Below are positions 1-64,000 of a stretch of DNA of 64,000 nucleotides, in pieces. Source of the DNA: Hydractinia symbiolongicarpus (Eukaryota; Cnidaria; Hydrozoa; Anthoathecata; Hydractiniidae); NCBI RefSeq assembly GCF_029227915.1, contig NC_079887.1:23805650-23869649 (forward strand), given 5' to 3'. A program made the translations under genes and the position numbers. The notes under the pieces are model-generated. The model made no database searches and was not told the origin of the DNA. It saw only the letters and a program-made list of their open reading frames with translations. Position 1 is the first letter of the stretch. The number at the start of each line of letters is the position of its first letter.

Positions 1-2970
1 CATATGCCTCACTGGCACAGACTTTCCCCAAAGTTTGTCATGCTCATCCCATCTAGGACAAATATTATGCTTGGTTTTGCCAATGTACTTGTTCCCTCAT
101 AAATAGTATAGGATTTATGACTGGGTCAATCCTATCCTTTAAATAAGACAGTGACTTTATTTTTCTTGTTTTCTAAGTATTTAATGCTTGAAACCTGTTT
201 ACAGACATACCTTTTGTTTCGGAGACAATAAGGTAGCTAAGTTTTAGCTAAGTAACTCACTTTTAGAAGTTCTTTTTTAAGGAACCAGAAAGATAATGAC
301 AACTCATTCTTGTAGGAATTTTCGATATATCTGATAACTAAGTTGGTAATAAACCATGGCTGTTCTTTTTACCAAAATTTAAGGAATTGTTGATGCTATG
401 GCTGCTCAAATAGTGCAATATTTACACTTAAAAAATGAGACCCTTTCAATTCAGACATCAGAATGTCTATTCAGACTTCAAAGTGATTATTTAAACTTCC
501 GAATTCACACAAATTCCGACTCAGACTTTTTGTTCAGACTAAGGGCGCGAGTCCTGGTTTTGTTTACTATTTTTCGGGAAGAATATCATAATTAAAATGG
601 CGTCCAATCAAAGCAACCTTTTTTCACCGTGTATATGGCAGCAACAAAAGCTTCAAATATACATGAAAGGACACAACAAGTAATAAACAACGCTATGTCA
701 CAGTTGATTTACCATCATCAACAACACCACGGCTTTGTCATTGTCACAACAACAATGCAGAACAGCAAGTATGAGGGTACACAGGTGCTTTTCTGTTTTT
801 AGATAACTAGTTGGTTTATGTTGTTAGCTTTGTTTTGTGTCGTATTGTTTGTCATAGAAGGATTGTTTTTTCTTTTTAATATTTTCTCAGAGAATAGTTA
901 TAGGTCCAAGTTGGACAGTACGTATGCTTGTAATAAGCAAGAAAGTGTATTCAGCACCTTCTTCTGGGAGCTTAATCCCAATATTATTTAGATCCACCGT
1001 AAGATAGGTAGGTGCAGCGGATGCTCTATTCCGATATTTTTGGTGCCTGTTAAAACGGTGCAGAGGACTGCCACCCTTGTTTATTGGTCAAAATGCAATC
1101 AAAGTAGTATGCTACGAGTTTGATTTATTAGAAACAGCTGGAAAAATTGTGGCACATGCCATTTTCAAAACTGGCATTGGTATGGCAAACATTTCCAGAG
1201 CAATTTACCAGTACTTGGCAATGCCTTTCATAGTGATAAAGGATGCACCCAAATAAACATGCACAAGATTATCTTCTAAAGGTATGAAAGGAGGTAATTT
1301 TAACCTATTTTACAATGAAATTGTCCTAATTTCCAAACCTGTGACTTTACGAGTCATTTTTTTGTACTAATATCTGTGTTAAAGAATTTGGAAAATCTTG
1401 CTTTAAAATAAAAAACTAATTATGGTGATTGTGTTTTCTTTATCCATATATTACTATAAATACTTTTTAAATTCAGTCGAAAAATATGGAAGGTACAGAA
1501 TTAGCTAGATTAAATGCAGCGATGACTTTCTCAAGAAGTGTTAGTGTTAATAAGACCTTTGTTAATGTAAATAAATTAATAAATTGAGGTTTGTTAATTT
1601 ACATATATATTTGAGGTTTATTAAATAAGATTTTTGATTTTTCGAAATATTAATAGAATTGTCGTTACTAAATGCATTATGGTTCATTTACTATCGAACA
1701 AACCAAAAGTGCTGTTGGATCAAGTTAAAAAGAAGGTTTGAGACAATAGATGTTCTTACTGAGTAAACCAATGTTGAAAGATTTTTTTATCCGCTTTGTA
1801 ATTGACGAAAAAGACACGAGAAGAACAGTAGTGATATTTTTAACTGGTGGTGACTACAAAAATTATAGTGCGCCTTTCAAAGACAGGATTTTATGTAAGC
1901 ACTGGTTCGTTTAAATTGCTTTTGAGTCGTACGACCATTTTAAAATTTCGTTTATGCGTACACTTGCAGCTTCTTCTGTTGCATTTAACGCAGTGTGAAT
2001 TTTTTATTTTTAAATAACAGAAACTAACTGAACTGGTAGTGTATTCACTCGATTTCCAGTTCCATTAGTCTTAAAAATCTTTTGAATAAATAGTTTGGTT
2101 AAAGGCTGTAATCCCTCAGCTGTCATTTATATATTATGTTGTGTGTTTTGGAAAAATAGGGAAAAGTTATTTCTGAAGAGTGAAATAAATAAATAAATAA
2201 ATAGGTCGTATAATTGTACAAGAAATGTATTAGGTGACATATGTACTTTTTTCAACGGTTTTTCAGCCTTTATAACCAGGAACTTAAGTTACGATTCAAA
2301 ATCACTCTAAAAAACGTATATAAGTATAAATAAGCTTCGTTGGAAAAATTTCTGAACAGAAAACATTGTAGAAAAAATTAATGCAACTTGAAAATTCTTA
2401 CCTTAGGATTACATTGACTGAAAAGTACAGTCGAAATCCATTACCTTTTCGATCATCCCTGTAAAGGGGAGAATACAGAAGTTTTCCAGTTGCTTATTAT
2501 TCTTTGGAAAGAAACCTCCTTTTTTCATTAACATATCTGTCTTAAAAGGCTATATCTGCATTGCGATGTAGTTACTCCTATTCTCGTATAGTACAGATTA
2601 TGACAAACATAACTCCATACATCCCTTTCTAAGACATTTAATTCTCTGCTTGCGAACCGATGATCCAGTCAAGTAAACACTACGATTATCTTCCATCAAC
2701 AATGTCATTTTTTCCAAAACCAAAACGTTTTCTCCGCCCTTATCAGTGCATTTTTCTATTGTAAATTTTAGATGTATTCGATGTATTCGTGTAATTTACC
2801 AAACTATGATGGCCGTCCAAATACAACAGGCTATTCGGAGCTGGTATACCATACTTTCTTCTTCTTATGTACAAGAGACCAGCGCATTTTATTTTCAACA
2901 GGATCTCCTCGTTCAAGTGAAGCAGTCACACGATGCTGCTGCACACGAATTCCGAGGGAACAAAAATTGC
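1..2970. other. Intergenic, no intact gene
   Basis: No convincing host exon is visible. The stretch contains an array of TTCAGAC-type short repeats at about 446-545, whose inverted counterpart lies at 8431-8546, a HECT-like coding fragment at 1086-1256 (listed separately) and an AAAT microsatellite near 2183-2204. Short open frames such as the one at 398-595 run through the repeat array and have no recognisable protein character. Confidence 0.5.
1086..1256 (+). pseudogene. HECT-like domain fragment (possible G2E3/HECT-related relic)
   Basis: An open stretch of 56 codons ending in TAA reads as a soluble helical segment containing GKIVAHAIF, then ISRAIYQYL, then IVIKDAP. This order (glycine-lysine-x-x-AHA helix, aromatic Y-x-Y-L helix, acidic D-x-P) resembles the N-lobe part of HECT-like E3 ligase domains that are often found as multicopy, transposon-associated genes in cnidarians. 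There is no start codon, no flanking exon was found, and the rest of the domain is missing. It sits inside repeat-rich DNA, so a degraded copy is the best reading. The family assignment is by eye only. Confidence 0.35.
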
Positions 2971-3210
2971 CAGTACAGTCGGCGCTTGTTATCTCGACTA
3001 CCCGTTATCTCAACTACCCGTTATCTCAATCTTTTCGTATCTCGATCAATTGTCATCAGTACCTTCGGCATTTGAACCTTACGTAGTCTAAAACACGCCC
3101 AATATCTCGGCTACCCGTTTTCTCGAACTTTCCTTGTCTCGACCTATTTTTACGGTCCCTTTAGTAAATTTTTTCACGTTATTTTGACCTTTTCTGTATT
3201 TTTTCGAATT

Positions 3211-3345
3211 GGCGACTCCACTTATTACCCCAGTCAAAATAAAAGCGAAAAACAAAACAAAAATTATGTCAGCAAGGGGGTTTGACTGCACTGGTCTTAT
3301 CTTTGGAGAGTGACGACTCCACTTCTTACCCCAGTCTCACAAGAT
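3211..3345. repeat. Short direct duplication, about 104 bp apart
   Basis: The string GACTCCACTTATTACCCCAG at about 3211 recurs as GACTCCACTTCTTACCCCAG at about 3315, each followed by TC and an A-rich run. It lies at the left arm of the pogo-like element and may mark a nested insertion. The minus-strand open frame across 3088-3291 (hydrophobic N-terminus, then basic) appears to be non-coding terminal repeat sequence. Confidence 0.4.
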
Positions 3346-3769
3346 TGTACAGAGTAGGACAGATGAAAAGTTATGGATGAAAGAAATGTCTAGTTCCTGC
3401 TGAAGACTGTTCGCAGACCTCTTTTGAGGTGACTTAACTAGACATTTTGGGTACCTTGGTTCAGGAATATGAGTCGAAACCATTGTACCCTTTACAGAAG
3501 TCCTGTCCTACTCTCTCTGTCTGTTTGTTTGTTTAATTTTTGTGCCAATTACCTCCTTGGAAAAAGGAAGAATTGTGTTCCTTTATATGAGCATATTCTT
3601 TAGAGGAGCAAAACCTCTAGAATTTAAATTTTAAGACTTAACTGGTCGACTTTATCATTGTGCGTGCACTTTGTAATTTTCATTCTCGATCAGGTAAACA
3701 TTTGAACGTTCGAATTTCTCAAACACCCTCATAATCAAGACTTCGAATGTTTACATGTTTTGCTTCGTT

Positions 3770-5030
3770 TACACAACTTTTCTGGGAAAAAGCGTAAGCT
3801 CGAAATAAAAATTTTGTTGGAAAAAGCAAAGCTCGAAAGGAGTTGGAAAAGAAAGATGTGGCTGCTAAGTTCGAGGTGCCAAGAAACACCATATCTACAT
3901 AGGTAAAAAAACAAGGACAATGATTTTGCTGCTTTTGAAAAATCGATCTTGATGCCTTAATTTTTATAAATAGTTTATTTTCGAAAGAAAAAAAAGCCAT
4001 TGAACTATGCAAAAGAATGGTATTTCTGCTGACATTCGTGCATCAGATGGACACACAGTTTAATACCAGTAAAAAACTAACATGCAGGCTACCTGCATGC
4101 CGACGCCGTCTCCCAAATTAACAGGCCTTCCTGTTATAGTTACTCCATTCCATTTGGTCTAAGAAAATAGAAATGGTCTTTTCCGGAACTCCCAGGTGGC
4201 AAATGTCCGACTATAGTACTGTCTTTTTTAACGCAGACTGCATATTTATTTTTGGGGTCTCCTTTTTTTCTTTCACTCGTTAAAGATTCCCCTACGACAG
4301 GTGTCTAAATATTTTAATATGCGTGATAACCTTTGACATAATATGCCATCTCAACTCCTTATTATTACCAACGGAACTTCTTGTTTATCCAACATCATCT
4401 GGGCTAAATCTATTTTCTGCATTCTCGCCTTCTCTAAGTTTGAAGCCAAATGCCACGTGTTGCTATTTGAGAAGTACTCTTGACACTCTACGTTAATTAG
4501 AATTTGAATTCGCATCTGGATAGGAAAGTAAAAAAATATTCTTTTCCGTCCTCAGGCATTCCGTAACCTTCAAAATGGTTGTTGGTGAAAGCAATTCCGT
4601 TTAGCCTTAAATAACAGCATCCTGGTTTGAAACAACATTACCCACACCCTTTTTCAATTATAAACTTTAGGATACTTATAATGCTCACAAATTGAGTCTT
4701 TTTTACCAATGCTTACCCAACAAAACATTTCATCTAAATTCTGAAAAGTGCTCGGGTGGGAAAAATTCCCAGCTGGTTACCTGAAGAGTTAACCGCAGAG
4801 GAATTTGTTACCTCAAGAGTTAACCGCAGAGGAATTTGTTGACTTGATTTTAAAGTTATCGCAACAAATAACCCAGTCACGGATGAAGAAATTGTCCAGT
4901 CTGTGATAGACTTAGACGACAAGGAGGAGGAGAAGATGATGACGAAACTCAAGTGTATGATGAAGCCATTAAAAAAACATTATAAGTCGAGGTTGATGCT
5001 GCCATAGAAACATTAGAACTATATCCCTTT
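3770..5030 (+). pseudogene. Broken pogo/Tigger transposase
   Basis: Two separated pieces can be read in shifting plus-strand frames. Around 3780-3960 there is an N-terminal helix-turn-helix part (KRKLE, then LEKKDVAAKFEVP, then RNTIST before an in-frame stop), matching the pogo-type 'skkdvAkkfgVp.stlS' pattern. Around 4735-4990 there is an acidic C-terminal part (LPEELTAEEFV, then TDEEIVQSVIDLDD, then KEEE), as in Tigger-like transposases. A short direct duplication of about 42 bases (4779-4842) lies within the C-terminal piece. The DDE catalytic core between the pieces is not readable. Stops and frameshifts throughout mean it cannot be functional. Confidence 0.5.
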
Positions 5031-6716
5031 TTAGTGGCAACACAACGACATGCGCTCTTTATTACAGTGTTTAGAATCTGTTTAAATAAGGACAGAATGT
5101 TTGCATTTTGAATTTGTTTTAATAATTAAATACATATAGCATGAGAATAGTAATAATTGATTCTTCTGATTAGTAGTCCATCCCTGACCAGGTTTAAAAA
5201 ATTCAAATAATTTTTCTAATGTGTGCATGATATTAATAAACTTTCCTTATCTCGGCCTTTTTCACGATCGACGCTTCTTATCTCGACTATCCACTATCTC
5301 AAAAATTCGTAATCTCGTCCTTTTTTACCAGCCCCGTAAAAGGTCGAGACGTCGCCTGTAATAATAAACCTTGCGACTGCTAAACCCTTCACGACGATAT
5401 CACGACATGGTAGTATTATATTGTCCAATTCACCATCGCTAACTATAGCAAAACTAAGTACACCATTTAAACCGAACTCAACTGCTCTCCTTCGAATTGA
5501 CCAACGCAATACGAACGGCAAATTTGCAATATATTTCCAAGTACAACCTAAGGTCTTAAAAAAAGGTTTCTTTTGGTACGTCACATCTTGGACGACCATA
5601 ATCAACAGCGTGCTCAATTTGGCATCACATCAAAAAATAGCTATACGAGAGTCATTCTATTTTAATAGGTATGTGAAACTGTACTATTAAACCATCATTG
5701 ATAGCTAAGTATAATTCCATCAATGCCTAACCTACTCTTTCTAAAAGAATTTCAGTATCGCTTCCAGCTGACTAACGTTGCAGTTCTGATACCAACAATG
5801 ATAATTTGCGAAACAATATTAAAGCGGATTCTTCGTTGGTTAGTGTGTTAATACTTTCGTCTTGCATTTTCGTGGATTACTAAACATGTTTCGGTCACTG
5901 TGTTGCTTATAATCTTAGTGTAAACGAGTTTTTGGATAAAGTAGTCTGAATTTTAAAGCTTACATCCCACTTTAAAAAAGTTCATCATATTTTATTTATA
6001 TTATGTTGAGAATTTGTAATTTAACATTCATTAAGTAAAATTCGAAATAATAAAGTAAGCAAAAAAGCAACATTTACCTGCGTTTCTGCAAGCTTTCTCT
6101 TTGAAAACCGCCATTATGTAGTAAAAAAATTTGTAGATTAAAACCGGTTTTGACGTCATCTCCCGGACGGCAAAACAGACCCCCTGTAACATGTTGCTGA
6201 AATGCGTTTTAAAACACTCATTCATTAAAGAATAACTCGGAAGAAAGAAAAAGAGTAAATTATTCCGATGAAGTTTAATTTTGTTAAAAATTTTAAATTT
6301 TTTTCTTGTGCTACACCTTTTTGCAACAACGTGGATCAAACTCGTTAACAGACCGAGACTCTTCCAAAACGCCTTTTAATGTGCGGCAATGTGTCTAGCG
6401 ATGCTGTGTGTATACCCAGTTTTTTTAAAAACCACCGTCAAACCTTTATAAAAAACAACTTACAGTTTTATTACTTGTAGCGTCACAGCTTTTTTGTGCC
6501 TCATTTCCACAAAATCTGCTGCCAATCAGCAAAAATCCGCTGACAATCAACGCATGCGCAAACAACAACGTCTGACAAAACCGACAGTACTATTATGCGC
6601 AAGTTAAGTAGGAGAAATTACACAACCTCGAAGCAATCTTCGGACGTTGTTGAATTCTGTATATAAGAAAGGAGATAAGTTGGTTTAAAAATGCAATCAG
6701 CAAACTATATAGCACC

Positions 6717-7073
6717 GTGTTGGCACCGGTAGCAGCAAACTGCAACGCTCCTGCCGATCGACCACAGAGGGCACGGGATACCGTTGCATTCTATTACAAC
6801 AAGGCAAAGGAACAAATTTCAGGAGGTACAACGCTTCACGACGAGGTCAAACAGAAGGCGCAGGAAAACTACATGGAGGACATCCAGGATGAATATCAGG
6901 GCCTTGAGGACGATATCCAAATGTTGGAAGACGGAAATAGGATCAAAACATGGCGATTCAACAAGCATAGTTTTGCATGTGATATTTACAAGTGTGGAGG
7001 TGGCGTGTTTAATTACAACAAAACTAAGAGCTCCAGGTCGCTACAAGCATCGCCGAAATTAAAGCGTTCGTAG
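6717..7073 (+). CDS. Uncharacterised ORF inside the TIR element
   Basis: An open frame of 118 codons (annotated start is a TTG; the open frame continues a little upstream). The middle is strongly charged and helical (KAKEQ, DEVKQKAQENYMEDIQDEYQGLEDD) and could form a coiled coil; the end is basic. It is not recognised as any family. It lies between the inverted repeats of the 2.5-kb element, so it may be a remnant of an element-encoded protein. An overlapping frame (6784-7062) looks like a shadow. Expression is doubtful. Confidence 0.25.
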   Translation: MLAPVAANCNAPADRPQRARDTVAFYYNKAKEQISGGTTLHDEVKQKAQENYMEDIQDEYQGLEDDIQMLEDGNRIKTWRFNKHSFACDIYKCGGGVFNYNKTKSSRSLQASPKLKRS

Positions 7074-7286
7074 AAGAATGCGAGATAAAGCTCCTCGATC
7101 TGGAGGATGGCGAGTTTTAGACTAAACCTTATTTACCACCCGTTAGGACCACCGACACCCCAGGAGCATGTAAAGGGAAAATTGTTTTTAGTCACGTACA
7201 GAGATCATGGTGATAAGCACGCGTAAACCTCTTCTGAGATGCGGCCCTCTCGCAGATTGGTTGCGAAAAAAGAGGTGCATCTACGC

Positions 7287-7586
7287 CATGGTTGGTGAAG
7301 ATGCCAGAACGGACAACTTTTGCTTTTGGAGATGCTTAGCGGTAGGGGAAAAGGGTTAACGTAAAACGAGAAACAGAGTTTCTACCAAGACCACCTCTCA
7401 TCTTTGCCCGATAATACTACAGGGACGCTCATACCGTTAAATTATCAGCAAACCTCCGATCTAACATACCTTTCGAGACATCTAAGTGTTGGTATTCCCG
7501 ATAGCTTGGATAACCACCCAACGTTCATTGAGTATGAGGATCCCAAGGTTTTAGTTAAACAGTTTGTGGAGCAGCTTTATATTTAG
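7287..7586 (+). pseudogene. Fragments resembling Polinton/viral-type DNA polymerase B accessory region
   Basis: Two adjacent plus-strand snippets. The first (from 7287) contains DNFCFWRCLAVGEKG before a stop. The second (about 7380-7586) contains RHLSVGIPDS, then PTFIEYEDPKVLVKQFVEQL and a stop. A 'D-N-x-C-F-x-R-C-L-A' motif and, downstream, an 'RH.P...s.sn...P.f...dp..Lv..fv..L' stretch both occur in cnidarian proteins related to family B polymerases of Polinton-type elements. The spacing is too short for the full protein, so large deletions must be assumed. The assignment rests on remembered motif patterns only. Confidence 0.28.
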
Positions 7587-7801
7587 TTGCTTTTAGTATC
7601 GTTATTAGTTACCTATTTGGAACATTCGCCTAAGGCGGAAGATAACTAGCGTGTGTATCATGCATACCAACTACCGCTTTGAACAAAATAATACCTGTTC
7701 GAGGTTTGTTATGCACCTACCATCTAAAAAGGTATGGGTACTAATTAACTCATACTTCCGAGAGTCTATATCAAGTCGGTCTAGACATAGAATGGAGTTT
7801 T

Positions 7802-8061
7802 TTACTCACTTTCTAAATCAAAAACGCTTGCTGCCGTGTCTAACTCTGAACAACAAACACACTCTGACTCTGCGGGCATTTCAGTACAGTTATTACACCA
7901 CAAGTCGGGAAGAGCATTGATACGGTTCGCCATGCCATTACTTTCACTTTCTTCCTCGTCCCCTTAACAACTTTCTTAGCTGCAGTCTGAATCACTGCAG
8001 GTTTTGTAGCCCTTTTTACTAGCTGAAATTGAAAACCCACAACATTTTCACTGGAACTCAT
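7802..8061 (-). pseudogene. P2X7 C-terminal (intracellular) domain-like relic
   Basis: On the minus strand an ATG at 8061 opens a frame with ENVVGFQF followed by a basic stretch. A one-base frame change near 7930 is then needed to continue into LPDLWCNNCTEMP, then ESECVCC, ending at TAA (7802). The WC-x-x-C-x-x-MP...E-x-x-CC signature is the hallmark of the zinc-binding intracellular domain of P2X7, which occurs as many stand-alone copies in cnidarian genomes. The domain normally continues after the CC motif; here it stops about 20 residues later. Frameshift, truncation and position inside a TIR element make it a relic. Confidence 0.45.
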
Positions 8062-8430
8062 ATTGAGAACTGTCTCGTGAAGGAAACAGCAAAAGGAATT
8101 ATTTCTCATCTTCAGCGCCTTCTATTAAAGAACAGGGGATACAAAACGGCAGATTTGTATTACTTACATAAAACCCGGGACTCAGCAAGTCAGCGAAATT
8201 ATCATCCGGGAGTTGACGTCACAAGCCCTCCCGCGAAGGAAGTTAATTACAATCGGGACACAAGATGGCGGCTGGCTCGAAGCTTTCCCTCGAGCTAATA
8301 TTTTACAACTTTAACAACGAATATCTTGCAACAGATCGAAACAAGTATAAGAGATTATTTTTTCCGTAATTAGTACAATACTTTAACTTGATTTTTGACT
8401 ACTTTTTCTGAAGTGGGATGTAAGCTTTAA

Positions 8431-8546
8431 GTCTGAATTTGGAATTTGTTTTCTAAAGTCTGAATAAATACTGTAAAATCTGAATTTAGAACGTCTGAAT
8501 AGATGATGAAGTCTAAAGTCTGATTTTAATAATCTGAATATTGCAC
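8431..8546. repeat. TCTGAAT short-repeat array
   Basis: About six copies of (G/A)TCTGAAT, spaced irregularly by 15-25 bases. A similar array in the inverse orientation (TTCAGAC) occurs at about 446-545, and TGCAATATT sits at the outer edge of both. The two arrays may be the outermost ends of an older composite of about 8.1 kb that contains the elements listed in between. Confidence 0.45.
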
Positions 8547-8599
8547 AGTTTTAGTCACCATATAACGAAAAATGTTTATTGATAGTTTGGATAAAGTTT

Positions 8600-11236
8600 T
8601 GTAAGTACTTAGACGAAGACATGCGGCAGGTGGCGAACTATTCAAGTTATCTAAAAAGTTTTGTTGGCATTTCTTCAAACCAAAATAGTAGAAAAGCAGC
8701 TACAGCCAACTCCGCAACAAAACATCGCGCATGGAACAGTTTCTATGGTAACAGGAGACTAGTATTGTGTATATTAAGGAACAGTTAAAAACGTTCACCT
8801 GGATTTTGAGAAACTATTTTCTTTCATAATGGACGCCCGTGGTTTCATTTCCGAAAATTTAAACAAAAACTGGACATGGACATTGATGAAAGCGTTGTTA
8901 AGTGGGAGTTAACAAACTTTAATAAGAACGAATTTGTTAGAAGATCAAATAATCGACACGGAAAATCATAATGTGATATAAAGTACTTACAAAACAAAAA
9001 TAAGGGAGAAAGCCGAAAACCGTTAAAACATTTATGAAACTTGTCTGTTGTCAAAAAATTGTTGTGTTGCAATCATCATGGAAGGGTGTTTTCATCAATT
9101 ATCTGTAGTACAAGATTTACTTCAGCTGAGTTAATCTTTGGACGTAATCTGAGAATCTCTCTGCGTATCCTATATGGAATTAGAGAAAATCAAACAACGT
9201 CATTTAGTATGAAAGAATTTCCAGATAAATTACCCGCGGAACATGTTAACGAACGCCAAGTAAAATGATACGCATACCAAGACATGCATGTTAGAAGTTA
9301 ATTCGTTAGTGTACATATGTTACTGCCGCGAGAACGAAGAATATAGTTCGAACTTAAATGATTGAACTCATAAAGTCTCAAATGCCAAACATTCGATTTA
9401 AGAAGAAGAATTGAAGCAAATTTGAAAAAACTTACGCCGATGCGAAAATGGAACAATTATGATGCAAGCATCGGCGACACAAATAAAATGTAAGAGGAAA
9501 GGAATCAGGTACTGATAGCGATAGGTTTGTAAGGAACAACGACATTGTTTGACGAAACACACGATGTGTATACATTTTAAAATAGACTGTTTTATCAATG
9601 TGCAAGATACTGTTATGGACGACTTTGTGGTTAAATCTTTTGTACAGATTTCGTTATTTCTGTTAGGGGGAGGGGTTGTTGAGTTTTTACGCTTCTGTTT
9701 TGAAGCGTCTTCTGGTCTTTCCAACCGTGTCTTTTCTCTGAGTATTAGTACGCATATAATTTTCCCATAGCCCATGGTAGTTGATAGCGCACTTTAGAAA
9801 ATGAAAGTCATATTTTTCCTTGATCGAGAATGTGCATTGAAGAACAGATTTATTAACTATTACGTGTACGTTACGTGCCTAGAATACAACATTACCCTCG
9901 TTCTTCCAGGTAACCGAGCATGACAGGAGAATTCACCCTAATACAAAAATAACGAATTACCCCGGGCCGTACCGCAAAATATCGCTCGAGGTCTAAGTGC
10001 CGACCGAGCTTGCGATTTCGGTCCAATGACTGAGGGCGATATTTGCGATACAGCACGGGGTAATCGGTTTTTATTGTATTTGTTAACCGTCTAAGTTAGA
10101 TAAAAATAAAAAAGGAATTTAGTTTAGTGTTCTTATAACATAAAGGCGGGGGCAAACCAAAAGATTTGACGCTGAGGCTATTACTACATCTTCACTGAAT
10201 TTTTCAACGTTCAAGCTTTTAAACTTACGTTTTTTAAAGCTATTTGAAGTTCTTTTCTTACCAAGACCTGAAGGATAAAAACGTGATAATTACTGTATTA
10301 TTAGAATGCGGCGTTGCACTATTCAGCGTGTTCTTTTGGTGTTCTAAATTTTCAGACAAATGTCAGCCTGGCATATATTGCTTAAAATATCCCAATTAAT
10401 TTGATGCATTTCAAGCCTTTTTATTGACATAAGGTAGCCTTTAATTAAACTTGCTCATATCACAGAGGCTGCCGATTCTTTTTATCAAATACAATAAAGA
10501 AAATGAAAAAATCCTCTTTTTTAATCCATATGTTTCGCTAAGTTATGTAACGAAGTCATTTCTCTAGTAATTGCGCGAAGATTTATTTTTGCGAATAAAC
10601 CTTAAAAGGTATTATCGTGCAGATAAATTTATGCAGCTATTGTGCTAAAATTTGCAAAAATTAAACTCGCTGATACCATAAGGTAAATAACAGAACGGTT
10701 GCATGGAAAGTTGATATTAACCGTAGATTCTGTAAATCCCGTTGTAGTGAAAACCTCTTGGGCTTATCTGGGTTCGCAACGCTGGACTTGAGAAAGGAGG
10801 AATGCCTACATTGTTTTTCCAACCCCGCGTAAAAAATAGTAAACATAGTCATTGCTAATCTGCACAAATGTTTGGAGCATGCGATACACCGTCGATTACT
10901 TCTAAGTAGTAATGCATAATTTTTTATGTAGTATCACTGAACACCATAGTTTATTATCTGTTTCAACCATATAAAGGTTTCCTTGCAACAACTCGCACAA
11001 AATCGTGCAGGTAAAAGTTACAATACACGGGAAATATATAAATGTAAATATAGAAAACTGCTAACGCTTTTGCTATCGATGTTTCACCCAACTTGTTTTA
11101 CTTCTTTCCAGATAAGTGACCTGAAAAGAAAATATTACTGTATCTACTGTTTGGTGAAATAACCATGAATTTATGTAGAGAATACAAGTGGAATTTTCAA
11201 ACGGTCTCATACATATTAACAACATTTTACTGGAAT
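8600..11236. other. Intergenic, contains a MITE but no gene seen
   Basis: No exon with convincing coding character on either strand. Open frames at 8579-8788, 9398-9775 and 10661-10867 have no recognisable domain and no splice-consistent neighbours. The only clear structure is the foldback element at 9940-10080. Confidence 0.5.
9940..10080. mobile_element. Foldback MITE, 141 bp
   Basis: The left arm begins AATACAAAAATAACGAATTA and is followed by CCCCGGGCCGTACCGCAAAATATCG. The right arm read in reverse begins AATACAATAAAAACCGATTA followed by CCCCGTGCTGTATCGCAAATATCG. The arms of about 50 bases match with few differences and enclose about 45 bases. It is GC-richer than its surroundings. Such near-palindromes are typical MITEs; no flanking duplication could be fixed with confidence. 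Confidence 0.65.
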
Positions 11237-14200
11237 TTAATACTTACAGAAACCACACATGGAAGGACACAATACTCTTAACTTGGACTGTTCTGTGGTA
11301 CATTTGCCTTCATCGTACCATTTGATGCAGTTCTGAACATTTGCAGGATCGTCGCGACATATGTTGATATTCATATTGTAACCTAATATTATACAAAAAA
11401 GGTATACACGTGGTATATTTTCTGCATGTTGCCACGGACATATATAATGACATAAATAATCATTATACACATGTTTATGTCTGTAAAGTCTATTTGTACT
11501 GCAAAATACAATACTTTTATCCTTGTTACATTGGTCTTAACTTTAGGTATGACTTACCACAGGGAACTCCACATGTACCGGGACAGATTTTCTTCATAAC
11601 GTCACCTTGACCAATGATGGGACTGGTGCAATCAGACTTCCAGTGTTCACAAAATGTTTTGCTTTGCTTATCCAAACAAGCTATAATGTTTGAATAGTAA
11701 AGAAGGGGTAATAAAAAGTCAAAGATGAGGAAATACAAAGTAGACATGAATTTGTATGAAAATAAAAAGTAAAGCTTACGAGGGCACTGAGACTTTACAA
11801 TATCATTTGTTGGTCCTCTAGCGACAGTGACATTATCCCAACAACAACCGTAATGGTTAGAAGCACATTCAGGAACCTCGGGAACAGGCGGCGCCGGCGC
11901 CTCTATAAAAATAGTGACACTTAATTGGGGTTAAAAATGAAAGTGGAAGCAAAATTAATACATAAAGACTTCTTGTTTGGTTACACTAAATTTAGACTTC
12001 ATTGGTCTGAAAGCAGACCACTAAAAATAAATTGGAAAGTAAAAGTTAATTAGGAAGGGCTTCTAAGTTAGCGGTTTTAAATTATTAAATGGTTACATTG
12101 TTACAGGTGAGACCTTTCAATTGTTATCTGATTAACCAAAGAAAAAACAGTACCTTAAGAATTTGCTCGTTTGCAAAACAAAACAAGTGGTTAGTAATTT
12201 ATTTAACAGTGCTCACATGTTTAACAAGTGCCTTTACCATAGCTACAAATCAGTAGTTTTTAAAACTGTGTTTACTTCTTTAGCGCGTATTAAGCCGTGG
12301 ATTGGTACCACAGTAAAGAATAACTAATTCGTTATACTTTTTGAAGTAAGCGCTACCACAACAGGCGCGCTTGCTGCGGAGTTTAGGCAGACTTGCCCAA
12401 TTTGGAAGAATGTTATTTTCCTGACTCAAAATGCCTCATACATACGCAACAGCGGCAAAGTAATTCCCGTTTCGTTCCTAATTCCTTTTTGTTTCCTAAT
12501 CAAATCAATGCTGTTAGCGTGTTTGAGTCAAAAGAAAAAGCTCTAAGATCGAAACTGTTAATGAAAGAGTTAATTAATTTGGATAAAAATATAGTTTTCA
12601 TATAAATATATTGTTCTAATATTAGAAAGAAAGATATCAACTTACTACAATCATTACATGTCTTTCGACAGTATTGTCTCATCACGTCTCTGTTGTTTTC
12701 GCAAGCGCCACCTTGCTTCCAGTGCTTGCATGCACTGCTTACCTTAGGATCATCCTCGCACATTATCGCCGATACTAAATACATGTTTTATTTTTTATAC
12801 GTTATTCAATATCGCGAAATTTTTATCAACCTAAGAAATTATTTGTTACAGCCCCTACTTATTTTATCAATATAATTACTTAAATGGGGCCTTAAAAGAT
12901 CAGAGGTTAAAATTTCTTTATATCTGCTTTAACTCCTTTAATTTTTCGTGGATCTTATCTCCTGCGAAAACAACAAATTGATTTCATGTGAAAGAGCTTA
13001 AAAGGTATCTTTTAAAAATCTTTAATGGTTTTCGAGATATAAGTTTAGTTGCAGTATAATAATATTTTTTAATATTATATATTAATTATTTTTGATGTAA
13101 TTATAAAATTAAAGAAACGTCAAGTCTTATTTTTTGGTTTAGGGATTGTGTTTCCTAAAAAGGTTACATCACGAAATTTTCATTTCTGTTTTTTCAAGAC
13201 ATATCTTTTAAATCACTTTCTATTAGGCCGCAATCGCATGGTGCAAAAGATAATTTATTTCTTTTAACTTTAACGTCGCCTAACAATTAAATATCATTTT
13301 GACAGCACTTTGGACGCTAATAGAAAAAAACTGAGACCGCCTCGATATATAGTTCATCTTGATAATAGCTTATCTTGTCAAAAGACGCCATATTATTTTA
13401 TAATTGCAACACTTAAAATTTTTTATCAAAGCTAGTTGCTTTGTAGATATTTTCTTGAATTATGAAGGTTATCAAGATGAGGATAAGGAGAAAATTTTTA
13501 AGTATCCAGGCGTTAACAAAAGATTAAGAATCTTTACTTGAGTTCTTAGATTGGAACGATTTTCAGGCAATTTTAAGGTGATTAATCCTACAAAACGCTT
13601 TAAAACAAGCAACAACCACTATCTATGATCTCCCATTCAGTCCTCTAAGTTGGGCAAAGTCACATGTATGATATCACGTCTCTTATTATTTATTAACCGA
13701 GGCAATAATACTGACTTGCTTACCTACGTCTTTAGCCTTGAGAATATTTGAGATCTTTGCTAAGGTACTATCATCCAACAAATCGTCGATATCATCCACT
13801 TAAAAAATAAATATTAAACATATTTATTTTCCATGGTGTTTAAGTTCTATTATGTCAGTAAAATCAATTGGCTACAATGCAAGTTGTCTTTATTTACAAA
13901 AAAGCAGGAAGAATAATCTATAAATTCTGACCAGTTGTAGCGCTTAAAAAAATAGATACTTGATGACCAAATAAGTTGCTTATTATATTAAACAAGTCTT
14001 AGGTAAAAATTGAAAAGTCGAATGATTAAGTCATGATAAAATAAATATCCTAGAAAATCATAATGAAATAGTGAAAAAAATCAAACTAATTCTTTATATT
14101 TTAGATTTTTTAAAAAACAAACAATATCCTTAACTGTCTTCGCTATATATTTAAAATATAGATCTATTGTGTTTAGATCTATTTTTGTCACAATAGTGTC

Positions 14201-14380
14201 GTGTGGCGCACTCTATTCTAATATTGTCATCAGTTTCGTGCTCATTTAAAATGCACACATGTTTCCCATTTAATTCTGCTACAAGAAAAATGACTTACAA
14301 ATCTCTTTCCTATTTAGTGATATAGCTTCCAGCGTATACAAGAACCCAACCAGCAAACAAATCCTTATATATCTTTCCAT
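11237..14380 (-). CDS. Secreted protein with three ShKT modules (six exons)
   Basis: Exons in transcript order: 14380-14299 (start and signal peptide), 13798-13724, 12774-12646, 11902-11780, 11680-11558, 11382-11237 (stop TAA). Every donor is GTAAGT or GTAAGC, every acceptor is AG, and all five introns are phase 1. Together they give about 225 residues. Exon 1 encodes a basic-hydrophobic signal peptide; exon 2 an acidic, aspartate-rich stretch. Exons 3, 5 and 6 each encode one six-cysteine ShKT domain (for example CRKTCNDC, CPGTCGVPC and CPSMCGFC ends). Exon 4 encodes a Pro-rich linker and a small NHYGCCWD...RGP cysteine module like that in papilin-type extracellular proteins. ShKT domains bind potassium channels in some cnidarian toxins but are also common in non-toxic extracellular proteins. 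The classic Lys-Tyr dyad is not evident, so no toxic role is asserted. A further downstream exon is possible because the last cysteine codon overlaps a GTAAGT, but the in-frame stop is the simpler end. Confidence 0.75.
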
Positions 14381-17070
14381 GTTGTGAAATATTTTGTCTT
14401 ACTGCTTTGCGTCTCTTGTTGTTGTCTGCTTTCCAATATCGCTCGTGAGATATAGAATGATTTGCCCGTACGGTCTTTTAAATGTCATCATTAGCCTTAT
14501 TTATTGCTATGAAAACACTAATTACAAAATAGCTTGTTTTTGTGAGAGTATACTTTGTCTACCCCAAAGAAAATTAACTCTAACGATATTATCCACTGGA
14601 ATCGATTAAAAATTGATACGATTAAAATTGCTTGATGGTCATCTGTCACCCTCCTTCGTAATTTACGCTCTCCATTGTAAGTGTCCTAAAAGAAGATATT
14701 ATTGGATTAATTAGTTTAGGCAAGATTGAACAAAGAAAGTAAAGTTTTATCTCCTCTGATGTTGATAAATAGTATAATACTACCATAAATAATCACTTAT
14801 ATATATTTGATTGTTAACTGTACGGACAATCTCATTTATCCGTCAAATATTTTGAATCTGGGCAACGTTGACGCTGGATACTTACCAACAAAGCGAAACT
14901 TGATTAAAATGTAAAGTGAAAATAACAGTGAAACTAATAGCTGCGGGTTTTTTTACAGAGAGCGTGTTTTAGTTAACGTTAATTTTTTATAATAATAGGC
15001 GACTGTCTATGTGCGAGAAAGAAGTCGTGCTTGGACACATGAAATTGCAAATGCGATATGATTTTATCGACTTTGTTTAATAGAAGAATACCAGTAGATT
15101 TCTCCACGGGTTTGTACCCGTTATCTGTGCGTGCGTTTTGACGCTTTTTTCGTTTAAATTTTGCTAAAAATTCACGGTGTGAACAAATAATCCAACCGGG
15201 TCTAAACCCTGCTCGTGCTTCATCAGGCTTTTATATTTTAATACTTTCGACTTTGGTACAGTATTTCCAAGCTAGTGGGGGTGGGGGGAGGTACTACGTT
15301 ATGAATTTAAAAATATTTTCAACTTTGCGGAACGACTCTAGGAATAAAAGGAATATTTTAATTTACGCAAATTTCGGGTCATCTAGCTGAAAACAAAGTT
15401 CTTTTCACATCTTCCTAACAATAAATTAGAACAGAAAAAACAACAGTATTGGAGTAACTTGTTATATTGGTAGATATTGGTATGGTATTGGTATTGGTTG
15501 GTAGAGTGGTACATCGCATGACATATTTTATAAAACATATTTCATATTCATCACAGATCTTTGCACTTGACATCGACCGACTTGTGACCAGCAACTGGAT
15601 TAAAAACTTTCTCGGTATCCACGGCCAAATGTGGATTGCATCTTTTGTGCGTATTTTCCAAGAAAGAAAACCGTGAAGCTGGTCACTTTACAGTTGTCGA
15701 TGTCCGTCTGTTCTTCTTCACGCCGACATTTTCTTGATTATTTGCGCCGGTGCGGTACATAAAACGAAAATTGCATCAATTAATATTAATGACAGTTAAA
15801 GTTTGCGATGCTTTCCACGCGACCAAAGACCGAGACTTGGCCGAGGATACAACACGTGCATTTATACTATTCTCATGCGCATGCGCATAACCCGAAAAAT
15901 CGGGTTACATTGTAGTGCAGAATCCGAAAAGAAACTTCGTTCCCGACTTATCGCAGAACGTCGGAAACAGCGCTTACTAACCACAGGTTATTTCTCTTTT
16001 TTTCATTCGTCACAGTTTATGCCTTAAATTTTAGATGTTTTTAATGGTTCCATTAACATTGAAGGAAAAATGACTCTATTCTTGTATAGAGGGGGCTGCT
16101 TTAGAGCCTTAATGAAATAATTTGGTTACCTTATTTATCCATATTGTTACGTACTTTCAACTTTTTTACTTTAAGAGTTAAAACTTTCGCGGAAAAAACT
16201 TTAGCGAATGGGCAAATTCGCTAAATTTTGCATTTCACTAATATAATTTTCTCCAGTGACCGATATTAAAAACTTTTGCACATGAGTTCTGCTGGAAGGT
16301 TTTGCTAGCATTGCCATTAGCGAACACCAAACGTTAACCTTAAAAACTTTAGGGATTAAACCCCCAAAACGTATTCTTTTATTATCACGAACTGAAAAAT
16401 TCATAGCTAATTAAAATTTTTGTTTAATTCGCGAGCATTAACTTTCGCGAATTGAAGAATTAAATTTTATGCCTTCATAAACTTTCGTGAATCGACTGTC
16501 CTAGCAAAATTTGCAAAAGATTCTGCACTTAAAGTAGTTAAGAGTAAATTTGTTTAAAAGAGGTAGCCGAGGAAGCTCCTTTCCATTCGCAAGATGTTTT
16601 GTGCCAAAAACATTCTTCATACATTTTGTAACTTTAGATTAATAAAACGGAACTTTCTTTAATTTGACAAGGTAAAATGGTGAGAGAAGAAATTTTGTTA
16701 AGTGAAGAAGCCTTTTCTGGAATTTTTAATGTTCAATGTTTATTCATATGTGTTAGAATCTTCAAGTAATGATGTCGCACGAGATATCTTCTTGATTGAT
16801 TATGCTTTGCTAGGCTAAATGATTTATATGACGTAAAGATCTAAAAAATTTATATTAATAATAACACAAATGCTAACATCACATCACGCTTGTCGTAGGT
16901 TTCATTACTCTAATTAAAATTTAAACAAAAACACTTGAAAAAACAAATTAAGAGTATTTCAGACTTCATTATGAAATGTAAATAAAGCTACTTTAAACCT
17001 GGTTGTTTTTATAGATCGGAAATATATTTTTAATTTAAGTTATATGTTGTGGTGGTAAAGAATAACCATC
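14381..17070. other. Intergenic between ShKT gene and GPCR
   Basis: The divergent promoters of the ShKT gene (minus) and the GPCR (plus) must lie here, but no element can be named from sequence alone. Repeats present: a TATTGG-type minisatellite at about 15464-15505, and a region at 16180-16500 with several 'AACTTTCGCGAA' motifs in both orientations, probably a MITE. Open frames here show no known domains. Confidence 0.45.
16180..16500. repeat. MITE-like block with TTCGCGAA motifs
   Basis: Related strings recur: AAAACTTTCGCGGAA near 16180, AACTTTAGCGAAT near 16197, TTAACTTTCGCGAATTG near 16439 and AACTTTCGTGAATCG near 16481, along with inverse versions (AATTCGCTAAA near 16216, TTAATTCGCGAG near 16424). 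They suggest a short non-autonomous element with sub-terminal repeats. Exact ends not determined. Confidence 0.35.
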
Positions 17071-18195
17071 ATGGAAGTTCATAACAAGACTAGCAGCTTA
17101 AGATTTTTACCACTGGAAGAGAGGATAACTGCAGGTATATTTTACGGAATGATATGTGTGTTTGGAACATTAGCAAATGTAATAATAATAAAGATCATTC
17201 TGGTGAACAAGAAATTTCGGAAAGTGAAAGCCAACTATTTTCTTGTATCGCTGTCATTCATAAATACATGCGGATGTATATTTAATGCTCCATTCCAGAT
17301 ATTTATGTTCCACATATCTACAGACAGCTGCTCTCCACACGCCATCGAAAGTTGCCGTGTATTTCTCTTGCTTTCATATTTTATACAATTTGTAACTCTG
17401 GCTATAATGGCCAATGTAAGCTTAGAACGATTTATTGCAGTGCTAAGACCATTTGTGTACCAAAGGCACGTAACAAAAAGGCTAATCATATGGATTCATG
17501 TATGTGTAATCGTGCAGTGTGCAGTGTCTATGATTCCGTTGGTATCCATACCTACCAGTACACAACACTACACTGATACACCAGGAATGTTTTGTGGCTT
17601 AGATGTTAAAAATTTTGATCCTGTACATGCATCTTACTTGATGTTGATGCACGGTGTTTTACCTGGTCTTATTATTATTGTTTGCAATATTTGGGTTTTC
17701 AAGATAGCCACAGCTAAGAGAGCAGATGATGTGAGAACACTTAATGCCTCGCACTCTTCAGTGTGTACAGAAATACAAGTAAGTATACACCCTCGGGAAG
17801 TTTCTCATAGCTTTACGTCGACGGTATGGAAAGAAGATACAACAGGCAGAGAGGCTTCAAGTAGCATATCCAATCGAAGGCGAGGAATCAATCCTTTAAA
17901 TGGTACTGAAAGAGCAAGCAATGAAAATATAAACCAAGGAAGAAGAATCTCAATCAGACAATACCAGATGACCATCTCTACTTTATCTTTGATAATTCTG
18001 TTTACTATACCATGGATCATCTTCGTCGTGCCACGAATTATAAGCAACTTAGGATATGAGGACGATATGAATTACAAAGTATTCATGTACACAGTTGCAC
18101 CAACCTTTCTTGTGTATTTGTTAAGTCCTTTTGTAATATTAGGCACAAGAAGGGATTTTCTGAGAGCTTTCAAGAGGTCACTGTTTAAAAAATAA
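17071..18195 (+). CDS. Rhodopsin-class (class A) G-protein-coupled receptor, intronless
   Basis: 374 residues in one exon, with ATG in a good context (ATCATGG). The short N-terminus has one N-glycosylation site (NKT). Seven hydrophobic helices are visible: TM1 about 20-44 with GTLAN (the conserved Asn36), TM2 about 54-78, TM3 about 96-118, TM4 about 137-160, TM5 about 188-211, TM6 about 300-322 and TM7 about 335-357. Cys95 and Cys175 form the expected TM3-ECL2 disulfide pair. The DRY motif is ERF (119-121). The usual TM2 aspartate appears as Asn65, and TM7 has LSPFVIL in place of NPxxY. The third cytoplasmic loop is long (about 85 residues) and rich in Ser, Arg and Glu. Family and length fit the large cnidarian-expanded class A receptors, many of them intronless. 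The ligand cannot be predicted. An AATAAA at 18305 could serve as poly(A) signal. Confidence 0.88.
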   Translation: MEVHNKTSSLRFLPLEERITAGIFYGMICVFGTLANVIIIKIILVNKKFRKVKANYFLVSLSFINTCGCIFNAPFQIFMFHISTDSCSPHAIESCRVFLLLSYFIQFVTLAIMANVSLERFIAVLRPFVYQRHVTKRLIIWIHVCVIVQCAVSMIPLVSIPTSTQHYTDTPGMFCGLDVKNFDPVHASYLMLMHGVLPGLIIIVCNIWVFKIATAKRADDVRTLNASHSSVCTEIQVSIHPREVSHSFTSTVWKEDTTGREASSSISNRRRGINPLNGTERASNENINQGRRISIRQYQMTISTLSLIILFTIPWIIFVVPRIISNLGYEDDMNYKVFMYTVAPTFLVYLLSPFVILGTRRDFLRAFKRSLFKK

Positions 18196-20815
18196 ATATA
18201 TCCACGGATCTGAAGTGAATTAAATCGCTAAGGTGAGACAGAAATTAAAACTTAAAGGTGGCAGCGAAAAATACCAAAAGGGTGTATTTAAAAGAAAATA
18301 CTGCAATAAACGATTGATTAATGCAAGTCACTGCAATGATTAAATGCACTGCAATATTTAAAAAGGGCTTTATGTATTAATAGCCGTGTTTTGTGAAGAA
18401 AATCTTCCGGTTTCCGACTTTTTTCTGCTCATTTCTGCACGCAAGACCTGGCCTTATCTGATGTTTGTTTTATTCATAGTTCTTCTTCTTCTTTTTTTTA
18501 CTTGTTTTTTTTTTTTTTGCATTAATATTGGTTCTAATTGGTTCTAATTCGTAAATTCAAACAAAAATAACTCTTTTACACATCTTTTTTGAAACACGTT
18601 GAAGTCTCTTTAGAAGTTTCTTGGGAATAATTCAACAATAGATCAAGATCAAATAATGTAATATGACTTTTTTCCCATCTGTTTTTTTTCAGTTAAATGT
18701 TTCACACTTTTTTTAGCTTATTCAACAGAAAGGGTAAGAGATTATTTAACCTTCACACCTGAAACTCTGTTAAAAATTAAGTTCACTGTATAGCATATCG
18801 TTCTTTATAATTATCCACACGTACTAATACCTCGTCCCCTTTTTAAAAACATCGTTCTTTGTTCTTCATCGATGACTTACTGTCATACGTTTATTTATAC
18901 GTTATCCACACTTTTTTAAGTGTTAACTGAAGGTTTTTTGTTTGATTCAATTTTTTCTTAATGGTTTTGTCAGAAAGAGCGTTAAAATCAATACTACTTC
19001 TTATTAGAGCTTTCTGATACACGGTTAGCCTTTTACAAATAGCTTAAAACCCATTACTATCGGAAAAGGAGGATTATAATTTCACGTAAAATAATGTTGC
19101 AATTTTAAACGCCATGTGGTAAAATCTTAATAACGTTCTTTTTGAACTCTTTTCGTTGCTTTGAACATGCTTACCCATGCTCTAAAAGAGTCTAACTGGG
19201 GCTTTAACCACATGAAACGGCTACTGTAGTTGTAAAGGTTCAAAGAAATGAAATCTACTGAAGATGTTCATCAATGACATATCGTAACGGTGGGTTCTTT
19301 CTTCTCAGATAACAGCTTGTGACCGAGTTGGACTTCTTTTGTAACATAATTTACCTTAACAGAAATCAGGTCTGCTTTATTTGTAAACGTTGCGATGAAT
19401 ATCCCGTATAACAGGACGTTGTTTGTTATTACGAGGATTTTTTTCACGCAAACCAACATAGGATTCTGAAATTCCCTTACATCATCAAAGCTGCACGTTT
19501 AATGTCTTTTTTTTTAGGATTTATGAGTTATAATGAATCTATGAAACAAAACTCCGTAAACCTTATTTTTAAAATAACCAAGCGGACACTAAGTCATGGG
19601 TTTGTGCCAAAGATTTGGCGTTATTGTTTGAACAAATTTTAGCCAAATATTTTAAACCTTAAGGGAATTAATTTTTTTTACGTGAAAGTTTACGTGAAAA
19701 TTATTAGGAAACCAGTCATAAACTGTCTTGATTTAAATGGGATGAGCGATTTCGAAAATGTCACGTGAAACAAAATATCGTTAAAGTATTGTTTTCTCCC
19801 TCTCTTTTAAAGTAGAAAAAATGGAAAGACTGTTCACAGAATACCTAGTATAGGCTATGTTAGGCATGTACAAATATATAAAAATTTTAGGCTCAAATTT
19901 GACAAGGTTTTACTGGTTCTTAAAAGAAAGAGAGTATTGTGCGAGATCTGAATACTTACTTCTTTGCCACCATAGTACAATTTGTCATCAATAACTTCAT
20001 ATCCGAAATCTGATCGTTTTATGTTTCACAAACTTTTCCTCTGCTAGTTGGTCCAATCTCTTATTACCATTTGCATCAACAGGACATATGAATACAAGAA
20101 TAACACTTAACAGAAACAAAAATAGCTAAAAAACTGAAAATGCAAATCATTTTTGTTTTCAACGAATTACGTTAACTATTCTATTTTTGTCTTCCTAAAA
20201 TAAATCAACCATTAATAAATCGAACGTGGCGTTGTTGACTTCGTATTAACCGGAAAGAATTGATTTACAAGGTTGTATTCAGTGCTTGTCAAGGCCGTCA
20301 CGCGACTGACATAAATATTACTAAGGACGGTAAAGAAATAAGGGTACCATTGCCCATCGGCACTGCGATCGTTAAGCTTAGCGGACCTTTCATTTCTGTG
20401 CCTGAGTTGATGCATACGACAAAAAGGGACTCAAATTTGATGTATTAACATGCAAGTTGAAAAAAATGACGACTTTGTGCCATATTTACGATATTCGAGG
20501 TGTGACACAGCATGTATTTCATCGTGTATGTATAATTCATCGTATACACAGACCGTATTGAAAAATATCAATGCGCACATTAAAATATGCATTGAGCATG
20601 CGCAATTAAATTAAGTTCTTGTGTTATGGACTGAGGTTTTATTTGTCAAACCTTACTTTGGATTTATTGATTTACTGCTACAAATTTTTCATTTTTTGGT
20701 GATTGAATCTGATATTTTTACTTGGATTGAGAAAATTTGATTTTATAACTAATTTTAATTTTATTTTAAATTAAATTATCACACGTGTCTCTTATAATCG
20801 TGCAAGTAGAAACCA
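18196..20815. other. Intergenic, no gene seen
   Basis: AT-rich sequence with homopolymer T runs (near 18480-18520). Open frames at 19271-19459 and 20212-20448 are short, have no domain character and overlap on opposite strands. No RNA gene or mobile element with clear ends was recognised. Confidence 0.45.
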
Positions 20816-21393
20816 CCTTCAGATATGTTCTTGAAAATACTGTTTCTGTCGTTGGTGTTAATTACCGCATTATCACACCATCGGTGCAATGGGAATACAC
20901 AAACTAGGGACGTCTGTTTTTACTACAAAAGGATAAAGCCTGCAAAAAACAACAACAACAACCTAATCATAATTCTACAGCTTTTTTTAACATCGTATTG
21001 AGTGGAGATAATCCAGGACCTGGTATACACAACAATCCTAAATGTAGTGCTTGTTAAAAAGGAGTTGGGACAAATCGAACGTTTTAAATGTAATTCGTGT
21101 TTGCGATTGCGATATTTTTTCATTGAAGAGATATTAACTTTGATTAAATAAATACAACTTTAAATCAGCCAAGAAATGATAATTATATTGATCTGTTACG
21201 AAGCCAACGAGGCTCAACCTCAATAGCGCATATCAATACACAATCTCTACTCTCATCTTTTGATGAGTTTTGTGTCATATGAGTTCTTACAATTTTGACA
21301 TCGTGACATTAAGTGATAATAAACATCAACTCCACTACGTTTCAATAAAGGGCTACGAGTCAGTATTCGTAAACAGGAGAGGACAGCGAGAAG

Positions 21394-21730
21394 GTGGTGC
21401 CGGTTTCTTTCAGCTTCAAAGCTAGGTTCGTTCTCACAAATAATTATTCACTGGAAGGATTATGCGTTGAGTTCCGCGGACGTATTAAAAATACACCCTT
21501 TCTCATTCTAACTGTATATCAACCAAGTTCCAAAGAAGATGAAAAGCTTGAATGGCTCCTTGAATTCGAAAAACTCCTTGCCGACATAATGACAAAGTGG
21601 ACCGGTGTCATATTTGTGACGGGTGATATGAACATTGATCTTCTTGGTAATGAGAAAGAATCCTCTAAACCATATAAATATATTTTGTCATCATATAACT
21701 TATTTCAACTCATAAAAAACCGAGGAGAAA
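21394..21730 (+). pseudogene. LINE endonuclease (EEP) fragment
   Basis: Contains SLEGLCVEF, then FLILTVYQPSSK and VTGDMNIDLLG, the classical endonuclease/exonuclease/phosphatase-fold motifs (vYRPP and GDFNiD). Upstream, in other frames, HINTQSLL and FDIVTLSDN correspond to the N-terminal strand motifs. The catalytic histidine at the end of the domain is missing because the sequence jumps to the reverse transcriptase. Confidence 0.7.
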
Positions 21731-21734
21731 GAAA

Positions 21735-22762
21735 TCTCTGTGCTACCTGTAATGTCAAAAATATACGAGAGGGTAATTCTAAATCAATTGTGCACCTACA
21801 TTGCACAACGACACTTGTACAAAACAACACAATCAGGATTTTGCAAAGGACACTCAACATCAACACTCCTCCTCAAACTTCGTGATGATATCAGGACAGC
21901 AATGTCAAAAACTGAAATTACTTTGGCCATCTTGATAGACTATTTCAAAGCATTCGATACTATAGATCATGGGATTCTGCTTAAAAAATTTCACATTCTG
22001 AACTTTTCTCCGGATTTACTTGAAATATTAAGTAATTATCTCAGCAATCGGTATTAATATGTGTAGATTGATGACCAGAAATCGTCTTGTCAACAAATGA
22101 ACTTTGGTGTGTCACAGGGAAGCATTTTAGGCCCTGTGTTGTTCAATCTCTATGTTATTGAACTCATATTCGATCATATCTCCGCAAAGTCCATACAATA
22201 CGCAGATGATACCACTATCTATCGACATTGCAAAATCAATCAAGACATTAAGCAGTGCATCCAAGAAATGGAAAATAATCTTGACGAATTTCTCTCCTGG
22301 TTTCAAATTAACAATCTTCTTTTTAACAGTGAGAAACTTCAATTTATAATCTTTGCTTCTCAACATCTATCACAACTGCTTGGAAATGATCGGAGTTACT
22401 TGCTTTGTTGTTTTGGAAACTCTATAGAGGAAACAGAGAAGTTGAAACTTCTTGGATTTACATTCAATAACAATCTAACATGGAATAAACAAGTTAGCAA
22501 TATCATCAAGCCACCTATGAAACCCTTCGCATATTATGAAAATTCGGTGGTTTTTTCTTTTTCACGTGAGAAAGTCCTTGGTAGAAGCTCTAATTTTATC
22601 GAAATTGAACTATGGCAATGTAGTAAACGCTCAGATACCACCTTGTCTGCAGCAAAGATTACAAAAGATGCAGAATATAACTGCTGGGTACGTGCTGTCC
22701 AGATATGCTACTCTTGTGGACATACCCAAACTGAAATGGCTCCCTGTAAACGAATTGGTTGA
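21735..22762 (+). pseudogene. LINE reverse transcriptase fragment
   Basis: Two frames. In 21740-22057: LPVMSKIYERVI, then QSGFCKGHST and IDYFKAFDTIDH (motif A). After a stop at 22056, in 22097-22762: GVSQGSILGPVLFNLYV (motif B) and QYADDTTIY (catalytic motif C, YADD), then KLLGFTFNNNLTW. The order and spacing are as in LINE polymerases. The break between motifs A and B by a stop means no intact enzyme. Confidence 0.75.
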
Positions 22763-23189
22763 CTGGAATACGGTGAAATAAATCGAAATTCGACCCATAA
22801 TGTCCATCCTACTTAAAGGTTGAATTTCACAAGCCTAGAAGAAAATTGCGATCATCTTCTCGAGAACCAACTGTTGGCATTGGAAAAAGCAAAAGGTTTC
22901 AAGATCAAGCAAAAACATTTGATGCACTTCCTGAAAACCTTCGAAAAACACAAAGCTACAAACATTTCTCTAAAGATTCTAAAACGTTTTATTTAGATAA
23001 AGCCTTAGCTAAGATTCTTGAGACATAATTTTAATACCTTTTTTTTCTGATGTGCCTATCTTTCCTTTTCGCTGTGCATTATGCGACACAACTTTACCTC
23101 GTGATTTTAAGTTTTATGAAAATTTTAGAATTGTATTATTGTATTATATATTAGTCTAGTCGATAAAGCCCGTGGAAAAAAAGAAGCGA

Positions 23190-23640
23190 CATTTAAATTT
23201 TGATGACGTCAGCAACCCATCCATAAAAAAATAGTTTAGAACTTTGTTTTCACGTTGCCTGTGTAGAGCTTAAAATGCTGATCAAGAAAATGTATATGAT
23301 CATGCGCTTTTGATGAGCGGTTAATCAGATATAAGGGTTTAAAAATTTTGCTGACGTCAGCAATGGCCCGTCAAAACCGAAAATTTTTTTTTAGAAATTT
23401 GTATACCTGTTGCCTTCATCGCATAGATTTTAAAACGCTGATGAAGAAAATGCATAGTATCATGTACTTTTGATAAACGGTTGCAGAGATGTTAGGGTTT
23501 GAAGGTTTTTCCATGACGTTACCAACCCTGCCTATTCCGAAACGGATTTCGGGGACCCAAGTTTGGGAAAATTACCTAAATTGGTCCCAGGTGGTCCCTA
23601 GTTACCCACGCGGTGAAAATTCATTGACGTCACCAACTCG
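23190..23640. repeat. Diverged tandem repeat, about 163-bp period, with TGACGTCA palindromes
   Basis: Units share '(C/T)TGACGTCAGCAA', then 'GCTGATCAAGAAAATGTAT', then 'ATCATG(C/T)(A/G)CTTTTGAT(A/G)A(A/G)CGGTT'. The second string occurs at about 23277 and 23440. The palindrome or a one-base variant occurs at 23204, 23352, 23514 and 23625. A further diverged unit is at 26095-26250 with TGACATCA. The repeats follow a copy of the GACTAGTCGATAA family. Confidence 0.6.
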
Positions 23641-25507
23641 TTTCCAAGTTATTTGGCCTCAAAGTTTTAGGTGCACTTTAATGGCTTCATTATATTGTAC
23701 ATTCCTTTGATGTTAATATTTTTTTAACGTTAAAGTTTGGTAAATTAAAGAACGATTTTATGGGCGATGCTTTAGAGATTTTATGAAAAAAAGTTGCAAA
23801 GAATATAATTCACTTTGCAAAAGTCACAGACACACACAACTGGCGTATTTTTATATAGACTAGTCGATAAGGCCCATGGAAAAATCCACTTAGGCAAAAG
23901 GCCATAAAAAAATAAGTTTCTGTAGATGTTTTGCTGACGTAAGCAATACGTATACAAAAAAATGTTCTTATAATCTTACACAAAATGTCAAATGTCAAAT
24001 CTTACACAAAATAAAAAAAGAACAGCTTGCAAGGTGCAAAATATAGTTGATAAAAAGTTACAACAATGACACTCACAACATTGACACACACAACACCAAT
24101 ACTCACAAAACCGACAGTAAGAACACCGACAGTCACAACACGGATAATAACAATGTTAGAAAAAGCGCATCTCAATATTTACATCTTATAAGTGATTATG
24201 TCGAAAACCCTTAGTATTTTATTCTGAAATGTCACAAAGTTGGCCTGCAAGAGTTAGCACAAATCAACAAAAATAAGTTCTTCACATTTTAAGTATTGTC
24301 TTTCCCTTAAAATCTTATACAAAAATATGAAAAAGCCGTAGTTTAGAAAACATTAAATGTAAATCTACAAAAATCATTCATTTCAGTTGCATACCATTCT
24401 CTCCCACAAAAATGTACACAAAATGTAAAAATCAACCAGTTAAGAACACAAAAAATTTTCTTTTTTAGTATGATAATCCGTATTGCACTTAACCAACGAT
24501 TCTGAACCTAAATGTCAAAAAAATCAATAAGGAAAGAATATACTTGAATTAAAAACGATAATTATTTTGGAAACATTGTATACGGTTTGTAAACAAAAGC
24601 TTACACAAAATGTAAAACAGATTGGTTTTTGAGAAACACATCTAAATCAAAAAAAATAATTTCATTCAGTATGTCGTATATTGCCATTACCCATCAATCT
24701 TCCACAAAAAGGTTATGAAACACATCAAAATTTAGAAAAATCAGTCATTTCAGTCCATAGTCATCGCGCATTAGATTGCAAAATCAGAAACAAAACAGAA
24801 ACAAAATAATAAATAACTTAACACACATACTTTAAATTCTATAAAATTCGTTCCACTTCTCATATTGCATGTGCCCCCCCCCCCCCCCCCTTGTAAAGTG
24901 AAAAATTAAAAAATTATAGATGAATTCCAGTGTGACGTCATTTGTGTACTTTTTAAGATGCTAAGATTTGGTGAAGAAAGGTCTTTTACTGTGGATTTCT
25001 TCTAACGGGGACATCGTTGGGGTTATAAACTATTATCGAGTGTAGGTTGATGCCTTCTGATTTATTTGAATTCATTAAGAATGCCTTCATTTGAAGAAAG
25101 AAACTGATAATTACTTTGTTTCACCTAGCACCCCAATCTTTTTCCCTGCCACACAAATGCCAAAGCCGAAAGAGCCTACCACTAAAATATAAACAACAGA
25201 ATTCATCTAGTAATGTAAAATTAATAACATTACAGTTCAACAAACCAAAGTTTTCCGTTTTTTTAGTCAGCCAACAGCTTTATGTACCATTTTAAATTTT
25301 AGGACAATACATTAGTTACGCGCCAGGGCACATGAATTATGCAACAAAACGTAAACAAATATGGCTACATACACGGTAAAATATAAAACTGTGACTTTCC
25401 ATGGGAAATGCAAGTCTGCTTGCTCCACCGACATAAAAACCAAACGTCTAAAAATATCAACGTTCTTACTACTTGTGATTTCAAATCGACTTTGAACTCT
25501 AGCCTTT

Positions 25508-25770
25508 GTTTTCTACTTCTAACTTTACTTTACATCTAGCTTCACTTCTCACCTCACTTTTCTACTTCTTCACTTAGTCTCTTTTCTTTTTAAATATATA
25601 GCTATGCTTTTTTAAACCACTTGTGCCCGTTTTTTCAAGGTAAAGGGATCGTTCTTCTGTGCTTTTTTTGGTGGCCTTTATTTTCTACTTCTAAATTTAC
25701 TTTAATTCTAGCTTCACACGTAGCTCAACTTTCACTTCCAACTTTTCTACTTCTTCACTTGGACTTTTTT
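25508..25770. repeat. Pyrimidine-rich duplication
   Basis: TTCTACTTCTAACTTTACTT...CTAGCTTCAC near 25510 recurs as TTCTACTTCTAAATTTACTT...CTAGCTTCAC near 25683, both followed by TTTTCTACTTCTTCACTT. The offset is about 175 bases. Non-coding. Confidence 0.55.
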
Positions 25771-26803
25771 CATTTTTCATTTGCTATTTTGAACGACTTA
25801 TTTTACTTTTTTCAAGATCTTTTTTTGTGTTTTTTTTTAGTGGCGAGAGGACACCATTTTTCGAAAGTTAGCCGTTAAATTTATTTCAGCCAAGTTGAGT
25901 CGTTTTCATCACGTGATGTAACAAAGTAAACCCGCTAGCAAAATAGACATAATTTTTTCGGCGACTTCAAAGATAATTTCGGCAACATCAAAGGAAAATG
26001 ACACGGAACTGACGTATTATTATAGAGACTAGTCGATAAGGTCCGTGGAAAAATCCACTTAGGCAGGATTACAGAAAAAAACAACCGTCATTTAAATATT
26101 GCTGACATCAGCAGAGACCTGTGAAAACACAAAAAAGAATTTTTGCCTTCATCGTATAGATCTTGAAACGCTGATCAAGAAAATTTATAGGATCATGTAC
26201 TTTTCACAAATGGATGCAGAGATATCAGGGTTTAAAAGTTTGTGTTTGTGGTCCAGAATTTTCACTTCATACTATTGCGTTTTAATTTTCACGAAACAAT
26301 ATAATCTAATGGGTTAACTAACGTTTTACCTGTTAATAACTGGATTAGTAACTGGATTTAACTTTACCGGCACAGAACGGAAAAAAAAAACCATTCACGT
26401 GGAAAAAACTATTTGAGTACGCATGCTCACATGTTTTCCTTTCCTTCGCCAAATATAAACTTGATATGTAAAACAACCTTTAAGTTTATTAAGATGTGAA
26501 ATTTTTAGATTTGTACAACAAGCAAGCAAGCAATATACCACAGCATATTTTATAATTTTGCGCTAATTGACACTATAACGAAATGATTTACAAACAAGAC
26601 TTATTAGTACACATACCTGCTTTTTTTGTAAAAAACCAATGAAATTTGATCTGAGACTGAGTGTTTTTACTTTTGATGCCTTTTTTAGTTTGACATTTTC
26701 TTATTTTGTTCTTTATAGCAACTGCACAAATTAAAACTAAGCCTTATTTTTTTCCTTTGTATTTATATGAGAAAAAACGTGATAAGAAAAATAGTTCTTC
26801 TTC

Positions 26804-27155
26804 AATACTTACACGGATTATGCTTGCATGTCATGATCAAAGGTTTGATCGGTGTAAAACATTCTCTGTTGAGAATGAAAAATAGGAATGTGGCATAACA
26901 AAGATTCAACTATGTTTACACACCATACGGGCAAACTATCTGAGTTCATCACTAACATATTGCCGTAGTAGTGCAGTGGGTTTGTCTGCGACTTCCAGTT
27001 CTAGGTACCGCGGATGTAATTCTGCATATTAGTGATGAGCAAAGTAGTTCTTTAATATGACTAACACGGAATATACTTGCCCGTCATGATCGGGAAACCG
27101 ATCTGTTGAGAATAAAAAATTCGTATGTGCCATGATAAAGATTAAGCTATGTAAG
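26804..27155. repeat. Diverged direct duplication, offset about 240 bp
   Basis: 26804-26920 and 27045-27155 share ACACGGA(A)T, TACTTGCCCGTCATGATC-type, CTGTTGAGAAT(G/A)AAAAAT and ATAA(C/A)AAAGATT(C/A)A segments in the same order. Between them, 26960-27015 reads like a degraded tRNA-related SINE head (AGTGCAGTGGGTT, then TTCTAGGTACC). Confidence 0.45.
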
Positions 27156-27636
27156 AGAATTTGTTGTTGTTTTTGTTTGTGATGCCACTTTATAATAATA
27201 TTCATGTACAATCGCGCCAGTCTAAAAATACTCATACATTCCACATTTATCAGTTGCTCGAGAGAGAACTGCATAAAAATTCACATCCTGAATAATTTTA
27301 ATTATGGTAAATTTCAAAATTAATTCTGAAACTAATGATTCATATTGTGTTCCCTTTTTTAGAAAAATCCAAAACTTTAGTTATTTTAAAATTGTTGTTG
27401 GAATACAAAAGAATGTCTTTAGATTCTTCTGTTTTGCTCTTAGACCACTTAAAGACGAAGGAAAAAAAAACAATTAGGCAAACACGTGTATGAACATATT
27501 GACTTTTGCTACTTATATTTCAAAATAGACATCATAATTATCTACACATTGTCATGTGTTTATTGTTGAGAAGTTTTGAAGTTGCTCACTCAACTAAGAA
27601 AACTCACGCGAGTGGTAGCTTGCTGTTAAAAATGGG

Positions 27637-28383
27637 ATGTTTTTAAAAATAAGAAATATGGAGTTTATAGACGAGCAAGTGGCAACTATATCTTATGACT
27701 CATCCTATCTTAAGCCTTTGAAGATGGCTGACGAATGCTTGTTCAGTGTTGTGTCAACGAAAGTAGACAGTTTTGAAAGAAGAGGACATAGAACCTCAAG
27801 TCTGTTTAGTCTGAAGGATTATGAGAGTTTAAAAGAGGAACAACAGCTGGAAAATAAAGGCCAGTTTACACTGACTCATTATGATCAACCACGTCCAAAA
27901 GAAGCTGTGAATACACAGCCCGGTTATAATCACGATGAAAATAACAACATAAGGAGACCTCGATTATCATTTATTTCCTCCCATTGTGGGAGTAACTTGT
28001 CTTTGGCTTACAGAGGCAAAAATTTTGGTATCGGAAAAACATCACAACAGAATTCATATGAACTGGAGCCTAAAAAACGCATTAATGAAAAAAAGATACG
28101 GCAAGTGATTCAACAAGAGGTTGCCAATTTAAAGAGTATGTATACCAACCAATCGAAAATTTGCCTAGAGCTGACAAGTAATGTCAAAACCCAATTGAAA
28201 ATGTTACAGTATTCCAGACTAAGATTTATCGTTAACGTAACAGCTGGAGAAAATTTAAAACAGGACTTAAGAATGGCAAGTGGGTTCTTTTGGGACTCTA
28301 AACGAGACACCTTCATCAGTGAAGCCTTTGAATTTGAAAAATTGTTTGTTATTGTTAGTGTTTTTGCTGTGTATTTTGAATGA
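27637..28383 (+). CDS. Tctex1-domain dynein light chain, DYNLT5-like, intronless
   Basis: 248 residues in one exon; a second in-frame ATG at 27658 is an alternative start. Residues 1-140 are polar and of unknown structure. YELEPKKRI at about 141-149 is the short lead-in seen before the Tctex1 fold in DYNLT5/TCTEX1D1-type proteins. The Tctex1 domain covers about 150-248: two helices (KKIRQVIQQEV...L and LTSNVKTQLKML), then the strands RLRFIVNVTAG, GFFWDSKRDTFIS and LFVIVSVFAVYFE at the very end, where this family normally stops. Such proteins are accessory light chains of dynein, often linked to cilia or TGF-beta receptor binding. The FWDSKRDTF motif is diagnostic. The absence of introns might reflect retroposition, but the frame is intact. 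Confidence 0.85.
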   Translation: MFLKIRNMEFIDEQVATISYDSSYLKPLKMADECLFSVVSTKVDSFERRGHRTSSLFSLKDYESLKEEQQLENKGQFTLTHYDQPRPKEAVNTQPGYNHDENNNIRRPRLSFISSHCGSNLSLAYRGKNFGIGKTSQQNSYELEPKKRINEKKIRQVIQQEVANLKSMYTNQSKICLELTSNVKTQLKMLQYSRLRFIVNVTAGENLKQDLRMASGFFWDSKRDTFISEAFEFEKLFVIVSVFAVYFE

Positions 28384-31300
28384 CAATTTTTTGTTCACGT
28401 TCGATAATCTAGGTTCCGTAAAACAACTTGCTAATATTATCATGGAGTCATATCTAATTTTATTACCTGGAAGTATTAATGAATCTTACCGGTAGGGAAA
28501 AGACTTATTATTTGGAATTTAATTGGATGGAAAAGTATTGATAACAACTGCTTTCTTTTTTGCTGAAAGCGCTATGTTTTAGAAAGTTGTTTTAGCAACT
28601 ATTCTCAGACTTGATGTAATGTTGGCTTTCATTATGATTATTCTACGCTTATAAAACTGCATGTTAGTTATCAGTTAAGAGAATTTCATAAGTTCCCTGT
28701 GTATGGAGATTTTTAGTATTTATATAGTTTAAGCTTTGTGTCAATATTTTTCTTTTTGAGGCTTCATAAGTGAGCTGAATTTCAAGTGTTTACGTTTGTA
28801 AAGTGTTGTTGTCAGCACTGTAATCTCCCACTCGTGCGCTTTATATATCATTTGTTATGCCAATATTATTCCAATGTTTATTCATTCTTTTGTTTGAAAT
28901 GATCAGGTTAAAAACGTATTAGACATGTTATGGGAATATCTGAAGGAAACATTATTATTATAGGAAGAACGAAAGCTGCAAACAATATTTAGAAAGACCG
29001 TTTAAAGCGTGTATAATGATGGGCTAGTGTTCTCTGAATTTCACTACCTTGTTATCCATTTGACCTTTCCAAATGGCTTTTATAAGTCCTCTTTGATTGG
29101 GTATATACTTGGTTTAGCATGTAATTTAGTGCTGTGATATTTCCTAACTTTGATCGGGGCCTGAAATAAAAAAATAAAAGAATTGGAATTTTTCGGACGG
29201 GAGAATAGTTCGTAAATTTAAAAACGTGCTATCCTGCATGTATGTTGTAAGATGTATGTATTAGTTACATAATTATTGATTACGTTGATGTCTGTTACTA
29301 ATTGGTTACTAAGACGTTGCTAAGGAGATATATGTTTCATGGCGCTAAAATACAGACTAGATTTTAAGGAAATTACAGATCCAACGAAATTACATCATTT
29401 TAGATTTCAATGACGTTATATTGTTCTTTTCCTTACCCTAATCTTCCATAAATGTCACATTCTAACCTTGTGCAAAGTTTAGTGACATGAACATCAATGT
29501 TCCAGGAGAAACATATGTTTTTACCTTTATCGTTAACATAAAACACATTCTTACAAATATGACGCTATTTTCGATCCTGATGTAATTATTTTTAACATGA
29601 AATTATTTTTTCATTCTATCGAGTGAATATGTGTACCAATAATAAAGGGCGTATGGTCAGTAAAACTTGAGAAATTTAAATTAATTGCAAAATTGGAAAT
29701 CACCAATTTTAGGCATATATGACATCTCTGATGCCGATGACGTCATCAAAGTATTGTTTCACTTTGAATCTGTTTGTATTTTGAATTTTTAAAAATTTGG
29801 CAAGTTTTGGGACCTAAGCGTAAGTAGTACCGGATTTATATACCGTGGGCACGTTAAGCCCCACCCCCGCCGTGCTTCACTAGACCAAAAAAGCCCGTTG
29901 TTAGTAGAATTCACTACCATAATTTTTGCTAAATCAAGACTTCCGTATTTGTTAGAGAAACTGATGCATTATGCAGCAAGTACATTAGGCTGAAATTCAA
30001 TTAATCAACATTGAAAAAAAATCTTTTCATTGTATGTTGAAGTGACTTTATAATCTGAAGGGGATTTTAAGAATGGCGGGATTCCAGCACTGATGCATTT
30101 TAATTATACATCTATACAGTGTACAGTATACAGATGCTACGTGCAATTTCGTTTTGTATTTCTGACAATTGATAGGAATAAGGTTATAATGTCCGGGAGA
30201 GCTAGTTATTAGGATGCAATGCTGAACTCGGTAAGCTTTCCGTTATTTTTCTAGGTTCCTCATCCTGTAATAGATACCAGTTGCAAACGAGTACCAAATG
30301 TTAATTATAGCAGATAAACCGTTTAAACGTCTTAAGAAACTAGATTCTTCTTTTTTGAACTTACAGCGGCATTAGGACTTATCCTACATTAAATAGTTCA
30401 ATCCCTATCCTTAAACACGCTATCTATCGTGACGGCAACACGATCATTTTTTCCAAATTTTGGGACCCACATGTGCCCTGATGTAGATTACCCCGTTGTG
30501 TTCGAGCGCTATAGAATGCCATTAAGTAAATTTTAAATGCTTTTTACTTGGTCAAAACTTTTCAACATGCGGGCTGCAAAGTATTGACCATTTTACAATT
30601 TTAGCCATGTTTAAAAATTGACGAAAAACACTTGTTTTATTTCATTCATTTTGTCCACGGCTCTAGTTACTATTTATACGAAATAAACACTAATCAGATC
30701 CTGTAACTTAAGGCTAAAACTAGGGTTTGTAACTAGACCCTATAAAAAGAAATCAGTTTTTAACGAAATGTGCAAGCTATCGAAATAGTATTTTTCGAAT
30801 GCTTTAACCACCTGATGTTGCCCGAACTGTTCCATTGTCCAAACTCGTTAAAAGGGGTGGCGAAAAAAATTATTTTCTTGCAGCCAGAAAAAATTTTAGA
30901 AAAATATGTAAATTTCTAAATCCTAAAATCTAACTGTTATAATAACCAATAAATAACTATATTTTACAACTAAGTATGTATATATCTTCTAGTACCATTT
31001 TTACAGAATTCACAAGGTGTGAAAATTATTAGGTTTTCCATGTTTTTAGCAGCAAAGATCTAAAAAAACATTTTGATTCGAGATAACCATATTTCACGTA
31101 CTATAGTAGTAACAGCATTTTACAACTTTTGTGTAAATTTTCATGTCTTGAGTCCCTTTTCCACAACATACTACGAGCTATGAACGATAAAGTTTGTTGT
31201 GATCAGATGAGGTCAAATTTAATAAATATACAGACCAGAAACGTTCAACAACAAGTCGAACACGGAATATGGTGGCTTCATTTTTAATTACGAATCGTTA

Positions 31301-32129
31301 CTTTTTTATCATTACTCACAAATTTGTTTAGTAAGTTCGGTAAGTTTATTTAGCCACCACCCGTTTGGCAAATGTACAAACTTATCAATTATAAATAATT
31401 CAGCACTCGCAAAGATGTAAACAAAACTGATATTTCTAACAGACTGATTTGATTTCTAATAGACGGTTTATGTTTTGGGTCTAGTTTTGTCATTCTGCAA
31501 AGTGTTGTAGTTGAAAATTCACCGTTTTAAATGTAAAAACATCAAGCTCTCTACTTTTAAGATCAAAACATTCTTAGTCTTCATTCAGGACATTTTTCTT
31601 ATCATGATAGCTGTTTCATGTACAATCAAATAACAATAAGGACTTCTAATGGAGTAAACCAAGTCAGCCGGTCTGGTCGTAAAAATCAACACAGGTATCA
31701 TGAACTTCTATTCAGCAGCCATGCCGCAGCACAGGTCGCCTCTCCTTTCAAAATAGTCATCTTCAAAGTTTCAAAATTTTCAATTGAATTACTAATTTGA
31801 CTGTTATAATAAAGTTAATTGATTTAAATATTAGCGAACTTTTATGTTTTTTAAATTTTTTTTGTAATTAAGAAGCAATTAAAGCTTCATGTAAATACAA
31901 GTCTTAATTACCGTCCGGATGTTTAAAGAAACAATGATTTTTAAACTCCATGTGGTTTCATAACAATTTTCTTTTTTTTGTAAAAAGAATTATTGCATGC
32001 GTTCGTTGAAGATTAGAGAAAAAAACTTTAATCATATCATGTGCATCATTGGAAGAATTTATAACATATACAAATAAATAAAATAAATATATATTATGCC
32101 GAAGTGATTAATTTTTGTTAACAACAGGA
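28384..32129. other. Intergenic, no gene seen
   Basis: Begins with the probable 3' UTR of the Tctex1 gene; AATAAA-type signals occur near 29165-29180. A full TGACGTCA palindrome lies at 29738. The open frame at 31618-31800 has no recognisable character. The promoter of the AKR-like gene must lie before 32130, but no element is identifiable. Confidence 0.45.
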
Positions 32130-35100
32130 ATGAAACTGCTACTCATATCACTGTGCGTGTGTTTGACATATTCACAGCAAGTGTTAGATCTTACATCAAA
32201 ATTGAGCCGCCATGAAGTTGCTATAAATGTTGATATAATAAATAACAGAATAAAATCTAGCAAGGTAGAAATTCCGCGGGTTGGAATACGATTTAAGAAC
32301 GATGATACTGATATATTTATCGAAAAAATGACGAACTTTGCTGTTGGGACTATTGATATTAAAATGATTGAGCTGCCAACAGAGTAAGTCATTTGTTTGT
32401 TTGTTTGCTTGTTTGTTTTTCTGCGCTATTAAAGTTTAAGAACCAGACTAGTGATTAGTATTTAAGGAATTGTTTATTTAAGAAGCATTAATTCGTATTA
32501 ATAACAAGAAAGGTTTTTCCAAATATAGATTACTTGCATCATCCACATAATCTCTATTTTAAAAATACCCTAAGTCTGTCTGTTTGGTGTGTGTCTGTCT
32601 GTCTGCGAAGTTGGGTCGTGTTACAGAAACATTATATAAAGTTATATAAAGGCAGGTGAACCCACAGAGTTATCCAATGCCGCCGAATAGTCTCTTTAAT
32701 AATAGCCATCGTCTGGCCGTCTCTGCGCAAAATAGTAACAACAGTAGCGAGACACATGAAATGCGATAATAAAAGACAGACGAACACGTGAATTTATCCA
32801 CGGACTGCAGACTAGTCTCTTTAATAATAGCTGTCGTTTGTTAGTGTGTTCGCGAAAGGGGCGTCCTGTTGCGGAAACACCAATTGCGATACATAAAGAA
32901 CGGGTGATCTCCTGGATTTTTCCACGGGTTAACGACTACTTTCCTTTAATAATACTCATATCTTTTCAAAATGGTAGCGCATATCTACTTTGTGCTCACG
33001 ATGCACGAGATAGTGATGACTTAAATGTGCACGACAGGCAAACATTTGAGGAACATAATAAAAACGACGGGCGAACCCGTGTACATTTTCAATTTGACTA
33101 ACGACAAGTAACAGTTGTTTCGCTGGTAGTTGGAGGTAAGCGACGTAGGTGGAGCTTACTAAGTTTTCTGGTGCTTATACCTGCCATTTTTCAGGGTATT
33201 TAGCGTTTTCAGATAGCGCACAAGCCAGCATTTTAGTTTAAAATTAATAATATAGACAAATTGAAGCTTGCTTTGTGACAATATGCTATACAAAAAGCGC
33301 TCTTGTTAGCATGTTAGTGTTTTTTATTGTCGAAATTTCTTTTTTCATACTTTAGACATGGCGTCCTATATTCTGTTGTCTGTTTTTTAAATTCTGTTTT
33401 TTATATAAAATAGAAGTCTAGTATCGCTATTCTTTCGCGAAAGATTTAAGAATATTTCAGCTTCAAAATGATAAAAAATAAGACTACAACCATGGACAAA
33501 GTATACTGAAACAAGACAGCTAATTTCGAGCTTCGCCGTCATAAGTGATTACGTGGGTTGTTTCTATAATGGAGTTGCACATTTATTGTCAATGTGTATG
33601 TTTAGGACTTAAGATCTTAGCTTTTTAGTTCTATTCATACTGTTTTTCTTTTGCGACCATTTTCCCGAATTTCAGGACCTTCGTGAGCTGAGACGCGGAT
33701 TTATGTATTATTTGTCCATTTTGGCCAAGTTTGAAACATGACAAAAAAAACTGCCTTTGTTTTGTTAGTTTTGTCACGATTGTGGTTGTGTTGTGGACGA
33801 AAGTAAACATAAGGTCATATAGGTTGTTTTATTCGCCCGCTCCCACCGGTAGGTCTCAGTGTCGCCCACGTGCTCGTCACACTGCTGGTTTGTTTGACCG
33901 CTTTTATCGGGAAAAAGACTAAGAGTGTAGGATTTTCTTGCCTGAAAATGTTAAACACCAAATGTGTTAGCTACTTTATGGAAGTAGTTTTTTGCAAAAT
34001 TCTCCCTTTTTTTGCTTGTTGCTCTCTTACGTGTATTAACTTATTTCAATTGTTCATATTAGATTCCACAAAATCGAGGCAATATTGAGAGGTGTAAAAG
34101 CAGCTGGTCTTAAAAGAGAAGATGTATTTTTGTCTTTTAAGGTAAACTTATTTCTTGTAAAAAAATGATCTGTTCCTATTATCTCTTATTGCAAGAAATT
34201 CTCCCTCATCGCCTTTCATTAACATTTTTATTCCCAGCCACCCACAGCAAGGGTGATCTTGGCTATCATTTCGGAAAGGCCATATCTCCAAATTCAGTGA
34301 CATTTGAACATTCTGGATTGATTTTGAGCGGTTTAAGGTCCGCCTTACCCAAATGCGAAGCTTTGCCGCGCAGGGCGACGAAGCGAAAATAAACAAATTT
34401 CCTGAGTATCAGTATTCATGTAACACCCAACATTATTTTGCCTTATTTTTTGTGTTTGGGGATAAAAAGTAGGAGGATTTATGGATGTCGTTGTAAAACA
34501 AAAGTTGTCTTGTTCTAGACAAACTGTATCTGTTTTTTTTTTCAAAAATGAATTGTTAGATATTATCACAGTGCAAAAAAAGTACCTCAGAGAAGCACGG
34601 AAAGCAACTTTTCGATATAAATTCGGAATTAGACCTTTAAACCCGAAACTAAGGCACCGTTTAAGTCTTCAAGTGGAGTAGATTTTAATGGTGTAATTTT
34701 TATGCCATAAGATTTAAAAACCTACACCTTATAGAGTTCAAAGTCACAACCTAGAAAAATTTGTTCGAAAATTTTTTTATGTTTTCTCAGTTTATTTTTT
34801 ATGACAAAATGACACTATTCCATATACCCAGTTTTCAGAAAATCTTTACTTTTTTATATATTTATTTATATTTATTTTTTTATATATTTATTACCCGGGT
34901 TATGAGATAATAGCCTTACCCTTAACAAGGAATAAAGGTGTTTTTCGTATTCTTAATTGAAGTGTGTTATATGTTTTTCTTTTCTACAAATCTAAGTAAC
35001 ATCAATAGGATTATGGGCAGTGTAACTGGTACGCAAGGAGCAATCTACAATAGAGGCGACATGACCTGCGCCCTGTTTAAAAGAACCTAGTTTATAAGAA

Positions 35101-38100
35101 CATCAAGGCTGAGATTTTGCCAAAAGTTAAGAATATATTAAGAATGCACTCAGACTAATTTCATTGATAGAACATAAAAACAAAACTACAAAGAAACAAT
35201 TATTTTTACCATATACTTATTTCTCAGTACTAATATACATATATGTTTTTACAATAACAAAATCAAAATGATCTGTTTCTTCCAATTTTAAAAATATTCT
35301 TCCTAATTCGTAAATCTGATCATATATTTCCTTGGTTTGTAGAAGAACACAAATAAGAACATTCGAGGCTGAAAAGGTGGGAAAAATAACACCCAACCAG
35401 CCTGAGTTGAAATGCGGTAGTTCATAAATATAAAAATAAAATTACCGTAAATGACTGATTAAGTTCCCAGAACTCAATTAAGCGCCAAGGTTCAACATAA
35501 AATATTGAGAAAAACATGTGTTTTAGTAAATTTCAGCATGATGAAGGAAACTTAATAACGCGGTTATATAGTATTTTCATCCCATAGTGAGAGTATTTAT
35601 CGAGCGTTTTTCGAAGTTGATCGAGTAGGACACAAGCAGTTCTTTTGTCAGCTGTAACAGCCATATAACGCGCAGGGTTACACCCAAGACAACTTTGCGA
35701 TTAGTGTTTTTTTGCATTAAAACAAAAAAAAAAAAACTTTCAGTAAAAAGGTAAAATGTATTAGTGATTTTTTTATTACCGTCCAGGACGGGCCCGTCAG
35801 TATAAGTGCCCACCTTAAAAGTATAAAAATTGATTATCACCCAGGGCGCTTAATCCGGTATATTAGAATTTAGAGCAGTATCACATTGTCACGTGATTTT
35901 CAAGCAAAATAGCGAAGATTTTAGAAATTCAATTACACGTCAATTAGCCTTCGAGTATTCAAGGTCCCTCCCATTCACTCTAAAATGAAGAAGAAAGTTT
36001 ATAATGTCACTGTATTTGCATTGCAATTATGTTAATGTTACTTTACGAGTGTAATTTTTTTCGTAGTGATGTGTAACAATTTTATTGTGAGAGAAATAAT
36101 TGTTTTGTAGAGCATTGTAGAGTATATTGTAAAGCGTTCTAAGGTTATCAAATCACGGTCTTTTATACAAAGCACTACTCCTCTTAAGAAGATAAGAAGA
36201 CTCTTCCTTTCCAAGACGATTCCTCTTCACTAAGACGACTCCTCTTAAGAAGCTAAAACGACTTCTCTTCCCTAAGACGACTTCTTTTCACAAAGACGAC
36301 TCCTCTTAAAAAGCTAAAACGACCTTCTTCCCTGAAACGACTTCTCTTCTCTAGAACGACGCCTCTTTAAAAGCTGAAACGACTTCTCTTCACGAAGACG
36401 ACTCTCTTAAGAAGCTAAGACGACTTTTCTTTATGACGACCCCTTTTAATAATCTAAGACGAATCCTCTTCTCTTAGACGACTCCTCTTAAGAAGCTAAG
36501 ACGACTCCTCTTAAGAAATTAAAACGACCCCTCTTTTCTTATGAATCCTCTTAAAAAGCTAAGACGACCTTTATTCTTTTAGACAACTCCTCTTAAAAAC
36601 TAAGACGACTCCTCTTCTCTAAGACCACTCCCAACCTCAAAACAACTTGTCTGTTATACTATCAGGTCTGTCTACGGGAAAATTAATAAGGTTAATTTCG
36701 TTTAAGCGCGACGAACTCGAAGTTAACATGTTTTTCTTTTCTATTTTTAGCAAGATACAGGTATGTTTGGCATAGACGATACCAAAGAAGAAATAGAAAA
36801 TCTGTGGAAAATGTATGTGGCGAAAACAAGATAGAATTTCCAATCATTTTTCTGTAGTTGTAGTAGTAAAACTCCATAAACACTTCTTCTTCTTTAAGTA
36901 ATATAGATATTATCATGTTATGAACAAGCGAGTTTATGACATGATAATATCTATATGATTCAAAGACAATGACTGAACAGATAAGTGGTAATATTTTTAA
37001 AACAAGACAGATTCTGTAATTTTAAGCACTCGTTTCTAAAATCTAACAAAAAACAATCTACACAAATGTCTAAGGGGCTTCAATTTGAATAATAACGTTT
37101 GTTATTTTAGATCTGGTCTTGATTATATTGATTTGTATATGATACATTATTTGGATACCAAAGGATTTTACTTAGAGACATGGAAAGTTATGATCGATGC
37201 AATGCATCAAGGAAAAATAAAGTAAGTCTCTTTATTTCAAATAAGAAAAAATGTGTGTTTTGCGACTTTGTGGATATCAGTTCTTGATTCTTTGTTGTTA
37301 GACTAATTTTCTAGCCATTCAGAGACGCACTTGTTTTGCACTTTTTCTTAATGCACAATCAAATTAACTGCAAAATTCCAATCCTTGGTTTTTGATCATG
37401 AACGCAGCAGCTATGTATTAAAATGGGAAGTGACGCGTAAATATAAAAAATAAGGTTTTTAAGGTATCCAAGCGCCCGCGCTACATCGCAGGCACAAGCC
37501 GAATAACATCATTACTTTTGTTTTCACCTATATCGTTTTTCGATGGCCCATAGTGCCCTTGAAATATTGAGATATCACAAAGTTTACTTAATTGATTGAT
37601 TACGATTTCTACAAATTGTCAAACAATTTTTGTAGAGGAATGAAACCTCTAGTTAATAAAAAATTAGGCTTAACAGGTCGAGTTTGTTAATTTAAGAAAT
37701 CTAACTGTTAACCACTATCCTTCAACGTGAATGCAAATGACATCATCAGATGTGGATAACACCATCATAGCTTGAAGTTTCCATTTCCCTAGCTTCTAAC
37801 TTTTATAAAAGTGAAAAAACATTTAAAACGGAACAAGAGTACGCGTTTTAAAAAGAAGCTAGTCATTCGCCGGGGAAAAATCCACCACCCGCCGCTCCTT
37901 ACAACTACTCAAATCTATTCCACTTGCATTATGTCAAAAAGGTCATTGCGATGCGTTCAATGTTTGTAGCTGTATTTTGTTACTACTATGTTTTCTTGTT
38001 TTCGTAGAGCAATTGGCTTGTGTAATGTCAACATTGGCCATTTGAATTATATTTATCTCCATACTGGAGTGCTACCGGCTGGTAAGTTTCTTCCCTTTCG

Positions 38101-41100
38101 TTTTCAGGATACCTTATCAGTGAAAAATTCGTCAGGTGAAGAAATTAGTCTGTAAAAAAAAGGTAACTTAGCAAAAATTACTTCACGCTTTTCACCATTT
38201 TTTTCGTCGACAATTATTCGTTTCTGAACTCGATTGCTGGCTACCTGGTATCTAAAAGTCTGTGAACATGCACACTGACGCTCGGAAAATTTAATTCTTT
38301 TTCTAAAGGTCTTTAGTTTCATATCTTAATGTTAAATGATTACGTGTTAAGGCCACAGCTGGGGAAGTTTGCATGTATTTCTGATGTGATTCTTGTGAAT
38401 GGGTAAATAATCTTATTCCTAAAAGAACAGACAATAAAAAATGAACTCGATTTACTTCAGGAGTAAAAAAAGTTTGGCTGGGTCCAAAGTTTGCCAAACT
38501 GCTCTTGCAAGCCTAGCTGAGCCAATCCAGGACCAGTAAAAAAGAAATTCTTAATCGTTATCAACAATTAATGCACATGCTGCTATCAGCAACTTATGTA
38601 CGAAAACTCAAAAACCTTTCTGTTTCTGACCGTGCCGTTCCTTTGAAAATTTTCTTGAAGTGAACGTGTTTTTTACTCATTTCTATCGATTTCTATCGAT
38701 TTCTATCGATTTTTTTGTTCTTCACTAATAGAATACCTTACTGTAAGAAAAATATGCATACCATTTTTGTGCTGATACAGTTTAAAGAAACAAAAAGCAT
38801 TTCTCTAAAAAAATGCTGATACTATAACATCTGGCATGGAAAAGTATTCAAGACAAAAATGGATAAACTGCAAGTTTTTTACAGGAACGTTTAAATTTCA
38901 GGGGACTGGATGTATTTATTTTTTTAAACTTTTTCAGCCGGTAAAACATATACGTATGCTAGTAAAAAGAACGAAAAACTACTTCGAGATGGGTTTTTCT
39001 CAGGAATTCTGGACTTACATTATTTTGTTTGTATAATAATCTATGAAGGAATGTATATAATAACCGACGGTAAATAAATTAAATCAATCAATCAATCATC
39101 TTAAGAACGTGCACAGCGCACGTTCTTAAGATGTTCTTAATGTTTGACAAAACCTCAGTCTTAGCGCTTTTATTAACGAAGGTCTTATATGAAAAACATG
39201 AAGGGTCCATTTCAGGGTTCTTTTTGGCTTTGTGGATTAGGGAAGGCAGAGTTCTAGGAGCGAGGTTGACCAATCATTTTGGGCTTTTCGCGCTATGACT
39301 TTATCTAACATACTATTTTAGAAAATTCTATGCACTTTACTACACTAATACTGATAAATTTGTTTCTTAACACCCGTAGTTTTCAAATAACCTTTTAGTG
39401 AGAGTGACAATAGATAGTTCTTTGTTGTTATCCAAGATTGATCCAGTCCTTATTGACATACAACCTTTTTAAAATAACTTAGGAAGACCAAAATTTCTGC
39501 ATTTATTTGCTTAGGCTGGTGCGCCAATCAGAAGTCTCAAAAACTATTCTGTCATTCGTTTTCTTCTTTCACTCAATTTAAACTGACTTGTCTCATAAGT
39601 TATTTCTTTTTGTAAAGATTTAAGTCTAACGGTGCCTAGAAAAAAAACGTTAGTGTTGATAAAATTGCTTTTTTGATCTTCAGATTTTTGTCCAAAAGGT
39701 TTTTAATACCCAAACACGGTAAAAAAATATCTGCGTTTGAATGTGAAAGTTTTTTTTACCAACAGCTTTAATTTCGCAACTCATTTATAATAAATATATT
39801 GCATATAGAAGTTATATAAAGTTTGTTGAACAACGAAACTGTACTGAATATACGCCGTAAACTCAATTTGTCAAATTAATTGATTAACAAGATGTAGAGA
39901 AACTGAATAGGTTAACAGCGATAAACGTTAAAATATGCAATCATTCGCATTAATTTGCATAATTAATTAGATTCCGCTTGATAAGCTACGACGAATAACA
40001 ATTTGTCTAAACGTTATCAGAAAAGTGATAGTATATATTAGATTTTATAAATATATGTATTATTTAATGCGATTAATTCAAGTATTTTAAAGCAAACCAT
40101 ATTATGTTAAAAGTTTAAAATGTTTTAGTCGAGGACACTACACTGTGACTAGCTGTTTTAATTTATAGTTTTGTTTTATTAAATCAGTTTAATGAAATAA
40201 ATAATTGAAATGAACTATAATTCTACAGTAGAAATAAAAAATTAGGGTTCTTAGCTACGTTTCCTTTTTTAAAAACAAAGTATTCATTATTTGCATGAGT
40301 TCTTGTTTTATAAATACAAGAGTAAGCTCTATTTGTAAAAAAAAAATTTCATTCAACTGAAAGGATATTATTCGGATATAACATGCACCATAGAAGGCAA
40401 AATTTAAATTAGTTGTTACAACCTTGCGTAAAATGCAATGAAATATCCTAAAAATTGTAGGTATTTGCCAGAAATTGTTGATGTTTCTATCTTCCGTCTT
40501 TGCAATGTTAAATTGACAATATGTAAATTATTATAAAAAAAGGGACAATTTTTTGGCAGCGTGAGACAATATTGTAAAATGAAAGGTCTTAAAGTTGTCA
40601 AATTTGGTAAACGCTTAGCTGTATATGTTAAAAGGGCAGTAGGATTAACCTCAAAGTACAGAAGCAGTAAGTGAAACAGTGAGTGGGAAGCATAGGCCAA
40701 ACTTAAGCGTTATTTCATCATTAAATTCCAGCAAAGAACGGGGTGCGTTTAATGTTAAAATACAAAAGTATCTACTTTGCAGAACACCAGTAAACATGAG
40801 CATATTTTTGTCGGCTTTTCATGCGCTATTATTTTTATTAAATACTGTTGTTATTTTTAGTTGTCGAGCTTGAAATTCATCCGTTCTTTCAACAATCTAA
40901 AATGGCGAAACAACTACAGCAGTTAGGTATTGTTGTGCAAGCTTTCGCGCCACTTGCTGCAGCAAAGAAGATGTACGAACCAAGGTGGAGATTATTGTGT
41001 CTTTTCACCAGATTTTTACATTGTATATTGAAAATTGCTTATCTTGCATTTATACTACTTCTTGAAAGAAAGAATCCAATCGCTTAGTGTTTGATAATGA

Positions 41101-43891
41101 ACATCAATTTCTTATCTCCTTCCTTTTGTTACCCTTTTACGGCGTTTTCACTTTTCAATGAAAAGCTATCTCATTTCTTTTCTTGCCTCTGTTGTCTAAA
41201 CAATTCGCCCCATGCATTATCAAGAATTGTATCAACTTAACATTAATTGTAAAAATAAGTTTTTCAAACAATATAATAACTATTTCTTTTTTATATGAAA
41301 CTTTTATGATTTAGGTTACTTCGTATCGCAAAGCGCTACGAGAAAACGGTAGCTCAAACAATGATAAGGTGGTGCCTCCAAAAAGGTTACTCGTGCATAT
41401 CAAGGTCACGAAAAATCAATAGAATCGCTGAAAATGTAGATGTATTTGACTTCGAGTTGTCGCAAGATGACATGATGGTAAATATTTTTTCTGGACACAA
41501 CCAAAACTTTTTTGTGCCGTTTTTAATGGCAATTTCTACCCTAAAAATCCTTACCGCATTCTGAGATGGTCCCAGTTTGATAGCCATTCAGATTGCTCCT
41601 TTATTTGACTTGACAATAGCCATCAGTTCTTAATTAAAACTGCTGTGTTTATATACAGTCCGTGGCCACACCGACTTTTTAAAGTCCTTTTTTAGCAGTG
41701 ATACTAAATTTTTCGAAATAGTATTTCTCCTTCAATACATAAAGTGCGTTCTTTCTCCGTACCGCAGAATGTTTACATCCCTCTGAAGAGATGCTATCCC
41801 ATTTTGATAATGCTTATTCACTTTAGTTAATAGATGCCTTAGATGATAATTTTGTCATCAGTTTTGATCCATCAAACATGCATCACTTGACACAAGTTGA
41901 CACTACCATAGGAGATAAACTAAAAGAAAGACTTGCAGAGCTTGACGATTCCACGAAGCTGTCCAGTCAAAATTACAACATCTGGTTTGAAACTAAGGAA
42001 CCTGCTTCGGATGTCAACGAGGAGTTAAGAAACGACACTACATTTGAAGAAGAGCCTATAGAAGAAACATTGGAGCCGATGTATTTTTCAACAGATATCA
42101 ATATTAACGTTACTCCAGAAAGTGAAAAGAAAAGAAAAGAAGTCGATGATGCAGTTGAAGAAGAACTTAGTAAATGTGCCGAACCGTCAACTTCGAAAGT
42201 GACAGGTTTGTGAGAATAACCTTTCTTGCAAGTATAATTCTGGAATTTAAAGGTAAAAGTGTAGAATACTGATAAAACTGATTAAGCATGAAAATAAAGC
42301 AAGATCGTTTTTTCTAACTTACAAGCAAGAGATTAGTCTATCAAAGTAACGTTTTGTTATAATCTTATATATCTTTGCATTTTCAATCGTAAAATAGTGG
42401 CCAGTGAAAATTTCCACCTGCTGAAGAATAAATATCTATATGATTTAATATTGGAAACGTGCTACTAAAAAATAAAAAACAATAAGTCCTAAGGTTTAAG
42501 TTCTTTCATTTAAACTTTAGTTGTGAATTTCATCCAATTTCATCTCATTATTTTATATAAAATATGTAACAGTTTATATTGATGTTATAAAAGATCCGGA
42601 TCCTGGCATGACTGAAGAATCCTGCCATAACTTTAATGTAGTCAAGACTTTAATTTATTTTTCCATCTTTCTTTTTCTTGTAGAGTCCGACGTGTTTCAT
42701 GTGCCACTGAGTGAAATCTCTCAAACGTGTACACGGTTAACGAAAGAACGTTATGAACAAGCAATGCGAGGTTAGAAAGCATATCCTTACGTTCAACATT
42801 TTTATTATTTTTCGTTTTTTAAACGTTCTTTTTTGAATGCTAAATTTTATTCATTTTTTTTTCAAATTTATTTGCCACTAGAGGCTGAAGAAATGCAAAA
42901 AAACAACAACAAGTTGGGAAATATCGCCTCTAATGATGAAGGGTAAATGTTTATGCTCTGGAATGTGATATTTTACAAAGGCGTGAAAGATGCAAGAAGA
43001 CGGATGACAATATTTTGCTGAAAATGATCGTCTTTTCTGATCTACACACGCAAAAGCTACAAGAATTAGAAGCATTATTAATCAGAATGAACTCATTAAT
43101 GTTATAGGCACTAGTTTTAAAGTTATTGTAGGTTCATGTTTATAAATACAGATTCTTCTACTTTGTTTCTTCCACGTTATATTATTTTTCTTCCTTATTT
43201 CTTGTAACAAAGAAATTATACAAGAGCTAGCTGGCTGGCAAACGTCATTCCAAAGAAAAATGTTTTAATACATATTTAGCGATATTCACGACTAAAGGGT
43301 TTCCAGTGGTGATAATGTTTTTTTAAGACGTGGTTACCTTCGACCTAATGAGTTCACCACAACCGAACGTTTGTTATATATGTATATATTTTCTTAATGA
43401 GATGATTTTTTTAAACAAACAGGATATAATACTTGAGACCTTCATTCTATTCTAGTCACATAAAAATTTTCAGTGTGTAGATCTGTAGAATAACAACATT
43501 GCTCCATAACTTATTATATTCTATCAAAATACTTTCACTAGTTTGTTACAGCAATTGTTCAAGCGGGTTGAATCCAATTCGCACCAAAATAGCATACTCG
43601 TTTACCGGGTTGGCGTACGGTTTAAGTAAAGTTAAATATCCTTTCTTTTTGGGGAATGCAGGGTCACTAACATCTCCCCCATTTAAAATGTAAACACAAC
43701 GATATTTTTGTAAGAAAAATAACTAAAACTCGTAGAAAAACAAACTGCAACGAAGAGAGTGAAGATAAAAACATTTTGTATTTTCTTGGCTTCAAAATAT
43801 TGACTTCTTTTCATAATTTCCCTTTTCTTATAGAAACACTGAAAGTTTAATCAACGAAAATTACGAAACTATTAACAAACTTAAGATCTAG
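32130..43891 (+). CDS. Secreted aldo-keto-reductase-like protein with charged C-terminal extension (11 exons)
   Basis: Exons: 32130-32383, 34063-34141, 36751-36812, 37111-37221, 38008-38081, 40861-40984, 41315-41477, 41827-42205, 42684-42770, 42882-42942, 43834-43891 (TAG). All joins keep phase and give 483 residues; donors are mostly GTAAGT-like, one is weak (GTGGAG at 40985). The start was taken at MKLLLISLCVCLTYSQ, a signal peptide. Residues about 40-307 follow the AKR (beta/alpha)8 fold: IPRVGI, LKREDVFLSFK, GLDYIDLYMIH, GKIKAIGLCNVN, VELEIHPF, VVQAFAPLAA, and SRSRKINRIAENVDVFDFELS. Lys111 and His144 keep the exact 33-residue spacing of the catalytic Lys and His, but the catalytic Tyr region reads DIKMIELPTE with no tyrosine. 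The NADPH-site IPKS reads ISRS. Residues 308-483 are a Glu/Asp/Lys-rich tail. Probably a secreted pseudoenzyme. An alternative end is the TGA at 42213. AATAAA at 43998 fits as poly(A) signal. Confidence 0.75.
32580..33110. repeat. Tandem repeat of about 124-bp units inside AKR intron 1
   Basis: The landmark TCTCTTTAATAATAG recurs at 32691, 32816 and (as TTCCTTTAATAATAC) about 32940, each preceded by a 'GAACCCGTG...TTATCCACGG...GACTAGT' stretch and followed by a 'TGTCTG...GCGAAA' stretch. The unit belongs to the same family as the GACTAGTCG copies at about 23155, 23862, 26028 and 47098. The array lies between AKR exons 1 and 2, so it is presumably transcribed as intron. Confidence 0.6.
35443..35863. 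mobile_element. MITE with TACCGTAAATGA/TACCGGATTAAG ends
   Basis: The left end reads TACCGTAAATGACTGATTAAG followed within 30 bases by AATTAAGCGCC. The right end, read in reverse, is TACCGGATTAAGCGCCCTGGGTGAT. About 420 bp, AT-rich inside, with no coding capacity. Lies in AKR intron 2. Confidence 0.5.
36180..36640. repeat. Pyrimidine/purine-skewed minisatellite, about 22-bp unit, about 20 copies
   Basis: The unit is close to AAGACGACTCCTCTTAAGAAGC, alternating with AAAACGACTTCTCTTCCCT. Copies diverge by a few bases each. The array fills about 460 bases of AKR intron 2, just before exon 3 at 36751. Confidence 0.75.
36901..36956. repeat. Perfect 18-bp hairpin
   Basis: ATATAGATATTATCATGT (36901-36918) and its exact reverse complement (36939-36956) enclose a 20-base loop. 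AT-rich; in AKR intron 3. Likely the core of a small foldback element. Confidence 0.65.
38683..38713. repeat. Three copies of TTTCTATCGA
   Basis: A 10-base unit is repeated three times in a row within AKR intron 5. A small simple repeat with no evident role. Confidence 0.7.
39020..39133. repeat. AATC-tailed LINE-like 3' end plus 16-bp perfect hairpin
   Basis: AATAACCGACGGTAAATAAATTAA ends in four AATC units (to 39099), as at the 3' ends of CR1/L2-type LINEs. It is immediately followed by CATCTTAAGAACGTGC (39097-39112) and its exact inverse (39118-39133) around a 5-base loop. Both lie in AKR intron 5. Confidence 0.45.
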
Positions 43892-45597
43892 ATATTAGCC
43901 GAAAAACAAGCAACTTGAAATGTAGCTAACTAAAATTTTAAGTTGCTTATAAAGAAAATCGCATTTGCCAACTTTTTGGCTTAGCTTGTGTCTGTTAAAT
44001 AAAGTATTAAGCTTAATTATCAATTTTCGATTAGTTTGGCTATTTATTTAGAAGGACGATTTTAGCACAAAAAGAAGTTTAAGTTTAAAATAAAATATGT
44101 TTTTTCGTGTTTTATTTCAAATCTTGAAAGAAAAGTTTATTGTTATTTACCATAGCCACCATCTTTGAATCAAATTAAATCGGTGTACATTTTTTATGGT
44201 TAAACTAAATTACGTTAGTTTAACCCATAGTAATACCAACCCTTCTAACCACTTGTATCGCTAAATAATTAAACTGTTCTTTGTTTGGTAACGATCGATT
44301 TTTTGGTATACTATCCTCTGTCTCTTCCTTCATGTTAGCAGAAAGTCATGCTTAATTAATTTTTAAGCTAATGTAATTATTTCGAAGTTAGGAGCTGTTT
44401 ATAGCTAGGCTTGTAAAAATGTACAGTTAAACAACAAAAGTGATAAAAATCCAAGGTTCTAATTTACACGAACTATTTTGCATTTTCTAATGTAAAAGAC
44501 ACAAAACAGAAGAAGATTTAATGTTTGATGAGACACACGTTGGTGCGAAACTCTGACAGTTTTACCTACCGAACGAATTATTCATAAACGTACCATCTTC
44601 TGAATTTACAACCCTTTCTTGAAAACACAATTTTTGATTCACGAAGTGCTAAGCTATTTACATGATCTCTTAGCTTGTAATTTTTTTTGTTTGAGTGACA
44701 TTTATTCACTTTTTAAACTCTTCCTTAACGACAATTTACTTTTGTTTTAGCGACAGTTTCACAAACAAATTGATAGATATAACGTTTATCGCCGCAAATA
44801 AATTTCATCATCCATTATTTATCGTGTGTAAAACGTCCTTGATAGTATAGTATGATTCCCTTTATTCTTCCTCTGTGGTTAGTAAAAAATTTTTATTTTT
44901 TTTAGTTCCTCGTCTGGTGGTATAATAAGTTGAAGCTGAACAAAATAAAAAAAAAATATTTTATTGGCTACTCGTTTTTGTTTTTATTTATTCTCTGCTT
45001 CTTTTTCTTCCTTTTCTTTTTCAAAGGTTATTAATTATGATAAAATATAAAAAGACGCAAAAAAAAATTCACAGTTTCACAGAATAATCAAATGATTAAT
45101 GTAAAATGCATGAATCAGGCTAGATTTTGTATTGGGTTTTTAAATGAAGTTTTAATGAAAAGTTTTATATATCAAGCTTACATTTACCATTTTTGATTCA
45201 GCCATTCAACTCTAAAATTTTGCTGAAAAAGTTATTTGAAAAAATCCGGGGGTGAATTTTACTCTTAAAAATTAGGACCTTAGTCTATTTTTATATCGTT
45301 ATCCAATGATGTAAATAATGTTTTTGCGCCAAAAAATAGAAATAAATAAAAAATATCCATTTTACATAAACGATAATTCTACATTAAATAAATATTCTTC
45401 TCTGCACAAATTATTTCCGTCCCGCACCCCCTGTAAATTGCAGTGAGTAATACTTGAAAATGAATTCAGAGTTATACTTCTGCAAGTTCTTGATTCATTG
45501 ACGCGAAATGTTTTAAAAGACATTGCTTGCTAATGAAACAGACCAGAATAAAAATGTTAGAGAAATAATTTTAATACCGAACGATAAGATTTTTCCA
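43892..45597. other. Intergenic between AKR-like and giant gene
   Basis: Contains the AKR-like 3' UTR (AATAAA at 43998) and must contain the promoter of the giant gene. No further exon, RNA gene or bounded repeat was recognised; the sequence is about three quarters A+T. Confidence 0.5.
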
Positions 45598-48500
45598 ATG
45601 ATGTTGATAAGGGATGGATTCAGCATTATTTATGCTATTCTACTTACAGTCAGGTAAGTCAAATTGCTTCAGCGAAATCTTCATTTGCATTTTAAGCAAT
45701 CTGAGTTAAAGATTTCAAGGTGGTCAACCTTGTTACTGGATAGGAAATTGCAAAGGTATAAGGATATGTTAAAAGGTTGAAAAAAGGTATTTAAAATACT
45801 GAATTTGTTTTTATTTTCTATGCGTGTTATTTAGTTTTGATAATGTCTGTTGGCGGTCGTAACGTCGTCAAACGCTATTTATTGATTGTGTCGTATGTTT
45901 TGTGGAAGAATTCAGTTTATTGTGGTGTTGGACAAAATTAGCTAACAAAAGTATAAACGGACAATGGTATATTTATAATTGGACAATAAATTTCGATCTA
46001 TAATTTCATCAGCTTCAGGTTTGAAACACAGAATAAAACAAGAATAGAAATCTATAAGAAAATATCTGCATATACCCCTACAGTTAAAAATATCTAAATA
46101 GACAGAAAGAAAAAAATTATAACTTTCTTACTGAGGCTCGACTTTCATTTTATTGTCAAGAAATAGAAGCTCATTGTCAGTTTTAGAGGTTTTTACTATG
46201 GTATCTTTATTATTGAGCCCCAACATCATTAAAAATCACATCTTCAGCCGATAGCTAGGAAAACAAAAAGCTTTTCCTGTCTGTCCTCTACGAGAGTTCT
46301 CAGCTCACCTGTTTTTCTCACCTCTTGTCATCAACAAGACACAACCTAGGGAGCATAGCAGTATGGTAAAAGTTATGTCTTAACTTCAAAAAGTTTAATA
46401 AAACACCAAATAAAAACAAATTAAGAACATTTTAGGCTGAAATTTAGTGAAAATATAAGAACATCCAGCTATGGCAGACAATTGATGCCAGTGTAAATGT
46501 ACTCGCATAAAAATAAACGTTTTAAAAATTTCTTAGAAAAGAAAATGTTTTTCTAAAATGATTTAGAAAAACATTTTTTCTTCTAAGAAATTTAGTTTTA
46601 TTCGTATGATACACATTTTATTTGGAAACTGGTTTTACAAGGCAGGGTTTACGATTCTTAAAAAATCACCCTTTCAGCATGAAATGATACTTATGTTTCT
46701 TAATTTTTTAAGAATTTTAAGCTTCGTGTTTCTTAAACTTGTGTTTTTTAATGGTACATGTACGGTAATCTTTCCTCCTTTTTTACCATTTAAAATACTT
46801 TCTTTCTTTCTTTTTTTTCTTTATGATAATTTGATTCATTATCGTGTTTATATCTGTAAAGTTAAATTTTTTCTCTTTTTTTGAATAAGTTAGGTTTTCT
46901 TTGTTTGTTTCCTACCAACAGTCCTGCATTCTTTCTTAAATGTTTCCTAAGTTTCTGACATGCCATGTTTCTTAAATTCGAGTTTCTTAAAAAAATTGAT
47001 GTAGAGTGAGATTCATATAAAAATCTTTTGTCCTGTCCTAAGCTTAAAAGTTTCTTTACAAGTAATAGAATGTGAAGTAAGAGCAATATAAGAAAGACTA
47101 GTCGTTAGCCTGTGGAAAATCCACGTGTTCGCCCGTCTTTTTTATACCGCATTGCGTGCTTCTCGCTATTGCGCAGCTAAGCTACCATTTTGCGTGACAG
47201 ACGGACGGACGGACGGGCGGACATTTAACTAAATTTGAAAGATAACTCATGTTGCAAAATTTCCATCAGTAAACCGTTCCTTAAGTGATTATTAGAATAC
47301 TACAAGCGGGATTGTCTGCAGGCCGAAAATAGAAAATATTGCCCATAAATTTAGATGATTGTCCTTTTGGTAAATAAGCCATTTAAAGCTCTGAATTTAA
47401 GGATTTTAAAATGCATGATTTACATAACACTAAAAACGGACTTAGCCTTGATTTCTCCACAGGCTAAGAAAACATATAAGTTGAGTCTAAAAACTACTAA
47501 ACAATTTTTCATTTTCTTTTTATTAGAAGATAACTTCAACATATTTTTTCTTCTTTAAATTCTAACAATTTTTGTCCATATATGTAAATCTGACCATGTA
47601 TTTCGTATTTTTGGAAAATAACACATATAAGAACATTTGAGACTGATGTCAAGAAATATGAACCCAAAATTTCGAAAAGCATGTTATCTGCTACATTTGC
47701 AAACTTTTTTGCGATTCTTTTCATTTTTCAACGTAAATTTTGTTAGGAAGTAATTTCACGGAAACTGAGGTCATTACTAAGCTGTTTTTTCAAACAATAA
47801 CTATTTAAATTTAGCTGCGGTTTTGTATTCAGACATTGTCGATCTTTGGTGAATCATTAGAATCAATTATTCTAAAAACTGTTGATCAACAAACACTTTT
47901 CTTATTTCGTAGTGACTTATATGAATACAAATAAGTTTGACGAAAAATTAAAATTATAAGTTAAGCTTATTATTAATATTGAAATATTTACCCAGGATAG
48001 CCTCTTCAGTTTCCATTGGTACTGCTATCAACGAGGGTCTTGTGAAGGGGGTCCTAGTGCATTTAAAGCTCCCATTTGAGCTACGAAAGTGGTGCAAGCA
48101 AAGCAATCGCTCAACTAGACAACTGCTTAAGATATCAATCCTATTCTCATGCTTAGCTCTAAGTAGAACAGAAGTAAGAGCTGAAATTTTTTTCCTGGAT
48201 TAGTTATAATAATAATGATAATAATACACATCATAATCTCATACATGTAGTCATCGAAGTAAGAATTCTAGTCTTTACGGTCTGGTTTGCATTCCATACG
48301 CTGACTGGTATATATCACAAAACTTATATGGAGAACAAGTGAAGAAATATTACAACGCAACAACACATTTTTCCTCAGAATCTTTCACAGATAGCCATGC
48401 TTAGTTAAAAACGCTATTGATGCGTTGTGCTTCACCATTTTCATTGTTATTTTAAGCTTTTCGGCTTACTAACGTTTCAAAATAATATGTAACATATGAT

Positions 48501-51500
48501 AAAATGGGTATAGAAAAACATTAAGCATATTCCGTAATACTTCGAATAAACGCCCCCTTCTATTAAACGCCTCCTCTTATAGACGCCCCCCTTTTCAGTC
48601 ATTTTTTAAAAAAACGCCCTTCCTCATAAGGGGGCGTTTATTCGAGGGGATAGAAAAAGTATATGAAAAAATCAATAACTGTTATTGTTTTGCTCTTTAA
48701 ATTAAAAGCCAATTTTAATGGTGCTATTATAACATAGAAATTTCATAAATACAACTAAACACAATCCCTCATATTTGATACATCGGTAAAATATGGATCT
48801 TTTTTTTCTAAATCTTAGGTTTAAAGTTGTTTTTGCTTTTGAACTGGATATATTGTAAAGTTTATACTATACGTATTCTTAAAAACTGCAAAAAAGACGA
48901 AGTGTAAAAAATTTAATAAACGCCCTCTTCTTTTAAACGCCTCCCTCGATTAGACGCCCCCCCCAAAAAAAAAAAGAAAAAATGTCGGGCCTTTATTCAA
49001 AGCATTACGGTACTTTTTAAACTGGCATAAGTTTTTCCTCCCAAAGTTCAATGTTAGATGTTCTAAAGGTGTTTTTATGACACATGTTCTTATATGAGAT
49101 TTCAAAACTTATGTATTTATGTTTTAAGCTAGTCACTGAGGCATGATAATTTTCAAATGTTTAGAACTTTGAAAGATCCTTTTCCATTGTTGATTGAAAA
49201 ATAAACTGAATTCTTGTCTATGTATAAATCGTTTCTGTGACGTTCAGTTTCTGCGTTAAATCATTCTCGAGAAAAAGACTTTTATGCAGTAGTGAAATTT
49301 TTTTTACCTAGACAAGGATATTCAAACCAAGTATAAAAGACAGATCAATAATTTTTTTGACCTGAAAAAAAAAATGGGATAATAAAAGCATTTAAATGGA
49401 CTAAAGTTTAAGAAATTCTTTTCATTGTTTCTTATAAGTAAATGGCGCGAAAGTATGTTTTTGATGAGCGTTCGAATATATTTCATTTAAACTGTTATGT
49501 AATGAAACCAGGAAAAGAACACAACTTGCAAACTTATCATTGTTTTTTTTATGTACTTTTAGTCTATCATCGATTGCCTGTCAGAATGCTCCAGTTCCTG
49601 ATTTTGCAATCCACAATATTACAGTGACAAATACTGTTTATCGATTCCAATTTTTAATGGGAAATTACACATTTCGAGATAACATCGACTCGTTTCAGAG
49701 CTTAAGACTTGAATGGTTGCTGATGAACGGTAACGCAGTCCCTGCCAGCAACTGGGTGCAACTTGATGATACAACGAAAAGCTTAGTAGGGTTTATCAGC
49801 AAAAGCACTTACCAAAATCAGCCAGCCATTGGGTACGAATATGTACTGAAAGCTACAGATAAAGATGGGAATAGTGGCAGTAAGATATATAACTTCAAAC
49901 TTGACTCGCCACCAAGAGAACCGAACTATAAGCGCCTTTTAAAATTAACATCAACTAATTCTATTGTCTATGTTAGAAATTATGTTCAAATCCTGTTTGA
50001 CATACAAAATATTTTATTTCAATACGCTCAGAAAACAAACCAAGGCATAAGCGCACTAAGAAGTTTCATCACGGAGGAACTAAAGGTCACCAAGTCAAAC
50101 GGCGTGACCACAATTGACATGACATGGAGTATCACCCCATTCTTGTATAACCAATGCCAGTTGCAGACAATAATGAATTTAAGATCAAAAACAATTGGAA
50201 GTTACCTACAAGAATATACCAGCGCTTTTCAGCCGTTGTACCAGTTCAACAGTGAAGGAGAAATTTTTAGTAGCGTATGCAGCTATCTATCAGCAGATCC
50301 AGCTCGCGTCGGTGCTTCATTATCTCCATTTTCTGTCGTGTATGGTGTCCAGTTTTCCATAACAATACCTTCTACAGCATTTCTTCCCCCATTAAGTGCA
50401 AGTACAATGTCATTAACAGTCCAATTGCGTTCCTCAACCGGTGAAGCATTGACAAAAACCAGTTGGATTAATCTCAATGGCAATGATTTATCACAAGGTG
50501 TAAGATTGGAGGGGTATGCATCATACGCTGTTGCCTCGCAACAAACAAGTTTTTCATTTCGTTTGGTTGCTTTGACTCCTCTCCTTGTCGAAACCTACAG
50601 AAGTATAAGCATAAGTATTGGGCAATTCCAATCGATGCAAGAGAACTACATCGTCACGTTTTTGTCAAGTTCGGTAATCACTGCTCAGTATTCGACCTTC
50701 ATACGCAGCTTTATATCCACAATCTCAGCGTATTTATCTGTGTCTTCTTCCTCAATTATTGTTTACAGTTTTGAAAACACGCAGGCAAACACTGTTTTGA
50801 AATGGACGATAACAACTTTCACAACAGGCTGCGATATAAACCTAAGCACATCTTACACGTCGAAAATGATCGCATCGAATGGGCAACCAAACAATGAACT
50901 AAGCGTTTTGATCAACAACATCGGTTTCCCGCTGGCGCAAATTAACATCAAAGTTGGAGCTACATGTCAGAAGCCAGTAATTAATAACGCAATAGGACAG
51001 ATATCCTTTGCATGGGGAACATTCTTTCAGTATGTGATTGCAGCAAATGCCTACGTGGACGCAAGAGATGGCACTAACTTGAAATTCAGCATGTTTCAAA
51101 CTGGTAGCGCGTTTTCGTCTTCCAACTGGATAACTGTCAACAGCACAACAAGAACAATCTATGGTGTTCCTATCATAAAAAGCATTGTAAAGGGACGGAC
51201 GTATACTTTCACGTTAAGAATTACAAACAGTATTGGAAATTACATCGATGACAGCTTCACTGTTACAAGTAATATCGACCCTCCCGCGTTCAGCTACAGA
51301 TACAAAGTAAGGATCGAGTACAGCAGCTTTTATCAATCCATGGCTTCGGTGTTGTTTGGATTTTTAAACAGAATGTATGTCTATTTTCGTAACTCGAACA
51401 GAAATCAGTTACTCGTACAGGAGGTTATCTCATTTGTAAACGAAAGAAGAATGGAGGTGATATATTATAACACCAGCTTCAGAGTAACACCTTGCGACAC

Positions 51501-54500
51501 AAAAAGCATTGCAGTAGCTAATGCTTTACTGTTTGACGGTGTTAAGCCAAGTCCTTTACTAATAAATGCAATGAAACCGAACTTTAATGTTTTGGATATA
51601 AACAGCGTCTCAGGTTGCCCAAAGAATGTTCCACCTGCTATTAACGTCGCAAAACTTCCTGAAGAAGCTGGTCCTCATTCAATATCATGGGGAAATTACT
51701 TCCAAGCTACTTTATCCGATGACCTGTTCTTTGACGAAGAAGATGGCGGCACAAAAAATTTACTCATCACTTTCAAATCCATCTCGTCCAACTTTAATCT
51801 AGCATTGTCCTCATGGATTTATTATGATCAGGCAAATTTTACTGTATACGCAGTCCCAATGGACGCTACGTTTAACTTGCTCAGTGGAAATACCATACTG
51901 AAATATGTGCTCAGAGCGGAAGATAGCGGAGGACTTGGAGTGAGCACAGAATATATAATGCAACCAACAGGAGCTGTATCGAACTTTTACAGAATAACAT
52001 ACGTCATGGAAGTATACAATATAGCTGCTTCATCTTATGCTTATCAATTAATCACAATGTTCACAGACCTTTGGTCTATATTAGGTGCAAAGTACCAGCG
52101 GCAAATGTGTATAAGGAGTTATCAAGTCACAAGTGTGTCGGGTAATAATGGTATTGCAACTTTGGTGTGGACACCGTGTAATTTGCCAGTCCGCAGTTGC
52201 AACTTTGATATCATTAATGAAATAAAAAGCAAATTATTCGTGACTGGTACCACAAGTTTAAAACAAGAAGTAACAAAAAGATTCACTTATTTTACTATTA
52301 AAAGCGTAACAGACATTGGATCTGGAGCTTGTGGTTTAAACCCTCCAACAATATCATATCAAATACCTACAATTCAGATATCCTTTTGTGGTCTTATGAA
52401 ATACGCAATTCCACAGAATGCCTTCATTGATCTTGAAGATGGAAATACAGGAAATTTAAGGCTGACATTGACTGATGCCAGTGGAAATGCGATGCCTTCC
52501 TTTTCGTGGATATCTTTTGATGCATCGAAGCAGGAGGTAACTACACTTCTGCATCAGTCTATGTTTAACAATAACTTTCAAAGAGTGCAAAGGTTACGAT
52601 TGACTGCCACGGACAGATCTGGATTGAATACGACGCAAATAGTCACGTTTAATATAAACGGCAATGCCATACAGACGGATTATAAAGTTGAGTTTCAAGC
52701 GCGTCTATCATTCGTTGACACCAACGTGAATTCATTCATCAGGTTTGCAGAAAAAATGGGCAATTATTTCGGTGACAATGGCAAGGGATTTGAAGCAATA
52801 CGTCAAAGAAAAACAGCAGATGGTACAACTATTTTCGAATTTGGAAATTGCACGATACCATATTCGCCATGCAATGTTGTCGAAATGAACAGGTATAAAA
52901 ATAAATTAAAAAATTCTGATGGCTCGTGGAGACAGTCCTTTGAAAACAACTTATTGCCTGAATTTACCAAAGTCTTTATAACTGACAGCCTATCTGGTCC
53001 ATGCGCAGTTGATGAAGCACCAAAACTTGTAAACACTTGGGGTCCATTATATGTTGAGATATATAAGACTTACATCATCCAAGTTCCGGAAAACACTTTT
53101 TTCGACAAGGAAGAAGGAAACACGCGGAAACTTCAGTTGGAGCTACGAACAATAAGTGGTACTGCTTTGTCATCAAACTTTTGGGTGTCATTTAACTCTG
53201 TTAGTCAAACAATCACTATTGTAGCAACAAAAGCTGTTGCTGAATCGTTAGCGTCATCGAGACTAACATTAAATTTGTATGCCTATGATAGCAATCGTAA
53301 AAGCGCTTCCCAGCAGCTACACATCGTTATCAACTATTCAACTATTCCGACAAGTCACTACATAAGCATGCAGTTTACGACAGTTGGCTCGAGTTTTGTT
53401 ACGATTTATAATCAATTACGAACAAGGATAACTTCATACTTTCAAGACAACGTGGCAATAGGAACAGTTTTGTTTCATTCAGCGACAAATAACTTTTTAA
53501 CAACATTATCTGTCGTGTGGAGCAATAGAACAATATCATCCACCAATTGTGAAAACGAAAAAATCAATTACATGCTTTCTAAATTGTTTTCGTCAAACAA
53601 TATCGTTCATCCAGCATTTGTATTAGCATTGTCAACATTTACAATCTCTAAATTGTCGTTTTTCTACGATGGTATATGTGATTCTGAACGGAAACCACCA
53701 GTAGTTATGACCCAAATTTCGCCACTGACAACTTCGTTTTGTAATTACATTGAATATCTTGTACCTGCAAATACATTTTCAGATGTGTTAGATGGCAATA
53801 CAAGAAGTCTCTCCCTGGTTATGTTAAATTTGGACAACACAAACATAAATCTCAATTCTTTTGTTTATTTTAATGAGCAGACGCAGACCATACGTGTTAA
53901 TCCTTACGATACAGCCTTTACTAGTGTATTATTTCCAAAGCGGTATTCCTACTTGCTCAAGGCAACAAACAAACGTGGTCTATATGTCACTACAAACGTC
54001 CACATTGATATCACCACTGGTGCGCCGAATTACAGCTACTCGTTTCAAATCACTGGTACTTGGTTAAAACAACAGAATCTGACGCCTATCACCGACATTA
54101 TAGCAGAATTTCAATTAAAATCCAGTTCATATTTTGGATATCAAACGGGTAGTAATATTCACATAATTGATGTCATGAGACCATCGCCATTTTCAACAAC
54201 GTTTTCCATAAAAGCAACCAGTTGTTTAATTGGATATAACCCTTGCGATAACAATAACATAAAAACACTTCAACAAAAATTATTTTCATCGACTGGCACG
54301 TTTCATCTCGCCTATTCGCAAACTCTTTTACCAAACATACAACTGTTGTCGATTGCTGAACAAAGGATTGGTCCATGTAAAAAGCCGAACGAACCACCAA
54401 CACAGTTTCTTCCCATACCAACTGTAACTTTGAACTCTTGCTCTGCTTTTAGTTACAAACTAGCTCCGCAAACCTTCAAAGATGCCGAGGATGGTTTTAC

Positions 54501-57500
54501 GTTAAGTTACGTCATAATTTACGTTAACGGCTTGGCTATCAACTTGGACACTACCTGGATATACAATACCATTAATAAAGATATCTTAGCAACAGTAAAC
54601 AACGATGTAGTAATGGGTAGTGGCACTAACGGCTACATGATAACAATAAGAGCATTTGACAGTCAACAAGCGTTCGTTGATGCAACATGGAAAATAAACA
54701 TTGCAGGCAAAAAACATCAAACATTTTATAAAATCATTCTTGATGTCACATCAAAAACGTCTCTCCGACAAGCTTTCATAGAACGTTACTATTTGACTAA
54801 ATACATCAACAACTTTCTAAATGCTAACTATACGAATGCTATCAACATTGAGTTATTGCAAAATAACCGAATCCGTTTTGCATGGAGTTCCTGCAGCTTG
54901 CCTGACTATTGTGATAGAAACGCTGCAAATATTTTCTTCATGAATATGAAGGTTGGTAATAACTTTGTCACCGAGTTTGTTAATGCGCTATCTCCACGCT
55001 ATGTTCTAAATGATGTTTCAATGGAAACTCATGCAACTTGCAGAGGTCCTATTTCACCACCTATTCCATCAAGAACAACTTGGACACTAACTATTAATCA
55101 ATGTGGAGGAATGAATATGTTAGTTCCATCCAATATGTTTACTGACCCAGAAGATGGTAACACAAGGAATTTAGATACAAAACTTACGAAATCAACCAAC
55201 CAACCACTCCCTCACTGGATATACTATGACACCACGTCGCAAACAGTCAGGGCGTTTCCTACTAGAGCAGAAGCAGTGGCGTACCAAGCATCGCCATACA
55301 ACCTTAAGCTTACAGCAACTGATAAGACAGGCTTGTCAGCTTTTATTGATGTACCTATTATAATACAAGTTCCTGCCGAACCCAAGTATCTATTCCAATT
55401 TCAATATACCGTCTTAAACGTTGGCAATAGGATTCTGGAGTTACTGGCTTTTTCACAGAAGTTGTCCAACCATTTAACTGCACAAAGAAATCAGGTTGGG
55501 TTAATATCATATTCTTTCTCAACGACATCAACAACAAGAACTTTTAAGTATGGCAACTGTTCAATTTCATACAATCCCTGTGATCTGGCATCGTTAACAC
55601 AACTTCGAAACCGCTTTATCAACTCAAACAACTTCCCCAACACGGCTTTTCAAGCAGCAATGCTTCCGCAATACAATATGAGGTTTGTTCTAACAGAGAA
55701 ATTATTTCCATGCTCAGGCGTGGTACCAACTCCTCCAAGAGTTGTAAAACCAATTCCCACTTTACTTGTACCCATGTGTGGTTACTACCAATATTTAATT
55801 CCAGAAGATACATTCTACGATCCCCAAGATGGAAATACAAGAAAGCTGACGTTAAACCTGTTATCATCTTCTGGTCAGGCAATTCTTCGTAATTCCTGGA
55901 TACAATTTAACAGCCAAACTCAGACCATATATGCAATGATAACAGCATCAGACGCACTTGCAAATATTAATGGATTTCGTTACAGATTGAAAGCTGTGGA
56001 TAGCTCACAGCTTCCTGCTGAGACAACAGTTAACATACAAGCTACTGGCCAGTACGAAATAGCTCAAGAATGTCAAATTAAACTCGATTTATTGACGACA
56101 GCCACATCCAACAAAGTGGAGAGGATGCGATATGTAGCAGAAAAGTTGAAAGTTTTCTTTCAATTGACATCTGTGGGAGAGATTGCAATTTCAAATTATA
56201 TAGAACTTAGCAGTACTAAATTCCAGTTGTATTGGACCTACTGTTCATCAACCTATCAAACGTCTGCAACAAATGTTGCAGTAGATTACTCTTCCTTGAT
56301 CACAAAAATCTTAATGAAGTTATTCTTAAATGATCGAAAAACAATCGTGTCATCTTTCTACACGGCATTTGGGAGTGGTTATACGGTTGAAAGCGTAACA
56401 ACCCAGTTTAGTAAAAGATGTCAGGACCTACCTCCCATTGCCGATCCGAATACCAATCAAATCAAAATTACTCTTTCCAGTTGCGGCTATAATCAACGCA
56501 ATCTCGCGCCAACACTTTTTTATGATTTCGAAGATGGTGGCACATCGTCTTTGCAATTATCTATGTATTTAAGTGATGGTGCAACCCCAGTTCCGCTTAA
56601 CACCTGGGTTAACATTGACACCCAGTCACAATCAATCATTGCTGTGTGCAACGACAATGTGAGAGCGTTAGTACCTGGTTCTTACACGTTTTTTTTGAAG
56701 GCTAAGGATAAAAGTGCACAAACAGCTTCATTAAAAGTAATTCTTGAGAAATTTCAACAAAATCCAAATCAATTGTCACCATTTGAAATCACGTTTGAGA
56801 TGAAATACAATGGTCCTGCGACACGATCATTAACCTACGAAAGTATGTATGCCTCTGAGAGAATTAAATCATATTATCAAATAACCTCCAACCCAGCAGT
56901 TTTAATTAAAATGTATGATATAACCCATGGCTATACGAATTTTAGAAGATTAACTTGGACAACTTGTGAATACCAAACTTGCTCATCAAGCGTCATGTCA
57001 AAAACGAAAGCTTTATTGACAGATTCTGGTGTATTGCCTTCTCAATTTGTTAATTCTTTTCTCAGCGATTTAACAATTTATCGAGTGTATTACACGTCCA
57101 CCTGCAACCCGCCAAACTCACCACCGCTCAACTCCAATCCAATCCCACCTCTCCAACCGCAATATTGTTCTCTCTTTTCCTATCAAGTTACTAGAGCAAT
57201 ATTTTATGACAATGCGAATGGTGATGTTAAAAACTTAAAGGTGCAGTTATACGCATCTAATGGTTCAAAACTACCGAAAGCTTCTTGGATACAAATCAAT
57301 ACAGCTAAACTTGAAATTTACGCAGTAAATATTGCATCTAAATCCTCTCAAGTTTCATCCCCCTCTTTTGTGTTAAGAGCTACAAACAGTGGAGGACTAT
57401 CTTTAACGACGTCAGTAAAAGTTGATTTTGACAAAACACCATATACAGCTGACTGTCCAATCACAATGAGTTTTCAATATAAATATGTCACATCTGACAC

Positions 57501-60500
57501 AGCTGATATCGATGTAATATGGATTTTTGCAAAAACTCTCCAGAAGTACTATGGCGATGCAAATGTGATGATCAAGGTTTTAGATTTTTACCAATTAATC
57601 AACGGAGATTATCAAATCAAATGGAGTAATTGTTCGTTCGTGTATAACACCCAGGAGGAAGCAAATAAAGGACTTGCTGAAAAAGATCGGGGAGCGATTA
57701 CCCTTATATTCTCCAAGCTGCTTGACACAAACACACAACAAATAAATTCTAATTTCCGCAGCGCTATGCAAGAGATGTTTACTATCAAAACACTAACTGT
57801 AAGTTATCAGTGCATTGAAACAGATCCTTATCCGACCAATACGGATGATTACAAAATATATTTAAAGCCATGTGAACTAAATAAACATATATTGCCAAAT
57901 AATCTCTTTATTGATAATAAAGATGGAGATATAAGAAGCATGCAAATTGCACTTACTTACACCAATGGACAAATCGTATCCCAGTTGGAGTGGCTTCAAA
58001 TCAATACAGACACGAGTGGAAGAAAGTATATTTACGGAATGGTTTCAGAAAGCATAATGTTATCTGCTCCGCAGAATGGATTTCGATATTTGATCAGGTG
58101 CACTGACAGCTCAGGAAGAAGCGCAACACTACCGCTAATTGCCTTTGTTATCCAGCAAGGAGTATTGTCTAATAATATCTTTACAATTGGATTTAGAAGT
58201 TATATAACCGATACTAATCCTGCAGCTTATGTGCTTGCTGAAATCAGCAGTAAGATAGCAACGTATATTGATCCATCAGATACAAAAGTACAAGTGTTTG
58301 TTAAAAACTTCAACAAAGATTCATTTATTCAATTCGTGCGGTGCAATTTACCATGTAATGAAAACACTCTCAATGTGATATTCAATAAATTTCAAGTTAC
58401 TAAATACCAAACTATTCCTAATTTTCAACTAATACAAGCGCTGAGACCGCAATTTGACGTCAATTATGCATATGTAAGCGCACCTACTTGTGTAACTAAT
58501 AACAACGAAACAATAACACCTGAAAATTGTCCAAGCATCCAGCTGTTGACATGTGGTTGGTTCACAAAGCCATTATCATCTCAATGCTTCAGGGATTCCA
58601 CTGGCAGAAACACAAAGTCGTTCCTGACTACCATGCTGCAGCAGGACTTGGCAACAATTCCGAGATCGTCTTGGATACAATATGATATCATAAGTCAATC
58701 CTTTTATGGAATCCCAATTTGGAATCAAGTACTGGCAACACAAAATTACAAAATGAAAGCTACTCATCCTGCTTCTGGAAATTCAGTATTATCATCGATC
58801 AATTTTCAGTTTGATGGTTACTCTGCCATTAGTAAAAGTAATAATAAAGTCTGCCAAGTTACGTTGAAATTCGACGACACAATGGATAAAGGCATGATTG
58901 ATGTTACCATCATCAGGAAACTGCTTGAGAAAATTTCCGCGTTTTCAACATCAAACATTGGTATAAATTCCTATCTTGTGATGAACTTTATGAGATCTAA
59001 CAACGTTATGTCACTAACGTTTTCAAATTGTACATGGTTTCAATTAGTTAATAATCCAGGGAATGGGAATTCGGTATATCTTCAAGAAGTGATGAAAGTT
59101 TTAGGACAATACTTTGTTATAACCGGCACCACAATAGTTGGAATCAAACCATCTTTCAGATCTTACCTTGCTCCTGATTTTGTCTTCAGAAGTTTTTCAT
59201 CATCGGTCGGATGTACAAGTACACCTTCTCCGCCGCCTTTTGCCAATAAAGACCTGTTAGTCACACTCGAGCGAAGGTGTGGGAAATTCACTTATATTGT
59301 CCCAACTGACACATTTACAGATCCACGTTACGGCAATACAAGAGCTTTAAAATTAAATTTGCTAACCGCAGATAATCAAGAATTGCCAAAATCAACTTGG
59401 ATTAAATTGAATGACAGCCAAATAGTTTATGGTCTTATTGAGGAATCTGTGGTTCTGAATCAACCTGTTGGTGGCTACAAATTTTTACTTCGAGCGACCA
59501 ATCAAGATGGACAGTCTGCAACAGCAAGATTTACAGTGGTTTTACCAAGCCAACCATGGACAATTGAATTTTCATCATTAACGATATCATTCCGGATTGT
59601 TCCACCTCCTACTTATGACGTTGACTACAAACTGTCCTTAATTAACCAGCTAGAATCATACACTCTATTTCAGTCCATGCAAGAAGGTTTTTACATACAG
59701 TCATTTGTTAATGTTGGAAACGTCATTAACGCTAAGGTTGCTTATTGCTATCAATGTAGTCCTCTCAATTATGTAAACACAATGTATATCCAGCAAAAAA
59801 CTCAAAGTCTACAAGCTTGGTTATTAAACAAGTTCTCAGTGTATGAGCTAACCACAGAAATGCAATCAGACCAATTTGTAAACAATGCTTGTGTAAATGA
59901 AGACGATCCTCCCGTAACTCCATACAAACAAAACTTTGCACTGTGCTCGGAAAATATAATATTTCTTAGAGATATGTATAATCCGCTCGTTGACTCCTTA
60001 ACGGTCGAACTTTTAACAACTGATGGAACAATTGTTCCACTGAATTCATGGGTAAATCTATTGTCGCAGCCGTACAGAATTGTTGCATTACCCACTATGG
60101 ATATGATCAATATTCCTTACTACGAATTCTTCATTCGTATCAAAAGAAATAACATTGTTGTGGGAGATCTTCAACGATTACAACTTACCGTGGTGAACAG
60201 AATTCCATCCATTGGTCAAAAGTACACGTTGTCTTTAACCGGTAACAGCAACCAAGTCCAATCAGATGTCTCTTATATATCCTTCGCTTGGGGTTTAACA
60301 CAAAGGTATATCGGAGGCGCTAAAACACTACAACATATTAGTTTTACAAGAGTCAGCAATAATCCTGTCAGCTTTGTGCTATCTTGGTACAACTGCTCAC
60401 TCCCATGTGGCGATGACAATGTTCAAAATGTAAATTCAAAACTTTTTCAAAACAACGCTGTCAATTTACAATATTCTAACCTCTTCAGTCCAACGTACAC

Positions 60501-63500
60501 TGTATCATCCCTGACTACAATGTGTACGGACGACCCGCCGATTGTTAACGCTACGTATAACATCACTATACCAGCTTGTGGGGTTTACAAGCATAAGCTA
60601 CCAAATACGTTTGCATATGACTCTACCGATGGTTATTTGAACAATCTGAACGTTGAACTAAGAAATATGGACGGCAGTGCGATATCACGATCCTCTTGGA
60701 TACAGTTTAATTCTTTACAAAAAGAAATTCAAGCAATACCGAATAATGGTATCATAATGACGACACCAGCATCTGGATGGAGGTACATGTTATACGTGAG
60801 TGACCGTAACCAAAAGACATCGTTCAGTACTCTCTTTGTCAAACTTCAAAGAAGAGTGGATAATTTCGTGAAGTTGGACGTCTCCTTCAGAAGTTCCTAT
60901 CCTGCTACTACTAGTTATGTCAAAATACAAGAAAGCGTCATGCAGTTTGTTTCTACTTATATCGGTGACAATTCCATATCGGAGTATCAAAGTTATTCTT
61001 TCAAGAGAAGTGGAATAGCAGAAAATTTTGTAATGCAAATTTCTAACTGTACTGTCAACAGATACATGTGCGCATCACAAGATGCCCAATTAAAATTGCT
61101 TGAAGGTAAAATTAAACAAACAGATGGCTCTGTAAGCCCAAATTTTGCTTCATACGTTCAAACAACTTCCGGTGGACGTGTTGTTATCACTTCAGCATCA
61201 ATTAGTTACACCTACTCAGTTGATTTACCACCACAAATAAGGGAACCTATACCAACTGCTTATGTTACGTATTGTTCTGGAAGGAAATACAAAGTTCCAG
61301 ATAACACGTTTTCTGATGAGAAAGCATTAACGTATTCTATGAAGTCTCAAGGTAACAGTCAAGTACCTCCACTAAGTAACTGGGTTTACATGTATCAAAA
61401 CTCTATATACATGTTTCCACAAATGAGCACAAGGCCCGGCACTTATAAATACTTGATAACAGCGACAGACTCGTGTGGTCAGACCGCAAATACAGAGTTA
61501 ACAGTTGACCTTTCTGGTCAGCAAGAAACCTCAAGGTATTCCTTAACAATGCGCCTTCAAAAACAAAATTCGCTCCCTTATTCTTATGAAATATGGAATA
61601 TTCAAGAGACGCTGAAGAAATGTTACGATATGGTCTCGAACACTATTCGATCAGAATCATTTTTAATGTTTAACGGTTACATGGAATACAAATGGAGTGA
61701 TTGCGCCATACGTACTGATCCTTGTGACGTCAATAAAATAGACAAAATTAATTCCAACACTTTCTCCTACTCATTTGTTCTTAGTGATGAAATAAAAACT
61801 TGTTTTCAACCAAATTTGGTGCTTCAAAACGTCGTGGAAAATCGTTTATCAACATGCCAACCTACTCTTATCTCTCCAACTGCAAACTATGTAGTCCAAC
61901 TGAGAACAAGATTTTGCCAAAAGATGAACTTCCAGGTACCAATAGATGTTTTTTCAAGCACAAAGGACGGAAATACAAGAAATTTAAAACTTGAGTTGCT
62001 TATGACTAGCCTAGATCCGTTACCAGCTTCAGAATGGGTGCAATTTGATCAGGAAAATCAACTGATCTATGGATACGCAAGAACAGGAGAATCTATTGAA
62101 AGCGTAAAAACCAGTTACACTTACAAACTAAAGGCAACAGATAGTTCCGGCGCGTATTCCTTTACAAATGTTGTTATTACAATCATAGGGGAAATTCCAG
62201 CTTTAAATTACCTGTTGTCTTTATCTGCAACTAGCGTTGCCAGTATCCAGAAGAGCATTGACCAAGAAATTAGTCTAATGGCAATATTGAGAAATTACTT
62301 CAATAAGGAAAATATCAATGATGTTTCTTTCACAAGAGATTCAACATCATCCAGAGATTTTACATTCAAATGGACGTTTTGTCAATTTCCTAAAGCCACA
62401 TGTCCTTGCAACAGAACCCGAGAATATAAACAATTAATGCTTGAAACGAATACCATTAGAAGTATTATGCAGCCTAATTATGTTTTCAAGTCATGGACAG
62501 ACGAAAAGAAAGGCAATTGCCTTGAAAATGGAAATCCCGTTGCTATGACTCCAATACCAAACAATCTTATACCTGTAGGTCGATGCTATGGTAACGTTGT
62601 TCCACAAAACGCGTTTTACGATGCTGAAGATGGATGGACAAGGAACCTCACTTTGTATCTACGTAACATGCAAAATCAAGAATTCGCAAGAAACTTCTGG
62701 ATTCAGATGGATTCGCAAAAGCAGAAGGTTTGCGGGATATTAACAAATCAAGCATTTAAAGACCTTCGACTTGGAACGAAGAAAAATTATCCATATGAGT
62801 ATAATATTCTTGCTAGAGATAGCTGTCTGAATGAAGTTTCTAAAAAGGTGGTATCAACAATAGACATTGAAACGTATCCAGCTGATCTTCAATACGTATT
62901 TTTTATGGTACTGTACAAAAGGCAAGGAGATCTAATGTCTAACTGTTCTGACATCGACCGACTCATCTACAAAATAGCCGATTACAGTGGTGGATATAAT
63001 AAAACCGATATTATGGTTGAGTACATCACTGTTTATAATAGCACTGCTACAAACTTTACAGAAATAGCATGGAGTTACCGCAATGTGAGCGGCGGAAATT
63101 GCTCGAACAGCACTGTGAAGAATCTACAAGAAAGATTTGTTCGCGACAACAACCAAACAAATCCTAATTTTATTTCCTATATGCAACCGGAGTACGAGGT
63201 AGTTAGCGTTCGGGATGAGAAACGTGGCGCTTGTGTAGTAGGGCCAGCGGCTTTTGCTATACTTGGAAGCGATAATGATTTTGATTGGTGGTTTCTTTGG
63301 TTGCTGTTGGCATTAGCGTTGTTGTTTTTATTGGCCTGGTTGATATGGTTGTGTTGTCGCCGATATTGTCCAACATTCTGCCCAACTTGCTGTGGTCCTT
63401 GTGATTGCTGTTCCATTTGCACAAAATGTTGCATTCCATCTGGGAAATACGCATCTTTCGCTGAAGATGATCCAAACGATGTCTCTGGAGGTAGCTTTTG

Positions 63501-63504
63501 CTAA
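45598..63504 (+). CDS. Giant dystroglycan-related transmembrane protein, 20 CADG-SEA modules
   Basis: Exon 1 is 45598-45653 (ATG ATG, basic-hydrophobic signal peptide, donor GTAAGT). Exon 2 is 49563-63504 (acceptor CTTTTAG, stop TAA). The phase-2 join restores a frame through SLSSIACQNA, giving about 4,665 residues; 13,942 bases come from one exon. After the signal peptide there are 20 modules of about 225-240 residues. Each starts with a CADG domain (typical VPxxTFxDxEDGNTRxL, SWIQFxxxxQxIYA, YxLKATDxSGL), then a SEA-like domain ending alpha-dystroglycan style (FxWxNCSxxYNPC, KLF, ALxPxFxVxSV, GxC). Then TM at about 4594-4615 and a 50-residue tail. In dystroglycan a single CADG-SEA pair sits next to the membrane and binds, with its partner subunit, matrix to cytoskeleton. 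Here the dystrophin-binding PPxY end is absent. Likely a long extracellular adhesion or surface-coat rod; function is inference. If exon 1 is wrong, a start within exon 2 (49540 frame) is the fallback. Confidence 0.85.
46526..46593. repeat. 68-nt near-perfect hairpin, 32-bp stem
   Basis: The arms 46526-46557 and 46562-46593 are reverse complements with two mismatches and enclose a 4-base loop (ATGA). The core is ATGTTTTTCTAAA. The length is similar to a small-RNA precursor, but the loop is very short and the stem is almost all A/T, so a MITE core is at least as likely. Confidence 0.6.
47098..47215. repeat. GACTAGTCG-family repeat copy
   Basis: GACTAGTCGTTAGCCTGTGG is followed by AAAATCCACG, then TTCGCCCGTC. 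This is the most complete copy in the window of the family that also appears at about 23155, 23862 and 26028 and in the tandem array at 32580-33110. It is followed by GACGGACGGACGGGCGGAC, a short tetranucleotide run. Confidence 0.55.
47540..47700. repeat. Interspersed repeat shared with 35270-35430
   Basis: AAATCTGACCATGTATTTC...ATATAAGAACATTTGAGACTGA...ATGAACCC parallels, in the same orientation, AAATCTGATCATATATTTC...AATAAGAACATTCGAGGCTGA...ATAACACCC at 35270-35430. Related 'TAAGAACAT...GGCTGA' strings occur at about 35096 and 46424. A dispersed non-coding family. Confidence 0.5.
48532..49010. mobile_element. MITE with CCGTAATACTTCGAATAAACGCC ends
   Basis: The left end, CCGTAATACTTCGAATAAACG, matches the right end read in reverse, CCGTAATGCTTTGAATAAAGG. 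Internally there is a second inverse copy (GGGGGCGTTTATTCGAGG, 48633-48650), so 48532-48650 itself folds back. AAACGCC-type units recur. About 480 bp, non-coding. Confidence 0.6.
49588..63234 (+). repeat. Array of 20 CADG-SEA modules in the giant exon
   Basis: Using the last codon of each SEA domain, the modules end at 50280, 50967, 51618, 52332, 53004, 53679, 54378, 55041, 55713, 56421, 57105, 57813, 58491, 59214, 59892, 60525, about 61224, 61857, 62520 and 63234. Each therefore spans about 630-725 bases. Module sequences are clearly homologous but strongly diverged (little nucleotide identity), so the array is old, not a recent expansion. Module 17 lacks the terminal cysteine. Modules 1-4 are the most diverged: their CADG parts lack the 'CGxxxYxVP' cysteine and modules 1 and 2 lack the DxEDG loop. 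Confidence 0.85.
63286..63504 (+). other. Transmembrane helix and 13-cysteine cytoplasmic tail of the giant protein
   Basis: WWFLWLLLALALLFLLAWLIWL (split here as residues 1-22 of the segment) is a typical single-pass anchor. It is followed by 50 residues with 13 cysteines, 12 of them in the first 27 (CCRRYCPTFC, PTCCGPCDCC, SICTKCC), then an acidic end finishing in SFC. In the cytosol such a cluster would most likely be S-acylated or bind metal. No PPxY, PDZ-ligand or basic juxtamembrane motif like that of beta-dystroglycan is seen. Confidence 0.75.
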
Positions 63505-64000
63505 GATTTGTATGAAAGTTAAATTTTACTAGCGTTATGGCGAATAATTCTGTTTTCGATATAATTTTATCTTTTAATTTGAAATACCTGTAACTTTATA
63601 TGCACGTATGCGCTGACTCGACATGGCGGGAAAAGTGGACCTCGTTTTCGCTATTGCGCCTGTTTTGTGATAAGAAATCCGTTATAATACCGAGTACCAA
63701 GAGTTCTAGCATGTTAAGACACTTTGGAGCAGTTTATTTACTCAAAAACACGATTTTGATGAAAATCTATCATAACTTACTGCTGGCCGTTACTTGTTTA
63801 CTAAATATCGATTTTTAACTGAAAAATATATAATATTGACAAATTACCCCTTTGTTTATAGTAAGTCTCATGGGAAACTTATAGTACTAAAATTATAAAA
63901 TAACTATAAAACATGCATTTGCACAAAATTACATTTACACCAGAATATCACGAAAGATTAAAAACTGGTAATTCTATACGTTCATATGTCTTTGAAAGAT
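63505..64000. other. Downstream of the giant gene, no gene seen
   Basis: Presumably the 3' UTR and beyond. No canonical AATAAA was found right after the stop. The open frame 63600-63818 has no recognisable domain. Confidence 0.4.

Follow-up and report, generated by a model that had tools for sequence, protein, structure and literature searches.

Dystroglycan serves as the model for adhesion receptors of muscle; cleavage of its SEA domain normally yields two chains. Protocadherin-15 (PCDH15) and cadherin-23 (CDH23) are long tether proteins in which a single SEA-like domain follows the EC repeats. Mammalian DAG1 (structures 8yt8, 8uf4 and 9c3c) contains one module, composed of an IG2 (CADG, cadherin-like) domain and a SEA-type MAT_NU domain, together with a G/S cleavage site, a mucin region and a dystrophin-binding C terminus. 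Tandem copies of this module (IG2_MAT_NU) have been published: according to excerpts of Adams & Brancaccio (2015, PMC4582122), arthropods, Trichoplax and Saccoglossus have two such modules and Nematostella six. Of these six, the last is closest to the human module, and the Nematostella dystroglycan does not conserve the GS site. The same paper speculates that module repeats lead to a more rigid receptor with its N-terminus farther from the cell. According to excerpts of PMC6586460, the SEA-like/cadherin-like pairs of dystroglycan and PCDH15 replaced the Notch switch and acted as proteolytic switches in chimeras.

The window analysed here, i.e., the whole stretch of 64,000 nucleotides, contains a gene for a protein with 20 such modules and one transmembrane (TM) helix. 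It is an extreme, derived case of the tandem-module architecture already published. A sequence-only reading of the window had regarded a single pair as the established state of dystroglycan, which is not supported in view of the two- and sixfold tandems described in PMC4582122 (excerpts). Its proposal of a new architecture stands insofar as a 20-fold array is extreme and falls insofar as the tandem class is known and the genome also holds genes with 23 and at least 18 modules. No report of a 20-fold array was found among the matches listed in the open-access literature, and annotated yet undescribed orthologs of the gene may well exist.

As in DAG1, an IG2 plus SEA-type MAT_NU module precedes the TM helix of the window protein; the G/S site, the mucin region and the dystrophin-binding motif of DAG1 were not found in it. 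Going by the published description (excerpts), the Nematostella vectensis dystroglycan likewise has tandem modules of the same kind, a distinct last module, a Gly-Ser site that is not conserved and an array not assembled from exon units (PMC5216574, excerpt), but it has six modules rather than 20, and it carries a short mucin-like region, a furin motif and a cytoplasmic insertion, whereas the window protein has neither a mucin block nor a cytoplasmic PPxY. The window product is read here, with a probability of about 0.58 for the reading as a whole, as an uncut, partly stapled rod-tether of the dystroglycan superfamily that is not linked to dystrophin.

Gene Model and Module Array

The gene occupies a stop-to-stop frame of 4,678 codons (49468-63504, + strand) preceded by a putative first exon. 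The spliced product (putative exon 1 plus exon 2) comprises 4,665 aa, so that the span 45598..63504 and the length of about 4,660 residues proposed earlier both hold. The features are as follows; i-E values refer to the iterated profile described below.

45598..45653, +: putative exon 1, start codon and signal peptide (MMLIRDGFSIIYAILLTV-S); ATG, hydrophobic stretch, CAG/GTAAGT donor
45654..49562, +: putative intron, 3.9 kb; GTAAGT ... TTTTAG, phase-compatible
49563..63504, +: exon 2, single uninterrupted 13.9-kb coding exon including the stop; acceptor TTTTAG ends at 49562
49591..50280, +: module 1 (CADG+SEA), i-E 2.3e-41
50305..50967, +: module 2, i-E 1.3e-33
50974..51618, +: module 3, He_PIG above cut-off, i-E 1.2e-45
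51652..52332, +: module 4, only one of the two staple cysteines, i-E 1.3e-46
52345..53004, +: module 5, Gly-Thr at the maturation column, modelled, i-E 1.3e-66, DAG1 5.4e-11
53020..53679, +: module 6, i-E 5.5e-49
53698..54378, +: module 7, i-E 3.1e-55
54397..55041, +: module 8, i-E 1.1e-42
55060..55713, +: module 9, modelled as a pair with module 10, i-E 2.1e-55
55735..56421, +: module 10, alternative SEA Cys, C176 lost, i-E 1.4e-60
56443..57105, +: module 11, i-E 3e-42
57124..57813, +: module 12, alternative SEA Cys, i-E 1e-58
57835..58491, +: module 13, i-E 8e-40
58513..59214, +: module 14, alternative SEA Cys, i-E 8.8e-35
59236..59871, +: module 15, i-E 3e-40
59971..60528, +: module 16, CADG start outside the profile match (profile 36-213 of 219), i-E 1.8e-29
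60535..61203, +: module 17, i-E 2.4e-46
61231..61857, +: module 18, i-E 1.8e-47
61876..62520, +: module 19, i-E 3.2e-52
62536..63234, +: module 20, membrane-proximal, without staple, nine N-glycosylation sequons, i-E 2.2e-52
63286..63354, +: TM helix, KD 2.84 at residue 4599, chain maximum
63355..63501, +: 49-residue Cys-rich cytoplasmic tail without PPxY, from the sequence

Exon 1 opens with ATG ATG and encodes a hydrophobic stretch (KD 1.94 at residue 7); its join to exon 2 is in frame, reads MMLIRDGFSIIYAILLTVS-LSSIACQ and gives a predicted signal-peptide-like start. Exon 2 holds 4,646 stop-free codons, and the longest open run in the other five frames across it is 107 codons. Identity between modules within the gene is 13-28% (mean 19%), and Tandem Repeats Finder reported no array in the exon; the duplication is therefore neither recent nor an artefact of assembly. 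A pseudogene or a mis-assembly in place of a real gene might be suspected because the gene model was predicted from the DNA and because the exon structure of the paralog C15b (see below) is unsettled, but it is scarcely credible given an open run with a chance probability of about 1e-137 at this composition, modules too dissimilar for assembly copies and the lack of a tandem DNA repeat in the exon.

Exactly 20 modules were delimited between residues 29 and 4576 with an iterated profile that was started from one module (each i-E <= 1.8e-29). As this profile had been trained on the window protein itself, three further profiles were built without the window gene. All 20 modules were matched by the profile from the 23 modules of C15a, a giant relative in the same genome (worst E 1.5e-16), and also by the profile from the C15a modules plus those of two true dystroglycans; the two dystroglycan modules alone matched 18 of the 20 (15 at E <= 1e-5), several of the matches being partial. 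With the three independent profiles, the shuffled window chain gave 0, 0 and 0 matches and the reversed chain 0, 1 (E 0.0072) and 0. The module number of the sequence-only reading is thus borne out, as is its single TM helix. A check by Pfam, also proposed earlier, succeeded on the whole chain (DAG1 E 4.6e-28, He_PIG 2.3e-16) but not module by module, where the DAG1 cut-off was passed by m05 only and the He_PIG cut-off by m03 only. Thirteen of the 20 modules matched neither family at E <= 0.01, so Pfam by itself could not yield the count of 20. The linkers between modules measure 2-11 residues, with the exception of 33 before m16. Outside m20, each module has zero to three N-glycosylation sequons.

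The predicted relation to dystroglycan was confirmed at the level of the fold. The AF2 model of m05 (pLDDT 90.4) has the dystroglycan-type fold; the modelled module was matched by Foldseek to dystroglycan structure 8yt8, and the dystroglycan profile match (E 1.1e-32) spans the entire module. PCDH15 MAD12 (E 6.2e-5) and CDH23 MAD28 (6.9e-5) were ranked below dystroglycan; these MAD domains, like the window modules, place a SEA-like beside a cadherin-like domain, but the structural match is weak (TM-scores only about 0.3). In the model of the m09-m10 pair (pTM 0.50) the relative geometry of the modules is not fixed, and kinks or flexibility along the array are possible.

Relatives in the Same Genome

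A genome search with PF05454 matched 11 places. The resulting counts, at least three giants and at least two dystroglycans, rest on this search and are lower bounds. C15a (C15:4095213-4113869, - strand) is a single open frame of 6,219 aa with 23 modules, a TM helix and a tail of about 530 residues. C15b (C15:4623000-4639911, - strand) has at least 18 modules, the count having been obtained by merging 23 matched pieces according to our own rule, and a tail of about 515 residues after the TM helix. It is distributed over several open frames, presumably split by introns; the frame breaks fall within modules, and consensus splice pairs are in phase at only two of six joins. Both relatives share with the window gene the module, the TM helix and a Cys-rich stretch after it, but they have long tails, each with a PPxY motif (PPPPYSPP in C15a, PPVY in C15b). 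The motif CPTCCG is common to the window gene and C15b. Two loci, L015 (C8:26556030-26560370) and L017 (C8:19165497-19167584), each encode one module, an S/T/P-rich stretch, GS and PPPY near the end, and by these sequence features look like true dystroglycans, two in one genome. About 7 kb upstream of the C15a frame, two trinucleotide arrays of several hundred bases each (C15:4120728-4122817) appear as single-residue frames.

C15b and the window gene are colinear, module k of C15b corresponding to window module k+2. The best match lies at the expected place for 15 of the 18 C15b modules (14 on trimmed columns). At this offset the centred identity gain is 8.63 points, whereas none of the 13 further offsets examined exceeds 0.7, and the observed score was reached by 0 of 100,000 permutations. 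The 15 positional pairs are 23-41% identical, compared with the mean of 19% within the window gene. The long array therefore predates the separation of the two genes, and its positions have kept their identity. No further module, and so no counterpart of window modules 1 and 2, was detected upstream of the first C15b module; C15a shows no colinearity with the window gene (best offset gain 0.93 points). From the module tree, the deep branches of which are weakly supported, the paired tips alone were used.

The low identity between modules despite a kept fold, and the presence of three such genes in a single genome, would also suit a self/non-self or adhesion receptor in which varied modules provide binding specificity and do not form a mechanical rod. 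This is decidedly unlikely, as the modules match those of the paralog in order, down to the displaced cysteines of m10, m12 and m14 described below, which points to long constraint and not to hypervariability.

Maturation Site, Cytoplasmic Tail and Cysteines

At the aligned maturation column, Gly-Ser is present in none of the 20 window modules (m13 being gapped there), in 1/18 modules of C15b, in 1/23 of C15a and in both true dystroglycans. C15b has GS somewhere in the site window in three of its 18 modules (n01, n02 and n10), one of which has it at the aligned column. As no SEA domain of the window protein shows a Gly-Ser maturation site, separation into alpha and beta chains probably does not take place, and the SEA domains would stay whole; the Gly-Thr of m05 might still cleave. 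The dystroglycans of Nematostella, nematodes, urochordates and several arthropods are also reported to lack the Gly-Ser site (PMC4582122, excerpts), so its loss by itself is no ground for exclusion from dystroglycan.

A mucin-like stretch was not found in the window protein (maximum S+T+P 42% per 60 aa, compared with 58% and 65% for the two true dystroglycans). Its cytoplasmic tail contains no PPxY, the sole such motif (PPTY) being extracellular at residue 3367. This absence does not exclude other cytoskeletal links, and since the tails of C15a and C15b retain PPxY, an uncoupling from WW-type partners is limited to the window gene. With GS, mucin region and dystrophin-binding motif each looked for and absent, the window gene ought not to be classed with the dystroglycans. 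Module homology and the PPxY motifs of the two other giants might still suggest a diverged matrix receptor with dystroglycan's own role, binding laminin outside and dystrophin inside; this is very improbable for a gene that lacks all three features in a genome where two other genes combine GS and mucin-like stretches with a PPPY close to the end.

Candidate staple positions were defined as Cys15 (CADG start) and Cys169 (SEA) in the numbering of module 5. Over 63 modules of five genes, both cysteines are present in 43, neither in 17 and a single one in 1; two gapped rows were set aside. This covariation corresponds to a Fisher value of 3e-14, which is optimistic, as the modules are related to each other. 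Of the 20 window modules, 13 have both, 5 have neither, 1 (m04) has a single one and 1 is gapped. The two true dystroglycans of the genome have neither cysteine, mammalian dystroglycan has Gly and Asn at these positions, and the pair is absent from the last module of each giant (window gene, C15a and C15b). Since both cysteines go missing in the same module, the simplest reading is an intra-module interdomain disulfide, which would probably clamp both domains in 13 of the 20 window modules. In m10, m12, m14 and their positional C15b counterparts, the conserved Cys176 is lost and a cysteine stands in the first SEA strand instead (identified in five of the six modules by alignment column, and in m10 by a motif two columns off).

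These cysteines also bear on a force sensor, in which tension would open a SEA domain, expose a site and shed the rod in the manner of a tip-link or Notch-type mechanoreceptor. Such a role would agree with the switch behaviour of dystroglycan and PCDH15 pairs in chimeras (PMC6586460, excerpts), with the Foldseek ranking of PCDH15 MAD12 and CDH23 MAD28 next after dystroglycan, and with the unpaired membrane-proximal modules of all three giants, which would place a softer module at the membrane. It is nevertheless unlikely: staples in the majority of modules would oppose unfolding, the protein is not known to have a partner or channel, and the TM-scores to PCDH15 and CDH23 are low.

Rod-Tether Reading and Other Features of the Window

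The preferred reading is a type I transmembrane protein belonging to the dystroglycan superfamily, the extracellular part of which would form a continuous rod of 40 domains (20 cadherin-like plus SEA pairs), probably clamped by disulfide staples in most modules. Such a rod would serve as a long spacer or tether by which the N-terminal modules are held far from the cell surface, anchored by the TM helix and the Cys-rich tail and not by dystrophin. With domains of about 4 nm each, it might reach a length on the order of 100-200 nm. Lipid anchoring is suggested by the Cys-rich stretch behind the TM helix, which includes the CPTCCG also present in C15b; the tail is possibly palmitoylated. The rigidity and reach speculated on in the excerpts of Adams & Brancaccio (PMC4582122) fit this rod-tether reading.

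A bolder proposal is doubtful and is offered tentatively: the giants may form a distinct, ancient class of tethers derived from the dystroglycan module, without autoproteolysis, with a shaft stapled in most of its modules and a force-sensitive unstapled last module, in which one strut replaces the two-chain dystroglycan and from which, in the window gene, the dystrophin-binding motif is missing. A dystroglycan unit multiplied about 20-fold, apparently uncut and often clamped, occurs beside ordinary dystroglycans in one genome, which would add a class of very long cell-surface rods and offers a natural experiment on the purpose of cleavage and dystrophin binding.

Elsewhere in the window, a single-exon rhodopsin-type GPCR frame was found at 17059-18195 (7tm_1, 1.3e-23), an ORF with a Tctex-1 family domain at 27619-28383 (2e-18) and a short frame with a ShK-like domain at 11526-11930 on the - strand (1.5e-4). 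Fragments of a reverse transcriptase element with broken frames lie at 21373-22762 (RVT_1 3.7e-11 in 22067-22762), and an imperfect tandem array of AAGACGACTCCTCTT-like units extends over 36177-36631.
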